Of a DNA stretch of 64,000 nt, positions 1 to 64,000 are shown piece after piece. Source of the stretch: Rhodoferax sp. OV413 (GTDB lineage: Bacteria; Pseudomonadota; Gammaproteobacteria; Pseudomonadales; Pseudohongiellaceae); contig CALQJO020000008.1 of assembly GCA_943330915.2 (NCBI GenBank), positions 1-64,000 of the forward strand. Direction: 5' to 3'. The notes beneath the pieces are model-generated. The model saw only the letters and a list, made by a program, of their open reading frames with translations, was not told the origin of the DNA and made no database searches. Every line of letters starts with the position of its first letter. Position 1 is the stretch's first letter. Both the position numbers and the translations under genes were made by a program.

Positions 1-213
1 ATGGGTGCGACCATGAACCGCCTTCAATACGCTGCCGACAACCTGGCCAACATCTCCGCTAACGCCACCGAGTCACGCGGTCGCATTCTGGACACTGACT
101 ACGCCGCAGAAACAACCGAACTGGCACGGACGCAGATCATTTCCCAGGCCGGTACCGCCATGCTCGCGCAGGCTAACCAGATGAAGCAGACCGTTTTGTC
201 ACTGCTGAAGTAA
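1..213 (+). CDS. Flagellin, C-terminal end (5' partial)
   Basis: These 70 residues are the C-terminal D0/D1 helix of a bacterial flagellin, the extracellular filament subunit. The signature is a run around residues 8-30 (LQYAADNLANISANATESRGRI) followed by a DTDYAAET segment and a C-terminus rich in Q, A and L ending QTVLSLLK. Flagellins are usually 270 or more residues, so the gene starts left of the window and the ATG at base 1 is only an internal Met. It reads towards the large minus-strand flagellar block and ends at a strong terminator. Whether it is fliC, fliA-dependent or one of several flagellin copies cannot be told from this end. Confidence 0.93.
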   Translation: MGATMNRLQYAADNLANISANATESRGRILDTDYAAETTELARTQIISQAGTAMLAQANQMKQTVLSLLK

Positions 214-220
214 GTTTGAC

Positions 221-254
221 AAAGTTCTCTGAGCATTGCTCAGAGAACTTTTTT
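221..254 (+). terminator. Rho-independent terminator of the flagellin gene
   Basis: A perfect 14-bp inverted repeat (221-234 with 238-251) around a 3-nt ATT loop runs into a T-tract, eight bases after the flagellin stop. The stop codon of the converging minus-strand gene (240-242) lies inside the stem, so the two genes end on the same hairpin. Read from the minus side there are only three Ts after the stem, so it should work mainly for flagellin. Confidence 0.92.
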
Positions 255-794
255 ATCACCCACGTCGGCCTCGGCCGCCCCCTCGTCCAAGTCAAAAACA
301 AACGCAGTGCGAAATTCACGGCACTGTGTCGTCAGATGCTCTTGTTGTTCAGTCTGCTCAGGCAACCAACACGCCAGACACGCCAGGTTCAGCACCGGCA
401 AATCTCTCATTAAAGCAAATAACAAGGTCCAGGTTTCTGCGGCGATTGTGGTGGCGTCTTTCACAATCAACACCGCGGCGGTGGTGTCGTAACTGATTTT
501 CCGGGTAGCGTCGCGTAAGGGCGTTGTTTCAAGACGAGGGTTCAATAATTCAACAATGTCCGTGTCTGTGTTCAACATCAGTACGTCGCGGTTTGCTGAC
601 TCCAGCAGGCTGATCAATCTGTCAAGATAATAGTCGCGCAACCAACTGCTGCCGAACCTGGCGTGATACAAGCCGCTTTGACGATTGATACTGTCGGCCA
701 GCGTTAAGAACAACGGTGTGTGTGCCGGTAACAGCCCGTGAGTCAACGCGGCGATATCAATATCGGTGTCATGATCCGGTGGAAGATCTGCCAT
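240..794 (-). CDS. Unknown protein at the end of the flagellar operon
   Basis: I do not recognise this 184-residue protein. The ATG at 794 sits 4 nt after the flhB stop, so it is almost certainly co-transcribed with flhB; longer versions of the frame only read flhB out of frame. The sequence has no signal peptide or obvious membrane segment. It alternates hydrophobic strands and helices (for example DVLMLN, AAVLIVKDA, WTLLFALM), giving an alpha/beta look, but there is no Walker A motif, so an NTPase role is not supported. It ends in an acidic tail. In many gammaproteobacteria flhA follows flhB; here this gene takes that place and the operon then stops. Role in flagellar assembly is inferred from position only. 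Confidence 0.7.
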   Translation of the reverse strand: MADLPPDHDTDIDIAALTHGLLPAHTPLFLTLADSINRQSGLYHARFGSSWLRDYYLDRLISLLESANRDVLMLNTDTDIVELLNPRLETTPLRDATRKISYDTTAAVLIVKDATTIAAETWTLLFALMRDLPVLNLACLACWLPEQTEQQEHLTTQCREFRTAFVFDLDEGAAEADVGDKKVL

Positions 795-798
795 GGTG

Positions 799-1959
799 TT
801 AAGTTTCCTCAGTGATGGGGGTACCATTTTCATCAAAACGCATATTCTCGGGCACGACAGGGCGCGGCCTCTGTAGTGGTTGTCCCAGTGCCAATGCCGT
901 GCCCATGTTGAAGATGTAGGCAATCACCTCAGCTACGGTGTGATACAGGCCCTCGGGAATCATATCGTCGAGCTTGGTGCTGAAATACAGAGCGCGGGCC
1001 AGTTCAGGTGATTCAAAAATAGGGACCTGATGCTGCTGCGCCCGTTCGCGGATACGCGCCGCGGTCAGGTCCATGCCCTTGGCGACCACGCGCGGCGCTT
1101 CACTGCTGCCGGGGGTGTAAGACAAGGCAACCGCAAAGTGTGTGGGGTTAGTAATGACCACATCAGCATGCTCGATGGCGGCCATCATACGATTCATGGC
1201 AATTTCACGCTGACGCTGGCGCAGACGCGCCTTCACTTCAGGCTGGCCTTCACTTTCTTTCATTTCGTCCTTGATGTCCTGCATGCTCATCTTCAATTTT
1301 TTAGTATGTTGAAAATACTGCCAGGGCATGTCCAACAAGGCGATGAGAAACAAGGAAGCCGTGATCAGCAGCGTGGCGGTGAGCAATATGCTGCCTGCCG
1401 AATTCATCGCCTGCTGCACCGGCAACACACTGAGCGCACCCAGTGCATTGACGTAGAAGTATAAAACCAGACCAGTCACTACGCTGATCAACATGGTTTT
1501 TAAAATATTTTTGACCAGTTCAAACAACGCATGACCGCCAAACATGCGTTTTAAACCGTTCAGCGGATTCATGCGCGACAGTTTGGGTTGTGCGGCTTTG
1601 ATGCTGAAACCGATGCCACCAAACAAACTGGTCCCCACAATCACACCCAATAACAACAAGGAACAAACCAGCCCCACCAAGGGCAGCACAATGCCCACCG
1701 ACCCGGCGATTTTGTCCACCATCAGACCGGAATCGCGGATCACCGCCGCATCAATCGTAAAATTGTACTGATACAGGCGTTTGAAGGTTTCCATGGCGGC
1801 GCTTGAAATGATCACCAACAAGGCAGCAAACCCAAATAAAGTCACCGCCACTGAAAAGTCCTGCGACCGCAGAACCTGCCCCTCGTCGCTGGCTTTTTCC
1901 AGGCGTTTTTCGGTGGGTTCTTCGGTTTTGCTTTGACTGTCGTCAGAATTTTCAGCCAC
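799..1959 (-). CDS. flhB: Flagellar export gate protein FlhB
   Basis: FlhB is the inner-membrane substrate-specificity switch of the flagellar type III export apparatus, changing export from rod/hook to filament proteins after self-cleavage. The 386-residue protein starts with the usual acidic, soluble segment (EKTEEPTEKRLEKA-like), has four hydrophobic stretches between about residues 35 and 212, and a cytoplasmic domain carrying the autocleavage motif NPTH at 271-274, followed by the conserved VAKGMD stretch. Length is typical. It lies 4 nt downstream of fliR in the same operon. FliK, encoded upstream in the same transcript, is the partner that triggers the switch. Confidence 0.97.
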   Translation of the reverse strand: MAENSDDSQSKTEEPTEKRLEKASDEGQVLRSQDFSVAVTLFGFAALLVIISSAAMETFKRLYQYNFTIDAAVIRDSGLMVDKIAGSVGIVLPLVGLVCSLLLLGVIVGTSLFGGIGFSIKAAQPKLSRMNPLNGLKRMFGGHALFELVKNILKTMLISVVTGLVLYFYVNALGALSVLPVQQAMNSAGSILLTATLLITASLFLIALLDMPWQYFQHTKKLKMSMQDIKDEMKESEGQPEVKARLRQRQREIAMNRMMAAIEHADVVITNPTHFAVALSYTPGSSEAPRVVAKGMDLTAARIRERAQQHQVPIFESPELARALYFSTKLDDMIPEGLYHTVAEVIAYIFNMGTALALGQPLQRPRPVVPENMRFDENGTPITEET

Positions 1960-1963
1960 GGCG

Positions 1964-2737
1964 TCAGACCCCCGGGAATAATTGTAGTGTCGCTAATGCC
2001 TGCGTCCACAGCCTTTGTATGGCATACACCATAGCCGTGATATTCACATTAAACGCCAGCAACCCCACCAGCAGAATGGCAGGAAAACCCACCGCGATGA
2101 TGTTCAGCGCAGGCGCAGAACGTGTCATCACCCCCAGCGCGATGTTGAGCAGCAACAGCGACACCATCATCGACAGCGCGAGATTCATCGCGCCCAGAAA
2201 GATAAACGGAAACCAGCCAAACATGATCGCCAGCCAGTCCGCAAACGGCGGCAGCGAGCCGATCGGAATGCTGTCAAAACTCTGAAATAACAGTTGAATG
2301 ACCACCAGATGGCCACCCAGGGTGAGAAAAATGAAGGTGGACAAAATGACCATAAACTGAGAAATCAGCGGTACGTTACCCAGATTCGGGTCGACCATAC
2401 TGGCAAAACCCAGACCCATGGCATTGGAAATCGCCTCGCCCCCCACCACAATGGCCGCGTTCACTATCTGCAACAAAAAGCCCATACACGCGCCAATAAA
2501 CACTTGTGTTGCAATCTGCCAGAGCCCATCGGCACTGAGCGGGTCAATGGTTGGAATAGTCTGGTTGTCATAGATAAAAAATGTCAGCACTACCGCGACC
2601 ATCAGGCGGATTCTGATATTGATGACATCCATGGAGAACAGGGGGGCGGTAATCATAAACGCAGAGATACGAATCATGGGCCACAAAAACAGCGTGAGCA
2701 TGGCCACCAGTTCATCAATGCCGTCTATTTCGGTCAC
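1964..2737 (-). CDS. fliR: Flagellar export gate protein FliR
   Basis: FliR forms the core of the export gate together with FliP and FliQ in the inner membrane. The protein is almost wholly hydrophobic with about six membrane spans, including the family-typical LTLFLWPMIRISAF start, and ends after the FNVNITAM stretch. I place the start at the GTG at 2737, which overlaps the fliQ stop as GTGA and gives 257 residues, the normal family length. The frame is open further upstream, but those codons overlap fliQ by 70 bases and add residues absent from the family. Translation is probably coupled to fliQ. Confidence 0.94.
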   Translation of the reverse strand: MTEIDGIDELVAMLTLFLWPMIRISAFMITAPLFSMDVINIRIRLMVAVVLTFFIYDNQTIPTIDPLSADGLWQIATQVFIGACMGFLLQIVNAAIVVGGEAISNAMGLGFASMVDPNLGNVPLISQFMVILSTFIFLTLGGHLVVIQLLFQSFDSIPIGSLPPFADWLAIMFGWFPFIFLGAMNLALSMMVSLLLLNIALGVMTRSAPALNIIAVGFPAILLVGLLAFNVNITAMVYAIQRLWTQALATLQLFPGV

Positions 2738-3003
2738 TGCAACATTACCGGAATCAGTAGAAAGATACGCTCGATATAGTCGATAAACAGCGTGATTTGC
2801 CAATTACCGATCAACAACAATGCCACCACAATAAAAATGAGTTTGGGTACAAAACTCAAGGTCATCTCCTGGATGGATGTAGCGGCCTGCACAATACCAA
2901 TCACCACACCCGCCAGCAGAATTCCGGCCAGTAGAGGCCCTGCCAACAGAACGGAAATCCAAAGTGCCTCACGTCCCATCACTATGACATCGCTGATCGT
3001 CAT
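2734..3003 (-). CDS. fliQ: Flagellar export gate protein FliQ
   Basis: A small (89-residue) two-span membrane protein of the export gate. The segment GREALWISVLLAGPLLAGIL, then GIVQAATSIQEMTLSFVPK and a second hydrophobic stretch, is the standard FliQ pattern. It directly follows fliP with no spacer and shares a 4-base GTGA overlap with fliR, the usual fliPQR arrangement. Confidence 0.96.
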   Translation of the reverse strand: MTISDVIVMGREALWISVLLAGPLLAGILLAGVVIGIVQAATSIQEMTLSFVPKLIFIVVALLLIGNWQITLFIDYIERIFLLIPVMLQ

Positions 3004-3756
3004 CTAAACCCCCATAAAACTGGCGGTCAGCGATTGCATGACCAGAAGCCAACCGTCTGCCAACACAAACAGCATCAGTTTAAACGGCATGGATATCATC
3101 ATCGGTGACAGCATCATCATACCCATCGACATCAGCACGCTGGCCACCACCAGATCAATGATCACAAACGGAATGTAGATCATAAACCCGATGGTAAACG
3201 CCGTTTTCAGTTCAGAGGTCATAAAGGCTGGAATCAGCACCGACAACGGCACTTCCTCATACGGGGTTGCCATGTCCACCGCCGCGATATCCATAAAGGC
3301 GCTCATGTCATCTTCGCGGGTTTGCAGAATCATAAACTCGCGCATGGGAATGATGGCTGCATCAAAGGCATCGTTTGCGCTGATATCAGTGTTGATGTAG
3401 GGAATGATGGCATCGTCATACACCTGCTGAAAAACCGGCGCCATAATAAACAAGGTCAGAAATAAAGCGATGCCCACCAGCACCTGATTCGGAGGCGTCT
3501 GCGCGGTGCCAATGGCTTGTCGTAGCAGGGACAACACAATAATGATGCGTACAAATGACGTCATCATGATCAGCAGTGAGGGGATCAGTGTCAGCACCGA
3601 CATCAGCAGCAGCACCTGCAGCGTCAGACTGTACTCTGCATCACCATCCGCCGTGTCGGTCACATTAAATACCGGCAATCCGCTTTGCGCCCACACCTGC
3701 GAGGCCGGTAGCAACACACCTACTGACAGCAGTATCAGTAGCAGAAATTTCAACAT
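3004..3756 (-). CDS. fliP: Flagellar export gate protein FliP
   Basis: FliP is the main pore-forming protein of the export gate. It carries a cleavable N-terminal signal sequence (hydrophobic core LLLILLSVGVLL, Ala-Gln after VWA), the highly conserved MMTSFVRIIIVLSLLRQA and TPPNQVLVGIALFLTLF segments and C-terminal membrane spans. The ATG at 3756 is chosen because it begins right at the signal peptide, gives 250 residues like other FliPs, and lies 16 nt after the fliO stop; the frame stays open 18 codons further up, inside fliO. Next gene fliQ follows without a gap. Confidence 0.95.
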   Translation of the reverse strand: MLKFLLLILLSVGVLLPASQVWAQSGLPVFNVTDTADGDAEYSLTLQVLLLMSVLTLIPSLLIMMTSFVRIIIVLSLLRQAIGTAQTPPNQVLVGIALFLTLFIMAPVFQQVYDDAIIPYINTDISANDAFDAAIIPMREFMILQTREDDMSAFMDIAAVDMATPYEEVPLSVLIPAFMTSELKTAFTIGFMIYIPFVIIDLVVASVLMSMGMMMLSPMMISMPFKLMLFVLADGWLLVMQSLTASFMGV

Positions 3757-3772
3757 TCGACCGGCTGAACTG

Positions 3773-4021
3773 TCACTCCGTCCAGGACTCAATAACCGTT
3801 GTACTTTCATGAGAGATCGCCAGCAAGATGGTTTTATTTCGGGCCTTGACCAGCATCAGACGCTGGCGATATCCCACGGTAATCTGCGATTCAATACTGA
3901 GATCGCTGGTGCCACGATACAAAAACTTATTCTTGTATTTGTTGAGTGCGTAAAAAAAACCAGCCATCAACAGGGCGACAAGCAGTACTGCAAACAGTGA
4001 CTCAATGCCGGGTGACTCCAT
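3773..4021 (-). CDS. fliO: Flagellar biogenesis protein FliO (short)
   Basis: FliO helps assemble the FliP ring. This 82-residue version has one membrane span near the N-terminus (about residues 8-27) followed by the short soluble domain with the recognisable ITVGYRQRLMLVKARNKTILLAIS stretch, typical of FliO proteins (they usually read like V..Q.L.LVEV.G..LLLGVT). Many homologues are 120-150 residues with a periplasmic or tail extension that is missing here. It sits between fliN and fliP as expected. Identification rests on the motif plus position. Confidence 0.85.
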   Translation of the reverse strand: MESPGIESLFAVLLVALLMAGFFYALNKYKNKFLYRGTSDLSIESQITVGYRQRLMLVKARNKTILLAISHESTTVIESWTE

Positions 4022-4054
4022 AACAAGAAATTTCCGCTGTGGTGAATAAATGTG

Positions 4055-4402
4055 TCAGATGTTTTTGATGCGCTCGGCGGCAGGAATCACCTGTGTCAAC
4101 CTAACGCCATATCTCTCGTTGACCAGCACAACTTCGCCCTGGGCAACCAGCGTGTTGTTCACCAACAGGTCAAGTGGTTCACCTGCAAGGCGGTCCAATT
4201 CTACAACAGAGCCTTGGGTCAGGCGCATCAGATCTTTAATTTTCAGCGAGGTTCTGCCCACTTCCACCGAAATGGTGATGGCAATGTTATTCAAGACATC
4301 AGAATTGATGCTGGAACGGTTAAATGCATCGGCGCCGCCGGTCAGCAGATTCGCGCTTGCACCGCCCAGTAATACATCATCTTTCTTTTGATCGTCATTC
4401 AT
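4055..4402 (-). CDS. fliN: Flagellar motor switch protein FliN
   Basis: FliN is the lower C-ring (SpoA-fold) subunit that takes part in switching and docks the FliH-FliI export ATPase. The C-terminal about 75 residues show the SpoA pattern: VEVGRTSLKIKDLMRLTQGSVVEL, then LLVNNTLVAQGEVVLVNERYGVRLTQV. The ATG at 4402, 7 nt after the fliM stop, gives 115 residues; upstream in-frame codons belong to fliM. The N-terminal part is short and charged (MNDDQKKDD). Confidence 0.95.
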   Translation of the reverse strand: MNDDQKKDDVLLGGASANLLTGGADAFNRSSINSDVLNNIAITISVEVGRTSLKIKDLMRLTQGSVVELDRLAGEPLDLLVNNTLVAQGEVVLVNERYGVRLTQVIPAAERIKNI

Positions 4403-4409
4403 AGTGGTC

Positions 4410-5387
4410 TCACAAAGTGGAGTTAGGTATCTGAACAAATTTTTTGATCTGGATGGCGGCGTTGTTGCCAAGACTGCCGACCTCAGCCGTGAAGACCCGC
4501 GCGCCGGATATTTCAACGGATGCAAATTCAGGTTTGTTAAAATAGAGGATGTCACCCACCGCCATGTGCTGCAGGTCTTTTAAGGTTGACTGTATCTGTG
4601 AAAGATTGACCACCAATTCAAGCTTTGCGTGACCGCAGGCATCGCGCATTTCATCGCGCCATTGGTTGGCTTTAGCGTCATTGTCTTCGGATGTCTGGAT
4701 GCGACTGCGCAGCAGATCTCTGATTGGCTTTAAGGAAATGAAGGGCGTCACCACGCTGATGGTGCCTTCTGTGTTGGCATCCAGCGCCAGCACAAACCGG
4801 CTGACAATCACCAGGTCGTTGTCATCGGCGATCTGCGCAAACTGCGGGTTAATCTCAGATGCGGTTTCGACAAAGTCCAGTGAAATGATCGGTGACCATG
4901 CCTCTTTAAGAGAGCCAAAAATGATATTCAGCATGATACGAATGATGGATGTTTCGGTCGGCGTAAACATCCTGCCCGAATGCAACGGTGTATTGCCCTT
5001 ACCCATGCCGCCAAAAAAATTATCCAGCGATGAAAAGATCACCACTGGATCAATGACGATGAGCGAGTAGCCGCGCAGCGGCTCAAACTTGACAGTATTG
5101 ACCGACAGCGGCGCCTGCAGGGTTGACAGAAACGCCCCATACTTTTCGATTCTTACCCGCTCGATACTGATCTTGGGCGTGGTGCGCAGAACATCCATCA
5201 GCCCCACACGCAGTTGCCGGGTAAACCGTTCATTGATCATGTCGATGGCTGACTCGTTAAAGCCCAGCGATGTGTCCTCGGTTGCAAGGTCATGCAGCAC
5301 AACCTGCAGGCTGTCATCGTCTTGGCCACTGCTTTCCTGCAGCGCCATGAGTTCTTCAGGGCTTAGCTTTCCGCTTGTGTAATTCAT
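4410..5387 (-). CDS. fliM: Flagellar motor switch protein FliM
   Basis: FliM forms the middle of the C-ring, binding FliG, FliN and phosphorylated CheY. The 325-residue protein contains the CheC-like middle domain (GGMGKG near the conserved fold turn, about residues 126-131) and a C-terminal SpoA domain ending in the strand set VGDILYFNKPEFASVEISGARVF. The N-terminal CheY-binding peptide, normally LSQ(D/A)EIDALL, reads LSPEELMALQ at residues 8-17, so it is recognisable but altered. It lies 35 nt after fliL and 7 nt before fliN. Confidence 0.95.
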   Translation of the reverse strand: MNYTSGKLSPEELMALQESSGQDDDSLQVVLHDLATEDTSLGFNESAIDMINERFTRQLRVGLMDVLRTTPKISIERVRIEKYGAFLSTLQAPLSVNTVKFEPLRGYSLIVIDPVVIFSSLDNFFGGMGKGNTPLHSGRMFTPTETSIIRIMLNIIFGSLKEAWSPIISLDFVETASEINPQFAQIADDNDLVIVSRFVLALDANTEGTISVVTPFISLKPIRDLLRSRIQTSEDNDAKANQWRDEMRDACGHAKLELVVNLSQIQSTLKDLQHMAVGDILYFNKPEFASVEISGARVFTAEVGSLGNNAAIQIKKFVQIPNSTL

Positions 5388-5422
5388 ATCTTACCCAGCT
5401 ATCGTCGAAATTATGTGTCTGA

Positions 5423-6016
5423 CTACTGAATCAGGAATTCTGTGAAGTAAACCGATTCCACTCCACCAAAGTCTTCAAATTGTTCAAGCACCGCGTTGAT
5501 GCTGATGCGCATCTCTTCACCGATCTCTAATCTGAAATTTTCTCGGGTCAGATTTTCTTCTGGTGTATTGGCCAGCACGGTCAACAAAGCTGAACGTATT
5601 GCCAGCTCATGCTTCACAATGTTGTCCACGACCATCTGGTCGTAGTGGGTCATTATCGCAACGGTCACCTGCATGACACGGCGCGACCCGCTCAGGTTCG
5701 CGGTCAGTGGTCTTTGCATCTCGTAATACAGCGTCGCCAGGCGTGACGGTGACGGGGTCACCATTAACTGTGGCGCCAATGGTTCTGCTGCTGCGGGGTC
5801 AACCGGCTCACCGGCGGCCTGTGACACCGCATCCGGATTCTCCAGTTCTGCCAACTCTGCCTCAAGGGCATCATCAGACATGCCGCCGGTTAACATCAAT
5901 GTTGCAAACACAGCACCAACGGCAACCACCAAAATGACCAGAATGCCGATAATGATCGGAATGATGGGCAGTTTCTTTTTGACGTCGTCACTGCTACTGC
6001 TTTTGTCGTCAGCCAT
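5423..6016 (-). CDS. fliL: Flagellar basal body-associated protein FliL
   Basis: FliL is a single-span inner-membrane protein that surrounds the stator and supports torque. It has a short Lys-rich cytoplasmic start, one membrane span at about residues 15-45 (IIPIIIGILVILVVAVGAVF...), an acidic Pro/Ala/Glu linker and a stomatin-like periplasmic domain ending in NAVLEQFEDFGGVESVYFTEFLIQ, the typical FliL C-terminus. Length 197 is slightly long because of the linker. It lies between fliK and fliM, 20 nt after fliK. Confidence 0.93.
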   Translation of the reverse strand: MADDKSSSSDDVKKKLPIIPIIIGILVILVVAVGAVFATLMLTGGMSDDALEAELAELENPDAVSQAAGEPVDPAAAEPLAPQLMVTPSPSRLATLYYEMQRPLTANLSGSRRVMQVTVAIMTHYDQMVVDNIVKHELAIRSALLTVLANTPEENLTRENFRLEIGEEMRISINAVLEQFEDFGGVESVYFTEFLIQ

Positions 6017-6036
6017 TTTATCTCTCCATTACCCTG

Positions 6037-8379
6037 TTATACGTAGGTATCCAGCGCCCCGGTATCGGAGGCGCTTTTTGCATTTTTGACCACATCACTG
6101 CTCTGTGAATTCAAGCCTGATGTCTGCGAATTGTTTCGATTACCGTTGGACGAAGAGTCGCGTGACTGCTGCGCATCCGGCCCACTGCGATCCTTCTGAA
6201 TGTTCAATTCAAACGTCCCACTCTGGCCAAGTGCATCGCGCAGTGCCTGACTGTTATCTTTGAGCATACGCACCACTTCGTCGCTCTGTACAAGCAAATT
6301 CACCGTGACCGTTTGGTTATTATCAATGATCTCTGCTTCTATGCTACCCATATTTTCCGGGGACAACAGGATACGCAGGCTGGTTTGCCCGGCAACGCTG
6401 CGGTCCAGTAACGAACTTTGAATCACCGACCCGAATTGCTTGCCGAGGTCGTCAACATGCATCCATCGGTCTGGAGCGCGGTTGACGTTCGCAGCGGCCT
6501 GAGCCGGCAGCGCGACAGGATTCAAGGCTATCGGTTGGCCTGGCGAGGAAACCAAGGCGCCACTGGATTCTGGCAAGGACAACGGGGCCACCGCCGCGCT
6601 GTCCAACATGTTCAACGCGGGCAGTGCCGGCTGAGTCATTTTTAAAGGCGCGCCGGCCACGGGCAAGCCTTTGCCGGCATTGCTCAGCCATGATTCTGTC
6701 ATCAGGCGTCGTTCAACGGACTCAACCATCTCAGCACGGCCCACGGGCTCGGTCTGCATGACTGGTCGTGTCAACTTTGAGACTTGCACACCCGGCGCTC
6801 CAACGGGCAGCGGGGCTTTGACCTGGGACAACGTGCTTGCGAGCGTGCTCATTCTGGCGGGGTTGGCAAGCCATGCCTCAGTACTTTGACGACGTTCCAC
6901 AGCGTTGATGACTTGCTCTTGAGCAGGCTGCACGTTCTGGCCAGCCGGTTGATCAGGATTGATCACCTGACCCTGCGGAATCACCGTGGTTTGTGACGTT
7001 ACTGGGGTTTGTAACGTTACTGGGGTTTGTAACGTTGCTGGGGCTTGTACCGCTGGAGTGACCAGGGGCGTTGTTGATTGCAGCGCCTGCGCAGCGCTTG
7101 TTAACGGCGACGCTGGTGGCATCTGAGCGGCTGTCGCTGCGCGCTCAGGCTGGGGCGCTTGTGCTGAAGGTTCAAACTCAGTGGCTTGTGGTGCCTGCTC
7201 AAACTCAGCGGGTTGTGGTTGCTGTTCAAAGCGAGGCACTGCTGGTGTCTGACGCGACTGCAGCGCCTGCGCAGCGCTAGTTATCGGCGGCGCCGGTGGC
7301 ATCTGAGTGGCTATCGCTGCGCGCACAGGCTGCGGAACTTGTGCCGCACGCACAGGCTGCGGAACTTGTGCCGCACGCACAGGCTGGGGCGCTTGTGCTG
7401 AAGGTTCAAACTCAGTGGCTTGTGGTGCCTGCTCAAACTCAGCAACGTGTGGTTGCTGTTCAAAGCGAGGCACTGATGGTGACTGACGCGACTGCAGCGC
7501 CTGCGCAGCGCTTGCTATCGGCGACGCCGGTGGCATCTGCGTGGCTATCGCTGCGCGCCCAGGCTGCGGAACTTGTGCCGCACGCACAGGCTGAGGCGCT
7601 TGTGCTGAAGGTTCAAACGCAGTGGCTTGTGATGCCTGATCAAACTCAGCGGGTTGTGGTTCCTGTTCAAAGCTAGGCACTGGTGGTGCCTGGCGCGATT
7701 GCAGCGCCTGCGCTATCTGGCTGCTGGCTGCTGGTATGCCGACGACAGGTATGCCAACGACTGGTGTGTCGGCATCAGCCGCCACACGCGGTGCAGGAGT
7801 CTTGCCGAAGCTGGCCAGCGCGGCATGAGTTCCCAGGGTTTTGCCCGCTGCTCCCAGCCACTCCTCGGTAGTCTGACGGCGTGATACAAACGGCTGCTCA
7901 CCAAATGGCTGCTCAATGGCCACCGCCGGCGGCGAATTCAGGGCGGCAGATTGACTGACCGTGGCCTGCGCAGGGATACCCGGATTGGCACCTGTCACAT
8001 CAACGGCCGCAAGGTCAGCAGGTGCGGTGAACGGGTCGCTGAGCGCCACGTGGGATGTGATCACAGAGCGTCCGTTTAACAACTGCAAGGTTCTGAATGC
8101 GGGGACCGGCTCACTTGCCGCGGATTGCTGAAGCGACAGGACCCCTGGGTCTGACACCAGGAACGCCTCACTCGAATCTGGCACGATCATGCCACTTTTG
8201 TTTAAAGTGGCAATCGTTGCGGCAAGCTGCGGGTCGTCGATCTGCTGCAGGGCGGCCTCGAAATATGTTTCAAATGGCGAGGTATCGCTGCCCTCGCGCA
8301 GAACCTGTTGGCTCACAACGTCTGCAACGGAGATCTTGCTAAGGATGGCAGCGATGTTGAATTCTGGCTGAATCTTCAT
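6037..8379 (-). CDS. fliK: Hook-length control protein FliK
   Basis: FliK is the exported ruler that sets hook length and tells FlhB to switch substrate. The C-terminal domain (about residues 620-720) is the Flg_hook fold, with the conserved LRILLSPENMGSIEAEI and later MLKDNSQALRDALGQSG segments. The long middle part is Pro/Gln/Ala-rich and disordered, as in other FliKs, but here much of it is a nested tandem repeat (see the repeat entry). At 780 residues it is much longer than the 375-450 residues of enteric or pseudomonad FliK. The ATG at 8379 starts MKIQPEFNIAAIL. A sigma-54 promoter lies about 70 bp upstream, so fliK probably heads its own transcript through flhB. Confidence 0.92.
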   Translation of the reverse strand: MKIQPEFNIAAILSKISVADVVSQQVLREGSDTSPFETYFEAALQQIDDPQLAATIATLNKSGMIVPDSSEAFLVSDPGVLSLQQSAASEPVPAFRTLQLLNGRSVITSHVALSDPFTAPADLAAVDVTGANPGIPAQATVSQSAALNSPPAVAIEQPFGEQPFVSRRQTTEEWLGAAGKTLGTHAALASFGKTPAPRVAADADTPVVGIPVVGIPAASSQIAQALQSRQAPPVPSFEQEPQPAEFDQASQATAFEPSAQAPQPVRAAQVPQPGRAAIATQMPPASPIASAAQALQSRQSPSVPRFEQQPHVAEFEQAPQATEFEPSAQAPQPVRAAQVPQPVRAAQVPQPVRAAIATQMPPAPPITSAAQALQSRQTPAVPRFEQQPQPAEFEQAPQATEFEPSAQAPQPERAATAAQMPPASPLTSAAQALQSTTPLVTPAVQAPATLQTPVTLQTPVTSQTTVIPQGQVINPDQPAGQNVQPAQEQVINAVERRQSTEAWLANPARMSTLASTLSQVKAPLPVGAPGVQVSKLTRPVMQTEPVGRAEMVESVERRLMTESWLSNAGKGLPVAGAPLKMTQPALPALNMLDSAAVAPLSLPESSGALVSSPGQPIALNPVALPAQAAANVNRAPDRWMHVDDLGKQFGSVIQSSLLDRSVAGQTSLRILLSPENMGSIEAEIIDNNQTVTVNLLVQSDEVVRMLKDNSQALRDALGQSGTFELNIQKDRSGPDAQQSRDSSSNGNRNNSQTSGLNSQSSDVVKNAKSASDTGALDTYV
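7079..7713 (-). repeat. Nested minisatellite inside fliK
   Basis: A landmark of about 20 bases (TGCAGCGCCTGCGCAGCGCT on the + strand) recurs at 7079, 7259 and 7493 and, diverged, at 7700. The intervals are 180, 234 and 207 bp. They differ by exact multiples of 27 bp because each 60-codon unit contains one, three or two copies of an inner 27-bp repeat encoding nine residues of the form VPQPVRAAQ. All changes keep the reading frame. Shorter repeats flank it: an 18-bp unit (TLQTPV, near 7000-7040) and a 15-bp unit (VVGIP, near 7735-7765). Confidence 0.93.
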
Positions 8380-8449
8380 TATTGCGTTTAAGTTCCTGTT
8401 GACTGTCTAACGGGTCGTTGGGTGTTCTTCACTACTCCAACAACGCTAA

Positions 8450-8465
8450 GCAAAAACCAAGCCAA
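8450..8465 (-). promoter_or_regulatory. Sigma-54 promoter upstream of fliK
   Basis: On the minus strand the sequence TTGGCTTGGTTTTTGCTT matches the -24/-12 consensus (TGGCAC-N4-TTGCW), with exactly ten bases between the GG (8463-8462) and GC (8451-8450) dinucleotides. Initiation would fall near 8438, leaving a leader of about 60 nt before the fliK ATG. It sits in the only sizeable gap (94 bp between fliJ and fliK) of the operon. Confidence 0.8.
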
Positions 8466-8473
8466 TCCTAAAA

Positions 8474-8896
8474 CTAAAATCCACGGCGCTGGAAATTGAA
8501 CTGCAGCGTTCCGGATTCATCGTCCCGCCGACGCTCAGCCTGGTGCTCCTGCGCCAGCTGTCGCTGCTCGGTCAGCACACGCATTTTGTCAAACTTCCTG
8601 ATTTCACCATGATGCGATGCAATTGTGTGTTTGATTTCGCGTATTTTTACAGAGAGCAACTGCGCCTCAACGCCAAGCTTTTCACGCATGCCAAACAGCT
8701 GCAACTGATACGTTGAGCGTTGCATAGGCGAACCGGCTGCACTGTCTGAATACTCTGAGACCAAACTCTCAATATAGGCCATACGATCACACAGATGCTG
8801 ATACTGCTTCTGGATCGTGTCCAACTGCCTGCTTGCGACACTGGCTCTGTTTTCTTCCTTGCCAATCAACGCTTCCCATACTTTGGTCTTCATCAT
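8474..8896 (-). CDS. fliJ: Flagellar export chaperone FliJ
   Basis: FliJ is the coiled-coil stalk that links the FliI ATPase to the FlhA gate. The 140-residue protein is nearly all charged helix (for example LDTIQKQYQHLCDRMAYIESL and MRVLTEQRQLAQEHQAERRRDDE), with no membrane segment, as expected. The start is one of two adjacent ATGs; the one at 8896 overlaps the fliI stop as TGATG, while the next at 8893 has better spacing (7 nt) from the GGAG upstream. Position right after fliI supports the name. Confidence 0.88.
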   Translation of the reverse strand: MMKTKVWEALIGKEENRASVASRQLDTIQKQYQHLCDRMAYIESLVSEYSDSAAGSPMQRSTYQLQLFGMREKLGVEAQLLSVKIREIKHTIASHHGEIRKFDKMRVLTEQRQLAQEHQAERRRDDESGTLQFNFQRRGF

Positions 8897-10254
8897 CAAT
8901 CTCCAAGAATCTGATTCAACATCAGCCACGATTCTCGTAATGAGAAACTTTCGCCTGATTGCTGCTGCAAAAATGCCACTAACTTCGGATGGTGACGAAT
9001 GGCGTCGTCCAATTCCGGATTAGTACTTTGGGCGTACGCCCCCACCTGAATAAAATCCTCTTTTTCCTGATACACAGCCCAGAGTCTTCGCAAACGCTGT
9101 GCCAACAAGGCGCGTTTGGAATCCAGCAGGCTGTTGGCAAGCCGTGAGATCGAACCATTCAGATCAATCGCCGGATAATGCGCGGCATCGGCCAGTGAAC
9201 GGCTCAGCATGACCTGGCCATCCAGCGATGCACGGCAGATGTCAACAATGGGGTCGTTACGGTCATCGCCTTCGGCAAGCACCGTGTAGAAACTGGTGAT
9301 GGAACCGTGACCATCACGCCCCACGCCCGGCCTCTCAATCAGATTGGGGAAAAGACTGAACACAGAGGGTGGATAACCTTTGGACGTTGGCGGCTCACCC
9401 ATGGCCAGACCAATCTCCCGCTGCGCGTGCGCAACACGGGTCATACTGTCCAGCAGCAACAGCACATGGCGCCCCTGATCGCGAAAATATTCGCTCACCA
9501 GGTGTGCCAGCTTGGCGGCTTTGATACGCGCCACAGGCGATGAGTTCGCGGGCGCGGCAATCACCACGGAGTGCGCGAGCCCCTCCTCTCCCAGGGTATT
9601 CTGCACAAAGTCCTGCACTTCCCGGCCGCGCTCGCCGATCATGCCGATCACCACAACATCGGCAGCCGTGTTGCGGGTCAGCATCCCTAACAAGACACTT
9701 TTCCCAACCCCGGATCCGGCAATCAGGCCAATGCGTTGGCCCCGGCCTATCGTCAGTGCAGTGTTGATGGCTTTGACACCGGTATCCAGAATGGTATTGA
9801 TTTCTCCGCGTTCCATGGGATTGAGCATCACACCATCCAGATTGGCGCGCTGCTGGTAGGCGATCGGGCCTTTTCTATCCAGAGGATTTCCAAACCCATC
9901 CACAACCCTGCCGATCAGCGCATCACCGAGCTGCCCCTGGGACTGATTTGACACCATGCGAACCCTGTCGCCGGGGCTGAGCCCTTCAATACCGGCGTAG
10001 GACATGAGGATTAACTTTTTATCAAAAAAGCCAATGACTTCCGCATCCACGGACTTCTGAAGCGCGGGGGAGTCAATGGCACACTGCGCCCCGATGGGCG
10101 CATACAAACCTTCCACTTCGATGGTTGTTCCCGTCACTTTTGACAGGCGACCCGACGCCTGTATCGGCGGCAGCGCGCTCTGCTGCAGACAACGCGACAC
10201 GCTGGCGAGTGCAGGTATGCGGCTGTCTTGCAGCGCTGTGGCATGTGTGCTCAT
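8896..10254 (-). CDS. fliI: Flagellum-specific ATP synthase FliI
   Basis: FliI is the hexameric ATPase of the export apparatus. It has the F1-beta-like fold with a Walker A GSGVGKS at 180-186, the Walker B region LLLLDSMTR and the family-specific stretch AMGEPPTSKGYPPSVFS. Length (452) is typical. It shares 1-base TGATG overlaps with both fliH upstream and fliJ downstream, so the three are translationally coupled. Confidence 0.97.
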   Translation of the reverse strand: MSTHATALQDSRIPALASVSRCLQQSALPPIQASGRLSKVTGTTIEVEGLYAPIGAQCAIDSPALQKSVDAEVIGFFDKKLILMSYAGIEGLSPGDRVRMVSNQSQGQLGDALIGRVVDGFGNPLDRKGPIAYQQRANLDGVMLNPMERGEINTILDTGVKAINTALTIGRGQRIGLIAGSGVGKSVLLGMLTRNTAADVVVIGMIGERGREVQDFVQNTLGEEGLAHSVVIAAPANSSPVARIKAAKLAHLVSEYFRDQGRHVLLLLDSMTRVAHAQREIGLAMGEPPTSKGYPPSVFSLFPNLIERPGVGRDGHGSITSFYTVLAEGDDRNDPIVDICRASLDGQVMLSRSLADAAHYPAIDLNGSISRLANSLLDSKRALLAQRLRRLWAVYQEKEDFIQVGAYAQSTNPELDDAIRHHPKLVAFLQQQSGESFSLRESWLMLNQILGD

Positions 10255-11114
10255 CAGTCAACGTCCTGCAGCACGATGCCGTCCAAAGCAACAAGCTGAC
10301 CCGGGCTGTCAGCCAGTAATGTCAACCGCATCTGCGCGGCAATCTGTTCCAGTTTTGTTCCGATCAACTCCGATATCCGGGTTGCGCCCATCTCGACCTC
10401 AACATCACCGGGCTGCAAGCGGTCGTCCGGCGTAAACGTCACAGACTCATGCCCTGGCAGCAATCTGGCGTGATGGATCTCAAAGTCAACGCGGCTCAGC
10501 CGAACCGTTATCTGATCGCTTCCATGTCGCCTGATCTCGTCCAGGCATCTATCCACCAAGGCATCATGCCACTGTGGATTAATCGCTATTTCTGCACGCA
10601 CAACCTGGGTTGCGATAAAGAGCGACAAATCGCTCACCGCCTCTTTCCAGGCTGAAAAATCCACTCGTTCGGCGGACATGCTGTCGATCAGCGCGCCAAA
10701 ACGCTGCTCATGATCCTCTACGTTCTGCGCAAACTCTGCATGCGCCTGACGTTTGCCTTGCTCAAACGCGGCAGTTCTGATCTGTTCAAGATCAACGGCC
10801 GTCATCAGCACACCCTCTGCTGCTGATGCACCAGAATTTTTCTGCTCAGCACTGCCCGCTCGCCCATCCGCGCTGTTTGCCGCATCCATCAGCGAACCCG
10901 TTTCACGCTCATCCGCAAACGGCCTGGCCTGGGATGACAAGGTCTGTGTTGAATACTGATTAAGATCGCGTGGCGTCCACGGCGAAAAGCCGGACTTGCT
11001 GACCGGGGTCTCAGCCGGCTGTCTCGCCACAAAACTACGCGACGCCTTACTGGCGGAGAGCAGTTGATTGAGCTTCCAGTCGATGTTGGCTTTGGGATGG
11101 TCAGACAAAGTCAT
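10254..11114 (-). CDS. fliH: Flagellar assembly protein FliH
   Basis: FliH binds FliI and tethers it to the C-ring. The C-terminal half carries the FliH pattern: a helical AFEQGKRQAHAEFAQNVEDHEQR segment, then EAVSDLSLFIATQVVRAEI and the E-peripheral-stalk-like region to the end. The ATG at 11114 overlaps the end of fliG by 14 bases; a GAGGAG abuts it directly, so the in-frame TTG two codons later could be the real initiator. Upstream in-frame codons only read fliG out of frame. The N-terminal 100 residues are variable and Ser/Ala-rich. Confidence 0.92.
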   Translation of the reverse strand: MTLSDHPKANIDWKLNQLLSASKASRSFVARQPAETPVSKSGFSPWTPRDLNQYSTQTLSSQARPFADERETGSLMDAANSADGRAGSAEQKNSGASAAEGVLMTAVDLEQIRTAAFEQGKRQAHAEFAQNVEDHEQRFGALIDSMSAERVDFSAWKEAVSDLSLFIATQVVRAEIAINPQWHDALVDRCLDEIRRHGSDQITVRLSRVDFEIHHARLLPGHESVTFTPDDRLQPGDVEVEMGATRISELIGTKLEQIAAQMRLTLLADSPGQLVALDGIVLQDVD

Positions 11115-12171
11115 CTCCTCTGCCGGCCAGTACGATCTCGCCCTTATCCGACAGTTTGCGAGCGATACGCATGATCTGCTTCTGCGCTGACTCGACATCC
11201 GTAATACGCAGCGGGCCTTTGGCTTCCATCTCATCCAGGAACATCGCACGGGCACGCTGCGACATGTTGGCCATGAACTTGTCTTTGACCATTTCGTCAG
11301 CGCCCTTGAAGGCAATCATCAACTGCTCTTGGTCAATGTTTCTCATCAGTGTCTGTATGCTGCGGTTATCCAGGCCACTGAGATTATCAAAGGTGAACAT
11401 GTTGTCCTGAATGCGCAGAGCCAACTCTTCATCGATTTTGGACACACCTTCCATGATCTTGCCCTCCAGCTCAACCTTGGTGAAGTTCATAATCTTGGCA
11501 GCCGTTTTTACACCGCCAAAATTGGATGACTTGGCGCTTGAGCTGCTGGAGAACTGTTGCTTCATGATCTGTTCAAGCTCATCCATCGCGCTGGGCTGCA
11601 CGGTGTCCAGAAGCGCGACACGTTGGATCACTTCCGGGCGCTGCTCAGGCTTGAGGAAATTCAGAACGTCGGCCGCCACATCGTATTCGAGCACCGAAAT
11701 AATGATTGCGATGACCTGGGCATGTTCACCCTGAATCATCTCCGCGATTGAACGGGCATCCATCCAACGCAAAATCTCCAGACCCTTACTGGATGAGCCC
11801 GGCATAATTCTGCCAAGGATGGTGGCTGCTTTGTCAGCCCCCAGCGCGCGTTTAAACACGTTCTCAACGTAATCGGCTGTCCCTAACCCGAGACTTGTTT
11901 GTTTCTTGATTGTCGATACAAAGTCATCAAGCACAACGTTGACGCATTCCTGCGAGAGATCGGCAACAGACACCATACACGCACCCAGCGCCTGCACTTC
12001 TCGCGGAGACAAGTATCGGATGATGTCGGCGGCCTGCTGCTCGCCCAACAAGAGCATGATCACCGCGGCCCTGTCTGTGGTGGTCATTAACTCCAGCTCT
12101 TCGCGCAGTGACTCCGACATAACAACTGGTGCAACTTCAGTGGAGCCGTCTTTTTTTTCAGCTTCTGCCAT
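11101..12171 (-). CDS. fliG: Flagellar motor switch protein FliG
   Basis: FliG is the C-ring protein that contacts the stator and generates torque. The N-terminal domain binding FliF (TTTDRAAVIMLLLGEQQAADIIRYLSPREVQ), the middle armadillo segment with the EHAQVIAIIIS motif (usual EHPQ is EHAQ here) and the C-terminal torque helix (GADEMVKDKFMANMSQRARAMFLDEME) are all present. The ATG at 12171 is preferred over the GTG at 12180 because an AGGTGAG-type ribosome site stands 8 nt before it. A Ser-rich insert (QQFSSSSSAKSS) lies in the linker between middle and C-terminal domains. Confidence 0.96.
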   Translation of the reverse strand: MAEAEKKDGSTEVAPVVMSESLREELELMTTTDRAAVIMLLLGEQQAADIIRYLSPREVQALGACMVSVADLSQECVNVVLDDFVSTIKKQTSLGLGTADYVENVFKRALGADKAATILGRIMPGSSSKGLEILRWMDARSIAEMIQGEHAQVIAIIISVLEYDVAADVLNFLKPEQRPEVIQRVALLDTVQPSAMDELEQIMKQQFSSSSSAKSSNFGGVKTAAKIMNFTKVELEGKIMEGVSKIDEELALRIQDNMFTFDNLSGLDNRSIQTLMRNIDQEQLMIAFKGADEMVKDKFMANMSQRARAMFLDEMEAKGPLRITDVESAQKQIMRIARKLSDKGEIVLAGRGDDFV

Positions 12172-12187
12172 TTTGCTCACCTGCGGT

Positions 12188-14008
12188 TCAAACTGGTTTG
12201 ATAAGTTTTTTCAGTACATTGGCGACCCGAGCAGAATCCTCGGCCACCAGCAATCTGATGAGTGCGACTTTGTCGTCGTAGGTATTGGCGGTATCCAGCA
12301 TGTCCGCAGATATCGACGACTTCTTGGGTCTGAGCTTGGCCTTGATTTCATCAATGCCAGCAGCATCACCGGAGGAGAGCATGGCCAGATCCGATGCACT
12401 CAGATCACCCTCGTTCAGCGTCTCGTCCAGGCCAGAACCGGCCAACACGGTTTTCTCCGGCATGTACAGTTTCACAACCGGACGTACCACAATCAACATA
12501 AACAGCGCCGTTAACAAGGCAATGATCCCGTACTTTATCAGCGCAATCACGGATGGTTGCTCGTACCAGGGAGCGCCCTCTGAGACGGCGCTTTCCGGAT
12601 AGAAACGTGACGCAACAATAGTGATCACATCACCGCGCTCAGCATCAAACCCAATGGCGGCGCGGACCAGGCCCGTCAGTTTGTCGATCTCTTGCTGCAG
12701 CACGGCCTCTGTGGCGGCCGCATCTTCTGGCGCAGTCGCGTCCATTCCAGCGGACTGCTGCAGAACGGCTTCGTCGATGGCAATGGCCACCGAAATTTTG
12801 TTCAGCACACCAACCTGATTGCGCACGGTGCGAATGGTGCGATCCAGTTCATAATTTCGCGTGGTCTGGCTACTGCGCACCTGTTCAGCATTCGCGCCCG
12901 CAGCTCCTGCCACTGGCGCCTGGTCTGCAGCCTGCAATATGGCGTTCTCGGGGGCGACGTTGGTGGTCCCTCCCGGAATGCCTTCCGCCACCATATTGCT
13001 GGCCATGTCCATCTGCGTAGATTCCGATCGGGGCAATGGACCTGTACCGTTGCGATCGAACTCCTCAAACGTAGACTCTGCCCGGGTAAAATCCATAGAG
13101 ATGTCTACCTTTGTGGTGATTGACCCTTCTCCTAACAATGGCGCGAGCAACGCATCGATGCGGTCTTTGTAAATCTCTTCAACCGATTGCTGGTAGGACA
13201 GCTCTTCGTTGGCCTGCATCAGTGACCCGCTGTTGCTGGTGAGCAGATTGCCACGATCGTCGACAACTGATACATCGGTGGTGGCTAGGAACGGCACACT
13301 GGAGGCCACCAGGTTTATGATCGCCTCAACCTGCGGCTGGCTCACTGATCGGCCCGCAAACGGCGTCACAATCACCGAGGCTTTTGTGGTTGCCCGATTG
13401 CGAATAAAGTTACTTTGACGCGGGGATGCAATATGAACCCGTGCAGACTGCACCGTTGAAATTCGTGTGACACTTTTGGCCAGCTCATTTTCAATGGCCG
13501 CCGTGTACCTGGCCTCTTCCATAAACTGGCTGGTGGTCATGGAGGTTTGTTCGTTGAAAAAATCCAGGGTTCCCGTGTTGACATCTCGTGGCAGTCCTGC
13601 GGCGGCAAGCGCCATCCGGCCGTCGTAGTATCGCTCGACCGGGACGGTCAGCGAACCGTTAGCGCTGTCGACTCGCACATCAATGGCACTGGCTTGCAAA
13701 ATTGCCATCGCCTCGGAACGATCGACCTCACTCATCTCCGGGTAAAGCGCGCGGTACTCGCCACCGTTCAGCCACAGCGCAGCGATCAGAAACACTGCAA
13801 AGAGAAAAACCACGGCAATCGCAGGCAGTGATTTTTTCACCAAGGGCTGGCTGACAATCTCCATGATCGTGGGATATGGCTTGTTCTCAGACACGGTCGC
13901 CGGCAGATTTTGTGAGCCGGCCATCGCGGGCAATCGCATGCCTGCGGCATTGCCCATGCTGCTGTTCGCCGGGGCGATTGTTGTCGATGCATTTTGTAGA
14001 GTTGCCAT
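12188..14008 (-). CDS. fliF: Flagellar MS-ring protein FliF
   Basis: FliF forms the MS ring in the inner membrane, the base on which the flagellum is built. The 606-residue protein has two membrane spans, near residues 60-82 and about 480-503, enclosing the periplasmic ring-building domains (conserved LPRDVNTGTLDFFNEQTSMTTSQFMEEARYTAAIENELA region and RVHIASPR). A cytoplasmic tail for FliG binding follows. The ATG at 14008 begins with about 45 variable residues. It follows fliE by 19 nt. Confidence 0.96.
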   Translation of the reverse strand: MATLQNASTTIAPANSSMGNAAGMRLPAMAGSQNLPATVSENKPYPTIMEIVSQPLVKKSLPAIAVVFLFAVFLIAALWLNGGEYRALYPEMSEVDRSEAMAILQASAIDVRVDSANGSLTVPVERYYDGRMALAAAGLPRDVNTGTLDFFNEQTSMTTSQFMEEARYTAAIENELAKSVTRISTVQSARVHIASPRQSNFIRNRATTKASVIVTPFAGRSVSQPQVEAIINLVASSVPFLATTDVSVVDDRGNLLTSNSGSLMQANEELSYQQSVEEIYKDRIDALLAPLLGEGSITTKVDISMDFTRAESTFEEFDRNGTGPLPRSESTQMDMASNMVAEGIPGGTTNVAPENAILQAADQAPVAGAAGANAEQVRSSQTTRNYELDRTIRTVRNQVGVLNKISVAIAIDEAVLQQSAGMDATAPEDAAATEAVLQQEIDKLTGLVRAAIGFDAERGDVITIVASRFYPESAVSEGAPWYEQPSVIALIKYGIIALLTALFMLIVVRPVVKLYMPEKTVLAGSGLDETLNEGDLSASDLAMLSSGDAAGIDEIKAKLRPKKSSISADMLDTANTYDDKVALIRLLVAEDSARVANVLKKLIKPV

Positions 14009-14027
14009 GAAGTTGATTCAACCTCCC

Positions 14028-14384
14028 TTAAACAGGCATGTTCATAATGTCTTCGTAGGCCTTCAAGATCTTGTTACGGACCTGAAGCGTGGCTTCAAAT
14101 GCAAGGGATGACTTCTGCATCGATAACACAACATCAGTCAAAGGCACGTCTTCGCCGGATTCAAATCGGGTGACCATGGCGCGTGAGGCCGCCTGCGAGT
14201 CATTAACCTGATTCAACGCTCTTCCCATCGCTTCTGTCACAGTCGTCGCGAAATTGGTGCGATCGAGCATTTCCGGATTGATGCCAGCAACGGCATCGCG
14301 CGACTGCGTGACTTGCATGCTGCTCTGATACTTCTGAATCTGTGACAGAAGGTACTGAGCATTTACATCGGTTGTTATCGCCAT
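14028..14384 (-). CDS. fliE: Flagellar hook-basal body protein FliE
   Basis: FliE joins the MS ring to the rod. It is 118 residues with the conserved C-terminal helix reading PLTDVVLSMQKSSLAFEATLQVRNKILKAYEDIMNMPV, which is the FliE hallmark. It begins 9 nt after the fleR-like stop and so is the second gene of that transcript. Confidence 0.95.
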   Translation of the reverse strand: MAITTDVNAQYLLSQIQKYQSSMQVTQSRDAVAGINPEMLDRTNFATTVTEAMGRALNQVNDSQAASRAMVTRFESGEDVPLTDVVLSMQKSSLAFEATLQVRNKILKAYEDIMNMPV

Positions 14385-14393
14385 GGTTTACTC

Positions 14394-15425
14394 CTAGCGC
14401 GCGTAAGCGTCAGGCACACGGTGCCCTTCAGATCGATAGGCTTGTAATTTGTGCCGCAAGGTTCGCTGGCTGATTCCGAGCCGTTTCGCTGCATCAGCCC
14501 GCGTTGCTGATCCGTTTAATGCTGAGAGAATGCTGCTCAGTTCTGTGCGATGCACGGAGCCGTTCAGGGTGACTGCCGAATCAAAGGATGCCGCCCGCGA
14601 CGGGAATTCCGTGGGTCCCGATTGTGCGTATTCAATGACCTCGGGTGTGGATACAGGTTCGTCATCAAACTGAATATCCTCAGGACCAATATCAGCGCTC
14701 TGACGAAGAATCAACGCACGGGCGATGACGTTTTCAAGTTCGCGGATGTTGCCGGGCCAGGAGTGGCCGAGCAACTTGTTCATCGCCTCTGGTGATATCT
14801 CAGGTGCCACGTCATCCATGCCGTACTTCTGTATCATCAGATAGGCAAGTGGCTTGATATCCAGCGGCCTGCGCGACAAAGGGGGCATGTTGAACTTGAA
14901 CGCGCTCAACCGGTAATACAGGTCTTCCCTGAAGCGATTCTTTTTGGCTTCTTCCAACAAGTTGACGTTGGTCGCAGCCACAATGCGCACATTGACACTG
15001 ATCTCACGATTACTGCCGAGGCGAGTAATTTTTTTCTCCTGCAGCGCGCGAAGTATTTTTGGCTGCAGATCTATCGGCATCTCACCAATTTCATCGAGAA
15101 ACAATGTGCCGTTGTGGGCTTGCTCAAAGTAACCGGCAGAGCCTGCATTCGCGCCGGTAAATGAGCCCTTTTCATGCCCGAAGAACAAGCTCTCAGCCAG
15201 GGTGGCCGGAATGGCCGCACAATTGACCGCCACAAAAGGACCTGACGATTGCGGCGACGCTTCATGCACCACCTTGGCGAGAATCTCTTTGCCAGACCCT
15301 GTCGGACCGGAAATCAATACCGGGATGGTCGAGACGGCAACGCGGCATGCCAGCGAGAATATTTGCGCGCTTTGTGGATCTACAAACAGGAAAGGCTGTT
15401 TGTTAGTGGTGTCTGTGTGAAGCAT
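14394..15425 (-). CDS. Sigma-54 flagellar activator, FleR/FlrC-like, without receiver domain
   Basis: An AAA+ enhancer-binding protein that should open sigma-54 promoters of the class III flagellar genes. It has Walker A GPTGSGKE (40-47), the sigma-54 contact loop GSFTGA (87-92), Walker B LFLDEI (108-113) and a C-terminal Fis-type helix-turn-helix (ATRADAAKRLGISQRTLRHKL). FleR and FlrC normally carry an N-terminal response-regulator domain phosphorylated by FleS/FlrB; here only about 20 residues precede the AAA+ core. The start is set at ATG 15425: an AGGA lies just before it, and the sigma-54 promoter would start transcription at about 15459, which excludes the GTG at 15461. It is first in the transcript, followed by fliE. 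Confidence 0.88.
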   Translation of the reverse strand: MLHTDTTNKQPFLFVDPQSAQIFSLACRVAVSTIPVLISGPTGSGKEILAKVVHEASPQSSGPFVAVNCAAIPATLAESLFFGHEKGSFTGANAGSAGYFEQAHNGTLFLDEIGEMPIDLQPKILRALQEKKITRLGSNREISVNVRIVAATNVNLLEEAKKNRFREDLYYRLSAFKFNMPPLSRRPLDIKPLAYLMIQKYGMDDVAPEISPEAMNKLLGHSWPGNIRELENVIARALILRQSADIGPEDIQFDDEPVSTPEVIEYAQSGPTEFPSRAASFDSAVTLNGSVHRTELSSILSALNGSATRADAAKRLGISQRTLRHKLQAYRSEGHRVPDAYAR

Positions 15426-15470
15426 TTTTCCTGGCTCTCTTGTAAACGATGTGACGCTCACAACAGAAAA

Positions 15471-15486
15471 GCAATTATCAGGCCAA
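15471..15486 (-). promoter_or_regulatory. Sigma-54 promoter upstream of the fleR-like gene
   Basis: Reading the minus strand, TTGGCCTGATAATTGCTT matches the -24/-12 consensus with exactly ten bases between GG (15484-15483) and GC (15472-15471). Initiation is expected near 15459, about 34 nt before the chosen ATG. It lies in the 184-bp gap after the fleQ-like gene, suggesting that FleQ turns on fleR and the following fliEFGHIJ genes from here. Confidence 0.82.
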
Positions 15487-15609
15487 CTTCATATCTATAT
15501 GTATTTATTGATTTTTTATCTTGAATGTAATTTTTTTGACAGACAATTCAGCCCATGTCAAAAAATGCACAAGTGCACGCGCAGGGGGGAAGGCAGGGAG
15601 AAAACCTCG

Positions 15610-16743
15610 TCAGATGAAGGCGGTCGCGATGTTGTAACGGGCAATTTTTTGTATCAGTGTGGTGCGCTGCATATGCAGCAACTGCGCCGCATGACTGACA
15701 CTGCCATTTGACTGAGAAAGCGCGGCCTTGATTAAACGAATCTCAATATCCGCCATGAATTCCTTGGCCTTGATGCCACCGGACGGAAAGTGCCCTATCG
15801 AGTTGGAAAGCCGCAGAACGTTTTCGATATCGAGGGGGTGTATATCATTATCGTCCTCTGCTTCAACAACAATGTCTGAGAGATCCGGCACCTTCATAGT
15901 GTCAGGGATTTCTGCAAACCACTCAGGATGGGCGCTAGAGATGCTACTCGCATGTTTGTCGCTGAGCAGTTCCGCGATCCCCTCCGGCAACAGGAGTGGC
16001 GGCAAGGTGGGGATGTCAATTTTTTCTCCAGCAAACAATATGCTGAAGCGCATCATCAGATTGGAAATTTCTCTGACGTTGCCTGGCCAGTCATATGCCA
16101 TCAGCAAGCTCGCTGATCGCTCGGTAAAGCTGATGGTTCTGTTGAATTTTGCATGGATGCGCGCAAAAAACTGACACATCGGCAATATGTCAGATTTTCG
16201 TTGTTTCACAGACGGGACCATGACCGGCAGAACGTTCAAGCGAAAGTACAGATCCTGACGAAACAGCCCTTCCTTAACCATGGCCGGCAGATCGCGGTGG
16301 GTAGCAGCAATAATTCTGACATCGATCGGCTTAGGCTCACCACCGCCGATAGGTTCAATAACCCGCTGCTCCAGCACTCTCAATAATTTCGATTGCAGTT
16401 CGAGCGGCATATCACCGATTTCATCCAGAAACAGCGTCCCGCGATTGGCGAGCGCGAACCTGCCAACTCTGTCTGACGTCGCGCCCGTAAACGAACCCTT
16501 TGCAAAACCAAACAGCTCACTTTCAAGCAAGGCGCCGGGTATCGCAGCACAATTGATGGGAACCAATGGCCCATCGCATCGCGACGACTTCGCGTGCAAT
16601 TCGCGGCTGATCAATTCTTTTCCAACACCGGTTTCCCCAAGGACCAGTACAGATGCTTCGGACTTGGCACAGGTGTCTATCAGCTTTCGCAGCTGAACCA
16701 TGGCATCACTGTCACCCAGGAAAATTGAATCACCTGCTCGCAT
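15610..16743 (-). CDS. Sigma-54 flagellar master activator, FleQ/FlrA-like, without N-terminal domain
   Basis: A second AAA+ enhancer-binding protein, 377 residues. Walker A GETGVGKE is at 36-43, GSFTGA at 83-88, Walker B LFLDEI at 104-109, and the last 40 residues (NGSVSHAAQLLHMQRTTLIQKI) are a close match to the FleQ/FlrA DNA-binding helix-turn-helix. FleQ of Pseudomonas is about 490 residues with an N-terminal FleQ (receiver-like) domain that binds FleN and c-di-GMP; that domain is absent here. An acidic linker of about 100 residues separates core and HTH. Its position upstream of fleR and fliE is the usual one, but no fleS lies between. Confidence 0.86.
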   Translation of the reverse strand: MRAGDSIFLGDSDAMVQLRKLIDTCAKSEASVLVLGETGVGKELISRELHAKSSRCDGPLVPINCAAIPGALLESELFGFAKGSFTGATSDRVGRFALANRGTLFLDEIGDMPLELQSKLLRVLEQRVIEPIGGGEPKPIDVRIIAATHRDLPAMVKEGLFRQDLYFRLNVLPVMVPSVKQRKSDILPMCQFFARIHAKFNRTISFTERSASLLMAYDWPGNVREISNLMMRFSILFAGEKIDIPTLPPLLLPEGIAELLSDKHASSISSAHPEWFAEIPDTMKVPDLSDIVVEAEDDNDIHPLDIENVLRLSNSIGHFPSGGIKAKEFMADIEIRLIKAALSQSNGSVSHAAQLLHMQRTTLIQKIARYNIATAFI

Positions 16744-17050
16744 GTTAATCTCTTAAAGGCCCTTCGATAGATTGTCCTGCTGCACACATCACAGCAAAAA
16801 ATTCAGAGGCTGACGTTACCGCTGATCACCGCTGTCGGGTATTATCAGGCGCTGCAATGTAATGCAATATGACCCCTATGGCTATGTATAACATTTTTGT
16901 ATAACGAATTTGGCCTGCAAAATGTCAGCGGAATATCGCTATTTATATCTTGTAACCTGTTACGTCCGCGGTGCAACGCCATGATTAATGCGTTACAATT
17001 TTTTACAATTACATGACTGATTTTTCTGGCTGCTCTACCGAGGCACGTTC
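16744..17050. promoter_or_regulatory. AT-rich divergent intergenic region between fleQ-like gene and asmA
   Basis: This 307-bp gap has no supportable ORF and should hold the promoters of both divergent genes. Two copies of TGTATAAC stand 13 bp apart in direct orientation (16885-16892 and 16898-16905). A small perfect palindrome arm pair GTAAC-CT-GTTAC is at 16952-16963, next to an AT-rich TATAAAT on the minus strand that could be a -10 for the fleQ-like gene. No clear sigma-54 site was found. The asmA start has a GAGG ribosome site 7 nt upstream. Functions of the repeats are guesses. Confidence 0.4.
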
Positions 17051-18985
17051 ATGGGCAAACTGTTCAAAATTCTGATGGTTTCATTCGCCGGAATTGTGGT
17101 GCTGCTGATAGGACTGGCCTTTGTGCTGATGTCCGTCATTGACCCAAACCGATATCGTGCTGCGGTGGAGCAGACGGTGGGGCGGCAATCAGGACTGCAG
17201 TTACAGATTGCCGGCGACATGGCATGGACATTCCGCCCGGTGTTTGGCCTGAGTATTGCGGATGTACGCCTGCGTAACCCGGACAGCCCTCAGGAACTTG
17301 CGACTTTTACGACCATCTCGTTGCGGGTAGACCCGGCCGGACTGCTGCGCAGCGAACTGAATATTGAAGAATTTCTGGCAGAAGATCTGCATATCAACTG
17401 GATCGTCGACAGTCAGGGGCAAGGTAACTGGCCCGCACCGGGTAGTGATAATGCACCCGTGATCGTGGAGTCTGGCAGTGCAGAATTACCGATGGCTGTG
17501 AACATCCGGCAAATTCGTGTCAGCAACGCGCGTCTGTCGGTACAGAATCTGCAGAGCGGGTTGAGCATGAGCATACGCGACATCAATCTGGTCAGTCGCG
17601 ATGCCAACATGCAGAATCAGCCGTTCCCGCTGACAATGTCGCTGAATCTGGTGGATGACGCCGCAGCAAGCATGCTTGCCTTTTCGCTGGAAACTACCGT
17701 GTCGTTTGATCGCAGCGGCGGACATCTTGTTCTGGGTGACATGGCGCTTAGCCTCAGTCCTTTGTCACTCAGTGGCGATCTGATATTCGAAAATCTGAAC
17801 ACAAATCCTGTCTGGCAAGCCAATTTACGCAGCAACACTTTCCCGCTGCCACATCTGCTGGCCAATTTTTTTGCGACCGATGAAAACACGTTGCCTCCGC
17901 CCAACCAACAACAACTGACCATTCATCAATTGATCGCCAACGGCGACGCCAATGGATTGAGACTTGAAAGCCTTGAACTGGAACCCGGCGGACAACCAGG
18001 CGCACGCGTGTCACTCAATGCTGATGCTCGGTATGCGACCGATAACGGCCTCCCGCGCATTGGCTATCAACTGAGCAGCGCCGCGTTTGATCTGGATGCC
18101 TGGTTACCATCCCCGGCTGCGGAGCCTGTCGAGGCTGCATCCGCCAGCGCTGCAGACATCGAGCTGCCCGTCGAACTGCTGAACCGGTTAAACCTGCAGG
18201 GCGCCCATTCGATTGATCTGCTGAACGTGGCCGGCATGCAGTTCTCGCCCATGCAGTTCACCTTGTCACTGGAGAACGGTCTGCTCAATTTAGACAGCCG
18301 CGCCACAGGATTCTACGGCGGCAACCTCGAACTGGCGCTGCGCCTGAACAGCCGAAACCGGCCAGCGCAACTGGCCATCACCAGCGAACTGAACAATATC
18401 GATGCCGCTTCTCTGAGTGCGGACATACCACTACTCAACTTTTTAACCGGGCGGTTTGACCTCAATACCACCCATATCATGAGCGGCAACAGCGTCAATG
18501 CGCTGCTGGACAACATCACTGGCAGCAGCCGCATCCTGGTCAGTGAGAGCTCGGTGAACATAGCCATCCTGAAACAGGTGTTCTCCGCCATTTCCGTGCT
18601 CAGCCCCAGTGGCGATATGACCTCTGCGTGGCCCGATGTGGTGCCGATCAATCGCACCGAAGCCGTGTTGAATTTCTCCAATGGCCTCAGCAGCGGTCAG
18701 TCATTTGCTCTGCGCATGGATAATCTTGATATTGCCGGGACGGGCGGCATCAACCAGCAGGAAGGTCGTTTTGATTACCAGCTTGGTTTTACCATGCTGG
18801 GGGAGCCGGCAATTCAATCTATCCGCTTGAACGAAAACTACCGCGACATTGCCTGGCCAATTCGCTGCAATGCCGCCTTCAGTGACTCTGCGGCCAGGTA
18901 TTGCAGCCCCGATCTGCAGAAGGTGCGCGACATGTTTGCGCAGATCGCCAGAGATCGCCTGCGGAATCAGATACCGTCACCATGA
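17051..18985 (+). CDS. asmA: AsmA-family protein
   Basis: AsmA-like proteins are large envelope proteins anchored in the inner membrane and thought to move phospholipid towards the outer membrane. It has an N-terminal anchor (about residues 6-30), then the AsmA motif [49 protein letters not shown], and a C-terminal AsmA_2 region ([29 protein letters not shown]). Length 644 is normal. A GAGG precedes the ATG by 7 nt. It overlaps mutY by an ATGA, an arrangement common in gammaproteobacteria. Confidence 0.9.
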
Positions 18986-20082
18986 CCGGCCCCATGACAG
19001 ACACTCGGCCACTGGATTCGGCAACCGTGCTGGACTGGTTCCGTCAACATGGCCGCCACGATCTGCCATGGCAGGCTGACGCTACACCCTACCGAGTCTG
19101 GGTATCGGAGATCATGCTGCAGCAGACGCAGGTGAGCACCGTCATAGCCTATTACCAACGCTTTATGCAGCGCTTCCCCTATCTGCAGATGCTGGCCGCA
19201 GCACCGGTCGATGAAGTGCTGCACCTGTGGACAGGGCTTGGCTACTACGCCCGGGCACGTAACCTGCACAAAACTGCGCAACTGCTCTGTCAAGCGCATG
19301 CCGGCGAATTCCCCGGCAGCCTGGAAGCACTTGAAGCACTGCCTGGCATCGGCCGTTCCACTGCCGGGGCCATTCTGTCGCTGGGCATGGGACAACGCGG
19401 TGTGATTCTGGATGGCAATGTCAAACGCGTGTTGTGCCGCTACTACGCCATCAACCGTTGGGCAGGCGAGACCAACACGCTAAAACACCTCTGGCAACTG
19501 GCCGAGCTGTCCACACCCGCCACCAACGTCGCCCACTACACTCAAGCCATGATGGATCTGGGCGCCACTGTCTGCACCCGCAGCAAACCCGACTGCACAC
19601 GCTGCCCGCTGCGAAGCGATTGCCAGGCGCTGGCCAACAACCAGGTTAGCAGCCTGCCCGTCAGCAAACCGCGCAAAACACTGCCGGTCCGACAGATTTA
19701 TATGCTGCTTTGCCACCAGCAACATCAGGTGTTGCTGCAGCAGCGCCCCGACAAGGGCATCTGGGGCGGCTTATGGAGCCTGCCAGAATTCAGTGACATG
19801 GATACACTGCAAGCGTGGGCCAGCATTCACCACGCCCGGCCGGAACAGAATTGGCCCGTGACCCGACACACGTTCAGCCATTTCCATCTTGATATCACCC
19901 CGGTCCCGGCAATCGCCAACGCCGTCCACATTGCAGAACCTCAGCCAGGATTATGCTGGTATCCTCTGGATCATTCGGTAAAACTCGGCCTGGCAGCCCC
20001 TGTGAAAAAATTGCTACAACAGCTGTATGATGACCGCCTGATCCCCCGATCCCCTGATAAACATTCAACGAGCCTGTTATGA
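18982..20082 (+). CDS. mutY: A/G-specific adenine glycosylase MutY
   Basis: MutY removes adenine mispaired with 8-oxoguanine. Seen in the sequence: the catalytic Glu context [12 protein letters not shown], the helix-hairpin-helix [13 protein letters not shown] followed by the catalytic Asp ([10 protein letters not shown]), the 4Fe-4S cluster cysteines spaced C-X6-C-X2-C-X5-C, and a C-terminal NUDIX-like domain ([18 protein letters not shown]) that reads 8-oxoG. The ATG at 18982 overlaps the asmA stop as ATGA; a second ATG four codons on is possible. Length 366. Confidence 0.96.
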
Positions 20083-20366
20083 CACGAAGTGTTTTTTGCA
20101 AAAAACTCCAGCAACAACTACCCGGGCTGGTGGTTGCGCCCTATCCCGGTGAAAAAGGCAAATTCATCTTTGAAAACATATCCGCACAAGCCTGGCAGCT
20201 ATGGCAGAAACAACAGGTGATGCTGATCAACGAAAAACACCTCAGCATGGCGTCCGCCGACGACCGCCGCTATCTGACCGAACAGATGGACCGCTTTCTG
20301 GCCAACGAAACCTTCGATACAGCCAGCGGATACGTGCCACCCGAGTCCGATACGCAGTCCCGTTAA
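20079..20366 (+). CDS. yggX: Probable Fe(2+)-trafficking protein YggX
   Basis: A 95-residue cytosolic protein linked to iron handling and protection of Fe-S enzymes such as the neighbouring MutY. It begins [17 protein letters not shown] and contains [18 protein letters not shown] and [12 protein letters not shown], the standard YggX pattern including the single N-terminal Cys. Its ATG overlaps the mutY stop (ATGA), the classical mutY-yggX pair. The C-terminus has a short extra tail. Confidence 0.95.
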
Positions 20367-20403
20367 AACCGCGTTTTACGCCGGGAAAGATCAATTCATG
20401 GGG

Positions 20404-20432
20404 TTGACTCAAAGCGCCGCAACGGTTTTAAT
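20404..20432 (+). promoter_or_regulatory. Sigma-70 promoter of tRNA-Phe
   Basis: A -35 TTGACT (20404-20409) and a -10 TTTAAT (20427-20432) are separated by exactly 17 bases. A GC-rich discriminator (ACGCGCC) follows, typical of stable-RNA promoters under stringent control. The tRNA begins about 40 nt further on. Confidence 0.8.
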
Positions 20433-20478
20433 ACGCGCCTTGTCGCCGGGGCCAACCCCCCATAAGCGCATCTGCATT

Positions 20479-20554
20479 GCCCAGGTAGCTCAGTTGGTAG
20501 AGCAGAGGATTGAAAATCCTCGTGTCGGTGGTTCGATTCCGCCCCTGGGCACCA
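20479..20554 (+). tRNA. tRNA-Phe (anticodon GAA)
   Basis: A 76-nt cloverleaf: acceptor stem GCCCAGG pairs with CCTGGGC, the D-arm is GCTCAGTTGGTAGAGC, the anticodon stem-loop AGGATTGAAAATCCT carries GAA, and the T-arm contains GGTTCGATTCC. The CCA end is encoded. It is a single tRNA with its own promoter and terminator. Confidence 0.98.
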
Positions 20555-20561
20555 AACCCCA

Positions 20562-20589
20562 AAAGCCTCGCGTTAGCGGGGCTTTTTTT
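20562..20589 (+). terminator. Rho-independent terminator after tRNA-Phe
   Basis: A 10-bp stem (20562-20571 with 20576-20585, one T-G wobble) with a GTTA loop is followed by a run of Ts, seven bases after the tRNA CCA. Confidence 0.88.
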
Positions 20590-20686
20590 ATGGGGAACAG
20601 GGGCGGATGAGAACTACCGATGTGGTTCGATAAATTGCGCCAGCAATTTACAACGAGCGCGCCAGCGCGAAGCCCGCAGGGGACAA

Positions 20687-20703
20687 ACAGCCCAAAAGGC
20701 TGT
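20687..20703 (-). terminator. Weak hairpin after the acyl-CoA ligase gene
   Basis: ACAGCC and GGCTGT form a 6-bp stem around a 5-nt loop, 31 nt past the ligase stop, followed on the minus strand by TTTGT. The T-tract is poor, so termination is only possible. The rest of the 20590-20734 gap has nothing recognisable beyond GC-rich GCGC runs. Confidence 0.4.
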
Positions 20704-20734
20704 CTGGATTCAAGCGCGCAGTTAAACAGGTAAT

Positions 20735-22369
20735 TCAGCAGTTGGATGGTTGGGTGTCCCAGATATCAGCATACCGCCCGCGCAGAACCTTCTTGTCGAT
20801 CTTGCCTGTTGCTGTCAGCGGCACGCTGTCAAAGATCACCTTGTCCGGCTTCCACCACTTCACAATGTGTGGCGCCAGAAAAGTCTGCACTGCATCTTCG
20901 GTGAGTTCGACACCGTCATGGCATTCGATCACCAGCACAGGCCGCTCTTCCCATTTGGGATGCGGCACACCGATCACAGCGGCGATTTTTACGCCAGGGC
21001 AGCCAACCGCGACGTTTTCCAGGTCGATGGAGGAAATCCATTCTCCGCCCGACTTGATCACATCCTTCTTACGGTCGGTGATGCGCATAAAGCCGGCGGC
21101 GTCGATGGTGGCGATGTCGCCGGTATCAAACCAGCCGTCTGCGTTAGTGGCGTCACTGTCCTTGCGGAAATAGCGGCGGATGGTCCACGGCCCTCGCACC
21201 AGCAGCGCGCCAGCGTTGTTGCCGTCCCACGGCAGGTCGCGGCCATCTTCGTCCACGATCTTGAGCTCGATGCCAAACTGCAGGCGGCCCTGCCGTGTCC
21301 AGATGGCTTCGTCCATCGCCTCTTCGCCGGCCTCGGCCAACTCTGGCGTGGGTGTTGCGATCACCCCCAGCGGACAGGTCTCGGTCATGCCCCAGATCTG
21401 CAGCACACGAACACCGTACTTTTTCTTGAAGCCCTCCGCCATCGCGCGCGGCACTGCCGACCCGCCGATGACCACGCGTTGCAAACTGCCGGGTGTCTCG
21501 CCGGTCTTTTCTAGATGTGCGAGATACATGGTCCAGATTGTTGGCACGCCACCGGAGAACGTCACTCCCTCGCTGACAATGAGTTCCTGCAGGCTTGCGC
21601 CGTCCATCTTGTCACACGGGAACACCAGCTTGCAGCCATTGATCGGTGCGGCAAACGGCAGGCCCCAGGCCGTGGCGTGATACAGCGAAGAGCAGGGCAT
21701 CACCACATCGAAGGCATCAAATCCAAACGCGCTCGCCAGCCCCGACGCCATGGCGTGCAGCACCACCGCGCGGTGCGAATACAGCACACCCTTGGGATCG
21801 CCCGTGGTGCCCGATGTGTAGCACAGAAACGCGCCCAAATTTTCCTCGACCACCGGCCAGGCAAAATCGGCGCTCTCCTTGTCAAGCAGGCTCTCATACC
21901 CCAATGCGCCAACGGCGCCGGGCGTCAGGCGCGCGTCGTCCGATAACATCACATAGGTTTTGATAGTGTTCAGGTAGGGCGCAATGCGCTCGACCACGGC
22001 AAGGAAGTTGCGGTCGAACAACAGTACCGAGCTTTCGGCGTGATTGATGGTGTAGATGATCTGATCGTCGTACAGCCGCGGGTTGGCGGTGTGCAGCACC
22101 GCGCCAATCCCCGGCACCGCATAAAACAATTCGAAATGCCGATGCGTGTTCCAGGCGAGACTGGTTACCCGGTCGCCTTGCGTGACGCCCAGGCGCTTCA
22201 GTGCGCTGGCAGCCTGCCCCGCTCGCGTCAGCGCGTCGGCATAGGTGTATCGCCACATGGGTTCGTCCACGAGGCGCGTAACGATCTCGCGTCGCGCATG
22301 CGCGCTCGCCGCGAACTTCAGTATATCGATGATTTGCAGCGGCGGTGTCTGCATCAAGCCTGCGGTCAT
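20735..22369 (-). CDS. Fatty-acid/short-chain acyl-CoA ligase (AMP-forming)
   Basis: A 544-residue member of the ANL superfamily that activates a carboxylic acid to its CoA thioester via an acyl-adenylate. Motifs: the P-loop YTSGTTGDPKGV, the IWGMTET core, the hinge GWFDTGDIATID and the C-terminal catalytic Lys in TATGKIDKKVLRG. The pattern ITDRKKDVIKSGGEWISSIDLEN and overall layout resemble the AlkK/DmdB group (medium-chain acids or 3-methylmercaptopropionate). Substrate cannot be fixed by eye; with no other DMSP gene nearby DmdB is only one option. A GGGAG ribosome site stands 5 nt before the ATG. Stands alone, apart from the remnant upstream. Confidence 0.88.
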   Translation of the reverse strand: MTAGLMQTPPLQIIDILKFAASAHARREIVTRLVDEPMWRYTYADALTRAGQAASALKRLGVTQGDRVTSLAWNTHRHFELFYAVPGIGAVLHTANPRLYDDQIIYTINHAESSVLLFDRNFLAVVERIAPYLNTIKTYVMLSDDARLTPGAVGALGYESLLDKESADFAWPVVEENLGAFLCYTSGTTGDPKGVLYSHRAVVLHAMASGLASAFGFDAFDVVMPCSSLYHATAWGLPFAAPINGCKLVFPCDKMDGASLQELIVSEGVTFSGGVPTIWTMYLAHLEKTGETPGSLQRVVIGGSAVPRAMAEGFKKKYGVRVLQIWGMTETCPLGVIATPTPELAEAGEEAMDEAIWTRQGRLQFGIELKIVDEDGRDLPWDGNNAGALLVRGPWTIRRYFRKDSDATNADGWFDTGDIATIDAAGFMRITDRKKDVIKSGGEWISSIDLENVAVGCPGVKIAAVIGVPHPKWEERPVLVIECHDGVELTEDAVQTFLAPHIVKWWKPDKVIFDSVPLTATGKIDKKVLRGRYADIWDTQPSNC

Positions 22370-22466
22370 GGTGGCTCCCAGTATTTTATAGTTGTAACAG
22401 GCTAGCGCTTAATTTCCGCCAGTGGCCCCACCCCAACTTCACGGATACTTTTGGAGTATGGAAGAG

Positions 22467-22931
22467 TTACTCGGGCTTGCGAAACTTTAATGTCATCCTG
22501 TCGCTTTCACCAATGGCTAAATATATTTCACGATCCACATTCCTCAGCCGAAGATCTGGCGGCAGCGTCCAGACTCCCTGCGGATAGTCTTTGGTATCTT
22601 TCGGGTTGGCATTGATCTCGGATGATTCAACAAACTCGAATCCGGCTGCGGCCGCTAGCTCCTTGACATAGTCTTCGGTCACGTAGCCGGTGGTTTGCAT
22701 CACGTCCATACCGGACCCCTGTGGAGCCCTGTGCTCAACAACACCCAGGATGCCGCCGGGTTTTAAGGCCTCGTAAAAAGCCTCAAAGTATTCAGCCTCA
22801 AGACCGGCCATAATCCAGTTGTGAACGTTTCGAAAAGTCAGGGCCATGTCGGCGCCTTCAGCGGGTCCGATGACCGTCTCATTTGGAGGCAACAGGTGGC
22901 GTATTATCGCCTTGCCATAACTGCGGGGCAT
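22467..22931 (-). pseudogene. 5'-truncated SAM-dependent methyltransferase remnant
   Basis: The 154 codons match the C-terminal half of predicted periplasmic/cytosolic methyltransferases of the COG4798 type: ADMALTFRNVHNW, then the LKPGGILGVVEHRAPQGSG strand-turn and AAAGFEFVESSEINANPKDTKD. The N-terminal half with the glycine-rich SAM-binding loop (about 100 residues in relatives) is missing. Upstream, only 11 nt separate the first ATG from the yceI stop, and no ribosome site is visible. I infer a deletion that fused the tail of this gene to the end of yceI; a translated partial protein could still be made by read-through but could hardly bind SAM. Confidence 0.75.
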
Positions 22932-22942
22932 CGTCGTTGTTT

Positions 22943-23512
22943 TTATTGCGAAAATACATTCACTTCAATGCGAATCTCGTTGGGCAAGGCCACGGTATCT
23001 GACCACCAACCTGTGCCGACTTCAAAATCCAGACGATTGACCGTCACCTCGCTGGTCAGGTTAAAGCGTGGACGACCGTCCTGCATCTCCATGCCCAACG
23101 TAAAGGGAAAGCTGATCGGGTGCGTTTTATCACGAATCGTCAGTTGACCATCTGCGACGAAGGCGCTGCCCGATTCCAGGCGACACTGGGTAGCCTGGAA
23201 GGTGGCCATCGGAAACTCTGCTGCATTGAACATATCAACATCCAGCAGGTATTCCTTCACTTCGGAGGTGTCAACGTAGATCTCGGCGATGGGGATGCTG
23301 ACATTGATGGCGCAAGCGCCAGGGTTGGCAGCGTCTATATCGAACGTTGCCTGCACATTTCTGAATTCGCCCTGACCCGGCACATCTTCGTAGGCGTAAT
23401 GGAAGATCACACGGGACTCGCCGGGTGAGAGTGTCCACGTAGCGGCTTGCGCTGATACGCCAACGAATGCGGTAAGTGAAAGAAGTGCTGTGAAAGAGCG
23501 CAGTGTTCGCAT
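22943..23512 (-). CDS. YceI-family periplasmic lipid-binding protein
   Basis: YceI proteins are lipocalin-like barrels that bind isoprenoid or amide lipids in the periplasm. The 189-residue protein has a clear signal peptide (LLSLTAFVGVSAQAA), then the family pattern WTLSPGESRVIFHY, a central FPMATFQATQC strand and GQLTIRDKTHPISFPFTLG. It is divergent from the PQQ-type sugar dehydrogenase gene, with a 123-bp gap between. Confidence 0.88.
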   Translation of the reverse strand: MRTLRSFTALLSLTAFVGVSAQAATWTLSPGESRVIFHYAYEDVPGQGEFRNVQATFDIDAANPGACAINVSIPIAEIYVDTSEVKEYLLDVDMFNAAEFPMATFQATQCRLESGSAFVADGQLTIRDKTHPISFPFTLGMEMQDGRPRFNLTSEVTVNRLDFEVGTGWWSDTVALPNEIRIEVNVFSQ

Positions 23513-23635
23513 GACAGGGTGACTCCGGGATTAAATTTGAGTAAGGTATAGAACTTGCTGTTTGTCGGCATTTTAATGTGTTTGACCCGATACTACGAGT
23601 CGCTTGTTGTGGACATTTTAGAGGAGAAGTGAGAG

Positions 23636-24790
23636 ATGATACGTCGTACTGTATTTATGCTTGCCGGCGCTGGTTTATTGCTGGCTGCAACCGCTGTCAG
23701 TGCGCAAGAACGCACTTACACCGCAGCCCAGCATGACTATCGGGTTGTTCCTGTTGCCGATGGTTTGGTGCAGCCATGGTCAATGGCCTGGTTGCCGAAT
23801 GGCGATATGCTGGTCACCGAAAAGCCGGGGCGCCTGCGAATAATCCGCGATGGCAACCTCCTGCCTGAACCAGTTTCCGGTGTACCCGAAGTGTTTTACC
23901 AAGGTCAGGGTGGCCTGTTTGAGGTGCTGCCTCATCCGGATTTTGCAACCAATCAGACAATTTTTCTGAGTTTTGCCAAACCTGTTGGCGACAATTCAAC
24001 AACGGCGATCATTCGCGCGCGTCTGGAAAATGGCAACCTCACCGACGTGACTGAGATTTTTGCAGCCAATGCAAGCGGTCGCAGTCACTACGGCGGGAAG
24101 ATGATTTTTGATCAGGAAGGTCAACTGTTCCTGACACTGGGCGACCGCCAGGCGCCTTCAACAGGCGATTTGGCCGCACATCCCGCGCAGGATCTCAGCA
24201 ACCATGCCGGTGTCATCGTGCGCCTGAATGAAGACGGTACGGTGCCCAGTGACAATCCCTTCACAGGTCAGAGCGGCGCGTTGCCAGAGATTTGGAGCTA
24301 TGGGCACCGCAGCCCGCAGGGCATGGCTATTCACCCACAAACCGGTGATCTGTGGATGACCGAGCATGGCCCGCAGGGCGGTGATGAGCTCAACCTGATC
24401 AAGCCGGGTGCCAACTATGGATGGCCCGTTGTTGGTTATGGTGTTAACTATGGAACCAGCTCACCGATACATGAGCGGCAGACGATGACAGGCATGGAGT
24501 CACCCACACGTTTCTGGGTGCCGTCCATTGCAGCATCTGGGCTGGTGATCTACAGCGGTGACAAGTTCCCGCAGTGGCAGGGCGATATTTTTGTAGGCGG
24601 CCTTGCAGGCCAGCTGATTTCCAGGCTGGAGATGAGTGAAGACTTCCGCAGCGTTGTCCGTGAGGAAGAGTTGCTTTACGGCATGGGCCGTATCCGTGAC
24701 ATCCGCGAAGGACCTGATGGTTACATCTATGCTGCCCTCGAAGATCGTCAGGGCGCACCCACTGCAATTGTCAGGATGGAACCGCTGTAA
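23636..24790 (+). CDS. PQQ-dependent aldose sugar dehydrogenase (YliI type)
   Basis: A secreted soluble quinoprotein of the glucose/sorbosone dehydrogenase family that oxidises aldoses to lactones. It has a signal peptide (residues 1-24, ending VSAQ) and the six-bladed propeller signatures PWSMAWLPNGDMLVTEKPGRL, GHRSPQGMAIHPQTGDLWMTEHGPQGGDELNLI and NYGWPVVGYGVNYG. Length 384. A GAGGAG stands about 10 nt before the ATG. PQQ synthesis genes are not in the window. It ends at a strong hairpin shared with the convergent nitroreductase. Confidence 0.9.
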   Translation: MIRRTVFMLAGAGLLLAATAVSAQERTYTAAQHDYRVVPVADGLVQPWSMAWLPNGDMLVTEKPGRLRIIRDGNLLPEPVSGVPEVFYQGQGGLFEVLPHPDFATNQTIFLSFAKPVGDNSTTAIIRARLENGNLTDVTEIFAANASGRSHYGGKMIFDQEGQLFLTLGDRQAPSTGDLAAHPAQDLSNHAGVIVRLNEDGTVPSDNPFTGQSGALPEIWSYGHRSPQGMAIHPQTGDLWMTEHGPQGGDELNLIKPGANYGWPVVGYGVNYGTSSPIHERQTMTGMESPTRFWVPSIAASGLVIYSGDKFPQWQGDIFVGGLAGQLISRLEMSEDFRSVVREEELLYGMGRIRDIREGPDGYIYAALEDRQGAPTAIVRMEPL

Positions 24791-24795
24791 TCGCT

Positions 24796-24830
24796 GCGGC
24801 CAGGGTGAGTAATCTCCTCACCCTGGCCGC
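24796..24830. terminator. Hairpin between convergent genes
   Basis: A perfect 14-bp inverted repeat (24796-24809 with 24817-24830) with a 7-nt loop lies five bases after the sugar dehydrogenase stop and four before the nitroreductase stop. No T-tract follows on either side, so it may act with Rho or as an RNA-stabilising end rather than as an intrinsic terminator. Confidence 0.6.
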
Positions 24831-24834
24831 ACAA

Positions 24835-25512
24835 TCAGTCCTCAAACCCCACAAACTTAGCCGCTTCATCCACTGATTTGCGTTTTGAGACCACGGCATT
24901 GGCCGGAAAAGTCTCATCCGGCCAACCCATCGCCACACAGGTCTGAATCACTTGATCGTCGGGGATACCGGCCTGTTCGCGCACCACCGGGCTTTGCATG
25001 ATGCCCTGACTGTTAATCACGCAGCCCAGCCCGCGTGACCAAGCGGCATTGACCAGACAGTTGACAACGCCGCCGCAGTCGAAGGGCGCTATGTCACTAC
25101 CTTGAATAGATTTGTCATAGGTCACCACAATGGAGACCGGCGCATCAAACTGACGGAAACCGCGCAGCACCCAGTCCTGGCGTTTTTCTTTATCCTCGCG
25201 GGCGATACCCATGGCGCCAAACAATTGTTTAGCAATCTCGATCTGGCGATCGCGGTGAATCCCTTCGTAACCTGGCCCCAAACGGAACTCACGGCTGTCG
25301 GGCACGCCGGCAAGATTGCGTTCAACATTGCCGGCGCGGATACGGTCAAGCACCTCGCCCGCAACCACATAGAAATTCCAGGGCTGAGTGTTCAGCGAGG
25401 TTGGCGCGCGCATCGCCAATTCCAATATCTCGCGGATCAGCGCCTGCGGCACCGGCTTTTTTGTATACCCACGAATACTGCGTCGGCCACGAACTACGTC
25501 ATCAAATTCCAC
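24835..25512 (-). CDS. Nitroreductase-family FMN oxidoreductase
   Basis: A 225-residue flavoprotein reducing nitro groups, quinones or similar with NAD(P)H. Family features: RRSIRGYTKKPVPQALI near the N-terminus (phosphate contact Arg-Arg-Ser), MRAPTSLNTQPWNFYVV, then GCVINSQGI and the C-terminal VAMGWPDETFPANAVVSKRK. No signal peptide. Physiological substrate unknown. It is a single gene convergent with the sugar dehydrogenase. Confidence 0.88.
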   Translation of the reverse strand: MEFDDVVRGRRSIRGYTKKPVPQALIREILELAMRAPTSLNTQPWNFYVVAGEVLDRIRAGNVERNLAGVPDSREFRLGPGYEGIHRDRQIEIAKQLFGAMGIAREDKEKRQDWVLRGFRQFDAPVSIVVTYDKSIQGSDIAPFDCGGVVNCLVNAAWSRGLGCVINSQGIMQSPVVREQAGIPDDQVIQTCVAMGWPDETFPANAVVSKRKSVDEAAKFVGFED

Positions 25513-25568
25513 AGCGCTCTCCCTGACACTACATAGCTTTGCACACGTCTGTTTTATGGGCCGCAGCC

Positions 25569-27587
25569 TCAGTTTTTTCCTACCGTCAAATCCCTGGCCA
25601 CCACTGCATTGCCGGCGCGGTCAATGATGCTGCCGTCAGAGAAGGTCAGCGTGTAGCGGGCATTAACTGCTTGAGCAGTCCGGGCAGCGCTATAGTTACT
25701 GCCTTCGTACCACGAGTTCAGTGTCAACGATTTATCAATGATTTTCACTCGCTCGTCAGACAAATCAGGTAATCGGTCAACCTTAAACCGGTAATTTGCC
25801 TTTGTATCAAGGTCGGTCAGTATGATCTCACCCTGCCCCAACTGTATCGACTCATTAAAGTTCACACGCAGGTGCGGCAGTCCGTCCTGAACATACACTT
25901 GCACAGCAGCCGACGATGAATACGGCACCAGCGCAGGAGCTACCCTGTCAGACGGATCGTTGAGCGGCTCAAACGTCACACCGCCCTTAAAATAGGCCTG
26001 CCCGTCTTTTGTGTGGACTGCTCGGTACTGGACATACGTGCCATTGTACTTCTCTTGGTAGCGATGGCAGGTTTGAACCCGCCCAAATTCATCTTCGCAG
26101 GCAAAGTCACTCGCAGGACCGAGCTTTAACAGGTATTTTTTTGTCGGATCGGTGGCACCGTAAGTATCAGCCAACTCAGCCAGATCAGAGGTAATTGTTT
26201 GCTCCCCAAGCCAGCCCATTAGGTAGATTCGATTCCATATCGGATATTGATCGATGCGGCCCTGATTCATTACTGAATACGGGAAATAACTGCCGTCGAT
26301 AAATCGGTCATGCCCGCCTTGCCCCAGCGAGTGCACCGCTTCGTGGAGGGTTACCAAGGAATTGACAGCCACACTGCTTGGCTCAGACACTAGCCGGCCG
26401 GGGATTGTAGAACTGTAGTCGCTATAGAAGCAGCCCTTGTTTGGATTTGGCCCTCCAGCCCACCCATCTATTCGGGCGAAAGGCTCGCCACTGGCCGTTT
26501 TGATACCGATGTTCCAACATCTATTTGCAGCAGCAGACGTATTGTAGTTATCCTCACTTGAAAAGATGACTCCAAAAATGCGAAATTTATCCACATCCAA
26601 ATCGCTGGGCAATCGGGTGGCCGCCATGAAATTGCTTGCAGCACTCGCCCCGTAACGGAGCACTTTATTTGAAACCCATTGATATTCGGTCCTGCCCATG
26701 GCGGTACTGGCCCAGTTTGATGCGGGTTGTTTATTCTCCACCAGCCAGGCCCGCAGCGCAGTGAGCACGGCTTTTTCATGCTCGCTCGGATTTACCAGAA
26801 TTAAACCCCGCGCCTCGTCTCTTTCCCTGAAAGAGGCCCACGAACCGGTCCAGCCTGACAGTGCTGCGTCTATGACAGCGATGTTTTGGATTGCGGCGTA
26901 GTTATCTGCGCTGTTCAAGTCAACGCCGCCATCAAAAATACGATAGGAACCAACGGCGCCAAAACTCAGGGCGCGCAGCGCATTAGAGAAAACTTGTGCA
27001 TCGCTTTTGAAGGCGTTAACCGACCGGAACAGTGTGGAATCTGCGTAACCGCGCAGCACAAAAGCCACATCTGCGCGCTCTGGGACAATGCTCGAGTCAG
27101 TCAGCTCAAACTCGATGTTAACCGGATCAGTCAGCTGAAACGTCAGGTTATACGGGGTACCATTCACCATCACGACATCATCATAACGCCCGGTAGACAT
27201 ATCCACTGAGCCGCTGCAGCTGACGGCGCCGTCACGGTTTCTGGGCAGGTCTGAAGGCGCAATAATCGCCAAATCCAATAGCCGCGCAGTCACTTTAGTG
27301 GTTTGCCGGATGGCTAGTCTGGCCTGGTAGTACGTGACCTCGGCTGCGCCACTGCCGGATGAACGCCGGGCCATGGCCTGAGGATAGACTGCTATGCAGG
27401 CGCTCAGAACCGAACTGTCGCTGATAAACAGGCCCACGTTAGGGCCTAATCCGTACCCGGCAGGGGGCGTGGTTCCAAAGGAGGGCGTGGCGGCATTTAC
27501 ACTGTGCATGCCCGAAAAACTGATGGTGGCCGCCAATATGAGACGGGAGCAACGAGGCTGTAGAGACAACATTAAGGTAATCCTCAA
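25569..27587 (-). CDS. Secreted metallopeptidase-like protein, family not recognised
   Basis: A 672-residue protein with a signal peptide (cut near NA-ATP, about residue 32). Around residues 415-427 it has HEAVHSLGQGGHD. The HExxH plus a Gly and a third His is the zinc signature of metzincins, though the third His is one residue further out than the usual HExxHxxGxxH. A YSVMNQG about 20 residues later could be the Met-turn. The last 110 residues (FNESIQLGQGEIILTDLDT ... FSDGSIIDRAGNAV) look like an SbsA/SwmB-type Ig-like domain. Several cysteine pairs fit an exported protein. Enzyme activity is inferred from the motif only. It ends 31 nt after ppk on the same strand's upstream side, but no operon link is evident. 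Confidence 0.65.
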   Translation of the reverse strand: MRITLMLSLQPRCSRLILAATISFSGMHSVNAATPSFGTTPPAGYGLGPNVGLFISDSSVLSACIAVYPQAMARRSSGSGAAEVTYYQARLAIRQTTKVTARLLDLAIIAPSDLPRNRDGAVSCSGSVDMSTGRYDDVVMVNGTPYNLTFQLTDPVNIEFELTDSSIVPERADVAFVLRGYADSTLFRSVNAFKSDAQVFSNALRALSFGAVGSYRIFDGGVDLNSADNYAAIQNIAVIDAALSGWTGSWASFRERDEARGLILVNPSEHEKAVLTALRAWLVENKQPASNWASTAMGRTEYQWVSNKVLRYGASAASNFMAATRLPSDLDVDKFRIFGVIFSSEDNYNTSAAANRCWNIGIKTASGEPFARIDGWAGGPNPNKGCFYSDYSSTIPGRLVSEPSSVAVNSLVTLHEAVHSLGQGGHDRFIDGSYFPYSVMNQGRIDQYPIWNRIYLMGWLGEQTITSDLAELADTYGATDPTKKYLLKLGPASDFACEDEFGRVQTCHRYQEKYNGTYVQYRAVHTKDGQAYFKGGVTFEPLNDPSDRVAPALVPYSSSAAVQVYVQDGLPHLRVNFNESIQLGQGEIILTDLDTKANYRFKVDRLPDLSDERVKIIDKSLTLNSWYEGSNYSAARTAQAVNARYTLTFSDGSIIDRAGNAVVARDLTVGKN

Positions 27588-27618
27588 ACCAGTTCATTTT
27601 ACTTAACTTTACATAACT

Positions 27619-29748
27619 TTACTCCAACTCCAACTGCTGCGGCAACAACTGGTTCTGTCTGGCAAAAAACTCGTAAATGCTTTGCTGGGAGCGGATGTTT
27701 CGCTTGTTGCCACGATTGACGTAAGCATTGCTTTGTGTGGCATCCACAACCCGTGCCTTCACATTGTCGCGCCACTGAATATCCAGCGTTGCCAGCACCG
27801 TTTGTTTGATGCGGGCGTTCAGAATCGGCACACCGACTTCCACGCGCTGGTCGATATTGCGGGTCATCCAGTCGGCCGATGAGACGTACACATCAGTATC
27901 ACCGCCGTTGTGAAATACGTAAATGCGGGCATGCTCCAGAAAGCGGTCCAGAATGCTGATGATCTTGATATTCTGGCTCTTGCCTTCAATGCCAGGCACC
28001 AGCGAGCACATGCCACGGATAATCATCCGGATCTTCACGCCGGCCTGACTGGCTTTGTACAGTAACTGTACGATGTCCTCATCCACCAGATTATTAACCT
28101 TTAGAAATATCTCGGCCTTGCGACCACTGACAGCAAAATCGATTTCGCGCTGGATCAGCTTCTTTAATTTGGGGCGGCTCCAGGTCGGAGACACAATCAG
28201 ATGCTTGAACACAAAAGGCCGATAGGAATACTGGATAAATTCAAACACCTGTTCAATTTCCGCAGTGATCTCCGGGTGACAGGTGAACAGACTCATGTCG
28301 GTATAAATGCGCGCGGTTTTTTCGTTGAAGTTGCCACTGCCGATATGGCCGTAGCGCACCGGCTCGCCCTTTTCAATGCGGGTGATCAGGCAGATCTTGG
28401 AGTGGATTTTTAAGGTGGTCTGACCAAAGATGACTTCGATGCCGGCATCGGTCATTTTTCTGGCCCAGCTGATGTTGTTCTCTTCATCAAAGCGCGCTTT
28501 CAGCTCCAGCACCACGGTGACATTTTTACCATTACGCACAGCATCCAGCAGGGCGTGGATAACCCTGGACTGGCGCGCGACCCGGTACAGGGAAATCCTG
28601 ATATGGGTGACCTTGGGATCAAACGACGCCTGGCGCACCCACTCGGTAAAGTAACCAAAGCTGTGATAGGGGTAGTACAGCAGGATGTCGCTGTGACGGA
28701 TGGCATCAAAGGTGGTCGGGTGCTGTTCAAAATCCGGGCTGGGCAAGGGCGGCAATGGCGAGAATTCCATGTGCTGACGGCCGAGATTGGGGAACCCGAT
28801 AAAGTCTTTAAAATTGCGGTAGCGAGTGCCAGCAATCAGCGTGTCCATGGAGCTGGTACCCAGTTGCCGGGTGAGTACCGTCAACATCTGTTCGGGCATG
28901 GCAGCGTCGTACACCAGCCGCGTTGGCTCGGACTTAAGCCGTTGCTGAATACCCTTGGACATCTTGTCGATCAGGCTTTGATCCAGAGTGTCGCTGATGT
29001 TGTATTCCGCATCGCGAGTCAGTTTTAATGAAAACGCGCAAATGCTGTCAAAATCGAAAAACCCCTGAAACAAATCCGCAATACAATGAGTAATCATGTC
29101 GTCCAGCAGCAGGATCTGCCGGCGGTAATGACCATTTTTTTTGCGGGTATTCAACTGCAAGGGCAACTCAATAAAGCGCGACACTTCATTGGTTGGCACC
29201 TGCACAATGGCGTATTCGGGTTTATGAACCCCTGACATTTCCACCATCAGGTAGGTGGTGTTGTCATCGAGAATCTTCGCCAGCGACGCATCCGCCTGGG
29301 ACAGAATGATCGGCGAAATGTGTTTTTTGACTTCGGCATTGAAGTAATTGCGCACCCATTCCGATTGCAGTTCAGTCAACTTGCTGTCATCGATCAACTC
29401 GATGTTGTGCTTGCGCAGTTCCAGCTGAATGTCCAGATAGATCTTGTGGAACTGCTGGCCCAGCATCAGTACCTGATGCTGAATCTCGGCAAGCAGTTGC
29501 TCGGTATCTTCATGCGCATCAGACTGATACTTCTTCAACAGGATGCGCCGTTTCACATCGGCGACGCGTACCCTGAAAAATTCATCCATATTGTTGGAAT
29601 AGATGCCGAGAAAGCGCAGCCGCTCGATGGGCGGATTGCGGATATCGGCCGCTTCCTGCAACACGCGGCCGTTAAAGGCCAGCCAGCTCAGTTCCCGCGG
29701 AAACATCGGATAGTCGTGGGACGATGCGTGGGTGAAAGAGAGTTCCAT
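27619..29748 (-). CDS. ppk1: Polyphosphate kinase 1
   Basis: PPK1 makes polyphosphate from ATP at the inner membrane. The 709-residue protein has the N-domain opening PRELSWLAFNGRVLQEA and FLGIYSNNMDEFFRVRVADVKRR, and the two phospholipase-D-like C-domains with the autophosphorylated His in LKIHSKICLI, the adjoining GHIGSGNFNEKTARIYTDMSL and the later YVSSADWMTRNIDQRVEVGVPI. Length is typical. The ATG has AGGA about 8 nt upstream. A Pho-box-like array lies 38 nt upstream, consistent with induction on phosphate starvation as known for ppk in other proteobacteria. Confidence 0.96.
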   Translation of the reverse strand: MELSFTHASSHDYPMFPRELSWLAFNGRVLQEAADIRNPPIERLRFLGIYSNNMDEFFRVRVADVKRRILLKKYQSDAHEDTEQLLAEIQHQVLMLGQQFHKIYLDIQLELRKHNIELIDDSKLTELQSEWVRNYFNAEVKKHISPIILSQADASLAKILDDNTTYLMVEMSGVHKPEYAIVQVPTNEVSRFIELPLQLNTRKKNGHYRRQILLLDDMITHCIADLFQGFFDFDSICAFSLKLTRDAEYNISDTLDQSLIDKMSKGIQQRLKSEPTRLVYDAAMPEQMLTVLTRQLGTSSMDTLIAGTRYRNFKDFIGFPNLGRQHMEFSPLPPLPSPDFEQHPTTFDAIRHSDILLYYPYHSFGYFTEWVRQASFDPKVTHIRISLYRVARQSRVIHALLDAVRNGKNVTVVLELKARFDEENNISWARKMTDAGIEVIFGQTTLKIHSKICLITRIEKGEPVRYGHIGSGNFNEKTARIYTDMSLFTCHPEITAEIEQVFEFIQYSYRPFVFKHLIVSPTWSRPKLKKLIQREIDFAVSGRKAEIFLKVNNLVDEDIVQLLYKASQAGVKIRMIIRGMCSLVPGIEGKSQNIKIISILDRFLEHARIYVFHNGGDTDVYVSSADWMTRNIDQRVEVGVPILNARIKQTVLATLDIQWRDNVKARVVDATQSNAYVNRGNKRNIRSQQSIYEFFARQNQLLPQQLELE

Positions 29749-29785
29749 ATTTTTTTCCTACTGGTTGCGACCTACGACCAAACCT

Positions 29786-29814
29786 ATGTCAGCTTCATGA
29801 CACGGCAAAGACAT
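29786..29814 (-). promoter_or_regulatory. Pho-box-like array upstream of ppk1
   Basis: On the minus strand three 7-bp half-sites follow each other at 11-bp steps: ATGTCTT, GTGTCAT and CTGACAT, compared with the PhoB half-site CTGTCAT and its 4-bp AT-rich spacers. The last two form an 18-bp box with two mismatches in the half-sites. It ends 38 nt before the ppk1 ATG. The -10 at the expected distance (TAGGTC) is weak, which would fit activator dependence. PhoB control is inferred. Confidence 0.6.
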
Positions 29815-29974
29815 AAACTGCTTACTGGTGCTTTTTATGTCGGACAACCGATCAGGGAACAAAGCACATTCGTGCCTGTGAAGATTATCAAGGGTGCAAA
29901 CAATACACCATCATGCAGTCGACCGTTGGTTGACGAATCTGTACACTCGAAAAAAACAAATCAGGAGATTCACC

Positions 29975-30988
29975 TTGAAGCCATGGTACTCCGCAGGTCG
30001 TTTAAGCATTCCATTACTGGCCGTCGTATCTGCAGCTCTTGTTGCTGCCACTCAGTTACCTGCTCAAAACCCAGGCCCTGCTACCCGAAATGAATTCGGC
30101 CAGCCCGACATGCAGGGCTACTGGAGCTTTGCAGCGTTGACACCGCTGCAGCGCCCGGAAAACATGGCCGACAAAGCGTTCATGACCCGTGAAGAGGCCA
30201 CTGCTTTTGAGCAAAGTGTGCTGAATAATCGGGCGGCCAGCTTTGAACGCGAACCCAATGGTCTGGACATTGGTTACAACGATTTCTGGGATGAATGGGG
30301 AGATGGTGTGGGTGACAACCTGCGCACCTCCATCATTGTCAGCCCAGCCAATGGTCGTATTCCCGCACTCAGTGAAGGCGCCGTTCTGCAGCGCAGCTCC
30401 GCCAGTGCCGATGTGCTCAGTGAGCGACCGGCGCGCTTTTTGTTAGGCGGTATCAGCAAAGATAATCCTGAGGATCGCGGCCTGTCCGAGCGCTGCCTGG
30501 TGGGTTTTAACACCGGGCCGCCCATGTTGCCGAGCAAGTACAACAATAATATGCAGTTGCTGCAATTCAGCGATCACGTGGTGGTGGTCACGGAAATGAT
30601 CCACGACGCGCGCATTGTTCCGCTGGATGGTCGCCCGCATCTGCATCCGGCCATCACCCAGTGGGCGGGCAACTCCCGCGGACATTGGGAGGGCGATACG
30701 CTGGTGATACACACCCGACATTTCACCGATAAGATCGCCAGTCTGTCGCAGCCTTACGCGGCCTGGGGGTCTGCCAAAGACATGCACCTGGAGGAGCGCT
30801 TTAGCCTGAACGAAAACGGCTCCCTGGTGTATGAATTTACCATCAACGATCCGGCAACGTTTGTTGAGCCCATCAAGGGCGTCATGCACATGCGCCGGTC
30901 ACCGGACCGCGTTTATGAATACGCCTGTCACGAGGGCAATTACGCCATGCCCGGCATTCTGGCGGGGGCGCGCCGGGCTGATGCGTGA
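29975..30988 (+). CDS. Secreted protein of unknown function
   Basis: The start is a TTG at 29975 with a perfect AGGAG 7 nt upstream; it gives MKPWYSAGRLSIPLLAVVSAALVAATQLPAQ, a good signal peptide. Earlier in-frame ATGs lack a ribosome site. The mature 310 residues begin RNEFGQPDMQGYWSFAALTPLQRPE, a pattern I associate with a family of uncharacterised secreted proteins in marine gammaproteobacteria, and contain GHWEGDTLVIHTRHF and a C-terminal YACHEGNYAMPGIL. No catalytic motif is recognised. It is divergent from ppk1. Confidence 0.75.
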   Translation: MKPWYSAGRLSIPLLAVVSAALVAATQLPAQNPGPATRNEFGQPDMQGYWSFAALTPLQRPENMADKAFMTREEATAFEQSVLNNRAASFEREPNGLDIGYNDFWDEWGDGVGDNLRTSIIVSPANGRIPALSEGAVLQRSSASADVLSERPARFLLGGISKDNPEDRGLSERCLVGFNTGPPMLPSKYNNNMQLLQFSDHVVVVTEMIHDARIVPLDGRPHLHPAITQWAGNSRGHWEGDTLVIHTRHFTDKIASLSQPYAAWGSAKDMHLEERFSLNENGSLVYEFTINDPATFVEPIKGVMHMRRSPDRVYEYACHEGNYAMPGILAGARRADA

Positions 30989-31091
30989 ACCGGGCAGCGC
31001 TACGCGCATGGCGGCAAGGCAATACTTCTATGCGCTTGGTTTTAGGCCCAACGTGGCGGTGGCATTGTTACCGGCTTGGTGCTAGCCACTG

Positions 31092-32288
31092 CTACGCTGA
31101 CATCGGAGCAAACTCAATGGTTCCGCGTTGTTTGTGCTTGGCAGCATACATAGCGTGATCTGCATCGCGCAGCAAGACCTCGCGGCCCTGGCCAGGATGG
31201 CTGAACACTTTGACACCCAGGGTACCTGTGCTGAGGTGAGTAATCGTGAACTCTGCATTCCGGACTGAATCTATGATTGTCAACGGGTAAGGCTCAGCTA
31301 ACGTCGCCTGAATCTTTTGCGCAACAGACTCGGCTTTATTCATGGCCACATCAACGTCAGCACCAAGTGCTGGCAGCAGCACCACAAACTCATCACCACC
31401 CAGACGGGCAACCATGTCGGTCTCACCAACACAGGTGAGCAACCTTTCTGCAACTAGCTTGAGCAGATTATCGCCGGCCGCGTGACCATACGAGTCGTTC
31501 AGCACCTTAAAATTATCGAGATCCATCATTACCACTGCGCCGAACTCGCTGATTTTTCTGTTGGTTGTCAATTCGCTGATGCGCTCGTACAGCTTCCTGC
31601 GATTTGGCAGCCCGGTCAGGTCGTCTCTACGCGCTATCGAATTTATAGCCTCCTCGGCCTGTTCTTTCTGCATCAACACAAGCGCCAGCGCTGTGAGAAT
31701 GCTAACAACGGCAATAGCCAGAAAGGTATAGGCCTGTAATGGCCCGGCGCTGTTGAAACTCTCTATCTTTCCAAAATCCAGAATCGTAGCGATAGGCCTG
31801 GTCAGGCTGATAGGAATACTGAAGGCAAAGCAGGCCGCCAGAATCATTTTCCCGCGTCCTACAAGCTGCGCACGGTGATAAATGGTGATCCACAACAGGA
31901 TGAGAACCTGAAAGAAAAAAATCAGGCCGCCCGCAATAATCCGGCCACTCAGTTGATCAAAAAATACAAAAAACGCCAGGGCAACCAGGAAAATGGGTGA
32001 CCAGACCAAAAGAGGATTCATGCGTTGGTGCAAAAAATTTAACAAGCCAACAGCAAGCAAAGTGAACATGCATGCAACAAGCACATTCCCAAACCAGATC
32101 GACAGACTGTCGGGAATGACTCCGCGCAGAAAAATAAGCATAAAACCAATGCCCTGACAGGCATAGGCGGCTGACCAGATTAACAGGTTGTTGTCGACAC
32201 CTTTACCTACAATTGCAAGCATCAGCGAGATGGAGAGACCAACCAACATCAGCACAAAAAACAGCGTTGTTATGTCAACTGTTGGCAT
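31092..32288 (-). CDS. Membrane-bound GGDEF diguanylate cyclase
   Basis: A likely c-di-GMP synthase. The first about 210 residues form six or seven membrane spans with no recognised sensory domain; then comes DDLTGLPNRRKLYERI, MDLDNFKVLNDSYGHAAGD and an intact active site GGDEF. No RxxD-type inhibitory site is visible before GGDEF (the residues there are MVARL). No EAL domain. It could tune the FleQ-like/flagellar and surface programme, but that link is inference. Confidence 0.9.
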   Translation of the reverse strand: MPTVDITTLFFVLMLVGLSISLMLAIVGKGVDNNLLIWSAAYACQGIGFMLIFLRGVIPDSLSIWFGNVLVACMFTLLAVGLLNFLHQRMNPLLVWSPIFLVALAFFVFFDQLSGRIIAGGLIFFFQVLILLWITIYHRAQLVGRGKMILAACFAFSIPISLTRPIATILDFGKIESFNSAGPLQAYTFLAIAVVSILTALALVLMQKEQAEEAINSIARRDDLTGLPNRRKLYERISELTTNRKISEFGAVVMMDLDNFKVLNDSYGHAAGDNLLKLVAERLLTCVGETDMVARLGGDEFVVLLPALGADVDVAMNKAESVAQKIQATLAEPYPLTIIDSVRNAEFTITHLSTGTLGVKVFSHPGQGREVLLRDADHAMYAAKHKQRGTIEFAPMSA

Positions 32289-32375
32289 TTTGATAAGTGA
32301 CCCTGGTTGATTTCAATCGGAACGAGTCGTGTGAGGGAACATGCTACACCTCGCCCCACGTCCCGGCCTTACTAA

Positions 32376-32412
32376 AAAAAAGGGCAAGAGATTTTCTCTC
32401 TTGCCCTTTTTT
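32376..32412 (-). terminator. Bidirectional Rho-independent terminator
   Basis: An 11-bp perfect stem (32381-32391 with 32397-32407) with a 5-nt loop, flanked by an A-run on one side and a T-run on the other, lies 15 nt after the stop of the copper monooxygenase-like gene. It separates it from the GGDEF gene on the same strand. Confidence 0.92.
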
Positions 32413-32427
32413 CAGCGTGCTGCGGTA

Positions 32428-34194
32428 TCAGTTTGCGCTGACTTCCGTACCTGATTTGACTTCTTTCCAGTAAACCTGGCCGAAGAACATTTCATCCCAG
32501 CTCTGCTGGCCCCAGGGCACAACACGTGATGGATCTGGGTTGGCTTTGTTCTGCTCAGAGTTATCAAACGCACCGGTCACCACAATGCGGGTCCCAGCAG
32601 GCACAAACTTCGGCTCAACCAGTTGATATTCCATCTGCCAGTTGTAGTTGTATTGAGCAACGTTCAACAGACGCTCAACAGTACCATCCGGGTAATGTGC
32701 ATCCCAGGTCATACGCTTGCCGCGGAAGTGCATGTGCGGCGTAAATGCCATGATTTCCGAATCATTCGGGACAGTGACAAACGCTGTCTGCTCAAAATCC
32801 GGGTCGTAGGCAGGGATGTCAGTCCAGGTTTGCGGGAATATACAGGCACAATCACCCTGACGGCGCTCGGTCGGAATCTGATCATCCGGGTAGAACCAGA
32901 TGCCGATTTCGCTTTCATCGACAGTCTCACGACCGGTTGTGGTGTAGTGAAGGTTCAATGCCAGTTGGGTGCCAGCGCGCAGCACGCCACCGGTATTGGG
33001 TTCTTCCACGTGTGGATCAGCACCAGGAATATAAGGCGTTATATAGGCCTGATCGGGATCACTGAAACGGGTAATCAAGCCCTGTGAAGGACGCTTGCCC
33101 GGCTCAATAAACGCATTCAAGGTATGGTGCAATACGGTACGGTCACCGGGGACATACTGGCTGGCACGAACCCAACGATCACGGTCCAGACCTTCCAACG
33201 GTACAACAACATCGATGTAGTCCAACACGCCTGTAGCAGGGATGCTTTGAGCCGGTATTTTGACGATCAGATCAGGCTCGCCAAACGCCCACTTATCCTG
33301 TGACCAGGTCAGTTCAGCCAGCGGGTCGGTATCACCATCTTTTACAGAACCGGCAGCGATCCACTGCAGAACTTTCTGCTGCTCATCGGGAGACAGGGTG
33401 TAATGGTTTCTGAACTCGCCGATGTGCGGGTCAATCTGACCTGGCGGCATACGCTTGGTCATCAGAACTTCGCGGATCATCGGTGACCAGCCCTGCGCCA
33501 TGGCGTGGCTGTTTAATGCAAATGGAGCGATACCACCATCGCGGTGACAGGTAGCGCAATTCTCGGCCAGCACCGGGGCAACGTCCTTACTGTAAGAAAC
33601 GCCTGCTTGCAGCAGTTGGTCACGGGCGGAGTAAGTCACTGCAGTACCTTGCGCGGCAACCACAGCATTAGGAACGGCATTGCCCGACGTTACAGCAGCC
33701 AGAGCATCAGCGAATGACTGATCAGCCGGACCACGGTAAAGCAAGCGGAATGATTTGGGGTCGTACAGGAACGCTTCACCGGTTTTATCAATCCCAAGCG
33801 CTTCGGAAACAATCTGCGCGTCGTCGATCAGAACGGGAATATCGATACCCAGACGCTCGGTTTCGGCTTTAACTGTTGCACGCTGCTCGCCCAGCGGATT
33901 GATCATCATGAAGACGATTTCCTGGGAGGCATACTGCTCTTTCATGGCATTGAAAGATTGCAGAGCGCTTTGAGTGGCTGTATCGCCACTGGCCTGAACC
34001 AGAAATGCGATCGCCTTGTTGTTGTCGTACCAGGCCATGTGATGGAACAGGCCATCTTGATCCAGCAGTGCAAAGTCACCAACACGTTCCTGAGCAACAC
34101 CTTGAGCAGCACTCAGAGCAAATGCCAGCGCAGTCACGCTGGCAAGCACCGTTTTCCTGCCGTTAAACTGCAAATCTTTGAACAACTTACGCAT
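32428..34194 (-). CDS. Redoxin-cytochrome-copper monooxygenase fusion, exported
   Basis: A 588-residue periplasmic protein in three parts. Residues 1-34 are a signal peptide. About 38-190 is a thioredoxin/peroxiredoxin-like fold, but the usual redox Cys pair is absent. Residues 205-290 hold one c-type haem site, CATCH (213-217), and an MPP turn (249-251) that could supply the axial Met. The C-terminal half resembles the copper type II ascorbate-dependent monooxygenases (PHM/DBM): HH at 356-357, LHY with His 416, HMH at 487-489 and DEM with Met 569 correspond to the two copper sites. Its start is fixed by GGAGGT before the ATG at 34194. Substrate unknown. It ends at a strong terminator and stands alone. 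Confidence 0.78.
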   Translation of the reverse strand: MRKLFKDLQFNGRKTVLASVTALAFALSAAQGVAQERVGDFALLDQDGLFHHMAWYDNNKAIAFLVQASGDTATQSALQSFNAMKEQYASQEIVFMMINPLGEQRATVKAETERLGIDIPVLIDDAQIVSEALGIDKTGEAFLYDPKSFRLLYRGPADQSFADALAAVTSGNAVPNAVVAAQGTAVTYSARDQLLQAGVSYSKDVAPVLAENCATCHRDGGIAPFALNSHAMAQGWSPMIREVLMTKRMPPGQIDPHIGEFRNHYTLSPDEQQKVLQWIAAGSVKDGDTDPLAELTWSQDKWAFGEPDLIVKIPAQSIPATGVLDYIDVVVPLEGLDRDRWVRASQYVPGDRTVLHHTLNAFIEPGKRPSQGLITRFSDPDQAYITPYIPGADPHVEEPNTGGVLRAGTQLALNLHYTTTGRETVDESEIGIWFYPDDQIPTERRQGDCACIFPQTWTDIPAYDPDFEQTAFVTVPNDSEIMAFTPHMHFRGKRMTWDAHYPDGTVERLLNVAQYNYNWQMEYQLVEPKFVPAGTRIVVTGAFDNSEQNKANPDPSRVVPWGQQSWDEMFFGQVYWKEVKSGTEVSAN

Positions 34195-34359
34195 ATCTAC
34201 CTCCAGCATCAAAGCCAGCAACTAATTTTAATTAACAGTCTCGGGGAAATTGCGCGTGATGGGCTAGTTTCAGCGTAACTGAACTCATTCATGGTTTTCC
34301 CCGGATGTGCGCCGAGGCTAACACCGAGCCTTTTAAAGCGCAATCAGTCATAAGTCATG

Positions 34360-34530
34360 CTACCGGCGGCACTTGTCCGAGCAATACAACACCTGATCCC
34401 AGTTTTTTGCCCAGGATTTGCGCCAGGTCATCTCGCGCCCGCAGGTCTTGCACAACTTGCTGGGCAGGTGTTGTTTGTTGCCTTTGAAGCCGCATTTAGC
34501 CAAGGGTTGGGAGCGAGATTTAGAGACCAT
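34360..34530 (-). CDS. DUF2256 small zinc-binding-like protein
   Basis: A 56-residue basic protein with the DUF2256 pattern: KGNKQHLPSKLCKTCGREMTWRKSWAKNWDQVLYCSDKCRR. The CxxC and CxxxC pairs probably bind one zinc. Function is unknown. The ATG at 34530 overlaps the end of the broken SGNH hydrolase gene by 11 nt; eight further in-frame codons upstream lack a better start. Confidence 0.85.
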   Translation of the reverse strand: MVSKSRSQPLAKCGFKGNKQHLPSKLCKTCGREMTWRKSWAKNWDQVLYCSDKCRR

Positions 34531-35189
34531 GTGCAGCGACAGTCTCTGCCGCAATGCCCTGCAGGAACTGTGTTATGTCCGAGGGGATGCGTCCGTAATA
34601 GTCATATTGCAAACCCTCCAGACTGCCACCGTACAGTGTCAGGTACACCACGCACGCAGCCAGGTAAGTGCCATACAAGGAAGGATGAGAGCCATCAAAT
34701 TCCATATGCAGCTGCGATTTCAGCCTGCTGGCCATCTTCTACCCGTGCATGCGGCGCGACATAGGCCTGAGTCATAAATAGCGCCGTTTGCGCGCCATGG
34801 CGTTTTATCAAGCCATCAAACTCAGTGACGGTTTCAACAAACCCCGCCCGCCGTCGTGCTGACAAGGGCTCTGCACTGCCACCTTGCAACACCACCCACT
34901 CAAACGGCTCGTCAACACCGATACGTCCAGGCGTCAGCAAGTGTTCGATAGGGTGATGGTCAAGCGAGGCACCGCCAATCGTTGAGGACTTGTAATCCAA
35001 CTTGTCGAGCAAATCTGGCTGCAGCTCCTCAGCAATGCGTCCGACATGATTGTGCAAGCTGTCGTTGTAGTAGAGATAACTGTTGCCAACAAACAGAATG
35101 CGCAGTGGTTGATCTGGCTGTACAGGCAGACTTGCGATCAATAACAGCCATAAATACAGCCTCACATTCCACCGCGCATTACTCTTCAT
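34520..35189 (-). pseudogene. Broken SGNH/DUF4886-type hydrolase
   Basis: The 5' part (35189 to about 34700) starts with GAGGAG before the ATG and encodes a signal-like segment then LRILFVGNSYLYYNDSLHNHV, the nucleophile block of SGNH hydrolases. It continues to AEIAAAYGI and stops at 34695. The C-terminal block EFDGSHPSLYGTYLAACVVYLTLYGG, with the catalytic Asp-His context DGSH, continues in another frame to 34520. Relatives have several dozen residues between these blocks, so an internal deletion with a frameshift has removed them. The junction lies in about GCTGCATATGGAATTT, which still reads sensibly in both frames. It follows a TonB receptor by 13 nt and was probably its partner hydrolase. 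Confidence 0.78.
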
Positions 35190-35202
35190 TGTTAACTCCT
35201 CA

Positions 35203-38169
35203 TCAGAAACTGACGCGAACATCCAGGTAAGCGTAGCGGCCATAGTCGGAATGCGCATCCGAGGAATAGCCAAAGTAACGATCCGCCAACGGAGCACGCT
35301 CATCGGTCAGGTTTTTTATGCCCAGACGCAGGCGTGTATTCCTGTCGAATATCTCGGTACGGTAATCCACCGTGGCATCGTAGGTAGTCATCGCCGGGAT
35401 AATGTAGCGCGTGCCGTTATCAAGCGTCAGTGAATCCTGATAGAACGAACCCAGCTGGTAGGCAGAGAGCCCAACGCCCCAGTCATCCAGACGCCACTGC
35501 AACTGCGCAGAATGTTTCTCATCCTGATTGCCATCCAGATTGAGCAGATTCGCAAAACCTGACACTGGAATGGACGCCGGTAATGCGCCACTGGCTTTGG
35601 CCGCCACAATTTCACCTGCCAATCCACCTGGCAGTTGCTCGTAATCGGTCAGGAAAGCACCGTTGTAGCTGAGGCTGAAATTACCAAAGCGCGTGTCGAC
35701 ATCATAATAAATACCCAGGTCAAAACCCTTGACTGTGCGGGTATCCAGGTTGGTATATCTGTCAAACACGGTGGTTGCCACGCCTGCAGGGCAGATGCCT
35801 GCCCGGGTATAAACCGCTGCCGCTTCCGGGGTGACTGTCTGACGCTCAACGGCGGTGTTGAAACTCTGCGCACAATTACCCGTGCCGGCCTGGAGGCGCC
35901 GCAGCAGATCCAGCGCCATGTGGTTTTCTTCACCAAACAGGCCAATCGTGCCTTCTTTTTCAATCGACCAGTAATCCAGGGTCACCGTCAGCTGATCATC
36001 CGGCGTAAACACAAAACCAATGGAGGTGTTGGTGGACTCCTCTGGTATCAGGAAGTTGCTACCTTCGGCAACACGTTGCGTACTGTTTGTACAATCGAGG
36101 ATGTTCTGCAGAGGATCACCGCCACGCTCTGCTGCATACACGCACGCCCAGTCAGTGCGGGTATTTTCGCGGGCCACCAGGCCTTCGTTTACCGTCACCA
36201 GATTAGGGACTCTGTAACCCTCTGACCAGGAACCACGAAGCAGACCCCAACTGACCGGACGCCAGCCAAAGGCCACTTTACCCACCGTGGTGCTGCCCAC
36301 ATCAGAGAAGTCTTCGTAACGTGCTGCCACTTGCATATCCAGTGTCTGCAGCACAGGAATCTGTAACTCGGCAGACGCGGAGTTGACTGTGCGTGACCCG
36401 GAACTGTCTGACGAAGGACTGGAGTTGGCCACATCAGAGATAAAAGGGAAGGTTTTGCCATTCAAATCGGTGGCTCTTATTGTGCCATCGAGTCGCGGAT
36501 CGCGATCATCGATAAAGGCCTCACGACGCCACTCAAGACCAACAACCGCGCCGACATTGCCTGCCGGGAGTTCAAAGACGTTGGCATTGGAGCCCTTGAT
36601 ATCAAATGTGCTCAGCGACGTCTCATTATCCCGGTACACATCGATCAGCGCACGTTCGATATTGGTATTAACCCCCATCGAGAAGGGATTATAGGCAGCA
36701 GCCGTTTTATCGTTCAGCGCTTCCTGCATCAGCACGTTGGAGATACTGTTGCGGCTCAGGTCGTAACTGGTAGCACGCGACCAGGACAACGCCGACTCCA
36801 TACCCCATTCGCCCAAATTCCAACGCAGCCCTTGCAAAACACGGTACGTGTCATTATCCACGTCAACAATACGGGGCACCTCGTCAAAACGATAGTTATC
36901 TATCAGCAGTTGCAGCCCGGAACATGGCAATGTGGGACCCGCCAGAGAGTCTGGCAAGCGGTTTGGAGAACCACAGGGCCCTAAGGGGTTGTAGTAGTTA
37001 TCAGCCGCTACCGTGAATGGAAACACGGATGGAAAGGAAGCCTGACGGCGCATATTACTGCTGGCATCGTAGGCCAACAGCTCGGTGAAGCTTTCAACAC
37101 CGTTTAAAAATTCGTGATTGATGTTAACAAACAGGCTGAGTCGCTCCAGCTCGGACGCAACGTCGCGTAGTTCATTGGAGTTGGATCGGAAATTCGGTGT
37201 TGTGTCCGCGTTGCCACACGCCCTGCTGTTCAGCTGATAAGTACATTCGGCAGAACCTGCCGGAAACAACTGAAACTCGCCGGCGCTGTCAACGATATTA
37301 TTCCGCCGCAGGGCACTGGTAGCCGCCACGGTTGAAACCACATCAAATTGCCCGCCCAGTGAGTTAACAGAGTCATTGCGCCATGCGCCGTTTCCAAACC
37401 AGGGTGAATCTGATGGAACCAGTCGCGAAAGATCAGAGTTTGCCCAGCGATCGTCTTCCGAGGCACGCACCCGGTCACGCTCGTAATAATTAAAAAAAGC
37501 ACCAACGTTGGTTCGCCCTTCGTTGAAGTTCTTGCCCCACTCCGCCGTAATCAACCGATCATTGCGGCTGACGTTCTCATAGTCGGTGAAACGGGTACGG
37601 ATGTTAAAACCTTCAAAATCATTTTTCAGTACTGTGTTGACAACACCTGCCACCGCGTCCGCACCGTAAATAGCCGATGCGCCATCTCGCAAAATTTCTA
37701 CGCGCTCAATGCCCCAAACCGGCAGTATCTGTGAATTCACTGTATTCACAGGAACAAAGCTGCCACCGACTTCTTCAGTCTGATAACTGGCATTGTTGAC
37801 CAATCGCCGGCCATTGAGCAGCACCAGGGTATTTCCGGTGCCGACGTTGCGCAGGTTAAAGGCGCCGACATCGCCACGCGACGCGTTTGTGCCGCCACTG
37901 ATGCTCTCAGCCTCATTAAAAAAGTTTTGCCCCATCTCCGGGATCATCTGCATCAGTTCATCACCGGAGACAGCACCCATCACTTCGATCTGGTCAGCGT
38001 CCAACACAGTGACCGCCAGTGAGTCGGTGATTGTTGCGCCCCGGATCTGAGAGCCGACAACGGTGATTTCTTCAATACCGGCGGGCTCCTGTGCGGGTTG
38101 TTGGGCTGCCGCCAGGCTGCTTGCCATGGAGCCGAGTGCTACACCGATTGCTTTACTGAGTTTGTTCAT
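35203..38169 (-). CDS. TonB-dependent outer-membrane receptor (large)
   Basis: A 988-residue outer-membrane transporter. It begins with a signal peptide, then the TonB box-like EEITVVGSQI, and the plug domain with NLRNVGTGNTLVLLNGRRLV and VERVEILRDGASAIYGADAVAGVVN. The rest is a 22-strand-type barrel that ends in a terminal Phe (YLDVRVSF). The long loops and SusC-like plug suggest a sugar, peptide or other polymer fragment rather than a siderophore, but the ligand cannot be read. AGGGGA stands 5 nt before the ATG. It is divergent from the M14 peptidase gene and upstream of the broken SGNH hydrolase. Confidence 0.93.
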   Translation of the reverse strand: MNKLSKAIGVALGSMASSLAAAQQPAQEPAGIEEITVVGSQIRGATITDSLAVTVLDADQIEVMGAVSGDELMQMIPEMGQNFFNEAESISGGTNASRGDVGAFNLRNVGTGNTLVLLNGRRLVNNASYQTEEVGGSFVPVNTVNSQILPVWGIERVEILRDGASAIYGADAVAGVVNTVLKNDFEGFNIRTRFTDYENVSRNDRLITAEWGKNFNEGRTNVGAFFNYYERDRVRASEDDRWANSDLSRLVPSDSPWFGNGAWRNDSVNSLGGQFDVVSTVAATSALRRNNIVDSAGEFQLFPAGSAECTYQLNSRACGNADTTPNFRSNSNELRDVASELERLSLFVNINHEFLNGVESFTELLAYDASSNMRRQASFPSVFPFTVAADNYYNPLGPCGSPNRLPDSLAGPTLPCSGLQLLIDNYRFDEVPRIVDVDNDTYRVLQGLRWNLGEWGMESALSWSRATSYDLSRNSISNVLMQEALNDKTAAAYNPFSMGVNTNIERALIDVYRDNETSLSTFDIKGSNANVFELPAGNVGAVVGLEWRREAFIDDRDPRLDGTIRATDLNGKTFPFISDVANSSPSSDSSGSRTVNSASAELQIPVLQTLDMQVAARYEDFSDVGSTTVGKVAFGWRPVSWGLLRGSWSEGYRVPNLVTVNEGLVARENTRTDWACVYAAERGGDPLQNILDCTNSTQRVAEGSNFLIPEESTNTSIGFVFTPDDQLTVTLDYWSIEKEGTIGLFGEENHMALDLLRRLQAGTGNCAQSFNTAVERQTVTPEAAAVYTRAGICPAGVATTVFDRYTNLDTRTVKGFDLGIYYDVDTRFGNFSLSYNGAFLTDYEQLPGGLAGEIVAAKASGALPASIPVSGFANLLNLDGNQDEKHSAQLQWRLDDWGVGLSAYQLGSFYQDSLTLDNGTRYIIPAMTTYDATVDYRTEIFDRNTRLRLGIKNLTDERAPLADRYFGYSSDAHSDYGRYAYLDVRVSF

Positions 38170-38439
38170 GGTTTCCCCTATTGATTTGGCTTTATGTCGT
38201 AACTCTGCTTGCTGTCTGTGTTTTTTTTATTTTTTATAGTGCTGTTGTGTATTGATATATATGCAAAAACGGCAATGTGAGAGGGCTGGTGGTTTTGCGC
38301 TTAAACGATGGAGCGGTCGTTATACCTCAGATTATTTACAAAGCCAATGAATTCAATGTCACACCGCTATACAGTGCCAGCTCAGACAATTAGACTCGCC
38401 GCTGGACTTCAGGCACACACAACAGAGGATTCGCGCGCA

Positions 38440-39642
38440 ATGAGTGCTTACAGAAAAATCAGCAATTGGTTAACAATCATTCTGACCATGCTCACGGTGA
38501 GCGGCCCGCCCGCAAATGCGCAGATTGATCAGCCTGTACTCAGTTGCGATTTCGGCGATGTTGTTTTTGATTTGTCCTTTTCCAGCGCACGGCTGAACAG
38601 CTGTAAACAAACCGGGGACCGTGTTTTCAGCGTGTCTACCACCCCCGAAAATGTCCCCATCAATCCCAGCCCCTGGTATGCCTTTAAACTGTATTCTGAA
38701 ACCCCTCAGGACATCACTGTCTACCTGCATTACCCGGTGTCTGATCATCGCTACTTGCCAAAAATCAGCAACGACGGCGTGAACTGGCAACCTGTTGCAG
38801 AACAGGATATGCAACTGTTATTCAATGACAAAGCCATCAAGTTGCGTCTTCGGGCCGGGCCCGAGGCCCTTTGGGTGGCCGGCCAGGAGATCGTTGATAA
38901 CCCTTTTTATGACAACTTTACCCGCGAACTGGGCGAACTGGATTTCCTCGATCGGCAGATACTCGGGCTGAGCGCAGAAGGCCGCCCGATTTATACACTC
39001 AAAACAACAACACCCGCGCAGCGCTACATTGTGCTGATTGGCCGGCAACACCCCCCGGAAATCAGCGGCGCGCTGGCAATGACACATTTTGTAGAACGCC
39101 TATTGCGTGACGAGCCTCTGGCCAACGCCTTCAGGGCGCAATATGGATTGCTGATCACACCCAACATGAACCCGGACGGCGTAGAGCATGGCTTCTGGCG
39201 CCACAACACGGGCGGCATTGATCTGAATCGTGACTGGGGTCCGTTCACACAACCGGAAACTCGCTTGATGCGCGATCAGTTGAACCGTTTTCTTGAGCCC
39301 GGCAGCCCACAGCTGAGTCTCTTTCTGGATTTTCATTCCACCAATCGCGACATTTTTTACACCCCTACCCGTGAAGTGACCCGGCACCTGCCCGAGTTTA
39401 CCGACCAGTGGTTATCTCAGGTGCAGACGCGCATGCAGCAAATTTATGCGGATTACGAAGTGGAGGCGATTCCCGGTTACAACGTGGAATCCGGGGTCTC
39501 CAAAAGCTGGATCAGTCAGTTCTTTGGAGTGCCAGCCATTACCGTTGAGATTGGAGATGAAACCCCACGTGCCATGATTGACTCATTGGCCGTGATTGCA
39601 GCAGAGGAAATGATGACGCTGTTGCTCAGCATGGAAAACTGA
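38440..39642 (+). CDS. Secreted M14-family zinc carboxypeptidase-like protein
   Basis: A 400-residue exported protein. I choose ATG 38440, which starts at a signal peptide (WLTIILTMLTVSGPPANAQ); the frame is open 44 codons further up but without secretion signal logic. After an N-terminal beta domain comes the M14 core: zinc ligands HPPE (His 204, Glu 207), the conserved NPDGVEHGFWRHNTGGIDLNRDWGP, the third ligand in FLDFHSTN and the catalytic Glu in ITVEIGDE. It may trim peptides or peptidoglycan stems. Gap of 40 nt to the serine hydrolase suggests an operon. Confidence 0.88.
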   Translation: MSAYRKISNWLTIILTMLTVSGPPANAQIDQPVLSCDFGDVVFDLSFSSARLNSCKQTGDRVFSVSTTPENVPINPSPWYAFKLYSETPQDITVYLHYPVSDHRYLPKISNDGVNWQPVAEQDMQLLFNDKAIKLRLRAGPEALWVAGQEIVDNPFYDNFTRELGELDFLDRQILGLSAEGRPIYTLKTTTPAQRYIVLIGRQHPPEISGALAMTHFVERLLRDEPLANAFRAQYGLLITPNMNPDGVEHGFWRHNTGGIDLNRDWGPFTQPETRLMRDQLNRFLEPGSPQLSLFLDFHSTNRDIFYTPTREVTRHLPEFTDQWLSQVQTRMQQIYADYEVEAIPGYNVESGVSKSWISQFFGVPAITVEIGDETPRAMIDSLAVIAAEEMMTLLLSMEN

Positions 39643-39682
39643 AAGTCCACGCAGGATTTCTATCAGACTATTTGGTGAAAAT

Positions 39683-41116
39683 ATGAATAAACACACCACA
39701 TCCGCCGCGCTTTTGTGTGCTGCCCTGTCCACTGCCAGCATGGCACAACAACTTGAACAATATGATTACTGGGCACCGCAACGTGCCATGGTGCAACGGG
39801 GCCAGCAGGCGGTGTTCATGTGCAATGGTCTGTTTACCAGCCATCGCACACTGGAGCAGGTGTTTAAACAAGAACTGGCCTTCCTGCGCAGCCCGGTTGG
39901 CACGGCTGACGGTGGTGACTACCACGTCGACTGGGAGCGCCAAGCGGTTGAAGTTGGTGCGCCCGACGCAGTCCCGGTGATGCGGGCCGTTTTCCGCGAA
40001 GGCATTGGCTGCGTCATTCTGGCACCCGACCAGACACTGGCGGATATTGATGACCTACCCGAACTGACGCTTCCACTGCCACCCGGCGATGCTTCTCAAA
40101 TCCCCTGGCCCGATGGTGATCTGACAACCCAGCAGGAGTTGCCGTCCGCAATCGATGCAAACGCCCTGCAAGCAGCGTCGGACTGGGCCTTTAATCGCCC
40201 GACTGCGGAACAGGACACACTGAGTCTTCTTGTGGTTTACAAAGGTCAGATTATTCTCGAGCGTTATGCGCCGGGCATCGATATGACCACGCGCACGCGC
40301 ACCTGGTCTACCGCCAAGAGTATTGCATCCACCTTGATTGGCATGCTGGTCGATCAGGGGCAATTGTCGCTTGACGAGCCCCTGGATTTGCCATGGTTGC
40401 CAACAGCCGGCTCAGCGGATGCTGACCCGCGCCGCCACATCACCTTGCGTCATGTGCTGAACATGAGCAGCGGACTCGAAAGCATCGACAACGCCGGTAT
40501 GGAGTATGCCACCGGATCAGGTCTTTCCTATTGGGCGGGCGCCAGTTCTGTCAACGGCGCGTTGAACCGGGCATTGATCCGCGAGCCGGGTTCGCACTGG
40601 GACTATGAGAATTACGACACCCTTCTGGGTGTGTATGCGATGAAGCAGGCCTTGGGTGGCGAAAACACTTACGCCGAGTTTCCCCGCAAAGCGCTGCTGG
40701 ATCGGATTGGCATGCGCAATACGCTGGTGAGTACCGATCGTTTTGGCGACTTTGTACTCAGCAGTCAGGTGTATACCAATGCGCGGGACCTGGCACGTTA
40801 TGGCCTCTTGTATCTGAACAATGGCCAGTGGAACGGTGAACAACTGATTTCAACAGACTGGATAGAATTTTCACGCACACCGGCACCCGCAACGGTTGGG
40901 CAAGGCGGGCAATACGGTGGGCAGTGGTGGCTGGTACCTGAGGGGCGCACTGACATTCCCGCGGATGCTTACTCAACTAATGGCAACCGCGGCCAGTTTA
41001 CTGTGGTTGTGCCCTCGCACGATCTGGTGATTGTGCGTCGCGGACTGGACTACGGCCGACAAGGATTTAATCAGTGGGATCTGACCCGTGAGGTGCTCAA
41101 GGCCGTGAACCCATAA
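39683..41116 (+). CDS. Serine hydrolase, beta-lactamase/PBP class C fold, exported
   Basis: A 477-residue protein with a signal peptide (cut near ASMAQQ) and the class C-like active-site set: STAK at 209-212 (nucleophile Ser and Lys) and a YEN triad in HWDYENYDT. The C-terminal region (TNGNRGQFTVVVPSHDLVIVRRG) resembles the HxG/KTG strand area. The first 150 residues form an extra domain. Such proteins are usually esterases or D-amino acid peptidases rather than resistance enzymes. It ends at a strong terminator. Confidence 0.88.
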   Translation: MNKHTTSAALLCAALSTASMAQQLEQYDYWAPQRAMVQRGQQAVFMCNGLFTSHRTLEQVFKQELAFLRSPVGTADGGDYHVDWERQAVEVGAPDAVPVMRAVFREGIGCVILAPDQTLADIDDLPELTLPLPPGDASQIPWPDGDLTTQQELPSAIDANALQAASDWAFNRPTAEQDTLSLLVVYKGQIILERYAPGIDMTTRTRTWSTAKSIASTLIGMLVDQGQLSLDEPLDLPWLPTAGSADADPRRHITLRHVLNMSSGLESIDNAGMEYATGSGLSYWAGASSVNGALNRALIREPGSHWDYENYDTLLGVYAMKQALGGENTYAEFPRKALLDRIGMRNTLVSTDRFGDFVLSSQVYTNARDLARYGLLYLNNGQWNGEQLISTDWIEFSRTPAPATVGQGGQYGGQWWLVPEGRTDIPADAYSTNGNRGQFTVVVPSHDLVIVRRGLDYGRQGFNQWDLTREVLKAVNP

Positions 41117-41118
41117 AA

Positions 41119-41154
41119 AAAGCCGGCAACTGCTGAGAGTTGCCGGCCTTTTTT
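41119..41154. terminator. Bidirectional terminator between convergent genes
   Basis: A perfect 10-bp stem GCCGGCAACT / AGTTGCCGGC with a 6-nt loop is flanked by A7 on one side and T6 on the other, directly after the serine hydrolase stop. The convergent TonB receptor ends 25 nt further on, so the hairpin serves both. Confidence 0.93.
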
Positions 41155-41179
41155 GTCTTCAGTTTTTTACTTCAGTCAA

Positions 41180-43444
41180 TCAGAACGCTGCCTTCAACGA
41201 CAGGAACAACTGACGTGGTGCACCCGGCAACAAGGTCATCGCGGTACCGGTCAGGTCAGAATTGCCAAAACCACCACTGCCAACGGTAGAGATGTACTCT
41301 CTGTCGATCAGGTTGGTGACATCCACCTGTGCGGTCAACTCTTTGAACATGCCCAGATCACCAAAGCGGTAACCAGCGCTGACGTTAATGATGGTTGAGC
41401 TTTCCACGCTGCCCTCATTCAGGAAGGTGTACTCACGCTCGCCGGTGTACTTCAGGTGTACTTTGGCAAACACACTCTCCATCTCATAACCCAGCTCGGA
41501 GTTGTACATCCACTCGGGTGAATCCACCACGGTCTTGCCGGCAGTGTTCACACGCGTGGTGCCTGAGAAGTAATCGTCATCAATTTTAGACTGGTTGTAG
41601 CTGGCAGAGTTGTACCAGCTGATACTGTCGGTCAGATTCCAGATCACACCGGTCTCAACACCGCGGGAGGTCACGCTGCCGACGTTAGCCAGTGCGTTAA
41701 AGGCGCCGATAATGGCGGAACCCTGCTGAATCGCCAACAGACGGTCATCAAAATTGACGTTGTACGCGCTGACCACACCTTCAATACCGTCAACGCGGAA
41801 GCGCCAGCCGAGTTCGAAGGTAGTTGATGTTTCAGGTTCAATGGTGTTTTTGATGGCGTCGAAGCCAGCCTGCGTCGCGGAGAATGGCGACGTGCCGGTG
41901 GCTGATCCGATCAGGGCACGCACATTCTTGGAATACGCACCAAATACTTCGCCCTGATTACCCAGGTCGTAAACGAATCCGGCCTGCGGCAGGAAACCTT
42001 CGTCGGTGTCGATCTTGCCAGTTTTGTTGTCACCAACGATGGTGCGCGCTGCCACATCGACCTGCACGCTCTTGAATCCGAATTCCAGACGCAGGGCATC
42101 AGTGGCCTGCCAAGTGTCCTTCACATGGATCTGCGTGGTTTCTGTGTTAAAGGCATATTCCCACTGTGTCCGCAGCGGATTGCGCTGAAACTCCAGGAAG
42201 TTGCGGGTTGGCGCAACGGCTGAAGGTTCGCCATAGAATCGACGTGCCTGTTCGAAGTCATTGTCTTCTGTCCACAGGCCGATATTCAGGGTGTGCGCGC
42301 CAGCGGTAACACTCAGATTGGAGATAATGCCACTGCGGTCAATCTGATATTCAGTGGTGCGGATTGTTAACGGTGCGCCACCTGGCGTTGCCAGATACGG
42401 TGTGCCCCACTGTCCCTGACCTTCGTTGTCGTGGAAATACGCGGTGGTTTTCCAGTCGATGTTTTCTGTTATTGGCAGATCCAAGGCGACGTAGGACAGG
42501 GTGTCCTTGCGCAGACCGGACGCGTTCCAGTAGGCATCATCCAGGCTGTTCACGGCGCCGGTGAAATTGCCACGTGCTGCAGCCACAGCGCGATCCCAAT
42601 CAGGGTAGTAGTTATCCCAGTCACTGCCCAGACGGCGGATCATGTCTTTGGACATATCCTGGTAGTCATTTTCAGCGCGGTCAGAGTCACTGTAGTAGGC
42701 CGTCAGCAAGGCATTGCCCAGTGTCTGTTCCAGCTTGAGGTTGACGTAGTCCTGCTGCTGCGACCCGGCACCCTTCCATTTGTCGGAGTCCTGTGATGCG
42801 GCACTCACAAAAAAACGTGTGCCGGTGCTGAGCTCACCGCTGTCTGCACGCAGGAACATCCGCTGTGCTGCGTCGCTGCCAAAGCTGACGTTGGTGCTGA
42901 TACCAAACTCTTCATTCGGGCGTGCTGTGGTAAATTCCAGTGTGCCACCCAGGTTGCTGGTGGAGGCAGTCGACAATGCGCCGGCACCTTGTGACAACGA
43001 CACGCCGCCAATGTTCTCTGACATCACCGCGCGGCTGATGTGCAGACCATTATGGTTGGCGTAAGACATATCGCCCAGTGGGACTTCGTCCAGTGTAAAG
43101 CCCATCTGATTCTGGTTAAAACCACGCACCACGATGCGGGTAGACCACTCGTAAGCACCGTAAGGATCAGCAGACTGGAAGTTCACACCAGGCAGTTTTT
43201 CAATGGCTTTTAACGGGCTGGTGCCAGCGGCATACTGGTCCAGTTGAGTGGCTGTCAGGCTTTGTACCTGACGCACTTCACCCTGACCGAATACACTGAT
43301 TTCCTGAATTTCAGGCGCAGGCTGGGCGTGCGCCATGCCAACACACAGGCCATTGATCGCGACGACGCTGGCAGCAATGGCGAGTGACAGTCGGTTTGCA
43401 GCAGGCTTTTGTGGGAAGCGTACCGCGGGATTTATGTTGTTCAT
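41180..43444 (-). CDS. TonB-dependent outer-membrane receptor, putatively phosphate-regulated
   Basis: A 754-residue receptor. The start is ATG 43444 with GGAG 8 nt upstream; it opens with a signal peptide ending in AHAQ, a TonB-box-like EIQEISVFGQG and a plug containing EKLPGVNFQSADPYGAYEWSTRIVVRGFNQNQMGFTLDEVPLGD. The barrel ends in a C-terminal Phe (LSLKAAF). The plug resembles receptors of the FecA-like outer-membrane type used for varied ligands. A Pho-box-like array and several dyads lie in the 198-bp upstream gap. Ligand unknown. Confidence 0.92.
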   Translation of the reverse strand: MNNINPAVRFPQKPAANRLSLAIAASVVAINGLCVGMAHAQPAPEIQEISVFGQGEVRQVQSLTATQLDQYAAGTSPLKAIEKLPGVNFQSADPYGAYEWSTRIVVRGFNQNQMGFTLDEVPLGDMSYANHNGLHISRAVMSENIGGVSLSQGAGALSTASTSNLGGTLEFTTARPNEEFGISTNVSFGSDAAQRMFLRADSGELSTGTRFFVSAASQDSDKWKGAGSQQQDYVNLKLEQTLGNALLTAYYSDSDRAENDYQDMSKDMIRRLGSDWDNYYPDWDRAVAAARGNFTGAVNSLDDAYWNASGLRKDTLSYVALDLPITENIDWKTTAYFHDNEGQGQWGTPYLATPGGAPLTIRTTEYQIDRSGIISNLSVTAGAHTLNIGLWTEDNDFEQARRFYGEPSAVAPTRNFLEFQRNPLRTQWEYAFNTETTQIHVKDTWQATDALRLEFGFKSVQVDVAARTIVGDNKTGKIDTDEGFLPQAGFVYDLGNQGEVFGAYSKNVRALIGSATGTSPFSATQAGFDAIKNTIEPETSTTFELGWRFRVDGIEGVVSAYNVNFDDRLLAIQQGSAIIGAFNALANVGSVTSRGVETGVIWNLTDSISWYNSASYNQSKIDDDYFSGTTRVNTAGKTVVDSPEWMYNSELGYEMESVFAKVHLKYTGEREYTFLNEGSVESSTIINVSAGYRFGDLGMFKELTAQVDVTNLIDREYISTVGSGGFGNSDLTGTAMTLLPGAPRQLFLSLKAAF

Positions 43445-43505
43445 GGGTAGATCTCCGAAGATTGAGTAGGCTGCCGGCGCAATTGCGCAGCAGCGCGCTC
43501 GTCGG

Positions 43506-43612
43506 CCCACACGAGTCATTGCTCATGTGGACGAACTGCTCAGCGAGTGTGCAACCACTATGTGTCAGTGGTTAGACGGGCGGATGACAGTTTCAGGACA
43601 TTTTTGTGTCAG
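43506..43612 (-). promoter_or_regulatory. Pho-box-like array and stacked dyads before the TonB receptor
   Basis: On the minus strand, half-sites CTGACAC, ATGTCCT and CTGTCAT stand at 11-bp steps with A-rich 4-bp spacers (43612-43584), compared with PhoB's CTGTCAT. The last is exact. Nearer the gene are two more dyads: AACCACT / AGTGGTT (43553-43573) and CCACACGAG / CTCATGTGG (43506-43529, one mismatch). No good -10 is seen at the expected place, so promoter function is uncertain; the dyads could be leader hairpins. Confidence 0.45.
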
Positions 43613-43642
43613 AGACTGAAACTGCGATAGGAGATTTTCTGG

Positions 43643-44806
43643 CTAGAACCAGCTGTCAAAGCGGATGTCGTCACTGCCCTGCGGCAATGAAACAGCCATA
43701 CCGTCGCGCGCGACGCGCACCGGGCCGTCCAAACGCGACGGCGCATCACGCAGAAACGCTGGCTCCAGAAAGCGGCTGGGCAGCGGCGGTACCACGTGAT
43801 TCAGAATCAGCGCGCTGGCATTGGCAAGTTGTGCAACATCGGCGGCATCTTCGGGCGTGGTGTGATAGTCCAGCACGTCACGCATGATAGCGCCCAGATT
43901 GGGGTCGCCGCGGGCGATCACATTTTCCTCGAGCACGCCCAGCATCTCGGGTTGCAGACCCTCTACCACCAGCAGATCGGCGCCTCGTGCAAAGTCCTCA
44001 AAACCGGGGGTACGCGACACAATCAGATCACCACTGAATACCACGGCGCGACCGGCGTATTCAAAACGGTAGGCCACCGCCGGATCGGCAGGCGCATGAT
44101 CAACACGCATCGCCGTGACCAACAAACCATCGGCGTCGTACACGGTTACTGCGCTCTCTTTGGCAGGCGGTGTAACCCGTGGTGGTAACGCAAAAGGCGC
44201 AGCCAGCAATCCCCCGCCGGATGACGGCACAATATTCTCGCCGTGATGCGCGGGCCGGAAAATCTGGTCGAGCGCATAGGCCTGATTAAAGCCTGCCACC
44301 ACCTGTTCCACACCCGTGGCACCCATCACCGTCAACGGCGACTGATGCGCGCCGTTAACCCAACGCTGCAAGGCCAGATTCCCCAGATCAGCGATATGAT
44401 CAGAATGATAGTGGGTCAGAAACACCGCCTTTATTCTGTCTGGTGGCAAGCCCATCAAGGCGATATTGGTGGTCGATCCGCTGCCCGAATCAATCACAAA
44501 CAGGTTTTCTCCAGCCACCACGACCGCACAGGATTCGGCGCGCGTCGCATCCGGGATCGGTGAACCCGTCCCGCAGAACGCCACATGCAGACCCGGCGCC
44601 AGCGTTGCCATGCGGTCCTGTTGCGCGCGTTCCGTCGCCAGGCGTTCAAACACCAGCTGCCCCAGTTGCGCTTGAAAAATGCGGGCAGATGCCGCGATTA
44701 CCACCAACACCAGCACCAGCACCATCATCACCACGATCAGCACCCGCGCAACGGGTGAACTGCTTATACGCGCTCTTAAACCCTGGGTCTTCTGTATGGT
44801 ATTCAT
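43643..44806 (-). CDS. Membrane-anchored metallo-beta-lactamase-fold hydrolase (RNase Z-like)
   Basis: A 387-residue protein with one N-terminal membrane anchor (about residues 20-40) and a periplasmic MBL domain. Metal-binding THYHSDHIAD gives His 132, His 134, Asp 136 and His 137; further ligands are in VVFSGDLIVSRT and the C-terminal ILNHVVPP. The FCGTGSPIPDATRAESCAVVV opening is the arylsulfatase/RNase Z-type subgroup, so a phosphodiester or sulfate ester substrate is possible. Its ATG overlaps the aldehyde dehydrogenase stop (ATGA), so it is translated with it. Confidence 0.85.
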   Translation of the reverse strand: MNTIQKTQGLRARISSSPVARVLIVVMMVLVLVLVVIAASARIFQAQLGQLVFERLATERAQQDRMATLAPGLHVAFCGTGSPIPDATRAESCAVVVAGENLFVIDSGSGSTTNIALMGLPPDRIKAVFLTHYHSDHIADLGNLALQRWVNGAHQSPLTVMGATGVEQVVAGFNQAYALDQIFRPAHHGENIVPSSGGGLLAAPFALPPRVTPPAKESAVTVYDADGLLVTAMRVDHAPADPAVAYRFEYAGRAVVFSGDLIVSRTPGFEDFARGADLLVVEGLQPEMLGVLEENVIARGDPNLGAIMRDVLDYHTTPEDAADVAQLANASALILNHVVPPLPSRFLEPAFLRDAPSRLDGPVRVARDGMAVSLPQGSDDIRFDSWF

Positions 44807-46284
44807 CGCTTGACCTGCATGTTGATGGTTTGCTCGGTTGCTTTGTTATAGGGCGGCAACATACCGCCGAGTTTGCCGATATTGAAGCCAGTCTGGCGGA
44901 ACACACTCTTGGCATGACTGAAGGTACGGAACCCGTCCAATCCATGATAGGCACCCATGCCACTGGGTCCGACTCCGCCAAATGGCAATTCTTCCTGCAT
45001 GATGTGCATGATCACATCGTTGATACAAACGCCGCCGGAGGTGGTGCGTGTCAGCACCGCCTGCTCTTCCTGCTTGTTACGACCAAAATAGTAGGCTGCC
45101 AGCGGACGCGGATGAGCATTAACGTAGTGAATGGTGTCGCTAAAGTCTTGGTAGGTGCGGATAGGCAGCAAGGGGCCAAACAATTCTTCTTCCATCACCT
45201 GCAGGTCATCAGGCGGATTGATGATCAGCGTTGGCGGAATTTTACGGCGCTGCGCCTGTGCGGCGAAATCTTCACCGGCAGGATTAATGGCAACCGTCCT
45301 GATACCGCGCTGCTCAGCTTCCTGCAAATATCCATTGAGCCGCGCATAGTGCCGGTCATTGACAATGGCGGTGTATTCCGGATTGTCGAGCATCGTGGGA
45401 TACATGGCACTGACCACTTTTTGTGCGGCGCTGACGACCGCCTCAAGATGCTCTTCAGGCACCAGCAGATAATCCGGCGCCAGACAGATCTGACCTGCAT
45501 TCAACGTTTTTCCCAGCATGATGCGTTCAAGGCTATGTTCAATATTGGCAGTGCGCGACACAATCACTGGCGACTTGCCACCCAGCTCCAGCGTCACCGG
45601 CACCAGATTACGCGCGGCAGCAGCCATGATGTGTCGGGCCACTGACGTTGCTCCGGTGAACAGCAAATGGTCAAAGGGCAAGGCACTGAAGGCCTGACCA
45701 ACCTCCGGGCCGCCGGTAAACAACGCCACCTCATTTTTATCCCAGGCGGCGCTGACCATCTCGCTCATCACCGCTGATGTGGCCGGCGTGAACTCCGAGG
45801 GTTTGATCATCACGCGGTTGCCTGCTGCCAGAATTCCCGCCAGAGGGCCAAAGGTGAGATTCACCGGAAAATTCCACGGCGAAATCACACCCACAACACC
45901 CAGTGGTTGGCATTGAATGTGTGAGCGGCCACCCAGCAGATTAAAGGGAAACGAGCTCGGGCGGCGTTGGGGTTTCATCCACGTGTGCAGGTGTTTACGC
46001 GCATGTTTCAGCGGTGTCAGTGACGCGGCAATATCCGTCAGCAGGGTTACCTGACGCGAGCGGCAACTGAAGTCGGTGTTCAGTGCATCAACCAGTTTGT
46101 GTTGGAATTTCAGTAAAACATCAATACCGCGATCGATGCGATCAATGCGCGTCGCGGCGCTGACCGCGCCCTGCTGTAAGTAGTCTTCGCGCTGGGCGTC
46201 GAGCGCGCTGCGTAACATGGCCGCAATCTGTGCTGACTCGGTTACCGGATCACTATCTGCGCGGTTATCCACTGTGCTGGTCAT
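44803..46284 (-). CDS. Aldehyde dehydrogenase, coniferyl-aldehyde type
   Basis: A 493-residue NAD(P)-dependent aldehyde dehydrogenase. Seen: PWNFPVNLTFGPLAGILAAGNRV (cofactor region), catalytic Glu in LELGGKSP, nucleophile Cys in NAGQICLAPDY and the C-terminal EELPFGGVGPSGMGAYHG. The LAPDYLLVP context and a long helical N-terminus fit the coniferyl aldehyde dehydrogenase subgroup, whose members also oxidise long-chain or other aromatic aldehydes. It lacks a signal peptide. It is translationally coupled to the MBL protein downstream. Confidence 0.9.
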   Translation of the reverse strand: MTSTVDNRADSDPVTESAQIAAMLRSALDAQREDYLQQGAVSAATRIDRIDRGIDVLLKFQHKLVDALNTDFSCRSRQVTLLTDIAASLTPLKHARKHLHTWMKPQRRPSSFPFNLLGGRSHIQCQPLGVVGVISPWNFPVNLTFGPLAGILAAGNRVMIKPSEFTPATSAVMSEMVSAAWDKNEVALFTGGPEVGQAFSALPFDHLLFTGATSVARHIMAAAARNLVPVTLELGGKSPVIVSRTANIEHSLERIMLGKTLNAGQICLAPDYLLVPEEHLEAVVSAAQKVVSAMYPTMLDNPEYTAIVNDRHYARLNGYLQEAEQRGIRTVAINPAGEDFAAQAQRRKIPPTLIINPPDDLQVMEEELFGPLLPIRTYQDFSDTIHYVNAHPRPLAAYYFGRNKQEEQAVLTRTTSGGVCINDVIMHIMQEELPFGGVGPSGMGAYHGLDGFRTFSHAKSVFRQTGFNIGKLGGMLPPYNKATEQTINMQVKR

Positions 46285-46334
46285 CTTGGTTTACTCATTT
46301 TTTGATCATTCAGGATTTAATTATTTTGCAGACA

Positions 46335-47258
46335 TTAATTACCCAGTGCACGCAACTCTTCATACACAATCGGCAAAAAGTCTGCGGCCGTCCATGAAGG
46401 CACCTGACCCCAACGCGCGTCATGAATCGCCAGGGGCGCGGCCGCGATGGTTTGTTCCAGCGTCAGCCCCTGTGCCACCAGCGCTGAAATGCGCTCGCGG
46501 ATATCGTAAAGCAGGGCCAATACTTCCTGCATACCTTCGCGATTGCTGACGCCACTGCCATGACCCGGAATCACTTTGGTATCGGGGCCTGCCAGCTCAA
46601 TCGCCAGTTCCATGGCTGCAATCATGCCCAGAAAACTGCCGCCGTTGTAGACATCAATAATGGGATACATATTGGTACGGAACACGTCACCCAGATGCAT
46701 GACATCAGAGCCGCGAAAGTGCACAAAACTGTCACCATCTGTGTGCGCGGGCGGTGCAATAAACACACGCACTTCTTCGCCGTTCAGATGAAAACTGATG
46801 GCATCGCTGTAGGTGATTACCGGCAGCGCACCCGCTGGCGGCTGCGGAAAAGTAATACCACCGCGTCGGGGTATCCGCAGTTCAGTGAGCATGCGCACCC
46901 GCACATCGTCGTGCGCCAGAATGGTCACGCCATAGGCAGCCAGATTATTGTTGCCACCGATGTGATCGGGGTGCACGTGAGTATTGACCACAAAACGTAT
47001 TTCCGCATCACTGATAGATCGCACTGCCGTGAGCAGATTTTCGGTGTCACGGTCATAACGGTCATCAATCAACAGCACACCATCTGGCCCCGAGAACACA
47101 CCGATATTGCCATCGGTATCAGGCGCTTCCAGCATGTGTACATTGCCGGCAACATGCGTCACTTTAAAAAAATTATCGGCGGACTGTGAAGACACAATGC
47201 CGGGGGTCAGCAGGCATACAGTGACTAGAAGTTTTTTGATGACAGGTGTCATGGCCAT
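46335..47258 (-). CDS. Secreted metallo-beta-lactamase-fold hydrolase
   Basis: A 307-residue protein with a signal peptide (ending IVSSQS) and a complete di-metal site: NTHVHPDHIGGN (His 94, His 96, Asp 98, His 99), His in PPAHTDGDSF and His in VIPGHGSGV. The layout fits the secreted cyclase-like MBL group often annotated as quinoprotein relay or hydroxyacylglutathione hydrolase relatives. GAGG stands 6 nt before ATG 47258. Its substrate is unknown. A gap of 50 nt separates it from the aldehyde dehydrogenase gene upstream-strand neighbour, so they may share a transcript. Confidence 0.86.
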   Translation of the reverse strand: MAMTPVIKKLLVTVCLLTPGIVSSQSADNFFKVTHVAGNVHMLEAPDTDGNIGVFSGPDGVLLIDDRYDRDTENLLTAVRSISDAEIRFVVNTHVHPDHIGGNNNLAAYGVTILAHDDVRVRMLTELRIPRRGGITFPQPPAGALPVITYSDAISFHLNGEEVRVFIAPPAHTDGDSFVHFRGSDVMHLGDVFRTNMYPIIDVYNGGSFLGMIAAMELAIELAGPDTKVIPGHGSGVSNREGMQEVLALLYDIRERISALVAQGLTLEQTIAAAPLAIHDARWGQVPSWTAADFLPIVYEELRALGN

Positions 47259-47349
47259 ACCGAACCTCGTTGTTGATTAAATTTTATCCGTGTGCAAAAT
47301 TGCACTCACTGATTTGTACCCATTGATCCATTTTCACAAGGAAATACTC

Positions 47350-47760
47350 ATGAACTTCATACGCAGCAACATCAAGTGGATCATGCTCGCCGGTGGCGTA
47401 CTGACCTGCACCATGGCGCTGGCCATCGTTGCGCCGCAACTGGCCCTGCAACGTACCTTTGGCGCAACGCTGGAAGGACCGTTGGCCGAGGTGGTTGTGC
47501 GCAGTTGGGGTATGTTGGTGACGCTGGTGGGTGCCATGCTGATTGTTGCCGCCTACCGTCCTGTGTATCGTCCGCTGGTCTTGCTGGTTGCTGCTGTGAG
47601 TAAAGCCGCGCTGTTGTTGCTGATTGCCCTTCCTGGCCGCGAGTTTGCTGCAACCGCCGCGCCGGTCATCGTGGCGGATGGCCTGATGGTGGTGTTGTTC
47701 AGCGCTTATCTGTTGGGTCTCAGCGCAGGTCAGCATCATGCGCCTTCCGGTTCCGACTGA
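47350..47760 (+). CDS. Small four-span membrane protein
   Basis: A 136-residue protein of unknown function with about four membrane spans (WIMLAGGVLTCTMALAIVAP, LVTLVGAMLIVAAY, LVLLVAAVSKAALLLLIAL, APVIVADGLMVVLFSAYLLG), similar in size and layout to small DUF4345-like proteins, though I cannot confirm that family. AGGA stands 8 nt before ATG 47350. Its last 41 nt overlap the convergent sulfatase gene. Confidence 0.7.
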   Translation: MNFIRSNIKWIMLAGGVLTCTMALAIVAPQLALQRTFGATLEGPLAEVVVRSWGMLVTLVGAMLIVAAYRPVYRPLVLLVAAVSKAALLLLIALPGREFAATAAPVIVADGLMVVLFSAYLLGLSAGQHHAPSGSD

Positions 47761-49549
47761 GCCAAGGCCGCAGCAAAAACCTGTAGATCAATCCTGACAG
47801 TAACAACACAGCCACCAACAAGCCCACAACCATGGCCACAAGGGTCGTGCCATATTCTTCAATAATGTTTTGCGTTGAGGCCTGCGCGATCATTTGTTGA
47901 CCCGAATATCCCGCAGGCATAGGTAACACGCCAACGTCAGCAGCGTAGGACGCGTAGTCCTGCAACATCTGTGCAACGCGCTCCGGCTGCTCTGCGCTGA
48001 GGTCGCGGGTTTCCCCCGGATCACGCACCACATTGTGCAAGCGCCACACACCATCGCCGTAGAAGTCGAGATTACGCACCAGTTTATAGTCACCTTTGAA
48101 CACCGCCGATTGTCCTGAGGCTTCCAGCGAAACGGCATCCTCTGGCCCATAGACAGCCGCCTGCCTGCCTTGCAACACATCAAACAGGCTGCGCCCGGTA
48201 AACGCCGGACCGCTCGTCAGTGCTGCAGTGCCTGTCAAATCCAGAAGCGTGGGTACCAGATCGGTCATAAAGCTGAAGGGGTGCAGCACACCTGCAGCTG
48301 GAATACCGGGGCCAGACATGATCAAAGGCACACGTGTCCCGCCTTCCGAGGCATGAAACTTGAACAATGACCCCGCAACACCGCCGGCCAGCGCCCATTC
48401 CGGGCCAATGGACGCGTAGGTGCCGCGCTCGCCCAAGGTGTCAGTGGCCAGTGAATAGCCTTCCAGGCGCAGCCACAGCCGGAAGCCGGGATCGACCGTT
48501 GGATGATTGTGTTCAGGCCCGTTATCTGAGAGCACCACAAACACGCTGTTGTCATAGACGCCGGTGGTCTTCAGGTGATCTATCAACCGGCCAACGTGGA
48601 AATCCATGGCTTCCAGCATCCCGGCGTTAATCTGCATACTGCGGATACTGCTCTCGCGCTCGGCATCCGAGATATCTTCCCATTGGCGCAGCACCGCAGG
48701 CACCGGGGCCAGCTCGGTATCCGCGGGGATCAACCCGCGCGCGACCGCGGCTGCATGACGACGCTGGCGTTGAACTTCCCAGCCTGCATCGTAAACACCG
48801 TTGTAACGCTCGATGTATTCCCTTGGCGCCTGCACGGGAATATGGATGGCCTGGAAACCAATGTAGGAGAAGAACGGTTGATCCGGTTCACGCTGGTCAA
48901 TGAATTCAATCATCTTGTCGACCAGAAACTCGGATGAATAGAAGTCGTCTGGCAAGGTGCCGCGCTGCCCGTCTTCAAACCAGTCGGCCTGGTCATATTG
49001 CGGCAGGTACGAGCGCTGCTCCCAATTATCCGCGCCCGAGGCGTCAAGTATAAAACTGCGATCAAACCCGCGGGCCACCGGCAGGCTCTCTGGCGAGTGT
49101 CCCAGATGCCACTTACCCGAGACAAAGCTGGCATAACCGGCTGCACGCAGATGCTCTGCCAGCGTGGGCACATCACTGGCCAATTCGCCCCGGTAAGAGG
49201 GGTGATCCGCCTGTTCTGGCGGGCGCAGGTGATCCAGTGTTGCGACACCCGCCCGGTGGCTGGGCACGCCGGTCATCAACATGGCACGCGAGGGCGCGCA
49301 GGTGGGAGTGGTATGGAAATTACTGAACATCACACCGGATGCCGCCAGACTGTCGATGTTGGGCGTCTTGATCTCACTGCCATATGCGCCCAGATCGGTG
49401 AAACCGGCATCATCAATCAGGATCACCACAACGTTGGGTTGAGCGGCCATCGCTGGCGCGGTCGCCAGCCACAGCGTCATCAGGCACAACAGCTTGGCTA
49501 CGCGGCTGAACATGCCTCCGTCCCCATAACTTGTCACATGAGCTGCCAT
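47720..49549 (-). CDS. Arylsulfatase-type sulfatase with C-terminal membrane anchor
   Basis: A 609-residue S1-family sulfatase that should hydrolyse a sulfate ester outside the cytoplasm. After the signal peptide come the metal-binding VVVILIDDAGF (Asp 46-47), the formylglycine motif CAPSR (Cys 84 to Arg 88), GKWHLGHS and SDNGPEH. Unusually a membrane span (LVAMVVGLLVAVLLLSGLIY) and basic tail close the protein, so it should be anchored in the inner membrane facing the periplasm. ATG 49549 has GGAGGA 5 nt upstream; the later ATG 49513 starts right at the signal peptide. The Cys-type motif fits the FGE gene just upstream. Confidence 0.92.
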   Translation of the reverse strand: MAAHVTSYGDGGMFSRVAKLLCLMTLWLATAPAMAAQPNVVVILIDDAGFTDLGAYGSEIKTPNIDSLAASGVMFSNFHTTPTCAPSRAMLMTGVPSHRAGVATLDHLRPPEQADHPSYRGELASDVPTLAEHLRAAGYASFVSGKWHLGHSPESLPVARGFDRSFILDASGADNWEQRSYLPQYDQADWFEDGQRGTLPDDFYSSEFLVDKMIEFIDQREPDQPFFSYIGFQAIHIPVQAPREYIERYNGVYDAGWEVQRQRRHAAAVARGLIPADTELAPVPAVLRQWEDISDAERESSIRSMQINAGMLEAMDFHVGRLIDHLKTTGVYDNSVFVVLSDNGPEHNHPTVDPGFRLWLRLEGYSLATDTLGERGTYASIGPEWALAGGVAGSLFKFHASEGGTRVPLIMSGPGIPAAGVLHPFSFMTDLVPTLLDLTGTAALTSGPAFTGRSLFDVLQGRQAAVYGPEDAVSLEASGQSAVFKGDYKLVRNLDFYGDGVWRLHNVVRDPGETRDLSAEQPERVAQMLQDYASYAADVGVLPMPAGYSGQQMIAQASTQNIIEEYGTTLVAMVVGLLVAVLLLSGLIYRFLLRPWLSRNRKAHDADLR

Positions 49550-49582
49550 CAGTTCCTCCGTCCCCATGCCATGAGTGACATG
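49515..49582 (-). repeat. Duplicated ribosome-site segment at the sulfatase start
   Basis: An imperfect repeat of 26-28 bp (49555-49582 and 49515-49540) shares a perfect 13-bp core, ATGGGGACGGAGG on the minus strand, at 40-bp spacing. Each copy brings a GGAGG ribosome site near an ATG: one suits ATG 49549, the other abuts ATG 49513. The spacing is not a multiple of three. Confidence 0.75.
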
Positions 49583-49592
49583 ATTTGTATGT

Positions 49593-50507
49593 TTAGGCAT
49601 CGCGGGCACACCTGAAACCGACGTGCATTAAGGAACTGTCGGGGGTGGAGTGGCTGCGTGAGGACACCCGGTAGCCGTGACAGACAGCCGCCTCGCATAA
49701 AAATGACCCGCCGCGCTGTACTTTTGTGCTGCCTTGCAACGGCGCATCGTCAGCACCTTTACGTCCGGCATAATTGCCGTGCCAGTCCGCCGTCCATTCC
49801 CAGACGTTGCCGGCCATGTCACTCAGCCCGGCCGGCGACAGTCCAAAGTGTCCCACTGGAGAAGTGGTTGCAAAACCGTCGTCGAGGGTATTGATGATGG
49901 GGAACGTACCGTTCCAGGTATTGGCCTGCCAGACGCGGGCCGGGAAGTCACCTTCCTTCAACAAGATGTCGCCAAAGGCATAACTGACATCACCGTCGTG
50001 ACCACTACGCGCGGCAAACTCCCACTCCACTTCGCTGGGCAGGCGCTTGTCGTGAGCACTGCAATACGCATGAGCATCATCCCAGGACACCTGGGTGACG
50101 GGGTGATCGGCGGGCGCCGGTTCGCCGTCGGGCCCCAAGGGAGAGCGCCAGTTCGCACCGGGCTGCAGAAACCAGCGCCCGGTACCAAACTGCATCACCG
50201 CGGCATCACCAAATTGTTCGGCAGTGGTGACATGCCCGGTTTGCTGAACAAACGCTGCAAATGCTGCGACGGTCACCGGCGTGCGATCCATCAGAAAGGC
50301 AGGCAACTGCACAGTAAACACCGGCCGCTCATCGTCCAAGCCCTGTTCAGAGCCAATGACCGATTGCCCGCCGGGGATCAACACCATATCAGCGGGCAGA
50401 TCATCGGCGGCCGCCGTTGCGACCAGCAGCATTGCCCCGACCAGTGCGCAGGACCTGATCATGAAGCGCCCAAGCGGACGAGGATTTGCAGCAAACAAGG
50501 CAGTCAC
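49593..50507 (-). CDS. Formylglycine-generating enzyme (sulfatase maturase), with signal peptide
   Basis: FGE oxidises the Cys in sulfatase CxPxR motifs to formylglycine using copper and oxygen. The FGE-sulfatase fold is seen in MVLIPGGQSVIGSE, HPVTQVSWDDAHAYCSAHDKRLPSEVEWEFAAR and GNVWEWTADW. The copper-binding cysteines lie in GGSFLCEAAVCHGYR (Cys 271 and Cys 276), followed by TPDSSLMHVGFRCA, as in true FGEs. GTG 50507 has GAGGA 7 nt upstream and leads into a secretion-like segment ending ATAAADD. It lies 43 nt before the sulfatase, so the two form a pair. Confidence 0.9.
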   Translation of the reverse strand: MTALFAANPRPLGRFMIRSCALVGAMLLVATAAADDLPADMVLIPGGQSVIGSEQGLDDERPVFTVQLPAFLMDRTPVTVAAFAAFVQQTGHVTTAEQFGDAAVMQFGTGRWFLQPGANWRSPLGPDGEPAPADHPVTQVSWDDAHAYCSAHDKRLPSEVEWEFAARSGHDGDVSYAFGDILLKEGDFPARVWQANTWNGTFPIINTLDDGFATTSPVGHFGLSPAGLSDMAGNVWEWTADWHGNYAGRKGADDAPLQGSTKVQRGGSFLCEAAVCHGYRVSSRSHSTPDSSLMHVGFRCARDA

Positions 50508-50608
50508 GGGCGTTTCCTCGCTATAGGTCACATGTTATTATCCAGAAGTATAATTACGGCACCCAGGATTGTCTAGCTCACCAAAAATCATAATAGGGAT
50601 AAGATCTT

Positions 50609-51916
50609 ATGAAGATAAAACCTTGGTTGAGGACCCGCGTCACTGCCCTGTTGACCAGCCGCGTTTACCGTCAACTGCGTCGCAGTACAGCGGCATTGAT
50701 CAGACGTATCAAAGGCCAAGCGCCCGTTGTGCATTATTTCCACCAGGTCGACGATCCTTATTCCGATCTGGCGGTACGCGCCCTGCCACACCTTGTTGGT
50801 CAGTATCCAATCACCCTGGTGCCGCACCTGGTTTCTGCTCCTGATGCCGGGGCAGCGCCGGAGCCTCAGCGCCTGGTGGAATGGTCATTGCGCGACGCTG
50901 CCGATCTCGCCCGCGCCCTGAATCTGCAGTCACCCCCCTGGCAGACGGCGCCCGATGCCAGCGCCGTTGTCCAGGCTCAGGCCTCACTGGCCGGGATCAC
51001 AGATCCTGTCAGGTTCGCCGACATCGTGGCTAAACTGCAGCCTGCAGAACCGGATCTGGCGGCCAGCGACATTCCGGCCAGCGACCTTGCAGACACTGCG
51101 CTTCAGGAGGGCAACGCGCTGCGCCAGGCACTGGGTCACTATCTGGGCGGCATGTTTTATTTTGAGGGGGAATGGTACTGGGGACTGGATCGGCTGCCAT
51201 ATCTGGAGCAACGCCTGCAAACCTTGTCACGCAACAACACTGTTGCGCCTTTTGTGAGCCGACTGGAATGCTCCGTCGACGAGACTCAAGCAGTTCCTGC
51301 GCACACGCAACAGCGCCCTGTACTGGATTTGTACTTCTCCTTTCGCAGCCCTTACAGCTGGATCGCACTGCCGAGAGTGTTTGCCTTGGCAAGGCGCTAC
51401 AACGCCCAGCTGAATCTGCGTTTTGTATTGCCCATGGTGATGCGCGGTCTGCCAATCCCGGAGTCCAAACGCCTTTACATTGTCAGCGACACCAAACGCG
51501 AAGCGGAGCGGGTGGGCCTGCCGTTTGGCTTGATTGCCGACCCGGTGGGAAAACCCACCGAACGCGGGCTGGCAGTGTTGCACCACGCCATTCAAGCTGG
51601 CAAAGGCGAGGCTTTTGCGCTGTCATTCATGCGCGGCGTGTTTGCTGAAGGCATCAGTGCGCGCAGTGACTCCGGGCTGCTGACGCTGTGCACTCGCGCG
51701 GGGATCACTGAGGCGCAGATGCAGGCAGCGCTGGCTGATGCCAGCTGGCGCTCTGTCGCTGAAGCCAATCGTGGCGAAATGTTTGCACTCGGCATCTGGG
51801 GTGTGCCGGCCTTCCGTGTCAATAAAGGCAGCGCACACTGGGGCCAGGACCGCCTGTGGCTGCTGGAGCAGCAACTCAGGCAAGCAACGATGCCAGCACC
51901 CGACGCTCCCCGCTGA
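50609..51916 (+). CDS. Tandem DsbA/HCCA-isomerase thioredoxin-fold protein
   Basis: A 435-residue protein with two similar halves. The N-terminal half (from VVHYFHQVDDPYSDLAVRALPHL) and C-terminal half (from VLDLYFSFRSPYSWIALPRVFALARRY) both match the start of the 2-hydroxychromene-2-carboxylate isomerase/kappa-GST branch of the DsbA family. The SPYS in the second half is the usual glutathione-binding Ser site; no CxxC is present. The ending FGIWGVPAF-like ALGIWGVPAFRVNKG is the cis-Pro loop. It probably binds glutathione; substrate unknown. The last 41 nt overlap the convergent TauD-type gene. Confidence 0.78.
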   Translation: MKIKPWLRTRVTALLTSRVYRQLRRSTAALIRRIKGQAPVVHYFHQVDDPYSDLAVRALPHLVGQYPITLVPHLVSAPDAGAAPEPQRLVEWSLRDAADLARALNLQSPPWQTAPDASAVVQAQASLAGITDPVRFADIVAKLQPAEPDLAASDIPASDLADTALQEGNALRQALGHYLGGMFYFEGEWYWGLDRLPYLEQRLQTLSRNNTVAPFVSRLECSVDETQAVPAHTQQRPVLDLYFSFRSPYSWIALPRVFALARRYNAQLNLRFVLPMVMRGLPIPESKRLYIVSDTKREAERVGLPFGLIADPVGKPTERGLAVLHHAIQAGKGEAFALSFMRGVFAEGISARSDSGLLTLCTRAGITEAQMQAALADASWRSVAEANRGEMFALGIWGVPAFRVNKGSAHWGQDRLWLLEQQLRQATMPAPDAPR

Positions 51917-52889
51917 AGGGGCGGCGTCCATGCATGACCAGTGAGTTATCCACCAGCGCCACGTCACCCGCTTGCCACTGCATATCAAAGGAGAGCTTCT
52001 CCGCCAGGTCAATCACGGTGGCCATGGCCTGCGGATCGATAACACTGCCATCACCAAAACAGATGGATTTCTGCGCCACATTGCGCTTGTCCTGCCAGCC
52101 CTGAAACGCCGCGATCAATTGGTTAAAGAACACCCGTCGACCATCCTCGAGTGTGCGCACCGCCGGCAACACCGGCGTGGTGACGCGCAGATTGTCTTCT
52201 GCCAACCACTGCCATTGATACCCCAGACTCTGCAGTTTTGCTTCTGCGGCTGCTTTGTCAGGCGCGTTTAAGGTACTGCGCCAACTGCGGCCCTGCCCGG
52301 ACTGCAGATCCTCCTGGTCGGGCATGGTATTGGTGTATCTGACGCCTTTGGTCTCACAGGCGCTCACAAAATCAGGCATCAGCGTTTCGATCTGTGTCAG
52401 CAATACATCAGAGCGGCACAACGGAGTGGCACCACCGACTGCCGCCGGATGTTCACAAAAAAAGAACAAGGCAGACGGGTAAACGGGTGTCTGCGCCATT
52501 TCATGATGCAGATAGATCGCGATATTGGCAGGCGCTTCGTTGGCGGTAAACACCCGCTCCGTGCGATTACGCCTGACCGCATTGGATAAGGAATCGGTAT
52601 AGGTAAAATTTTTTAAACCAAACATCTGGATAAACGCATCAAAATCCATATCCGTTTTTAATGGAAATCCGCGAAACAGTATAGCCCCGTGCTCAGCCAG
52701 TTCAGACTGCAGGGATTGCCGGTGAGCGTGCACCCAATCCGACACGGCTTGTAAACCGCCGGCAGGTTCTGACTGCAGGGCATACACCAGCGGGAAAGCC
52801 TGGGGGTGAAATTGCTGATGGTTTGCAGGCACCGCTGCGACCGCCAGAGCAGCCTGATTGCTTGTTGTACTCACACTCACCTCAGTCAT
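51876..52889 (-). CDS. TauD/TfdA-family (SyrP-like) Fe(II)/2-oxoglutarate dioxygenase
   Basis: A 337-residue cytosolic oxygenase that should hydroxylate an organic substrate with 2-oxoglutarate and O2. The first Fe ligands are His 128-x-Glu 130 in YLHHEMAQTP (the HxE form seen in SyrP and clavaminate-synthase-like relatives), the distal His is in DNSLVMHGRRPF and the 2OG-binding Arg in GERRVLASL. GDVALVDNSLVMHGRRPFSG is typical of SyrP-like proteins. ATG 52889 overlaps the aldo/keto reductase stop by 8 nt, so it is the last gene of the operon from 57460. Taurine is not implied. Confidence 0.85.
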   Translation of the reverse strand: MTEVSVSTTSNQAALAVAAVPANHQQFHPQAFPLVYALQSEPAGGLQAVSDWVHAHRQSLQSELAEHGAILFRGFPLKTDMDFDAFIQMFGLKNFTYTDSLSNAVRRNRTERVFTANEAPANIAIYLHHEMAQTPVYPSALFFFCEHPAAVGGATPLCRSDVLLTQIETLMPDFVSACETKGVRYTNTMPDQEDLQSGQGRSWRSTLNAPDKAAAEAKLQSLGYQWQWLAEDNLRVTTPVLPAVRTLEDGRRVFFNQLIAAFQGWQDKRNVAQKSICFGDGSVIDPQAMATVIDLAEKLSFDMQWQAGDVALVDNSLVMHGRRPFSGERRVLASLLA

Positions 52890-53856
52890 AAATGGGATAA
52901 AACTTACCAAAGGCCAACTCGCAGAAAGCACCGGGATCATTAAAGCGGCGGTTCTGATTCAACGCGGAAATAGCCGCCATCTCGTCATCGCTGAGCGTGA
53001 AGTCAAACACCAAGAGGTTCTCAGCCAGACGCTCGACGCGAGAGGTTTTAGGAATCACTGAGGTGCCTCGCTGAACACCCCAGCGCAATACTACCTGCGC
53101 CGGCGTGCGCTGCACACGACGGGCAATGTCTTTCACCACCGCTTGTTGTAATACCGAATCCTGATCACTGGCCATGGACAACTCAACGTAGGAGCCGGCG
53201 CCCAGCGGTGAAAACGCCGTCACGGCGATGTCGTAATGCTGCGCCAGCCGGATCAGACGCTGCTGCGTCAGATACGGATGCGATTCAATCTGCAACATCG
53301 CCGGTTTTATGCGGGCATAGGCCATCAGATCGTGCAGCAGTGCGCTGTTGTAGTTACACACACCAATATTGCGAACCAGGCCTGCCGGCACCAGTGCTTC
53401 CATGGCGTGCCAGGTATCAGCCAGCGGCACCGGGTCAATCGTCATTTCGGGGCGCTCTGCCCTGGGATCAAAAATCCACTCCGGCGGATAACGCTCGGCC
53501 ATGGGCACGTACTTCAGGGAGATCGGAAAATGTATAAGGTACAGATCCAGATAATCGAGCCCCAGATCAGACAAGGATTTTTCGCAGGCTTCACGCACAT
53601 GTTGCGGATGATGAAAGGTGTTCCATAACTTTGAAGTAATCCATAGATCCTGACGCGTACACAGGCCCTGCGCCAGCGCGCGGCGGATACCCTCGCCGGC
53701 CTGTGTTTCATTGCCGTAATCCGCGGCACTGTCCAGATGACGGTAACCGGCTTTGATCGCATTAAACACCATCTCAGCGGTATCATCTTTGGCGATTTTC
53801 CAGAGACCAAACCCGACGGCCGGCATCTGCTGCTGTTTAACATTAATGCTGGTCAT
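52882..53856 (-). CDS. Aldo/keto reductase
   Basis: A 324-residue NADPH-dependent AKR with the full catalytic tetrad Asp 42, Tyr 47, Lys 76 and His 109 (LDSAADYGNE, WITSKLW, LYLIHFP) and a C-terminal phosphate-binding IPKTSRVERL. It would interconvert a carbonyl and alcohol, most likely on a sugar or polyol derivative. ATG 53856 overlaps the Gfo/Idh gene stop as ATGA, and its own stop overlaps the dioxygenase start, so it is tightly coupled to both. Confidence 0.92.
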   Translation of the reverse strand: MTSINVKQQQMPAVGFGLWKIAKDDTAEMVFNAIKAGYRHLDSAADYGNETQAGEGIRRALAQGLCTRQDLWITSKLWNTFHHPQHVREACEKSLSDLGLDYLDLYLIHFPISLKYVPMAERYPPEWIFDPRAERPEMTIDPVPLADTWHAMEALVPAGLVRNIGVCNYNSALLHDLMAYARIKPAMLQIESHPYLTQQRLIRLAQHYDIAVTAFSPLGAGSYVELSMASDQDSVLQQAVVKDIARRVQRTPAQVVLRWGVQRGTSVIPKTSRVERLAENLLVFDFTLSDDEMAAISALNQNRRFNDPGAFCELAFGKFYPIYD

Positions 53857-55076
53857 ACCTTCCCGCCTTCCAGTACATGTTGCAGTTGCTGCGCGCGCAA
53901 AAAACTGTCGATGCTGACGACGTGTCCGCTGCGCAGCGATTCCTGAGCCGCACAGGCCACGATCATCGACCATAAGCCCTGTTGAACCGTCGCGCAGTCT
54001 ACCTGTTTGCCATCCAGCTGATCCATCAGCGCGATGTGCTCATAATAGGTAGCGCCATGATGCCCACTTTGTTCAATCAGCTTCGGATAGGACAATTGCG
54101 TGCTGCGCGATGCGCCATTCTCACCAATCTCCACCTTGATTGATGTCTGAGTAGGCACCTGCGCATGAAAATCAAAACGCTCGTGGGTCACCACTCTGCC
54201 CTGGTCACCAACAACAATCAGCTCTTCAGAAAAGTCCGCACAGAACATGTTCAGTGTAAAGCTGGCTTTGATGCCATTAGCGTAGTCAATACACACAAAC
54301 GCATGATCATCTATGTCTGAAGCCACGCCGTCTTTTTTGAAATCCAGAAAGTTCACCGCACGCCCGCCGGTGGCATACACACGCACGGCCCGCGAGTCTG
54401 CCATCAGATTCATCAGATCAAAATAGTGACAACATTTTTCGACCAGGGTACCGCCGGTATTGCAATTAAACTTGTTCCATTGCCCGACTTTATCGAGAAA
54501 GGGCGGGCGGTATTCACTCATGCTGATGGTATGGATCTGCCCCAGACTACCGCGGGCTTTCACCTCATGAAAGGCTTCCTGATACTGGGCTTTGTAGCGG
54601 TACTGCAGACCAATCTGCACAAAGGCACTGTGGTTTTCTGCGGCGTCCAGCAAGGCAACGGCGTCCGCCAATGTTGTTGCCATGGGCTTTTCCAGAAAAA
54701 TCGGCTTGCCGCTGGCCAGTGCAGTTTTTAACACCTCGAGATGCGTAAAGTTGGGTGTGCAGATCATCAGCACATCAGCGTCCGCGTCATTACAGGCGGA
54801 CTCCAGGTCGGCATACCGGCGCAACACATCGCTGGAAATCGCGCGGTAGGCAGCCTCTGCGGCATCCATACTGTGCACCTGCTGATCATAAATCCCGAGC
54901 ACACGGGCGCGGCCCAGCAATGCCGCCACTCGCATATGTTCCTGCCCCATGGTGCCGGTGCCAATCACGACGAGGTTGTAGCGGGGTGGTTCCTGCTGAT
55001 ACAGATAACGATCGGCGTCAGTGATGTGCCGTTGATTGACCGAATTTTCAAAAAATCGCAAACGTGCTTTTGTCAT
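53853..55076 (-). CDS. Gfo/Idh/MocA-family dehydrogenase
   Basis: An NAD(P)-dependent dehydrogenase of sugars or cyclitols, 407 residues. Rossmann GTGTMG at 39-44, catalytic EKP at 129-131 and the C-terminal substrate domain with KFNCNTGGTLVEKCCHYFDLMNLM (the motif with the family His) are visible. About 35 residues precede the Rossmann fold. ATG 55076 comes 4 nt after the symporter stop. Substrate inferred to be what the symporter brings in. Confidence 0.92.
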   Translation of the reverse strand: MTKARLRFFENSVNQRHITDADRYLYQQEPPRYNLVVIGTGTMGQEHMRVAALLGRARVLGIYDQQVHSMDAAEAAYRAISSDVLRRYADLESACNDADADVLMICTPNFTHLEVLKTALASGKPIFLEKPMATTLADAVALLDAAENHSAFVQIGLQYRYKAQYQEAFHEVKARGSLGQIHTISMSEYRPPFLDKVGQWNKFNCNTGGTLVEKCCHYFDLMNLMADSRAVRVYATGGRAVNFLDFKKDGVASDIDDHAFVCIDYANGIKASFTLNMFCADFSEELIVVGDQGRVVTHERFDFHAQVPTQTSIKVEIGENGASRSTQLSYPKLIEQSGHHGATYYEHIALMDQLDGKQVDCATVQQGLWSMIVACAAQESLRSGHVVSIDSFLRAQQLQHVLEGGKV

Positions 55077-55080
55077 TTTT

Positions 55081-56781
55081 TTACCGCATAAACGCAGGAA
55101 AACCCTGCTTGACCCAGACCACAACATTAACGGCCAGCAGCGACAGCATCAACGGCCAGAACGCCGAACTCAGGCCGCCCACCAAACCGACAGGCGAGAA
55201 CAGCAAGTACAAGGCCACCACACAGGACATGAGCGTAATCGCGCACGGAACGGCATAACGCCAAGGCGTCAGGTCCACACCCTGTACTGGCTGGTACGAC
55301 CAGTTTTCGCTGCGTGGCTGCAACCTGCCAAACAGCAGCATAATCGCCACTTCAATCACAAACAATATGGCGTACACATGCAGGAAATGCAGCGTCACAA
55401 CATCATCAAACACAAAGCGCAGCAGGCCGTAAGCAATCACATGGAAAACAATCGCGACCTTGGCGCCCACGGCCGGCACGCGGGTGGTAAACAGTCCAAC
55501 CAGCACAACGGCAATCACCGGAATGTTGTAAAAGCCGGTAAACATACGAATCAGTTGCCAGAGTCCTTCCGGCGCGTATTGCAGCAAGGGCGCGACCACA
55601 AACGAAAACAAGGCAATGACTACGCTGGCGATTTTGGCGACACGTATCAGTGTTTTGTCATCCACCGGTTGCTTTTTCAGCGGCGCATAGACATCCAGGC
55701 AAAACAAAGTCGCGGCACTGTTCAACAGGGAGTTAAAAGAACTGAACACGGCGCCCAGCAAGACCGCCAGAAAAAACCCCGAGGCATAACCCGGCAACAC
55801 ATCACGCACCAATCGCGGGTAGGCCTGATCAATCGGGCTCAACCCGGGGCCGTACAAGTGAAACGCGATGATGCCGGGGATCATCATCATAAATGGCACC
55901 ATGACCTTGAAGAATCCGGTAAACAACACACCTTTCTGACCCTCGGCCAGGTTTCTGGCAGCCAGCGTGCGCTGTATCACATATTGATTGGTGCACCAGT
56001 AAAACAGATTGGCGAGAATCATACCGGTGAACAAGGTGCCAAACGGAGTTGGGTCAGCCGGCCCACCAATCGCGTTCAGCTTCTGTGTGTCGGTGCTGGT
56101 GATGATGGCCAGACCGCTGCTCACGCTGCCATCGCCCAGCAGTGACAGTCCCAGCACCGGCACGGTCACACCAATCACCAACAGGCCGATGCCATTGAGG
56201 GTATCGGAAATAGCCACAGCCTTTAAACCACCAAACACCGCGTAAACACTGCCAATCAAACCAATCGCGACGATAGTCATCCACAGCGCCTGACTGTCAT
56301 TGACCCCAAGCAAACCGGGCACATCAAACAATTGCAGCACCGCGATAGAGCCGGCGTACAACACGGATGGAATGGTCACCAGCCCATATCCGACCATAAA
56401 CAGCACTACCGTCAGGCGCCGCACGCCATCATCAAAGCGCTTGTTGAGGAACTCGGGCAAGGTGCTGAACGCCCCTGCCAGATAACGCGGCAGAAAGATA
56501 AACGCCATGCAGATGGTGGCAAACGCCGCAGTCACTTCCCAGGCCATGCTGCTCAGATTAAAGCCATAAGCCGAACCATTGAGTCCTATCAATTGTTCAG
56601 CAGACAGGTTGGTCAGCAGCAGCGAGCCCGCGATAAACGTTGCACCCAGACCGCGACCCGCGAGAAAGTAGCCATCCTGGGTGCTGACGTCTCCGCGGGT
56701 TTTGCGGTAGGAGATCCAGGCCACCAGTGCCATAAAAAAAGCACAGCTGAGCAGCGTGATGGTTAGGTCAGCGGTTTCCAC
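55081..56781 (-). CDS. Sodium/solute symporter, SGLT type
   Basis: A 566-residue inner-membrane transporter of the SSS family with about 14 spans. The region TNLSAEQLIGLNGSAYGFNLSSMAWEVTAA matches vSGLT, including the Glu-Gln of SAEQ and the Glu of the following helix that bind galactose there, so a sugar, inositol or similar polyol is the likely cargo. The N-terminal YFLAGRGLG motif is also typical. Its start overlaps the DUF2306 gene by 14 nt, and Gfo/Idh follows 4 nt after it. Confidence 0.92.
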   Translation of the reverse strand: METADLTITLLSCAFFMALVAWISYRKTRGDVSTQDGYFLAGRGLGATFIAGSLLLTNLSAEQLIGLNGSAYGFNLSSMAWEVTAAFATICMAFIFLPRYLAGAFSTLPEFLNKRFDDGVRRLTVVLFMVGYGLVTIPSVLYAGSIAVLQLFDVPGLLGVNDSQALWMTIVAIGLIGSVYAVFGGLKAVAISDTLNGIGLLVIGVTVPVLGLSLLGDGSVSSGLAIITSTDTQKLNAIGGPADPTPFGTLFTGMILANLFYWCTNQYVIQRTLAARNLAEGQKGVLFTGFFKVMVPFMMMIPGIIAFHLYGPGLSPIDQAYPRLVRDVLPGYASGFFLAVLLGAVFSSFNSLLNSAATLFCLDVYAPLKKQPVDDKTLIRVAKIASVVIALFSFVVAPLLQYAPEGLWQLIRMFTGFYNIPVIAVVLVGLFTTRVPAVGAKVAIVFHVIAYGLLRFVFDDVVTLHFLHVYAILFVIEVAIMLLFGRLQPRSENWSYQPVQGVDLTPWRYAVPCAITLMSCVVALYLLFSPVGLVGGLSSAFWPLMLSLLAVNVVVWVKQGFPAFMR

Positions 56782-57460
56782 GAGCCACCGGTCTGGTCAG
56801 ACGAATCCACGTCTCTGCGGCAGTCAGCGTCGCCGGCATTGAACTGACAGTCGCAATATTCCAGGCGAGTGTGAAATCAAGTCCGGCCAACTGCCCCCAA
56901 TCAAGAAACAGACGTAAGGTAGAAATTGACAGGCCGACCGCAAAACCGCGGATCATAAACTCTCTGTGTAATCTGACATCACGCACACGAATGTATCCAA
57001 AGGCGCGATACAAAAAGTACAGCATCAGAACACTGCTGAACAGTGAAACCCACTGGTTGAGTGTCCAGCCCCAGATCGGTAATACAAAACCCATATAGGA
57101 CGCCCCCAGCGCAACCAGCACGGCGCTAATAAGATAAAGGTAGCCGCTGCCACGGTGCAGTCTGGGAAAGCGTTTGCGCAATGAACTGATGAATTGCACC
57201 GGCCCGAGAATCATGAATAAAAAGCCGGGGATAACGTGAGCCAGCGTTAATGTCGGCATCTCGACGTATCGGGCGTTAAAGGGATGCGCCGCGGCCTGCG
57301 GATGCAAGTCTCCCGATAGCGAAAGACTGATAAAACCAGCACGGGTTACCGCATCATTGAGTGCGTCGTAGACCAGATACACAATAAACGCCCACCCGAT
57401 CAGGCCGATGACCTGCAGCGTGGGCGCGGACAACACACCGTTTCGTGGAACATTTATCAT
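56768..57460 (-). CDS. DUF2306 membrane protein
   Basis: A 230-residue integral membrane protein with about six spans and the DUF2306 pattern: LAHVIPGFLFMILGPVQFISSLRKRFPRLHRGSGYLYLI and a later DVRLHREFMIRGFA. Two conserved His residues (LAH, LHR) could bind haem or metal, but the function of the family is not known. It is the first gene of the five-gene operon and overlaps the symporter start by 14 nt. Confidence 0.82.
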   Translation of the reverse strand: MINVPRNGVLSAPTLQVIGLIGWAFIVYLVYDALNDAVTRAGFISLSLSGDLHPQAAAHPFNARYVEMPTLTLAHVIPGFLFMILGPVQFISSLRKRFPRLHRGSGYLYLISAVLVALGASYMGFVLPIWGWTLNQWVSLFSSVLMLYFLYRAFGYIRVRDVRLHREFMIRGFAVGLSISTLRLFLDWGQLAGLDFTLAWNIATVSSMPATLTAAETWIRLTRPVARGNR

Positions 57461-57565
57461 CTTGTTATGACTCCAGCCATGTTGGTAAATCCGCGCTGTG
57501 TGCAGCTACTCTAGTTGGATTGCCATTTTGCGGTCAACCGTGGGCTTGGTATTTGCTGACTGGGT

Positions 57566-57582
57566 GACAATGGTTTATTGTC
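57566..57582. promoter_or_regulatory. Inverted repeat in the divergent DUF2306/NhaC promoter region
   Basis: GACAAT and ATTGTC flank GGTTT, a perfect 6-5-6 dyad in the 168-bp gap between the two divergent operons, 47 nt before the NhaC ATG. It could be an operator. No lysine riboswitch core was found in this gap. Confidence 0.4.
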
Positions 57583-57628
57583 CATGGCCACTCCGGGAGG
57601 GCCGGAAAACCAATAACAAGGAAATACC

Positions 57629-59137
57629 ATGGATTCACTACTGGCCATCGCGCCATCAGCGCTGGCGCTGATTCTTGCCTTCACCACCCGACGCGTGATT
57701 TTGTCCCTGCTGAGCGCCGTGGTGCTTGGATACGCCATTCTGATGAACTACCACCCGCTGGACACCGCAGTTGCGGTATTCAATCAAGGCATTTTCCAGC
57801 AACTCGAAGGCTCTAACGCCCAGATCATCATTGTCATCACCATCATTTCCGGGTTCATCTACCTGCTTGAATCGTCCAATACCATGCGCGCGTTTTCCGG
57901 TTTGCTGGGTACGCATGTGACCTCACCACTCAAAATCAAACTCAGCATGCTGTTCAGCGGGTTGGTGATCTTTTTTACCGACTCCGGCAACTCGCTGATT
58001 CTTGGCCCGGTTTACCGACCTGTTTACGACAAACTGAAAATTTGCCGCGAAAAACTTGCCTACATTGTGGATTCCACCTCATCGCCGGTGTGTGTGCTGA
58101 TCCCCATCATCAGCTGGGGCGCTTACACCATGGGGCTGATGGAAAGTTCCTTTGCTGCAGAGGGTATTGTCAAAGACGGGTTCACCGCATTCAGGGAAGT
58201 CTGGTTTTATATGATTTACCCCTTGTTAACCTTGATTGGCGTGGCCTTTGTAGCGATTTTCAACGTCTGGCTGGGACGCATGAAACAGGTGCAGCAACGC
58301 TTTCTGGCCGGCACCCACACCTACGAGGATTCGCAGACAACACTGCCTGAGCTGAGTCCTGCGCTCAAACAGCACGGTGCAAAAATTGTGGCTGTGGCAC
58401 TTGGCACTTTGTTTGTATCGATGATTTCACTGTTCACCTATTTTGTATTGCAGCAGGGCATGTTGACCGGCCCCGTCATCCGCATATCCCTCGCGCTCTC
58501 CTACACAACAGCCACCATTGCCACCATTGTGATCCTGCATCGTTTGCAGATATTTGATTTCAACAGCAGCTCAAAAGCGTTTTTTAACGGCATGGGGCGC
58601 ATCATGCCCATTCTGTGCATTCTGATTCTGGCGTGGACACTCAGTGACGTGATGGCTGAACTGGAAACGGGCGCCGCTATTGCCAGACTGCTCAACGCGG
58701 TGAACTTTCCGGTGTGGATGCTGGCCAGCATGATTTTTGTGATCGGCGCTGCCTTGTCATTGGCAACCGGATCGTCATGGGGAACGTTTGCGCTGGTGAT
58801 CCCGGTGGCCGTGGCGGTGGCACTGGATGCGCCCGTTATTGTGTGTATCGGTGCGGCCATCAGTGGCGGCTTGTTTGGTGATCACGCCTCGCCCATCTCA
58901 GACACCACGGTGTTGTCGTCCATGTCCTGTGGGGTCAACCACATGTCGCATGTGGAAACACAATTTCCGTACGCCATCTTCACAGCCGTGTTGACGTTCT
59001 TTGGCTTTATGCTCGCGTCGCTGTTGCTGCAGGCTGGAGAGTCACCAGCGTGGATACCGGTGACAGTCATGGCAGTGATTGCCGGCGTTGCGTATTATTT
59101 TGCCTCTCGTTCCAAGCTGGGAAATCTGAACTTATGA
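57629..59137 (+). CDS. NhaC-family Na+/H+ antiporter-type transporter
   Basis: A 502-residue inner-membrane protein with about 12 spans. It carries FTDSGNSLILGPVYRPVYDK and the paired C-terminal TGSSWGTFALVIPVAVAVALDAP and GGLFGDHASPISDTTVLSSMS, the NhaC-family ion-binding signature. Members carry Na+/H+, malate/lactate or, in the LysW branch, probably lysine. AAGGA stands 7 nt before the ATG. Its stop overlaps the start of the saccharopine dehydrogenase gene (ATGA), which hints at an amino-acid rather than a pure ion role. Confidence 0.9.
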   Translation: MDSLLAIAPSALALILAFTTRRVILSLLSAVVLGYAILMNYHPLDTAVAVFNQGIFQQLEGSNAQIIIVITIISGFIYLLESSNTMRAFSGLLGTHVTSPLKIKLSMLFSGLVIFFTDSGNSLILGPVYRPVYDKLKICREKLAYIVDSTSSPVCVLIPIISWGAYTMGLMESSFAAEGIVKDGFTAFREVWFYMIYPLLTLIGVAFVAIFNVWLGRMKQVQQRFLAGTHTYEDSQTTLPELSPALKQHGAKIVAVALGTLFVSMISLFTYFVLQQGMLTGPVIRISLALSYTTATIATIVILHRLQIFDFNSSSKAFFNGMGRIMPILCILILAWTLSDVMAELETGAAIARLLNAVNFPVWMLASMIFVIGAALSLATGSSWGTFALVIPVAVAVALDAPVIVCIGAAISGGLFGDHASPISDTTVLSSMSCGVNHMSHVETQFPYAIFTAVLTFFGFMLASLLLQAGESPAWIPVTVMAVIAGVAYYFASRSKLGNLNL

Positions 59138-60213
59138 AAACATTGTGGTTACGCCGTGAAGACAAAACTGGTGAATGGCGGGTTGCGCTTACCCCTGATG
59201 GTGTCAGGGAACTGGTTCAGAACGGCGTCAAGGTTGTGGTCGAAACCTCAATCCAGCGCGTCTTCAGCGACACCGAGTATCTGGCTGCCGGCGCACAGCT
59301 GAGCGACCTGCATTGGTCACAGGCGCCCGCGGATGCCATCGTTCTTGGCTTGAAGGAATTGGCTGACGCGGATGATGCCATCAGCCATACACAGATCTAT
59401 TTTTCGCATACCTTCAAAGGTCAGACCGGCGCCGATGCCGTGCTGCAGCGATATGCCAGTGGCGGTGGAGAGCTGTTTGATCTGGAGTTTTTACAGGACG
59501 ATCAGGGCCGACGTATTGCCGCCTTCGGATACTGGGCTGGTTTTGTGGGCGCCGCACTGGGCATGTTGGGTCTGGCTCATTATCAGCAGACTGACAACGC
59601 CTTTCCGGCCGCTCACCGCTTTGACAGCCAACAGCAGTTGGTGGACACCGTTGTCACTGCCTTGGGCAAACAGTCACTGCGCGTCATGGTGATGGGTGCG
59701 CTGGGACGCTGTGGTACGGGTGCCACCGACCTGTTGCGCCAGCTCGGACCGCAGATTGATATCAGTCGCTGGGACATTGCAGAGTTCAACGCCGTAGACA
59801 AACCCATACGCGCGATCATAGAACACGATGTATTTGTGAATTGTGTCTACCTGCGCGAGCCCATCCGGCCGATGATTGACACGGCGCTGCTGGACAGCAA
59901 TCAACGTCTTAAAATCATCAGCGATGTCAGTTGTGATCCTAACAACCCGAACAACCCTATCGCCGTTTATGATGCCACTACCAGCCTGGACGCTCCGTTC
60001 CGTCGCGCAAATGGCAGTACACACTGGCCGGTGTACGTGCAGGCGATTGATCATCTGCCCACCTTGTTGCCGCGCGAGGCATCGCAGGAATTTGCCGCCG
60101 CCTTGTTGCCGCATCTGCTGGAGTTTTTGACCAGCGCTCAATTGCCACCGGTCTGGCGCAATGCCCGGTCACGTTTTATTGAAGCCCAACAGCGGTATGG
60201 CCTGATCACCTGA
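59134..60213 (+). CDS. Saccharopine dehydrogenase, L-lysine-forming (Lys1) type
   Basis: A 359-residue NAD-dependent enzyme of the AlaDH/PNT-like Lys1 family, which interconverts saccharopine with lysine and 2-oxoglutarate. Catalytic Lys 74 (LGLKEL) and His 92 (YFSHTFKGQ) align with yeast Lys77 and His96; RREDKTGEWRVALTPDGVRELV is the family N-terminus, and VMGALGRCGTGATDLL is the dinucleotide-binding loop. ATG 59134 overlaps the transporter stop. No LYS9-type partner is present here, so direction (lysine breakdown or synthesis) is open. Confidence 0.85.
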   Translation: MKTLWLRREDKTGEWRVALTPDGVRELVQNGVKVVVETSIQRVFSDTEYLAAGAQLSDLHWSQAPADAIVLGLKELADADDAISHTQIYFSHTFKGQTGADAVLQRYASGGGELFDLEFLQDDQGRRIAAFGYWAGFVGAALGMLGLAHYQQTDNAFPAAHRFDSQQQLVDTVVTALGKQSLRVMVMGALGRCGTGATDLLRQLGPQIDISRWDIAEFNAVDKPIRAIIEHDVFVNCVYLREPIRPMIDTALLDSNQRLKIISDVSCDPNNPNNPIAVYDATTSLDAPFRRANGSTHWPVYVQAIDHLPTLLPREASQEFAAALLPHLLEFLTSAQLPPVWRNARSRFIEAQQRYGLIT

Positions 60214-60236
60214 GACATCATTAGGGTCAATCTGTC

Positions 60237-60370
60237 ATGTACAAACGAAAACTGTATTTTTTTGCCATCAGTTTTGCCGGTGCATTAATTATTACCCTGA
60301 TCGCAACCACCATCTCTGCGCATTTTACGCGCCAGAATCTGGAGCAGAGTACTGTGGCGAGGTGGCATGA
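60237..60370 (+). pseudogene. 5' remnant of a membrane sensor gene
   Basis: After the saccharopine dehydrogenase stop an ATG (with AGGG about 10 nt upstream) opens a frame with one strong membrane span (LYFFAISFAGALIITLIATTI) followed by SAHFTRQNLEQSTVA. This looks like the N-terminus of a histidine kinase or diguanylate cyclase. The frame continues to 60512 only by reading through the opposite strand of fni, so the native protein seems to have been cut at about base 60350-60370, where the carotenoid cluster begins. No function is expected. Confidence 0.6.
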
Positions 60371-61411
60371 CTATCCAAGCGCCTTAAGCAGTGGCGCTAC
60401 TTTCAGCGCGTTGATATCGGGACTGCCCGTGACAAAACAACAGATTTTTAGCTGCCGATGCCACTGTGCAATAAGATCGGTCAACGCCGCGTCTCCCAAT
60501 CGCGCGGCATGAAGAAAAGGCACGGCCGCCGACACCATGTGAGCCCCCATCCTCAGCGCCTTGGCGACATCGAGGCCTGAGCGTATGCCTCCGGAGGCGA
60601 TGACAAACAGCTTGTCACTCAGTTGAGGATCCGCGTCAAATGCAACCAGCGCTTCAGCCAGCGTGATACCGAAATTATGAAAAGGTGTGCCCAGTTTCAT
60701 GGCCTCTGGCGAACCCAGCCGTTGTGTTTCGATGGCGGCCCAACTGGTGCCTCCGGCGCCGGCGACATCGATATAACTAACACCGATCTCCAGGAGCGCA
60801 CGCGCCGTTGTTGGCCCGATGCCATGCCCTACTTCTTTAATGATGACCGGCACATGACTTTCGCGAACCAGTTGGGCGATCGCTGGTTTGATACCCGTCC
60901 ACCGGGTGTCTCCGTCAGGCTGAAGCGCCTCCTGCAGCGGGTTCAAGTGCACAATCAATGCATCTGCATCAGCGATCTCAATACACGTCAGCGCACCTTT
61001 CAAGCCGCCAGGTTCGCGAAGTTGAGCACCACCAATATTGGCCAGAATTGGAATGCCCGGCGCAAATGAGCGTAACTCAAACGCGGCGCGCTGCGAGGGG
61101 TTCTCCAGCGCAATACGCATGGATCCCAGCGCCAACGCGATGCCGCAGGCTTGTGCAGCCACAGCCAGTTGTTCGTTGAGTTTTTGTGACTCGGCAGTGC
61201 CGCCGCTCATTGATGCGATCATCAACGGCAGCGACATGGTTTTTCCTAAAAATCCCACTGAGGTATCAATCTGATCAAGATCGAGTTCAGGCAATGCTAC
61301 CGGTTCGAAGCGGATAGCCTCCAGGCCATTCGACATGGCCATCTGCACCTCTGGCGATCCCGCTATAGCGAGGTGCTCGCGCTTGCGATCGCTTATCTGG
61401 TGCGACGTCAT
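60371..61411 (-). CDS. fni: Type 2 isopentenyl-diphosphate isomerase
   Basis: An FMN- and NADPH-dependent isomerase turning IPP into DMAPP, the starter for carotenoids. The 346-residue protein has the N-terminal DRKREHL, ASMSGGTAESQKLN, HLNPLQEALQPDGDTRW, KEVGHGIGP, GAGGTSWAAIE and the C-terminal FMN phosphate site ASGGIRSGLDVAKAL. ATG 61411 overlaps the blh stop (ATGA). It is the last gene of the cluster, supplying the precursor pool. Confidence 0.95.
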   Translation of the reverse strand: MTSHQISDRKREHLAIAGSPEVQMAMSNGLEAIRFEPVALPELDLDQIDTSVGFLGKTMSLPLMIASMSGGTAESQKLNEQLAVAAQACGIALALGSMRIALENPSQRAAFELRSFAPGIPILANIGGAQLREPGGLKGALTCIEIADADALIVHLNPLQEALQPDGDTRWTGIKPAIAQLVRESHVPVIIKEVGHGIGPTTARALLEIGVSYIDVAGAGGTSWAAIETQRLGSPEAMKLGTPFHNFGITLAEALVAFDADPQLSDKLFVIASGGIRSGLDVAKALRMGAHMVSAAVPFLHAARLGDAALTDLIAQWHRQLKICCFVTGSPDINALKVAPLLKALG

Positions 61412-62211
61412 GGTTTTATCCGCCATTGTTGTTGCCGCCATGGCAGGTAAAAATCAATCAGAATCATATGGGGTACGGTCACCGCAAAAAGGCCTACAAA
61501 AAAAATGGTTATCACTGCCGGCTCCATCTCGATTTGCCGGAAAAACAGCAGGTAGAGTGCAGCAGCGATACTCAGCGTGAGAATGGTGAATACAACCATG
61601 TCCCTTTTGGCTTGTGGCTCATCGGTCGAGTCGCTTAACACTTTCAACATATGCCTTCTCGCATGCCACGCGCAGAAGTAAAGACAGATAGCCCACAGGG
61701 CAGGCAGCAAGATGACGATCAACAGCCCAGCCAGCCACTCGACACAAACACGGCGGTGCCCGTGCCAAAGCTCAACAGACAAGTGCGCGATGCTGATCAC
61801 AATCCAAAGCGCCATCGCCATGTTTAGAACGCTGTGGACAACCGCCGTATTTGTCTGCAGATACGCAAAGAGTATCTCAGTCGTTTGCCACTGAAGAGTG
61901 GGCAAGGCAACCACCCAAAGACCGCCTCGCGACAATATGGCTAACAGCGGCCTCATGTATGTTTGCTGTGACACATCAGAGCGCCCAAAATGCACCGTAC
62001 TGATCGCCAGAAAGCTGAGCATGGATGCGGTCGGGTACAGAAGCCAGGCGCCGATACTGATCGCGGCCAACAACACATAACCCGCAAACAGTGCGATGGA
62101 ATCCCGCACACTTCTGCTGACCGACTTGATGACATATCCGTCCAGTGCGCCGTGAGGAACGCCCAGCAGCGTCATCAGCACCAACGGGATGATCAAGGTG
62201 ATCAGTTCCAT
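61408..62211 (-). CDS. blh: Beta-carotene 15,15'-dioxygenase (Brp/Blh family)
   Basis: A membrane enzyme that splits beta-carotene into two retinal molecules. The 267-residue protein has about eight spans and the family iron-ligand histidines: GVPHGALD (His 20), STVHFGRSD, CAWHARRH and VPHMIL. ATG 62211 is chosen because it starts about 17 residues before GVPHGALD as in relatives and overlaps crtY by 10 nt; ATG 62223 is also possible. Retinal synthesis implies a rhodopsin, which is not in the window. Confidence 0.93.
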   Translation of the reverse strand: MELITLIIPLVLMTLLGVPHGALDGYVIKSVSRSVRDSIALFAGYVLLAAISIGAWLLYPTASMLSFLAISTVHFGRSDVSQQTYMRPLLAILSRGGLWVVALPTLQWQTTEILFAYLQTNTAVVHSVLNMAMALWIVISIAHLSVELWHGHRRVCVEWLAGLLIVILLPALWAICLYFCAWHARRHMLKVLSDSTDEPQAKRDMVVFTILTLSIAAALYLLFFRQIEMEPAVITIFFVGLFAVTVPHMILIDFYLPWRQQQWRIKP

Positions 62212-63344
62212 GATCGTGCCCATGCAAGCCGGAAGGCAGCGCTCATAAAAGCCAGCTTTGGAGCCACCATGATTGCCCGTAACCCAGGCATCCAACCACC
62301 TGTATCGCTTAAAAAATGCGCAAATTCATCGCCACTCAAGCGCTGAGCCATGGCCATAAACAGCGTTTCAAGTTGGTCCGGGCGATCCTTCGTCACTTTT
62401 AAAAAAACCTTGTCCATCCAGTCAGTTCTGCGGGAAAAAGGTGATCTTGTCTCTGGCTGCTGACCCGCCGAAAGCTGTGAAGCCATGAACGCAGCCTGCC
62501 GCTCAATGCCTTGAAATGCATATCCGGTTGACGACCGCGCGGCACCACCGGCCAAACCGCACCGGGGGATGCCAGGTTCTAGCGGAATGACTGGCCCCAT
62601 TGGCAATAGACCTGACTCACTTTTATCGGGCTCAATTGTTAAGCTAACGTCAAAGTGTTGCCGGAGCCAGGCGCTGACGCAGTGATGATAGTCAGGCTGA
62701 GCCTGCAGCCGCGTGCTGAACGTTGTCGCCTCAACCAGTAACTGACTTGATGTAAGCGGCAAGACATAAATGAAAGTAACGCCGTCTGTGGCAATTGGAG
62801 CCACATCAAAGTCCATTAACATCGGCGCGCTCAGACCATGCGGACGCGGCAAGTCAACCACGCTGCCCCAGAATTGCTGCTTCACGGTAGCCTCTGGTAT
62901 GCGTGGCGCCCGCGTGTCAATGACAGTTGTGGCGGTGATAGCCTGATCGCTCGTGTACACAACATGGTTTGCAGGATTGATATCCATTCGGGTTACCACT
63001 GCAGGCGCCAGGTGGCATCCACAATCAAGCAATTTTTTGCGTAAATGTTTTTTGTAAAGCTTGGCGTCCAATGACACATAACGCTGATGGTGTGCATGGT
63101 GACTTGAATGACCGGAGTGTCTGTGATTAAAACTCCAGCTCTGCCATTGATGAGTCAAAAAAGATTCGTAATTCACGGCAGCCTTGTTATCAATCCAAAA
63201 GCTCAGGCGTTGATTACGATGATCTTCGGGACCAATAAGCGACACGGTCATCCCAGGATTGCTTTTAACAATTTTGTTTGCCAGCGTTAACCCCGCCACA
63301 CCGGCGCCGATGATGGCAACATCTGTGCGTTTAAGTGTCGGCAT
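62202..63344 (-). CDS. crtY: Lycopene beta-cyclase CrtY
   Basis: A flavoprotein that closes both ends of lycopene to give beta-carotene. The 380-residue protein opens with the dinucleotide-binding VAIIGAGVAGLTLANKI and contains LSFWIDNKAAV, VIDTRAP, FWGSVVDLP, PLTSSQLLVEATTFS and GLAGGAARSSTGYAFQ, the CrtY pattern. ATG 63344 overlaps crtB by 14 nt. A His-rich stretch (HRHSGHSSHHAHH) near residue 82 is unusual. It feeds Blh directly downstream. Confidence 0.94.
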   Translation of the reverse strand: MPTLKRTDVAIIGAGVAGLTLANKIVKSNPGMTVSLIGPEDHRNQRLSFWIDNKAAVNYESFLTHQWQSWSFNHRHSGHSSHHAHHQRYVSLDAKLYKKHLRKKLLDCGCHLAPAVVTRMDINPANHVVYTSDQAITATTVIDTRAPRIPEATVKQQFWGSVVDLPRPHGLSAPMLMDFDVAPIATDGVTFIYVLPLTSSQLLVEATTFSTRLQAQPDYHHCVSAWLRQHFDVSLTIEPDKSESGLLPMGPVIPLEPGIPRCGLAGGAARSSTGYAFQGIERQAAFMASQLSAGQQPETRSPFSRRTDWMDKVFLKVTKDRPDQLETLFMAMAQRLSGDEFAHFLSDTGGWMPGLRAIMVAPKLAFMSAAFRLAWARSWN

Positions 63345-64000
63345 AGGGCATCCCGGCAAGATGAACATGGAGCCTATGGTCGTGTGCTTTGTCTGGCGTC
63401 AGTCTGGCCCTAAACGGCAACGAGCAGAGGACCGGTAGCGCGGACAGTGTCATCAGCAATTTCTGTTGTTTTGAGATAACTGTTCGTCCTCGCCACCACT
63501 GGCAACCGTGTTGTCGGAGCTGGCGGCCGATAGCACGGTACAAGATGGCGGCAAGATAGATCGCGATCCTGCTGCCGCGTGGCAGGTAAGTCAGACCTGC
63601 GATCCCCGACTCATAAAATCGCTCTGCGCGCTCCAGTTGCAAATCTATCGCCCTGGCAACCTGGTCGCGGGTGTCAACAGAGGCACACGCGAGTGATTCA
63701 ACAGGGATATCGACCGGAAGGTATCGTCTGCCGATGCCCGCATCCTCTAACACATCTCTCGATATGTTTGTTAACTGCATAGCAATCCCGAGATCAATTG
63801 CGAAAGGCAGTGCTTCGACATCGCGGACCCCAAGCACAGAGCTCATCATGATGCCCACGGTACCTGCGACGCGGTAACAATACCTGTCCAGCGCCTGCTG
63901 ATCGGTGAGTTCTACCAGGGAGGTATCCTGCATCATTCCATCAATCAAGCTCATCACCGCCGCAGTGTCGATCCCATGCGCGGCAATCAAGTGCCGGAAC
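63331..64000 (-). CDS. crtB: Phytoene synthase CrtB (5' partial)
   Basis: CrtB condenses two geranylgeranyl-PP into phytoene, the first committed carotenoid step. The 222 codons seen are open to the window edge; the visible part includes SLIDGMMQD, DRYCYRVAGTVG and the second Asp-rich region LGIAMQLTNISRDVLEDAGIGRRYLP. About 80-90 N-terminal residues with the first Asp-rich motif lie outside. It is the first visible gene of a run crtB-crtY-blh-fni in which every junction overlaps. Confidence 0.94.
   Translation of the reverse strand, partial: FRHLIAAHGIDTAAVMSLIDGMMQDTSLVELTDQQALDRYCYRVAGTVGIMMSSVLGVRDVEALPFAIDLGIAMQLTNISRDVLEDAGIGRRYLPVDIPVESLACASVDTRDQVARAIDLQLERAERFYESGIAGLTYLPRGSRIAIYLAAILYRAIGRQLRQHGCQWWRGRTVISKQQKLLMTLSALPVLCSLPFRARLTPDKAHDHRLHVHLAGMPYADT

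Follow-up and report, generated by a model that had tools for sequence, protein, structure and literature searches.

A conserved gammaproteobacterial gene block with a proposed role in the uptake and oxygenolytic breakdown of sulfoquinovose

Sulfoquinovose (SQ, 6-deoxy-6-sulfoglucose) is a sugar that contains sulfur and occurs in the membranes of plants and algae; its turnover forms part of the sulfur cycle. The amount made each year is estimated at 10 billion tons (PMC10755693, abstract). Among the described oxygenolytic routes, sulfo-SMO (SmoC/SmoB, SquD/SquF) yields sulfite and 6-dehydroglucose, and then glucose (PMC12890257, PMC13372026). The sulfo-SDO (sulfo-ASDO) route is known from SqoD of Marinobacterium aestuarii (Ye et al. 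2023, as cited in PMC12890257 and PMC13372026). FlSqgA (8QC2) and ArSqgA (8QC3) are both described as NAD+-dependent sulfoquinovosidases (SQases); in ArSqgA, the sugar is contacted by Lys107, Tyr136, Glu189, His193 and His321 and the sulfonate by Arg166, Leu170 (backbone) and Lys172 (PMC10755693). A literature search for sulfoquinovose together with Pseudohongiella returned no paper.

The window, by which we mean the whole stretch of 64,000 nucleotides analysed here, carries a five-gene operon (Table 1) that probably serves the uptake and oxygenolytic breakdown of SQ and its glycosides, for example sulfoquinovosyl glycerol. An earlier note on this DNA had described the five genes, their families and their spacing, all of which we found as claimed. 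A check against the ORF list confirmed the five reading frames on the minus strand at their first-read coordinates, and the assignments to TauD, Aldo_ket_red, GFO_IDH_MocA, SSF and DUF2306 each score over the respective Pfam cut-off. Computed with the homologue-fitting starts of Table 1, the junctions are a 14-nt overlap (DUF2306/symporter), a 4-nt gap (symporter/Gfo), a 4-nt overlap (Gfo/aldo-keto reductase) and an 8-nt overlap (aldo/keto reductase/dioxygenase). The promoter match ahead of the operon is no evidence by itself, because the stretch holds 7 promoter-like sites compared with 4.8 ± 2.7 in shuffles.

Table 1 Coordinates of the operon genes and of the upstream promoter match in the window
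Feature	Position	Strand	Basis and remarks
DUF2306 membrane protein	56768..57460	-	PF10067; opens the unit in the window; not conserved
SSS-family sodium:solute symporter (YidK/vSGLT type), proposed sulfoquinovoside/sulfoquinovose importer	55081..56781	-	PF00474; NF007790
Gfo/Idh-fold protein, proposed GH188 NAD+-dependent sulfoquinovosidase	53853..55076	-	PDB matches 8qc2, 8zn9, 8qc3; ArSqgA residues; ORF open from 55127, likely start 55076
Aldo/keto reductase, aldose/xylose-reductase branch, proposed 6-dehydroglucose reductase	52882..53856	-	PF00248; PDB matches; ORF open from 53973, likely start 53856
TauD/TfdA-family Fe(II)/2-oxoglutarate dioxygenase, proposed sulfoquinovose dioxygenase, clade separate from SqoD-like	51876..52889	-	PF02668; ORF open from 52940, likely start 52889
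Sigma-70-like promoter match ahead of DUF2306	57508..57537	-	weak, 9/12

The most plausible identity of the Gfo/Idh-fold protein is a GH188 NAD+-dependent sulfoquinovosidase. Its top PDB matches are 8qc2 (214 bits), 8zn9 (205 bits) and 8qc3 (202 bits), the next match scoring 65 bits, and a pairwise alignment places Lys107, Tyr136, Arg166, Leu170, Lys172, Glu189, His193 and His321 of ArSqgA all in the window protein, at an overall identity of 34%. These eight residues are kept in 42 of 42 Gfos of the window cluster (window copy included) and in 14 of 14 Gfos from further genomes, and the set is complete in none of six planctomycete contrast Gfos, counts that leave out the Gfos of the planctomycete clusters c30 and c51. 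The O4 contact Glu189 is conserved in the window-type Gfos, which form a group of their own with 30–36% identity to ArSqgA. Since the Gfo carries the ArSqgA residue set, the substrate is most likely SQ and not a polyol or cyclitol.

We assigned the window dioxygenase to clade A and compared it with clade B, a second, SqoD-like clade that accompanies SqgA elsewhere in the order. The metal site (HxE...H; H145, E147 and H337) is invariant in both clades, and R346, by its position the putative 2-oxoglutarate (2OG)-binding arginine, is present in 79/80 clade A and 10/10 clade B proteins. N134 and Q150 occur in none of the six outgroup rows and A149 in one of them. In a fold search, the model of the window dioxygenase lay nearest to Arabidopsis At3g21360 (PDB 1y0z; Z 39.4, 36% identity), a plant protein whose title names no reaction. 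Clade B is 51–72% identical to PDB 9yut, an entry absent from the fold-search matches (library ending April 2026); a literature search returned no mention of 9YUT or 9YUU. The window dioxygenase shares 37–40% identity with clade B, and clade A has a specific conserved loop, SLSNAVR, at which clade B differs. The dioxygenase tree is midpoint-rooted, with long-branched outgroup rows and with the characterised M. aestuarii SqoD and SyrP outside its rows; read as unrooted, it does not join clades A and B as sisters, and both the outgroup and the plant protein fall on the side of clade B. Therefore, a different sulfosugar or a different step is possible for clade A, given the distance between the clades, the loop and the non-sister tree. 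One row (O_L014) falls within clade A but has a very long branch. Clade A is split from the NRPS-linked rows L178 and L180, as clade B is from clade A. The enzyme had been called SyrP-like, an identity that the tree does not support: clade A stands apart from the NRPS-linked TauD rows tested, SyrP itself not being among the rows. The further suggestion that a 2OG dioxygenase is unusual here and points to an undescribed pathway gives way to a setting that matches the described sulfo-SDO route.

For the window aldo/keto reductase, the top PDB matches are aldose/xylose reductases (310 bits). The corresponding protein of a clade B locus (L158) matches best to 7bbz/7bc1, presumably SmoB; it shares 96% identity with its counterpart in L159 and 61% with that in L161, and clade B reductases share 21–26% identity with the window enzyme. 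The window enzyme is thus of aldose-reductase type and not of the SquF/SmoB type expected for the sulfo-SDO set, and we therefore file the operon as a variant and not as the described set. The symporter scores 725 bits against NF007790 (PRK10484 solute:sodium symporter; cut-off 401 bits) and is 42% identical to E. coli YidK and 33% identical to vSGLT, both of the SSS family. The vSGLT-like sugar contacts ascribed to it earlier are borne out, most of these positions being shared. At vSGLT Ser91 and Gln428, YidK has Ser and Lys and the window symporter Ala and Arg, the latter two replacements being found in 45 of 45 rows (the window counted twice). The Arg at the Gln428 position is a candidate sulfonate contact. 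Literature on sulfoquinovose and symporters yielded, by title, no SSS symporter for SQ.

We scanned genome contigs with the window dioxygenase and obtained 95 relatives; counts refer to the best 80 of these 95 and, where full-flank loci are named, to the 57 of the 80 with at least 5 kb on both sides. In 60/80 loci a neighbouring gene on the same strand encodes an aldo/keto reductase (45/57 full-flank; missing in 12/57), 44/80 contain a symporter of at least 55% identity (35/57 full-flank), and a GH188-type Gfo occurs in 33/57 full-flank loci. A further 15/57 scored as having neither GH188 nor GH31, a count that depends on ORF picking: the Gfo of L061, one of these 15, and a cut-off Gfo in L019 were missed and are visible by tblastn. 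Across Gammaproteobacteria, the symporter, Gfo/Idh protein, aldo/keto reductase and TauD-type dioxygenase genes make up a conserved block, and the 80-locus counts show that the arrangement is not due to chance for these four of the five genes. DUF2306 was found in none of the 80 loci (best 80 of 95; some loci end before the far side of the symporter), and we rejected it as a pathway member; in the same-genus loci L017 and L018, which lack it, the symporter directly follows a divergent NhaC gene. A coupled operon for uptake and oxidation of a sugar-like compound, as first suggested, looks right, since the genes stay together in relatives. Scattering of the genes in relatives, which the earlier note had named as a refuting outcome, was not seen for four of them, with DUF2306 as the exception.

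The window dioxygenase gene sits beside genes for a predicted SQase and an oxidoreductase, the setting of SqoD-type genes. In 16 alphaproteobacterial loci, clade A dioxygenases lie beside Gfos that are 43–50% identical to ArSqgA and closer to it than to the window Gfo. Clade B dioxygenases occur with SqgA-type Gfos (45–52% to ArSqgA): the two genes are immediate neighbours in L158, L159, L160 and L164 and lie about 2.5–8 kb apart in L161–L163. Among 56 relatives, a close TauD and a close Gfo are found in the same 12 genomes, and two others (G051, G052) have only TauDs of 30–31% identity. Across 390 genomes of the order, classed by identity cut-off (clade A at least 45%, clade B 33–40%), the clade A pair is complete in 21, with TauD only in 5 and window-type Gfo only in 3; for clade B, 14 have both, none TauD only and 4 Gfo only. 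These counts exclude G580 (partial Gfo match) and assign G313, whose dioxygenase match is in two pieces, to clade A; in 2 of the 21 genomes (G506, G531) the genes are on separate contigs. A class-wide genome draw was positive in 2 of 229 genomes, one of them the window's own, and a plasmid collection gave 10 records with TauD identities of at most 32%.

In 13 of the 80 loci (best 80 of 95), but not in the window, GH31 takes the place of GH188. At the YihQ sulfonate residues, which we take to be R301, W304 and Y508, the GH31 proteins lack W304 and Y508 in 13/13 cases and R301 in 12/13 (a gapped stretch). The closest solved relatives of the GH31 of Alteromonadales-type loci are an alpha-glucosidase and YicI, and a YihQ-type SQase was rejected for it because the sulfonate residues are absent.

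The sulfatase and FGE genes of the window, which might release the substrate according to the earlier note, are present but separated from the operon by a plus-strand DsbA gene, and the link is not supported. Besides the window, FGE lies near the dioxygenase in 4 of the 80 loci (best 80 of 95), the same-genus-type L016–L019; close sulfatase matches occur in L017–L019, and two other loci of the same genus, L020 from Pseudohongiella strain O18 and L021, carry the operon but no FGE gene. Weak sulfatase matches (25–32%) in L038, L056, L088, L090 and L093 were read as unrelated. Near the dioxygenase we found a cluster of PF03601 proteins, presumably putative sulfate exporters, in 12/80 loci (best 80 of 95; one representative checked), a SulP permease in L173–L175 and a PAPS reductase in L021. 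The window's own genome encodes one glucokinase, three TauE-type proteins, one PF03404 protein and no PF03601 protein, and the operon itself contains no sulfite gene. TauE is no special sign here, because it was found in 14/14 control genomes.

The identities of the genes, their conserved order and their co-occurrence, together with the GH188 signature and the metal-site residues, lead us to infer substrate and reaction for each step as follows. The symporter would take up the anionic sugar with sodium, the Arg at vSGLT Gln428 being a candidate for sulfonate binding. The GH188 protein, with bound NAD+, would transiently oxidise C3 and eliminate the aglycone to give free SQ. The TauD-type enzyme, using Fe(II), O2 and 2-oxoglutarate, would hydroxylate C6, releasing sulfite and leaving 6-dehydroglucose, whose C6 aldehyde the aldo/keto reductase would reduce with NAD(P)H to glucose. 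Glucose would then be phosphorylated by a glucokinase encoded elsewhere, and sulfite oxidised or exported.

Degradation of another 6-sulfo-sugar or of an SQ conjugate (e.g., sulfofucose, or the glycoside directly) by the same chemistry with a different specificity is unlikely. The SLSNAVR loop and separate clade of the dioxygenase, the distinct group of window-type Gfos and GH31 proteins without most YihQ sulfonate residues would fit such a substrate, but the SQ contacts of ArSqgA are kept, that to O4 included, and clade A dioxygenases accompany SqgA-like Gfos in Alphaproteobacteria. The earlier note favoured an undescribed polyol or cyclitol, taken up and oxidised through an inositol-dehydrogenase-like enzyme, the aldo/keto reductase and a SyrP-like dioxygenase. 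Inositol 2-dehydrogenase IolG is the best NCBIfam match of the Gfo and the reductase falls into the aldose-reductase branch; however, the IolG score of 111 bits is far under the cut-off of 355, and the complete GH188 signature, the separation of the dioxygenase from the tested NRPS-linked rows and the sulfur-transport genes near relatives make this substrate very improbable. Accordingly, we reject IolG as the identity of the Gfo.

Least probable, in our estimate, is a dioxygenase that hydroxylates a sulfoquinovoside or linked compound elsewhere without desulfonation, the sugar entering another sulfoglycolytic route encoded elsewhere in the genome. A literature search returned no assay of any clade A enzyme, and three genomes have a window-type Gfo without the dioxygenase, both of which would allow this; yet the neighbouring reductase fits an aldehyde product, and the ten neighbouring window proteins scanned include no sulfoglycolytic isomerase, kinase or aldolase. 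Oxygenolytic breakdown of SQ is thus our preferred reading. A bolder reading, possible though on balance doubtful, is that the dioxygenase clade, the aldose-reductase-type enzyme and the Arg-bearing SSS importer make up a second oxygenolytic sulfosugar pathway that was put together separately and occurs in Gammaproteobacteria (Alteromonadales included), Alphaproteobacteria and Planctomycetes. Its substrate might then be a sulfosugar or conjugate whose degradation is not yet known, and in Alteromonadales-type loci a new GH31 sulfoglycosidase would replace GH188.

If the SQ reading is correct, a broad set of bacteria, the genus Pseudohongiella among them, would free sulfite from SQ with a dioxygenase set that superficially resembles inositol dehydrogenase, xylose reductase and taurine dioxygenase, and the symporter would be a sodium-coupled importer of a sulfonated sugar that lends itself to testing. 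Like the GH188 SqgA enzymes (Kaur et al. 2023, PMC10755693), the window Gfo has the Gfo/Idh fold and the residues listed above for contact with SQ and its sulfonate; its sulfonate loop reads EYRPPFLDK, compared with EHRFPFLHK in ArSqgA. The products proposed here are those of sulfo-SMO, where a monooxygenase acts in place of the 2OG dioxygenase. Like sulfo-SDO, the operon combines an Fe/2OG dioxygenase with an NAD(P)H oxidoreductase, in the window next to a GH188-type SQase, and is proposed to convert SQ to sulfite and 6-dehydroglucose and on to glucose. It differs from sulfo-SDO in (i) the dioxygenase, which belongs to a separate clade as measured against clade B, SqoD itself lying outside the comparison, (ii) the aldo/keto reductase, which is of the aldose-reductase branch and not of the 7bbz type of clade B loci, and (iii) the SSS symporter, which carries Arg at the vSGLT Gln428 position and in place of which clade B loci L158 and L161 have a DctP-type (TRAP) transporter. 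The type of pathway has already been published, whereas the enzymes and the importer of the window set appear different from the described set.

The five-gene operon most probably encodes a route in which glycosides of sulfoquinovose (SQ) would be imported, hydrolysed in an NAD+-dependent step and desulfonated by a 2OG-dependent dioxygenase before the aldehyde would be reduced to glucose. We infer all of these reactions from gene identity, gene order, co-occurrence and signature residues. With homologue-fitting starts, the junctions described in the earlier note were confirmed: the DUF2306 and symporter genes overlap by 14 nt, a gap of 4 nt comes next, and the last two junctions are overlaps of 4 and 8 nt. 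The named contigs best matching the window dioxygenase belong to a gammaproteobacterial MAG (95% identity), strain LSUCC0112, Pseudohongiella MAGs and Pseudohongiella sp. O18; the host is a Pseudohongiella-type gammaproteobacterium.

Features of the window and of compared loci
Feature	Coordinates	Strand or orientation
Operon: DUF2306, sodium:solute symporter (SSS), Gfo/Idh protein, aldo/keto reductase (AKR), TauD-type dioxygenase	window 57460 down to 51876	minus
Dioxygenase, match of the Arabidopsis (plant) protein At3g21360 (PDB 1y0z)	window 51876-52940	minus
Type I sulfatase (CAPSR motif, by eye) and FGE-domain neighbour	window 47720-50531	
NhaC-type antiporter gene overlapping AlaDH/PNT N-terminal-domain gene	window 57629-60213	divergent from operon
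Type 2 IPP isomerase, Blh/Brp-type dioxygenase, lycopene-cyclase-like and phytoene-synthase-like genes (by eye)	window 60371-63990	
GH31 gene in GH188 place	L081:3674-5839	
E. coli K-12 yidK	L182:8402-10117	

The three top PDB matches of the window Gfo/Idh protein are 8QC2 (214 bits), 8zn9 (205 bits) and 8QC3 (202 bits), followed by a fourth at 65 bits. In Kaur et al. (PMC10755693), 8QC2 and 8QC3 are FlSqgA and ArSqgA, NAD+-dependent sulfoquinovosidases of family GH188, in which SQ is held by Tyr136, His193, Lys107, Glu189 and His321 and the sulfonate is contacted by Arg166, Lys172 and the Leu170 backbone. After transfer to the ArSqgA chain (offset 13), every contact residue named there is kept in the window protein, as is Glu164, scored in place of the paper's adjoining Glu163, which by this numbering lands on Val in ArSqgA. 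The complete nine-residue signature occurs in 42/42 cluster Gfos (including the window copy) and 14/14 Gfos from further genomes, and in 0/6 planctomycete Gfos near related dioxygenases, so that the signature test is able to fail. By sequence, the protein is a GH188-type glycosidase candidate; the alternative of a polyol dehydrogenase, which would suit the polyol-like substrate of the earlier note, was rejected because SqgA structures are among the three top matches and the signature is complete. Eight planctomycete loci (L036, L039, L042, L048, L069, L088, L090 and L093) carry a window-type (clade A) dioxygenase, some with AKR, MFS transporters and Gfo/Idh; Gfos of their cluster c12 lack the GH188 signature.

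Searching genome_contigs (84,980 species, one genome each) with the dioxygenase yielded 95 relatives, of which the best 80 were kept; 57 of these are flanked by 5 kb or more on each side (full-flank). Among these best 80 of 95, an AKR is the same-strand neighbour of the dioxygenase in 60/80 loci (45/57 full-flank), a GH188-type Gfo is present in 41/80 (33/57) and a close symporter in 44/80 (35/57), with DUF2306 near the dioxygenase in 0/80. The order SSS-Gfo-AKR-TauD is kept in many other Gammaproteobacteria of this set; in sphingomonad loci, the symporter and dioxygenase genes are convergent. In 13 of the 80 loci (L081 and 12 others, Alteromonadales- or Arenicella-type, often with a GntR regulator, TonB receptor and PF03601 protein), a GH31 protein replaces the Gfo, and none of the 80 has both. 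This substitute lacks most sulfonate residues of the GH31 sulfoquinovosidase YihQ; it is possibly a new sulfoquinovosidase type, or may act on a different substrate. FGE lies near the dioxygenase only in L016-L019 (4/80) and does not accompany the operon in the same-genus loci L020 and L021. L017 and L018 retain the NhaC and AlaDH/PNT pair. The genes at 60371-63990 suggest retinal synthesis for rhodopsin.

We compared 390 genomes of the order, separating clade A from SqoD-like clade B dioxygenases by hand-set identity cut-offs. Clade A and the window-type Gfo occur together in 21 genomes, the dioxygenase alone in 5 and the Gfo alone in 3; for clade B and the SqgA-type Gfo the counts are 14, 0 and 4, and the clades are mixed in 0/390 genomes. 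The Fisher test on these counts ignores shared ancestry. Among 56 nearer relatives, the close dioxygenase and close Gfo are both in the same 12 genomes; contig ends cut the operon in G004 and G005. In 16 alphaproteobacterial loci, clade A stands beside Gfos 43-50% identical to ArSqgA and nearer to it than to the window Gfo, which connects the window's own dioxygenase clade with relatives of an enzyme proven biochemically to be a sulfoquinovosidase. In the clade B loci examined, GntR, SqgA and dioxygenase are consecutive (L158-L160), SqgA and dioxygenase are direct neighbours (L164), or the two lie ~2.5 to 8 kb (L161-L163) or ~36 kb (G515) apart or on separate contigs (G438); L158 also encodes a DctP-type binding protein and, divergently, an AKR. 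These loci look like clusters of sulfo-SDO, the described dioxygenase route from SQ to sulfite and 6-dehydroglucose. Marinomonas ushuaiensis is the last name in the cluster-figure legend of PMC10755693, whose order suggests that its cluster belongs with sulfo-SDO; we infer a link of clade B loci to it. Window-type GH188 candidates without the dioxygenase occur in L169 (G287), L170 (G541) and G574; L169 has a DctP binding protein, a LysR regulator and a 2OG-FeII_Oxy protein nearby and, by eye, TauE-type exporter-like and HpcH/HpaI aldolase-like proteins. Such genomes may use another SQ route sharing this glycosidase.

The window dioxygenase carries an HxE...H metal site, and Arg346 is, by position, likely the 2OG arginine. 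The best match of its model (mean pLDDT 85.8) is 1y0z (Z 39.4, 319 residues); the following rows, including E. coli TauD, lie at Z ~20. In the tree, 81 clade A rows (window included) plus one very long outgroup row, O_L014, split from the rest (100/99), and the 10 clade B rows form a single group (100/99). The five remaining outgroup rows and the plant protein fall on the side of clade B, which the plant protein joins with a support of only 97/49; the tree is rooted at the midpoint, so that sisterhood of the clades does not follow. Clade B is 51-72% identical to PDB 9yut (TauD/TfdA structure set) and 37-40% to the window dioxygenase. N134, A149 and Q150 are common to both clades and the plant protein (0/6, 1/6 and 0/6 in outgroup rows), and loop 117-123, SLSNAVR in clade A, differs in clade B. 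At3g21360 is 39-45% identical to clade B and, GH188 genes occurring in plants according to PMC10755693, an oxygenolytic SQ route might exist in plants as well. Counted against the operon reading are (i) 15/57 full-flank loci scored with neither GH31 nor a GH188-type Gfo (L061 wrongly, by tblastn), (ii) 12/57 lacking AKR, (iii) the loss of most YihQ sulfonate residues from the GH31 substitute and (iv) the unsupported clade sisterhood.

The window AKR matches aldose and xylose reductases (310 bits), whereas the L158 AKR best matches 7bbz/7bc1 (342 bits), which we take to be SmoB of the sulfo-SMO pathway; weak alignments put the clade B AKRs at 21-26% identity with the window AKR. At vSGLT positions that we take to be galactose contacts, E88, N260, Y263 and K294 are kept in 45/45 symporter rows and Q69 in 44/45, and S91 is Ala and Q428 Arg in 45/45 (window counted twice). 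A basic residue in the predicted sugar site fits an anionic sugar. E. coli YidK has Ser and Lys at the S91 and Q428 positions; its gene adjoins putative sulfatase YidJ, and the Lys hints at an anionic sugar substrate. PF03601-type proteins, presumably putative sulfate exporters, occur in 12/80 loci (best 80 of 95 relatives; one representative checked), with none found in the window genome. SulP permeases (L173-L175) and a PAPS reductase (L021) lie beside the operon in relatives. Elsewhere, the window genome has three TauE-type proteins (TauE hits in 14/14 control genomes), one PF03404 protein (2/14) and one glucokinase (4/14). This complement would fit the release of sulfite and the use of glucose.

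The sulfo-ASDO/SDO pathway type is already published (PMC12890257, PMC13372026 and PMC10755693, in the parts available), and the 2026 survey (PMC13372026), which applies a cut-off of 30% identity, may have included such genomes already; no paper naming both sulfoquinovose and Pseudohongiella was found in the literature searched. Compared with the published systems, the operon has a dioxygenase clade separate from clade B, another reductase branch and another importer, for the same proposed chemistry.
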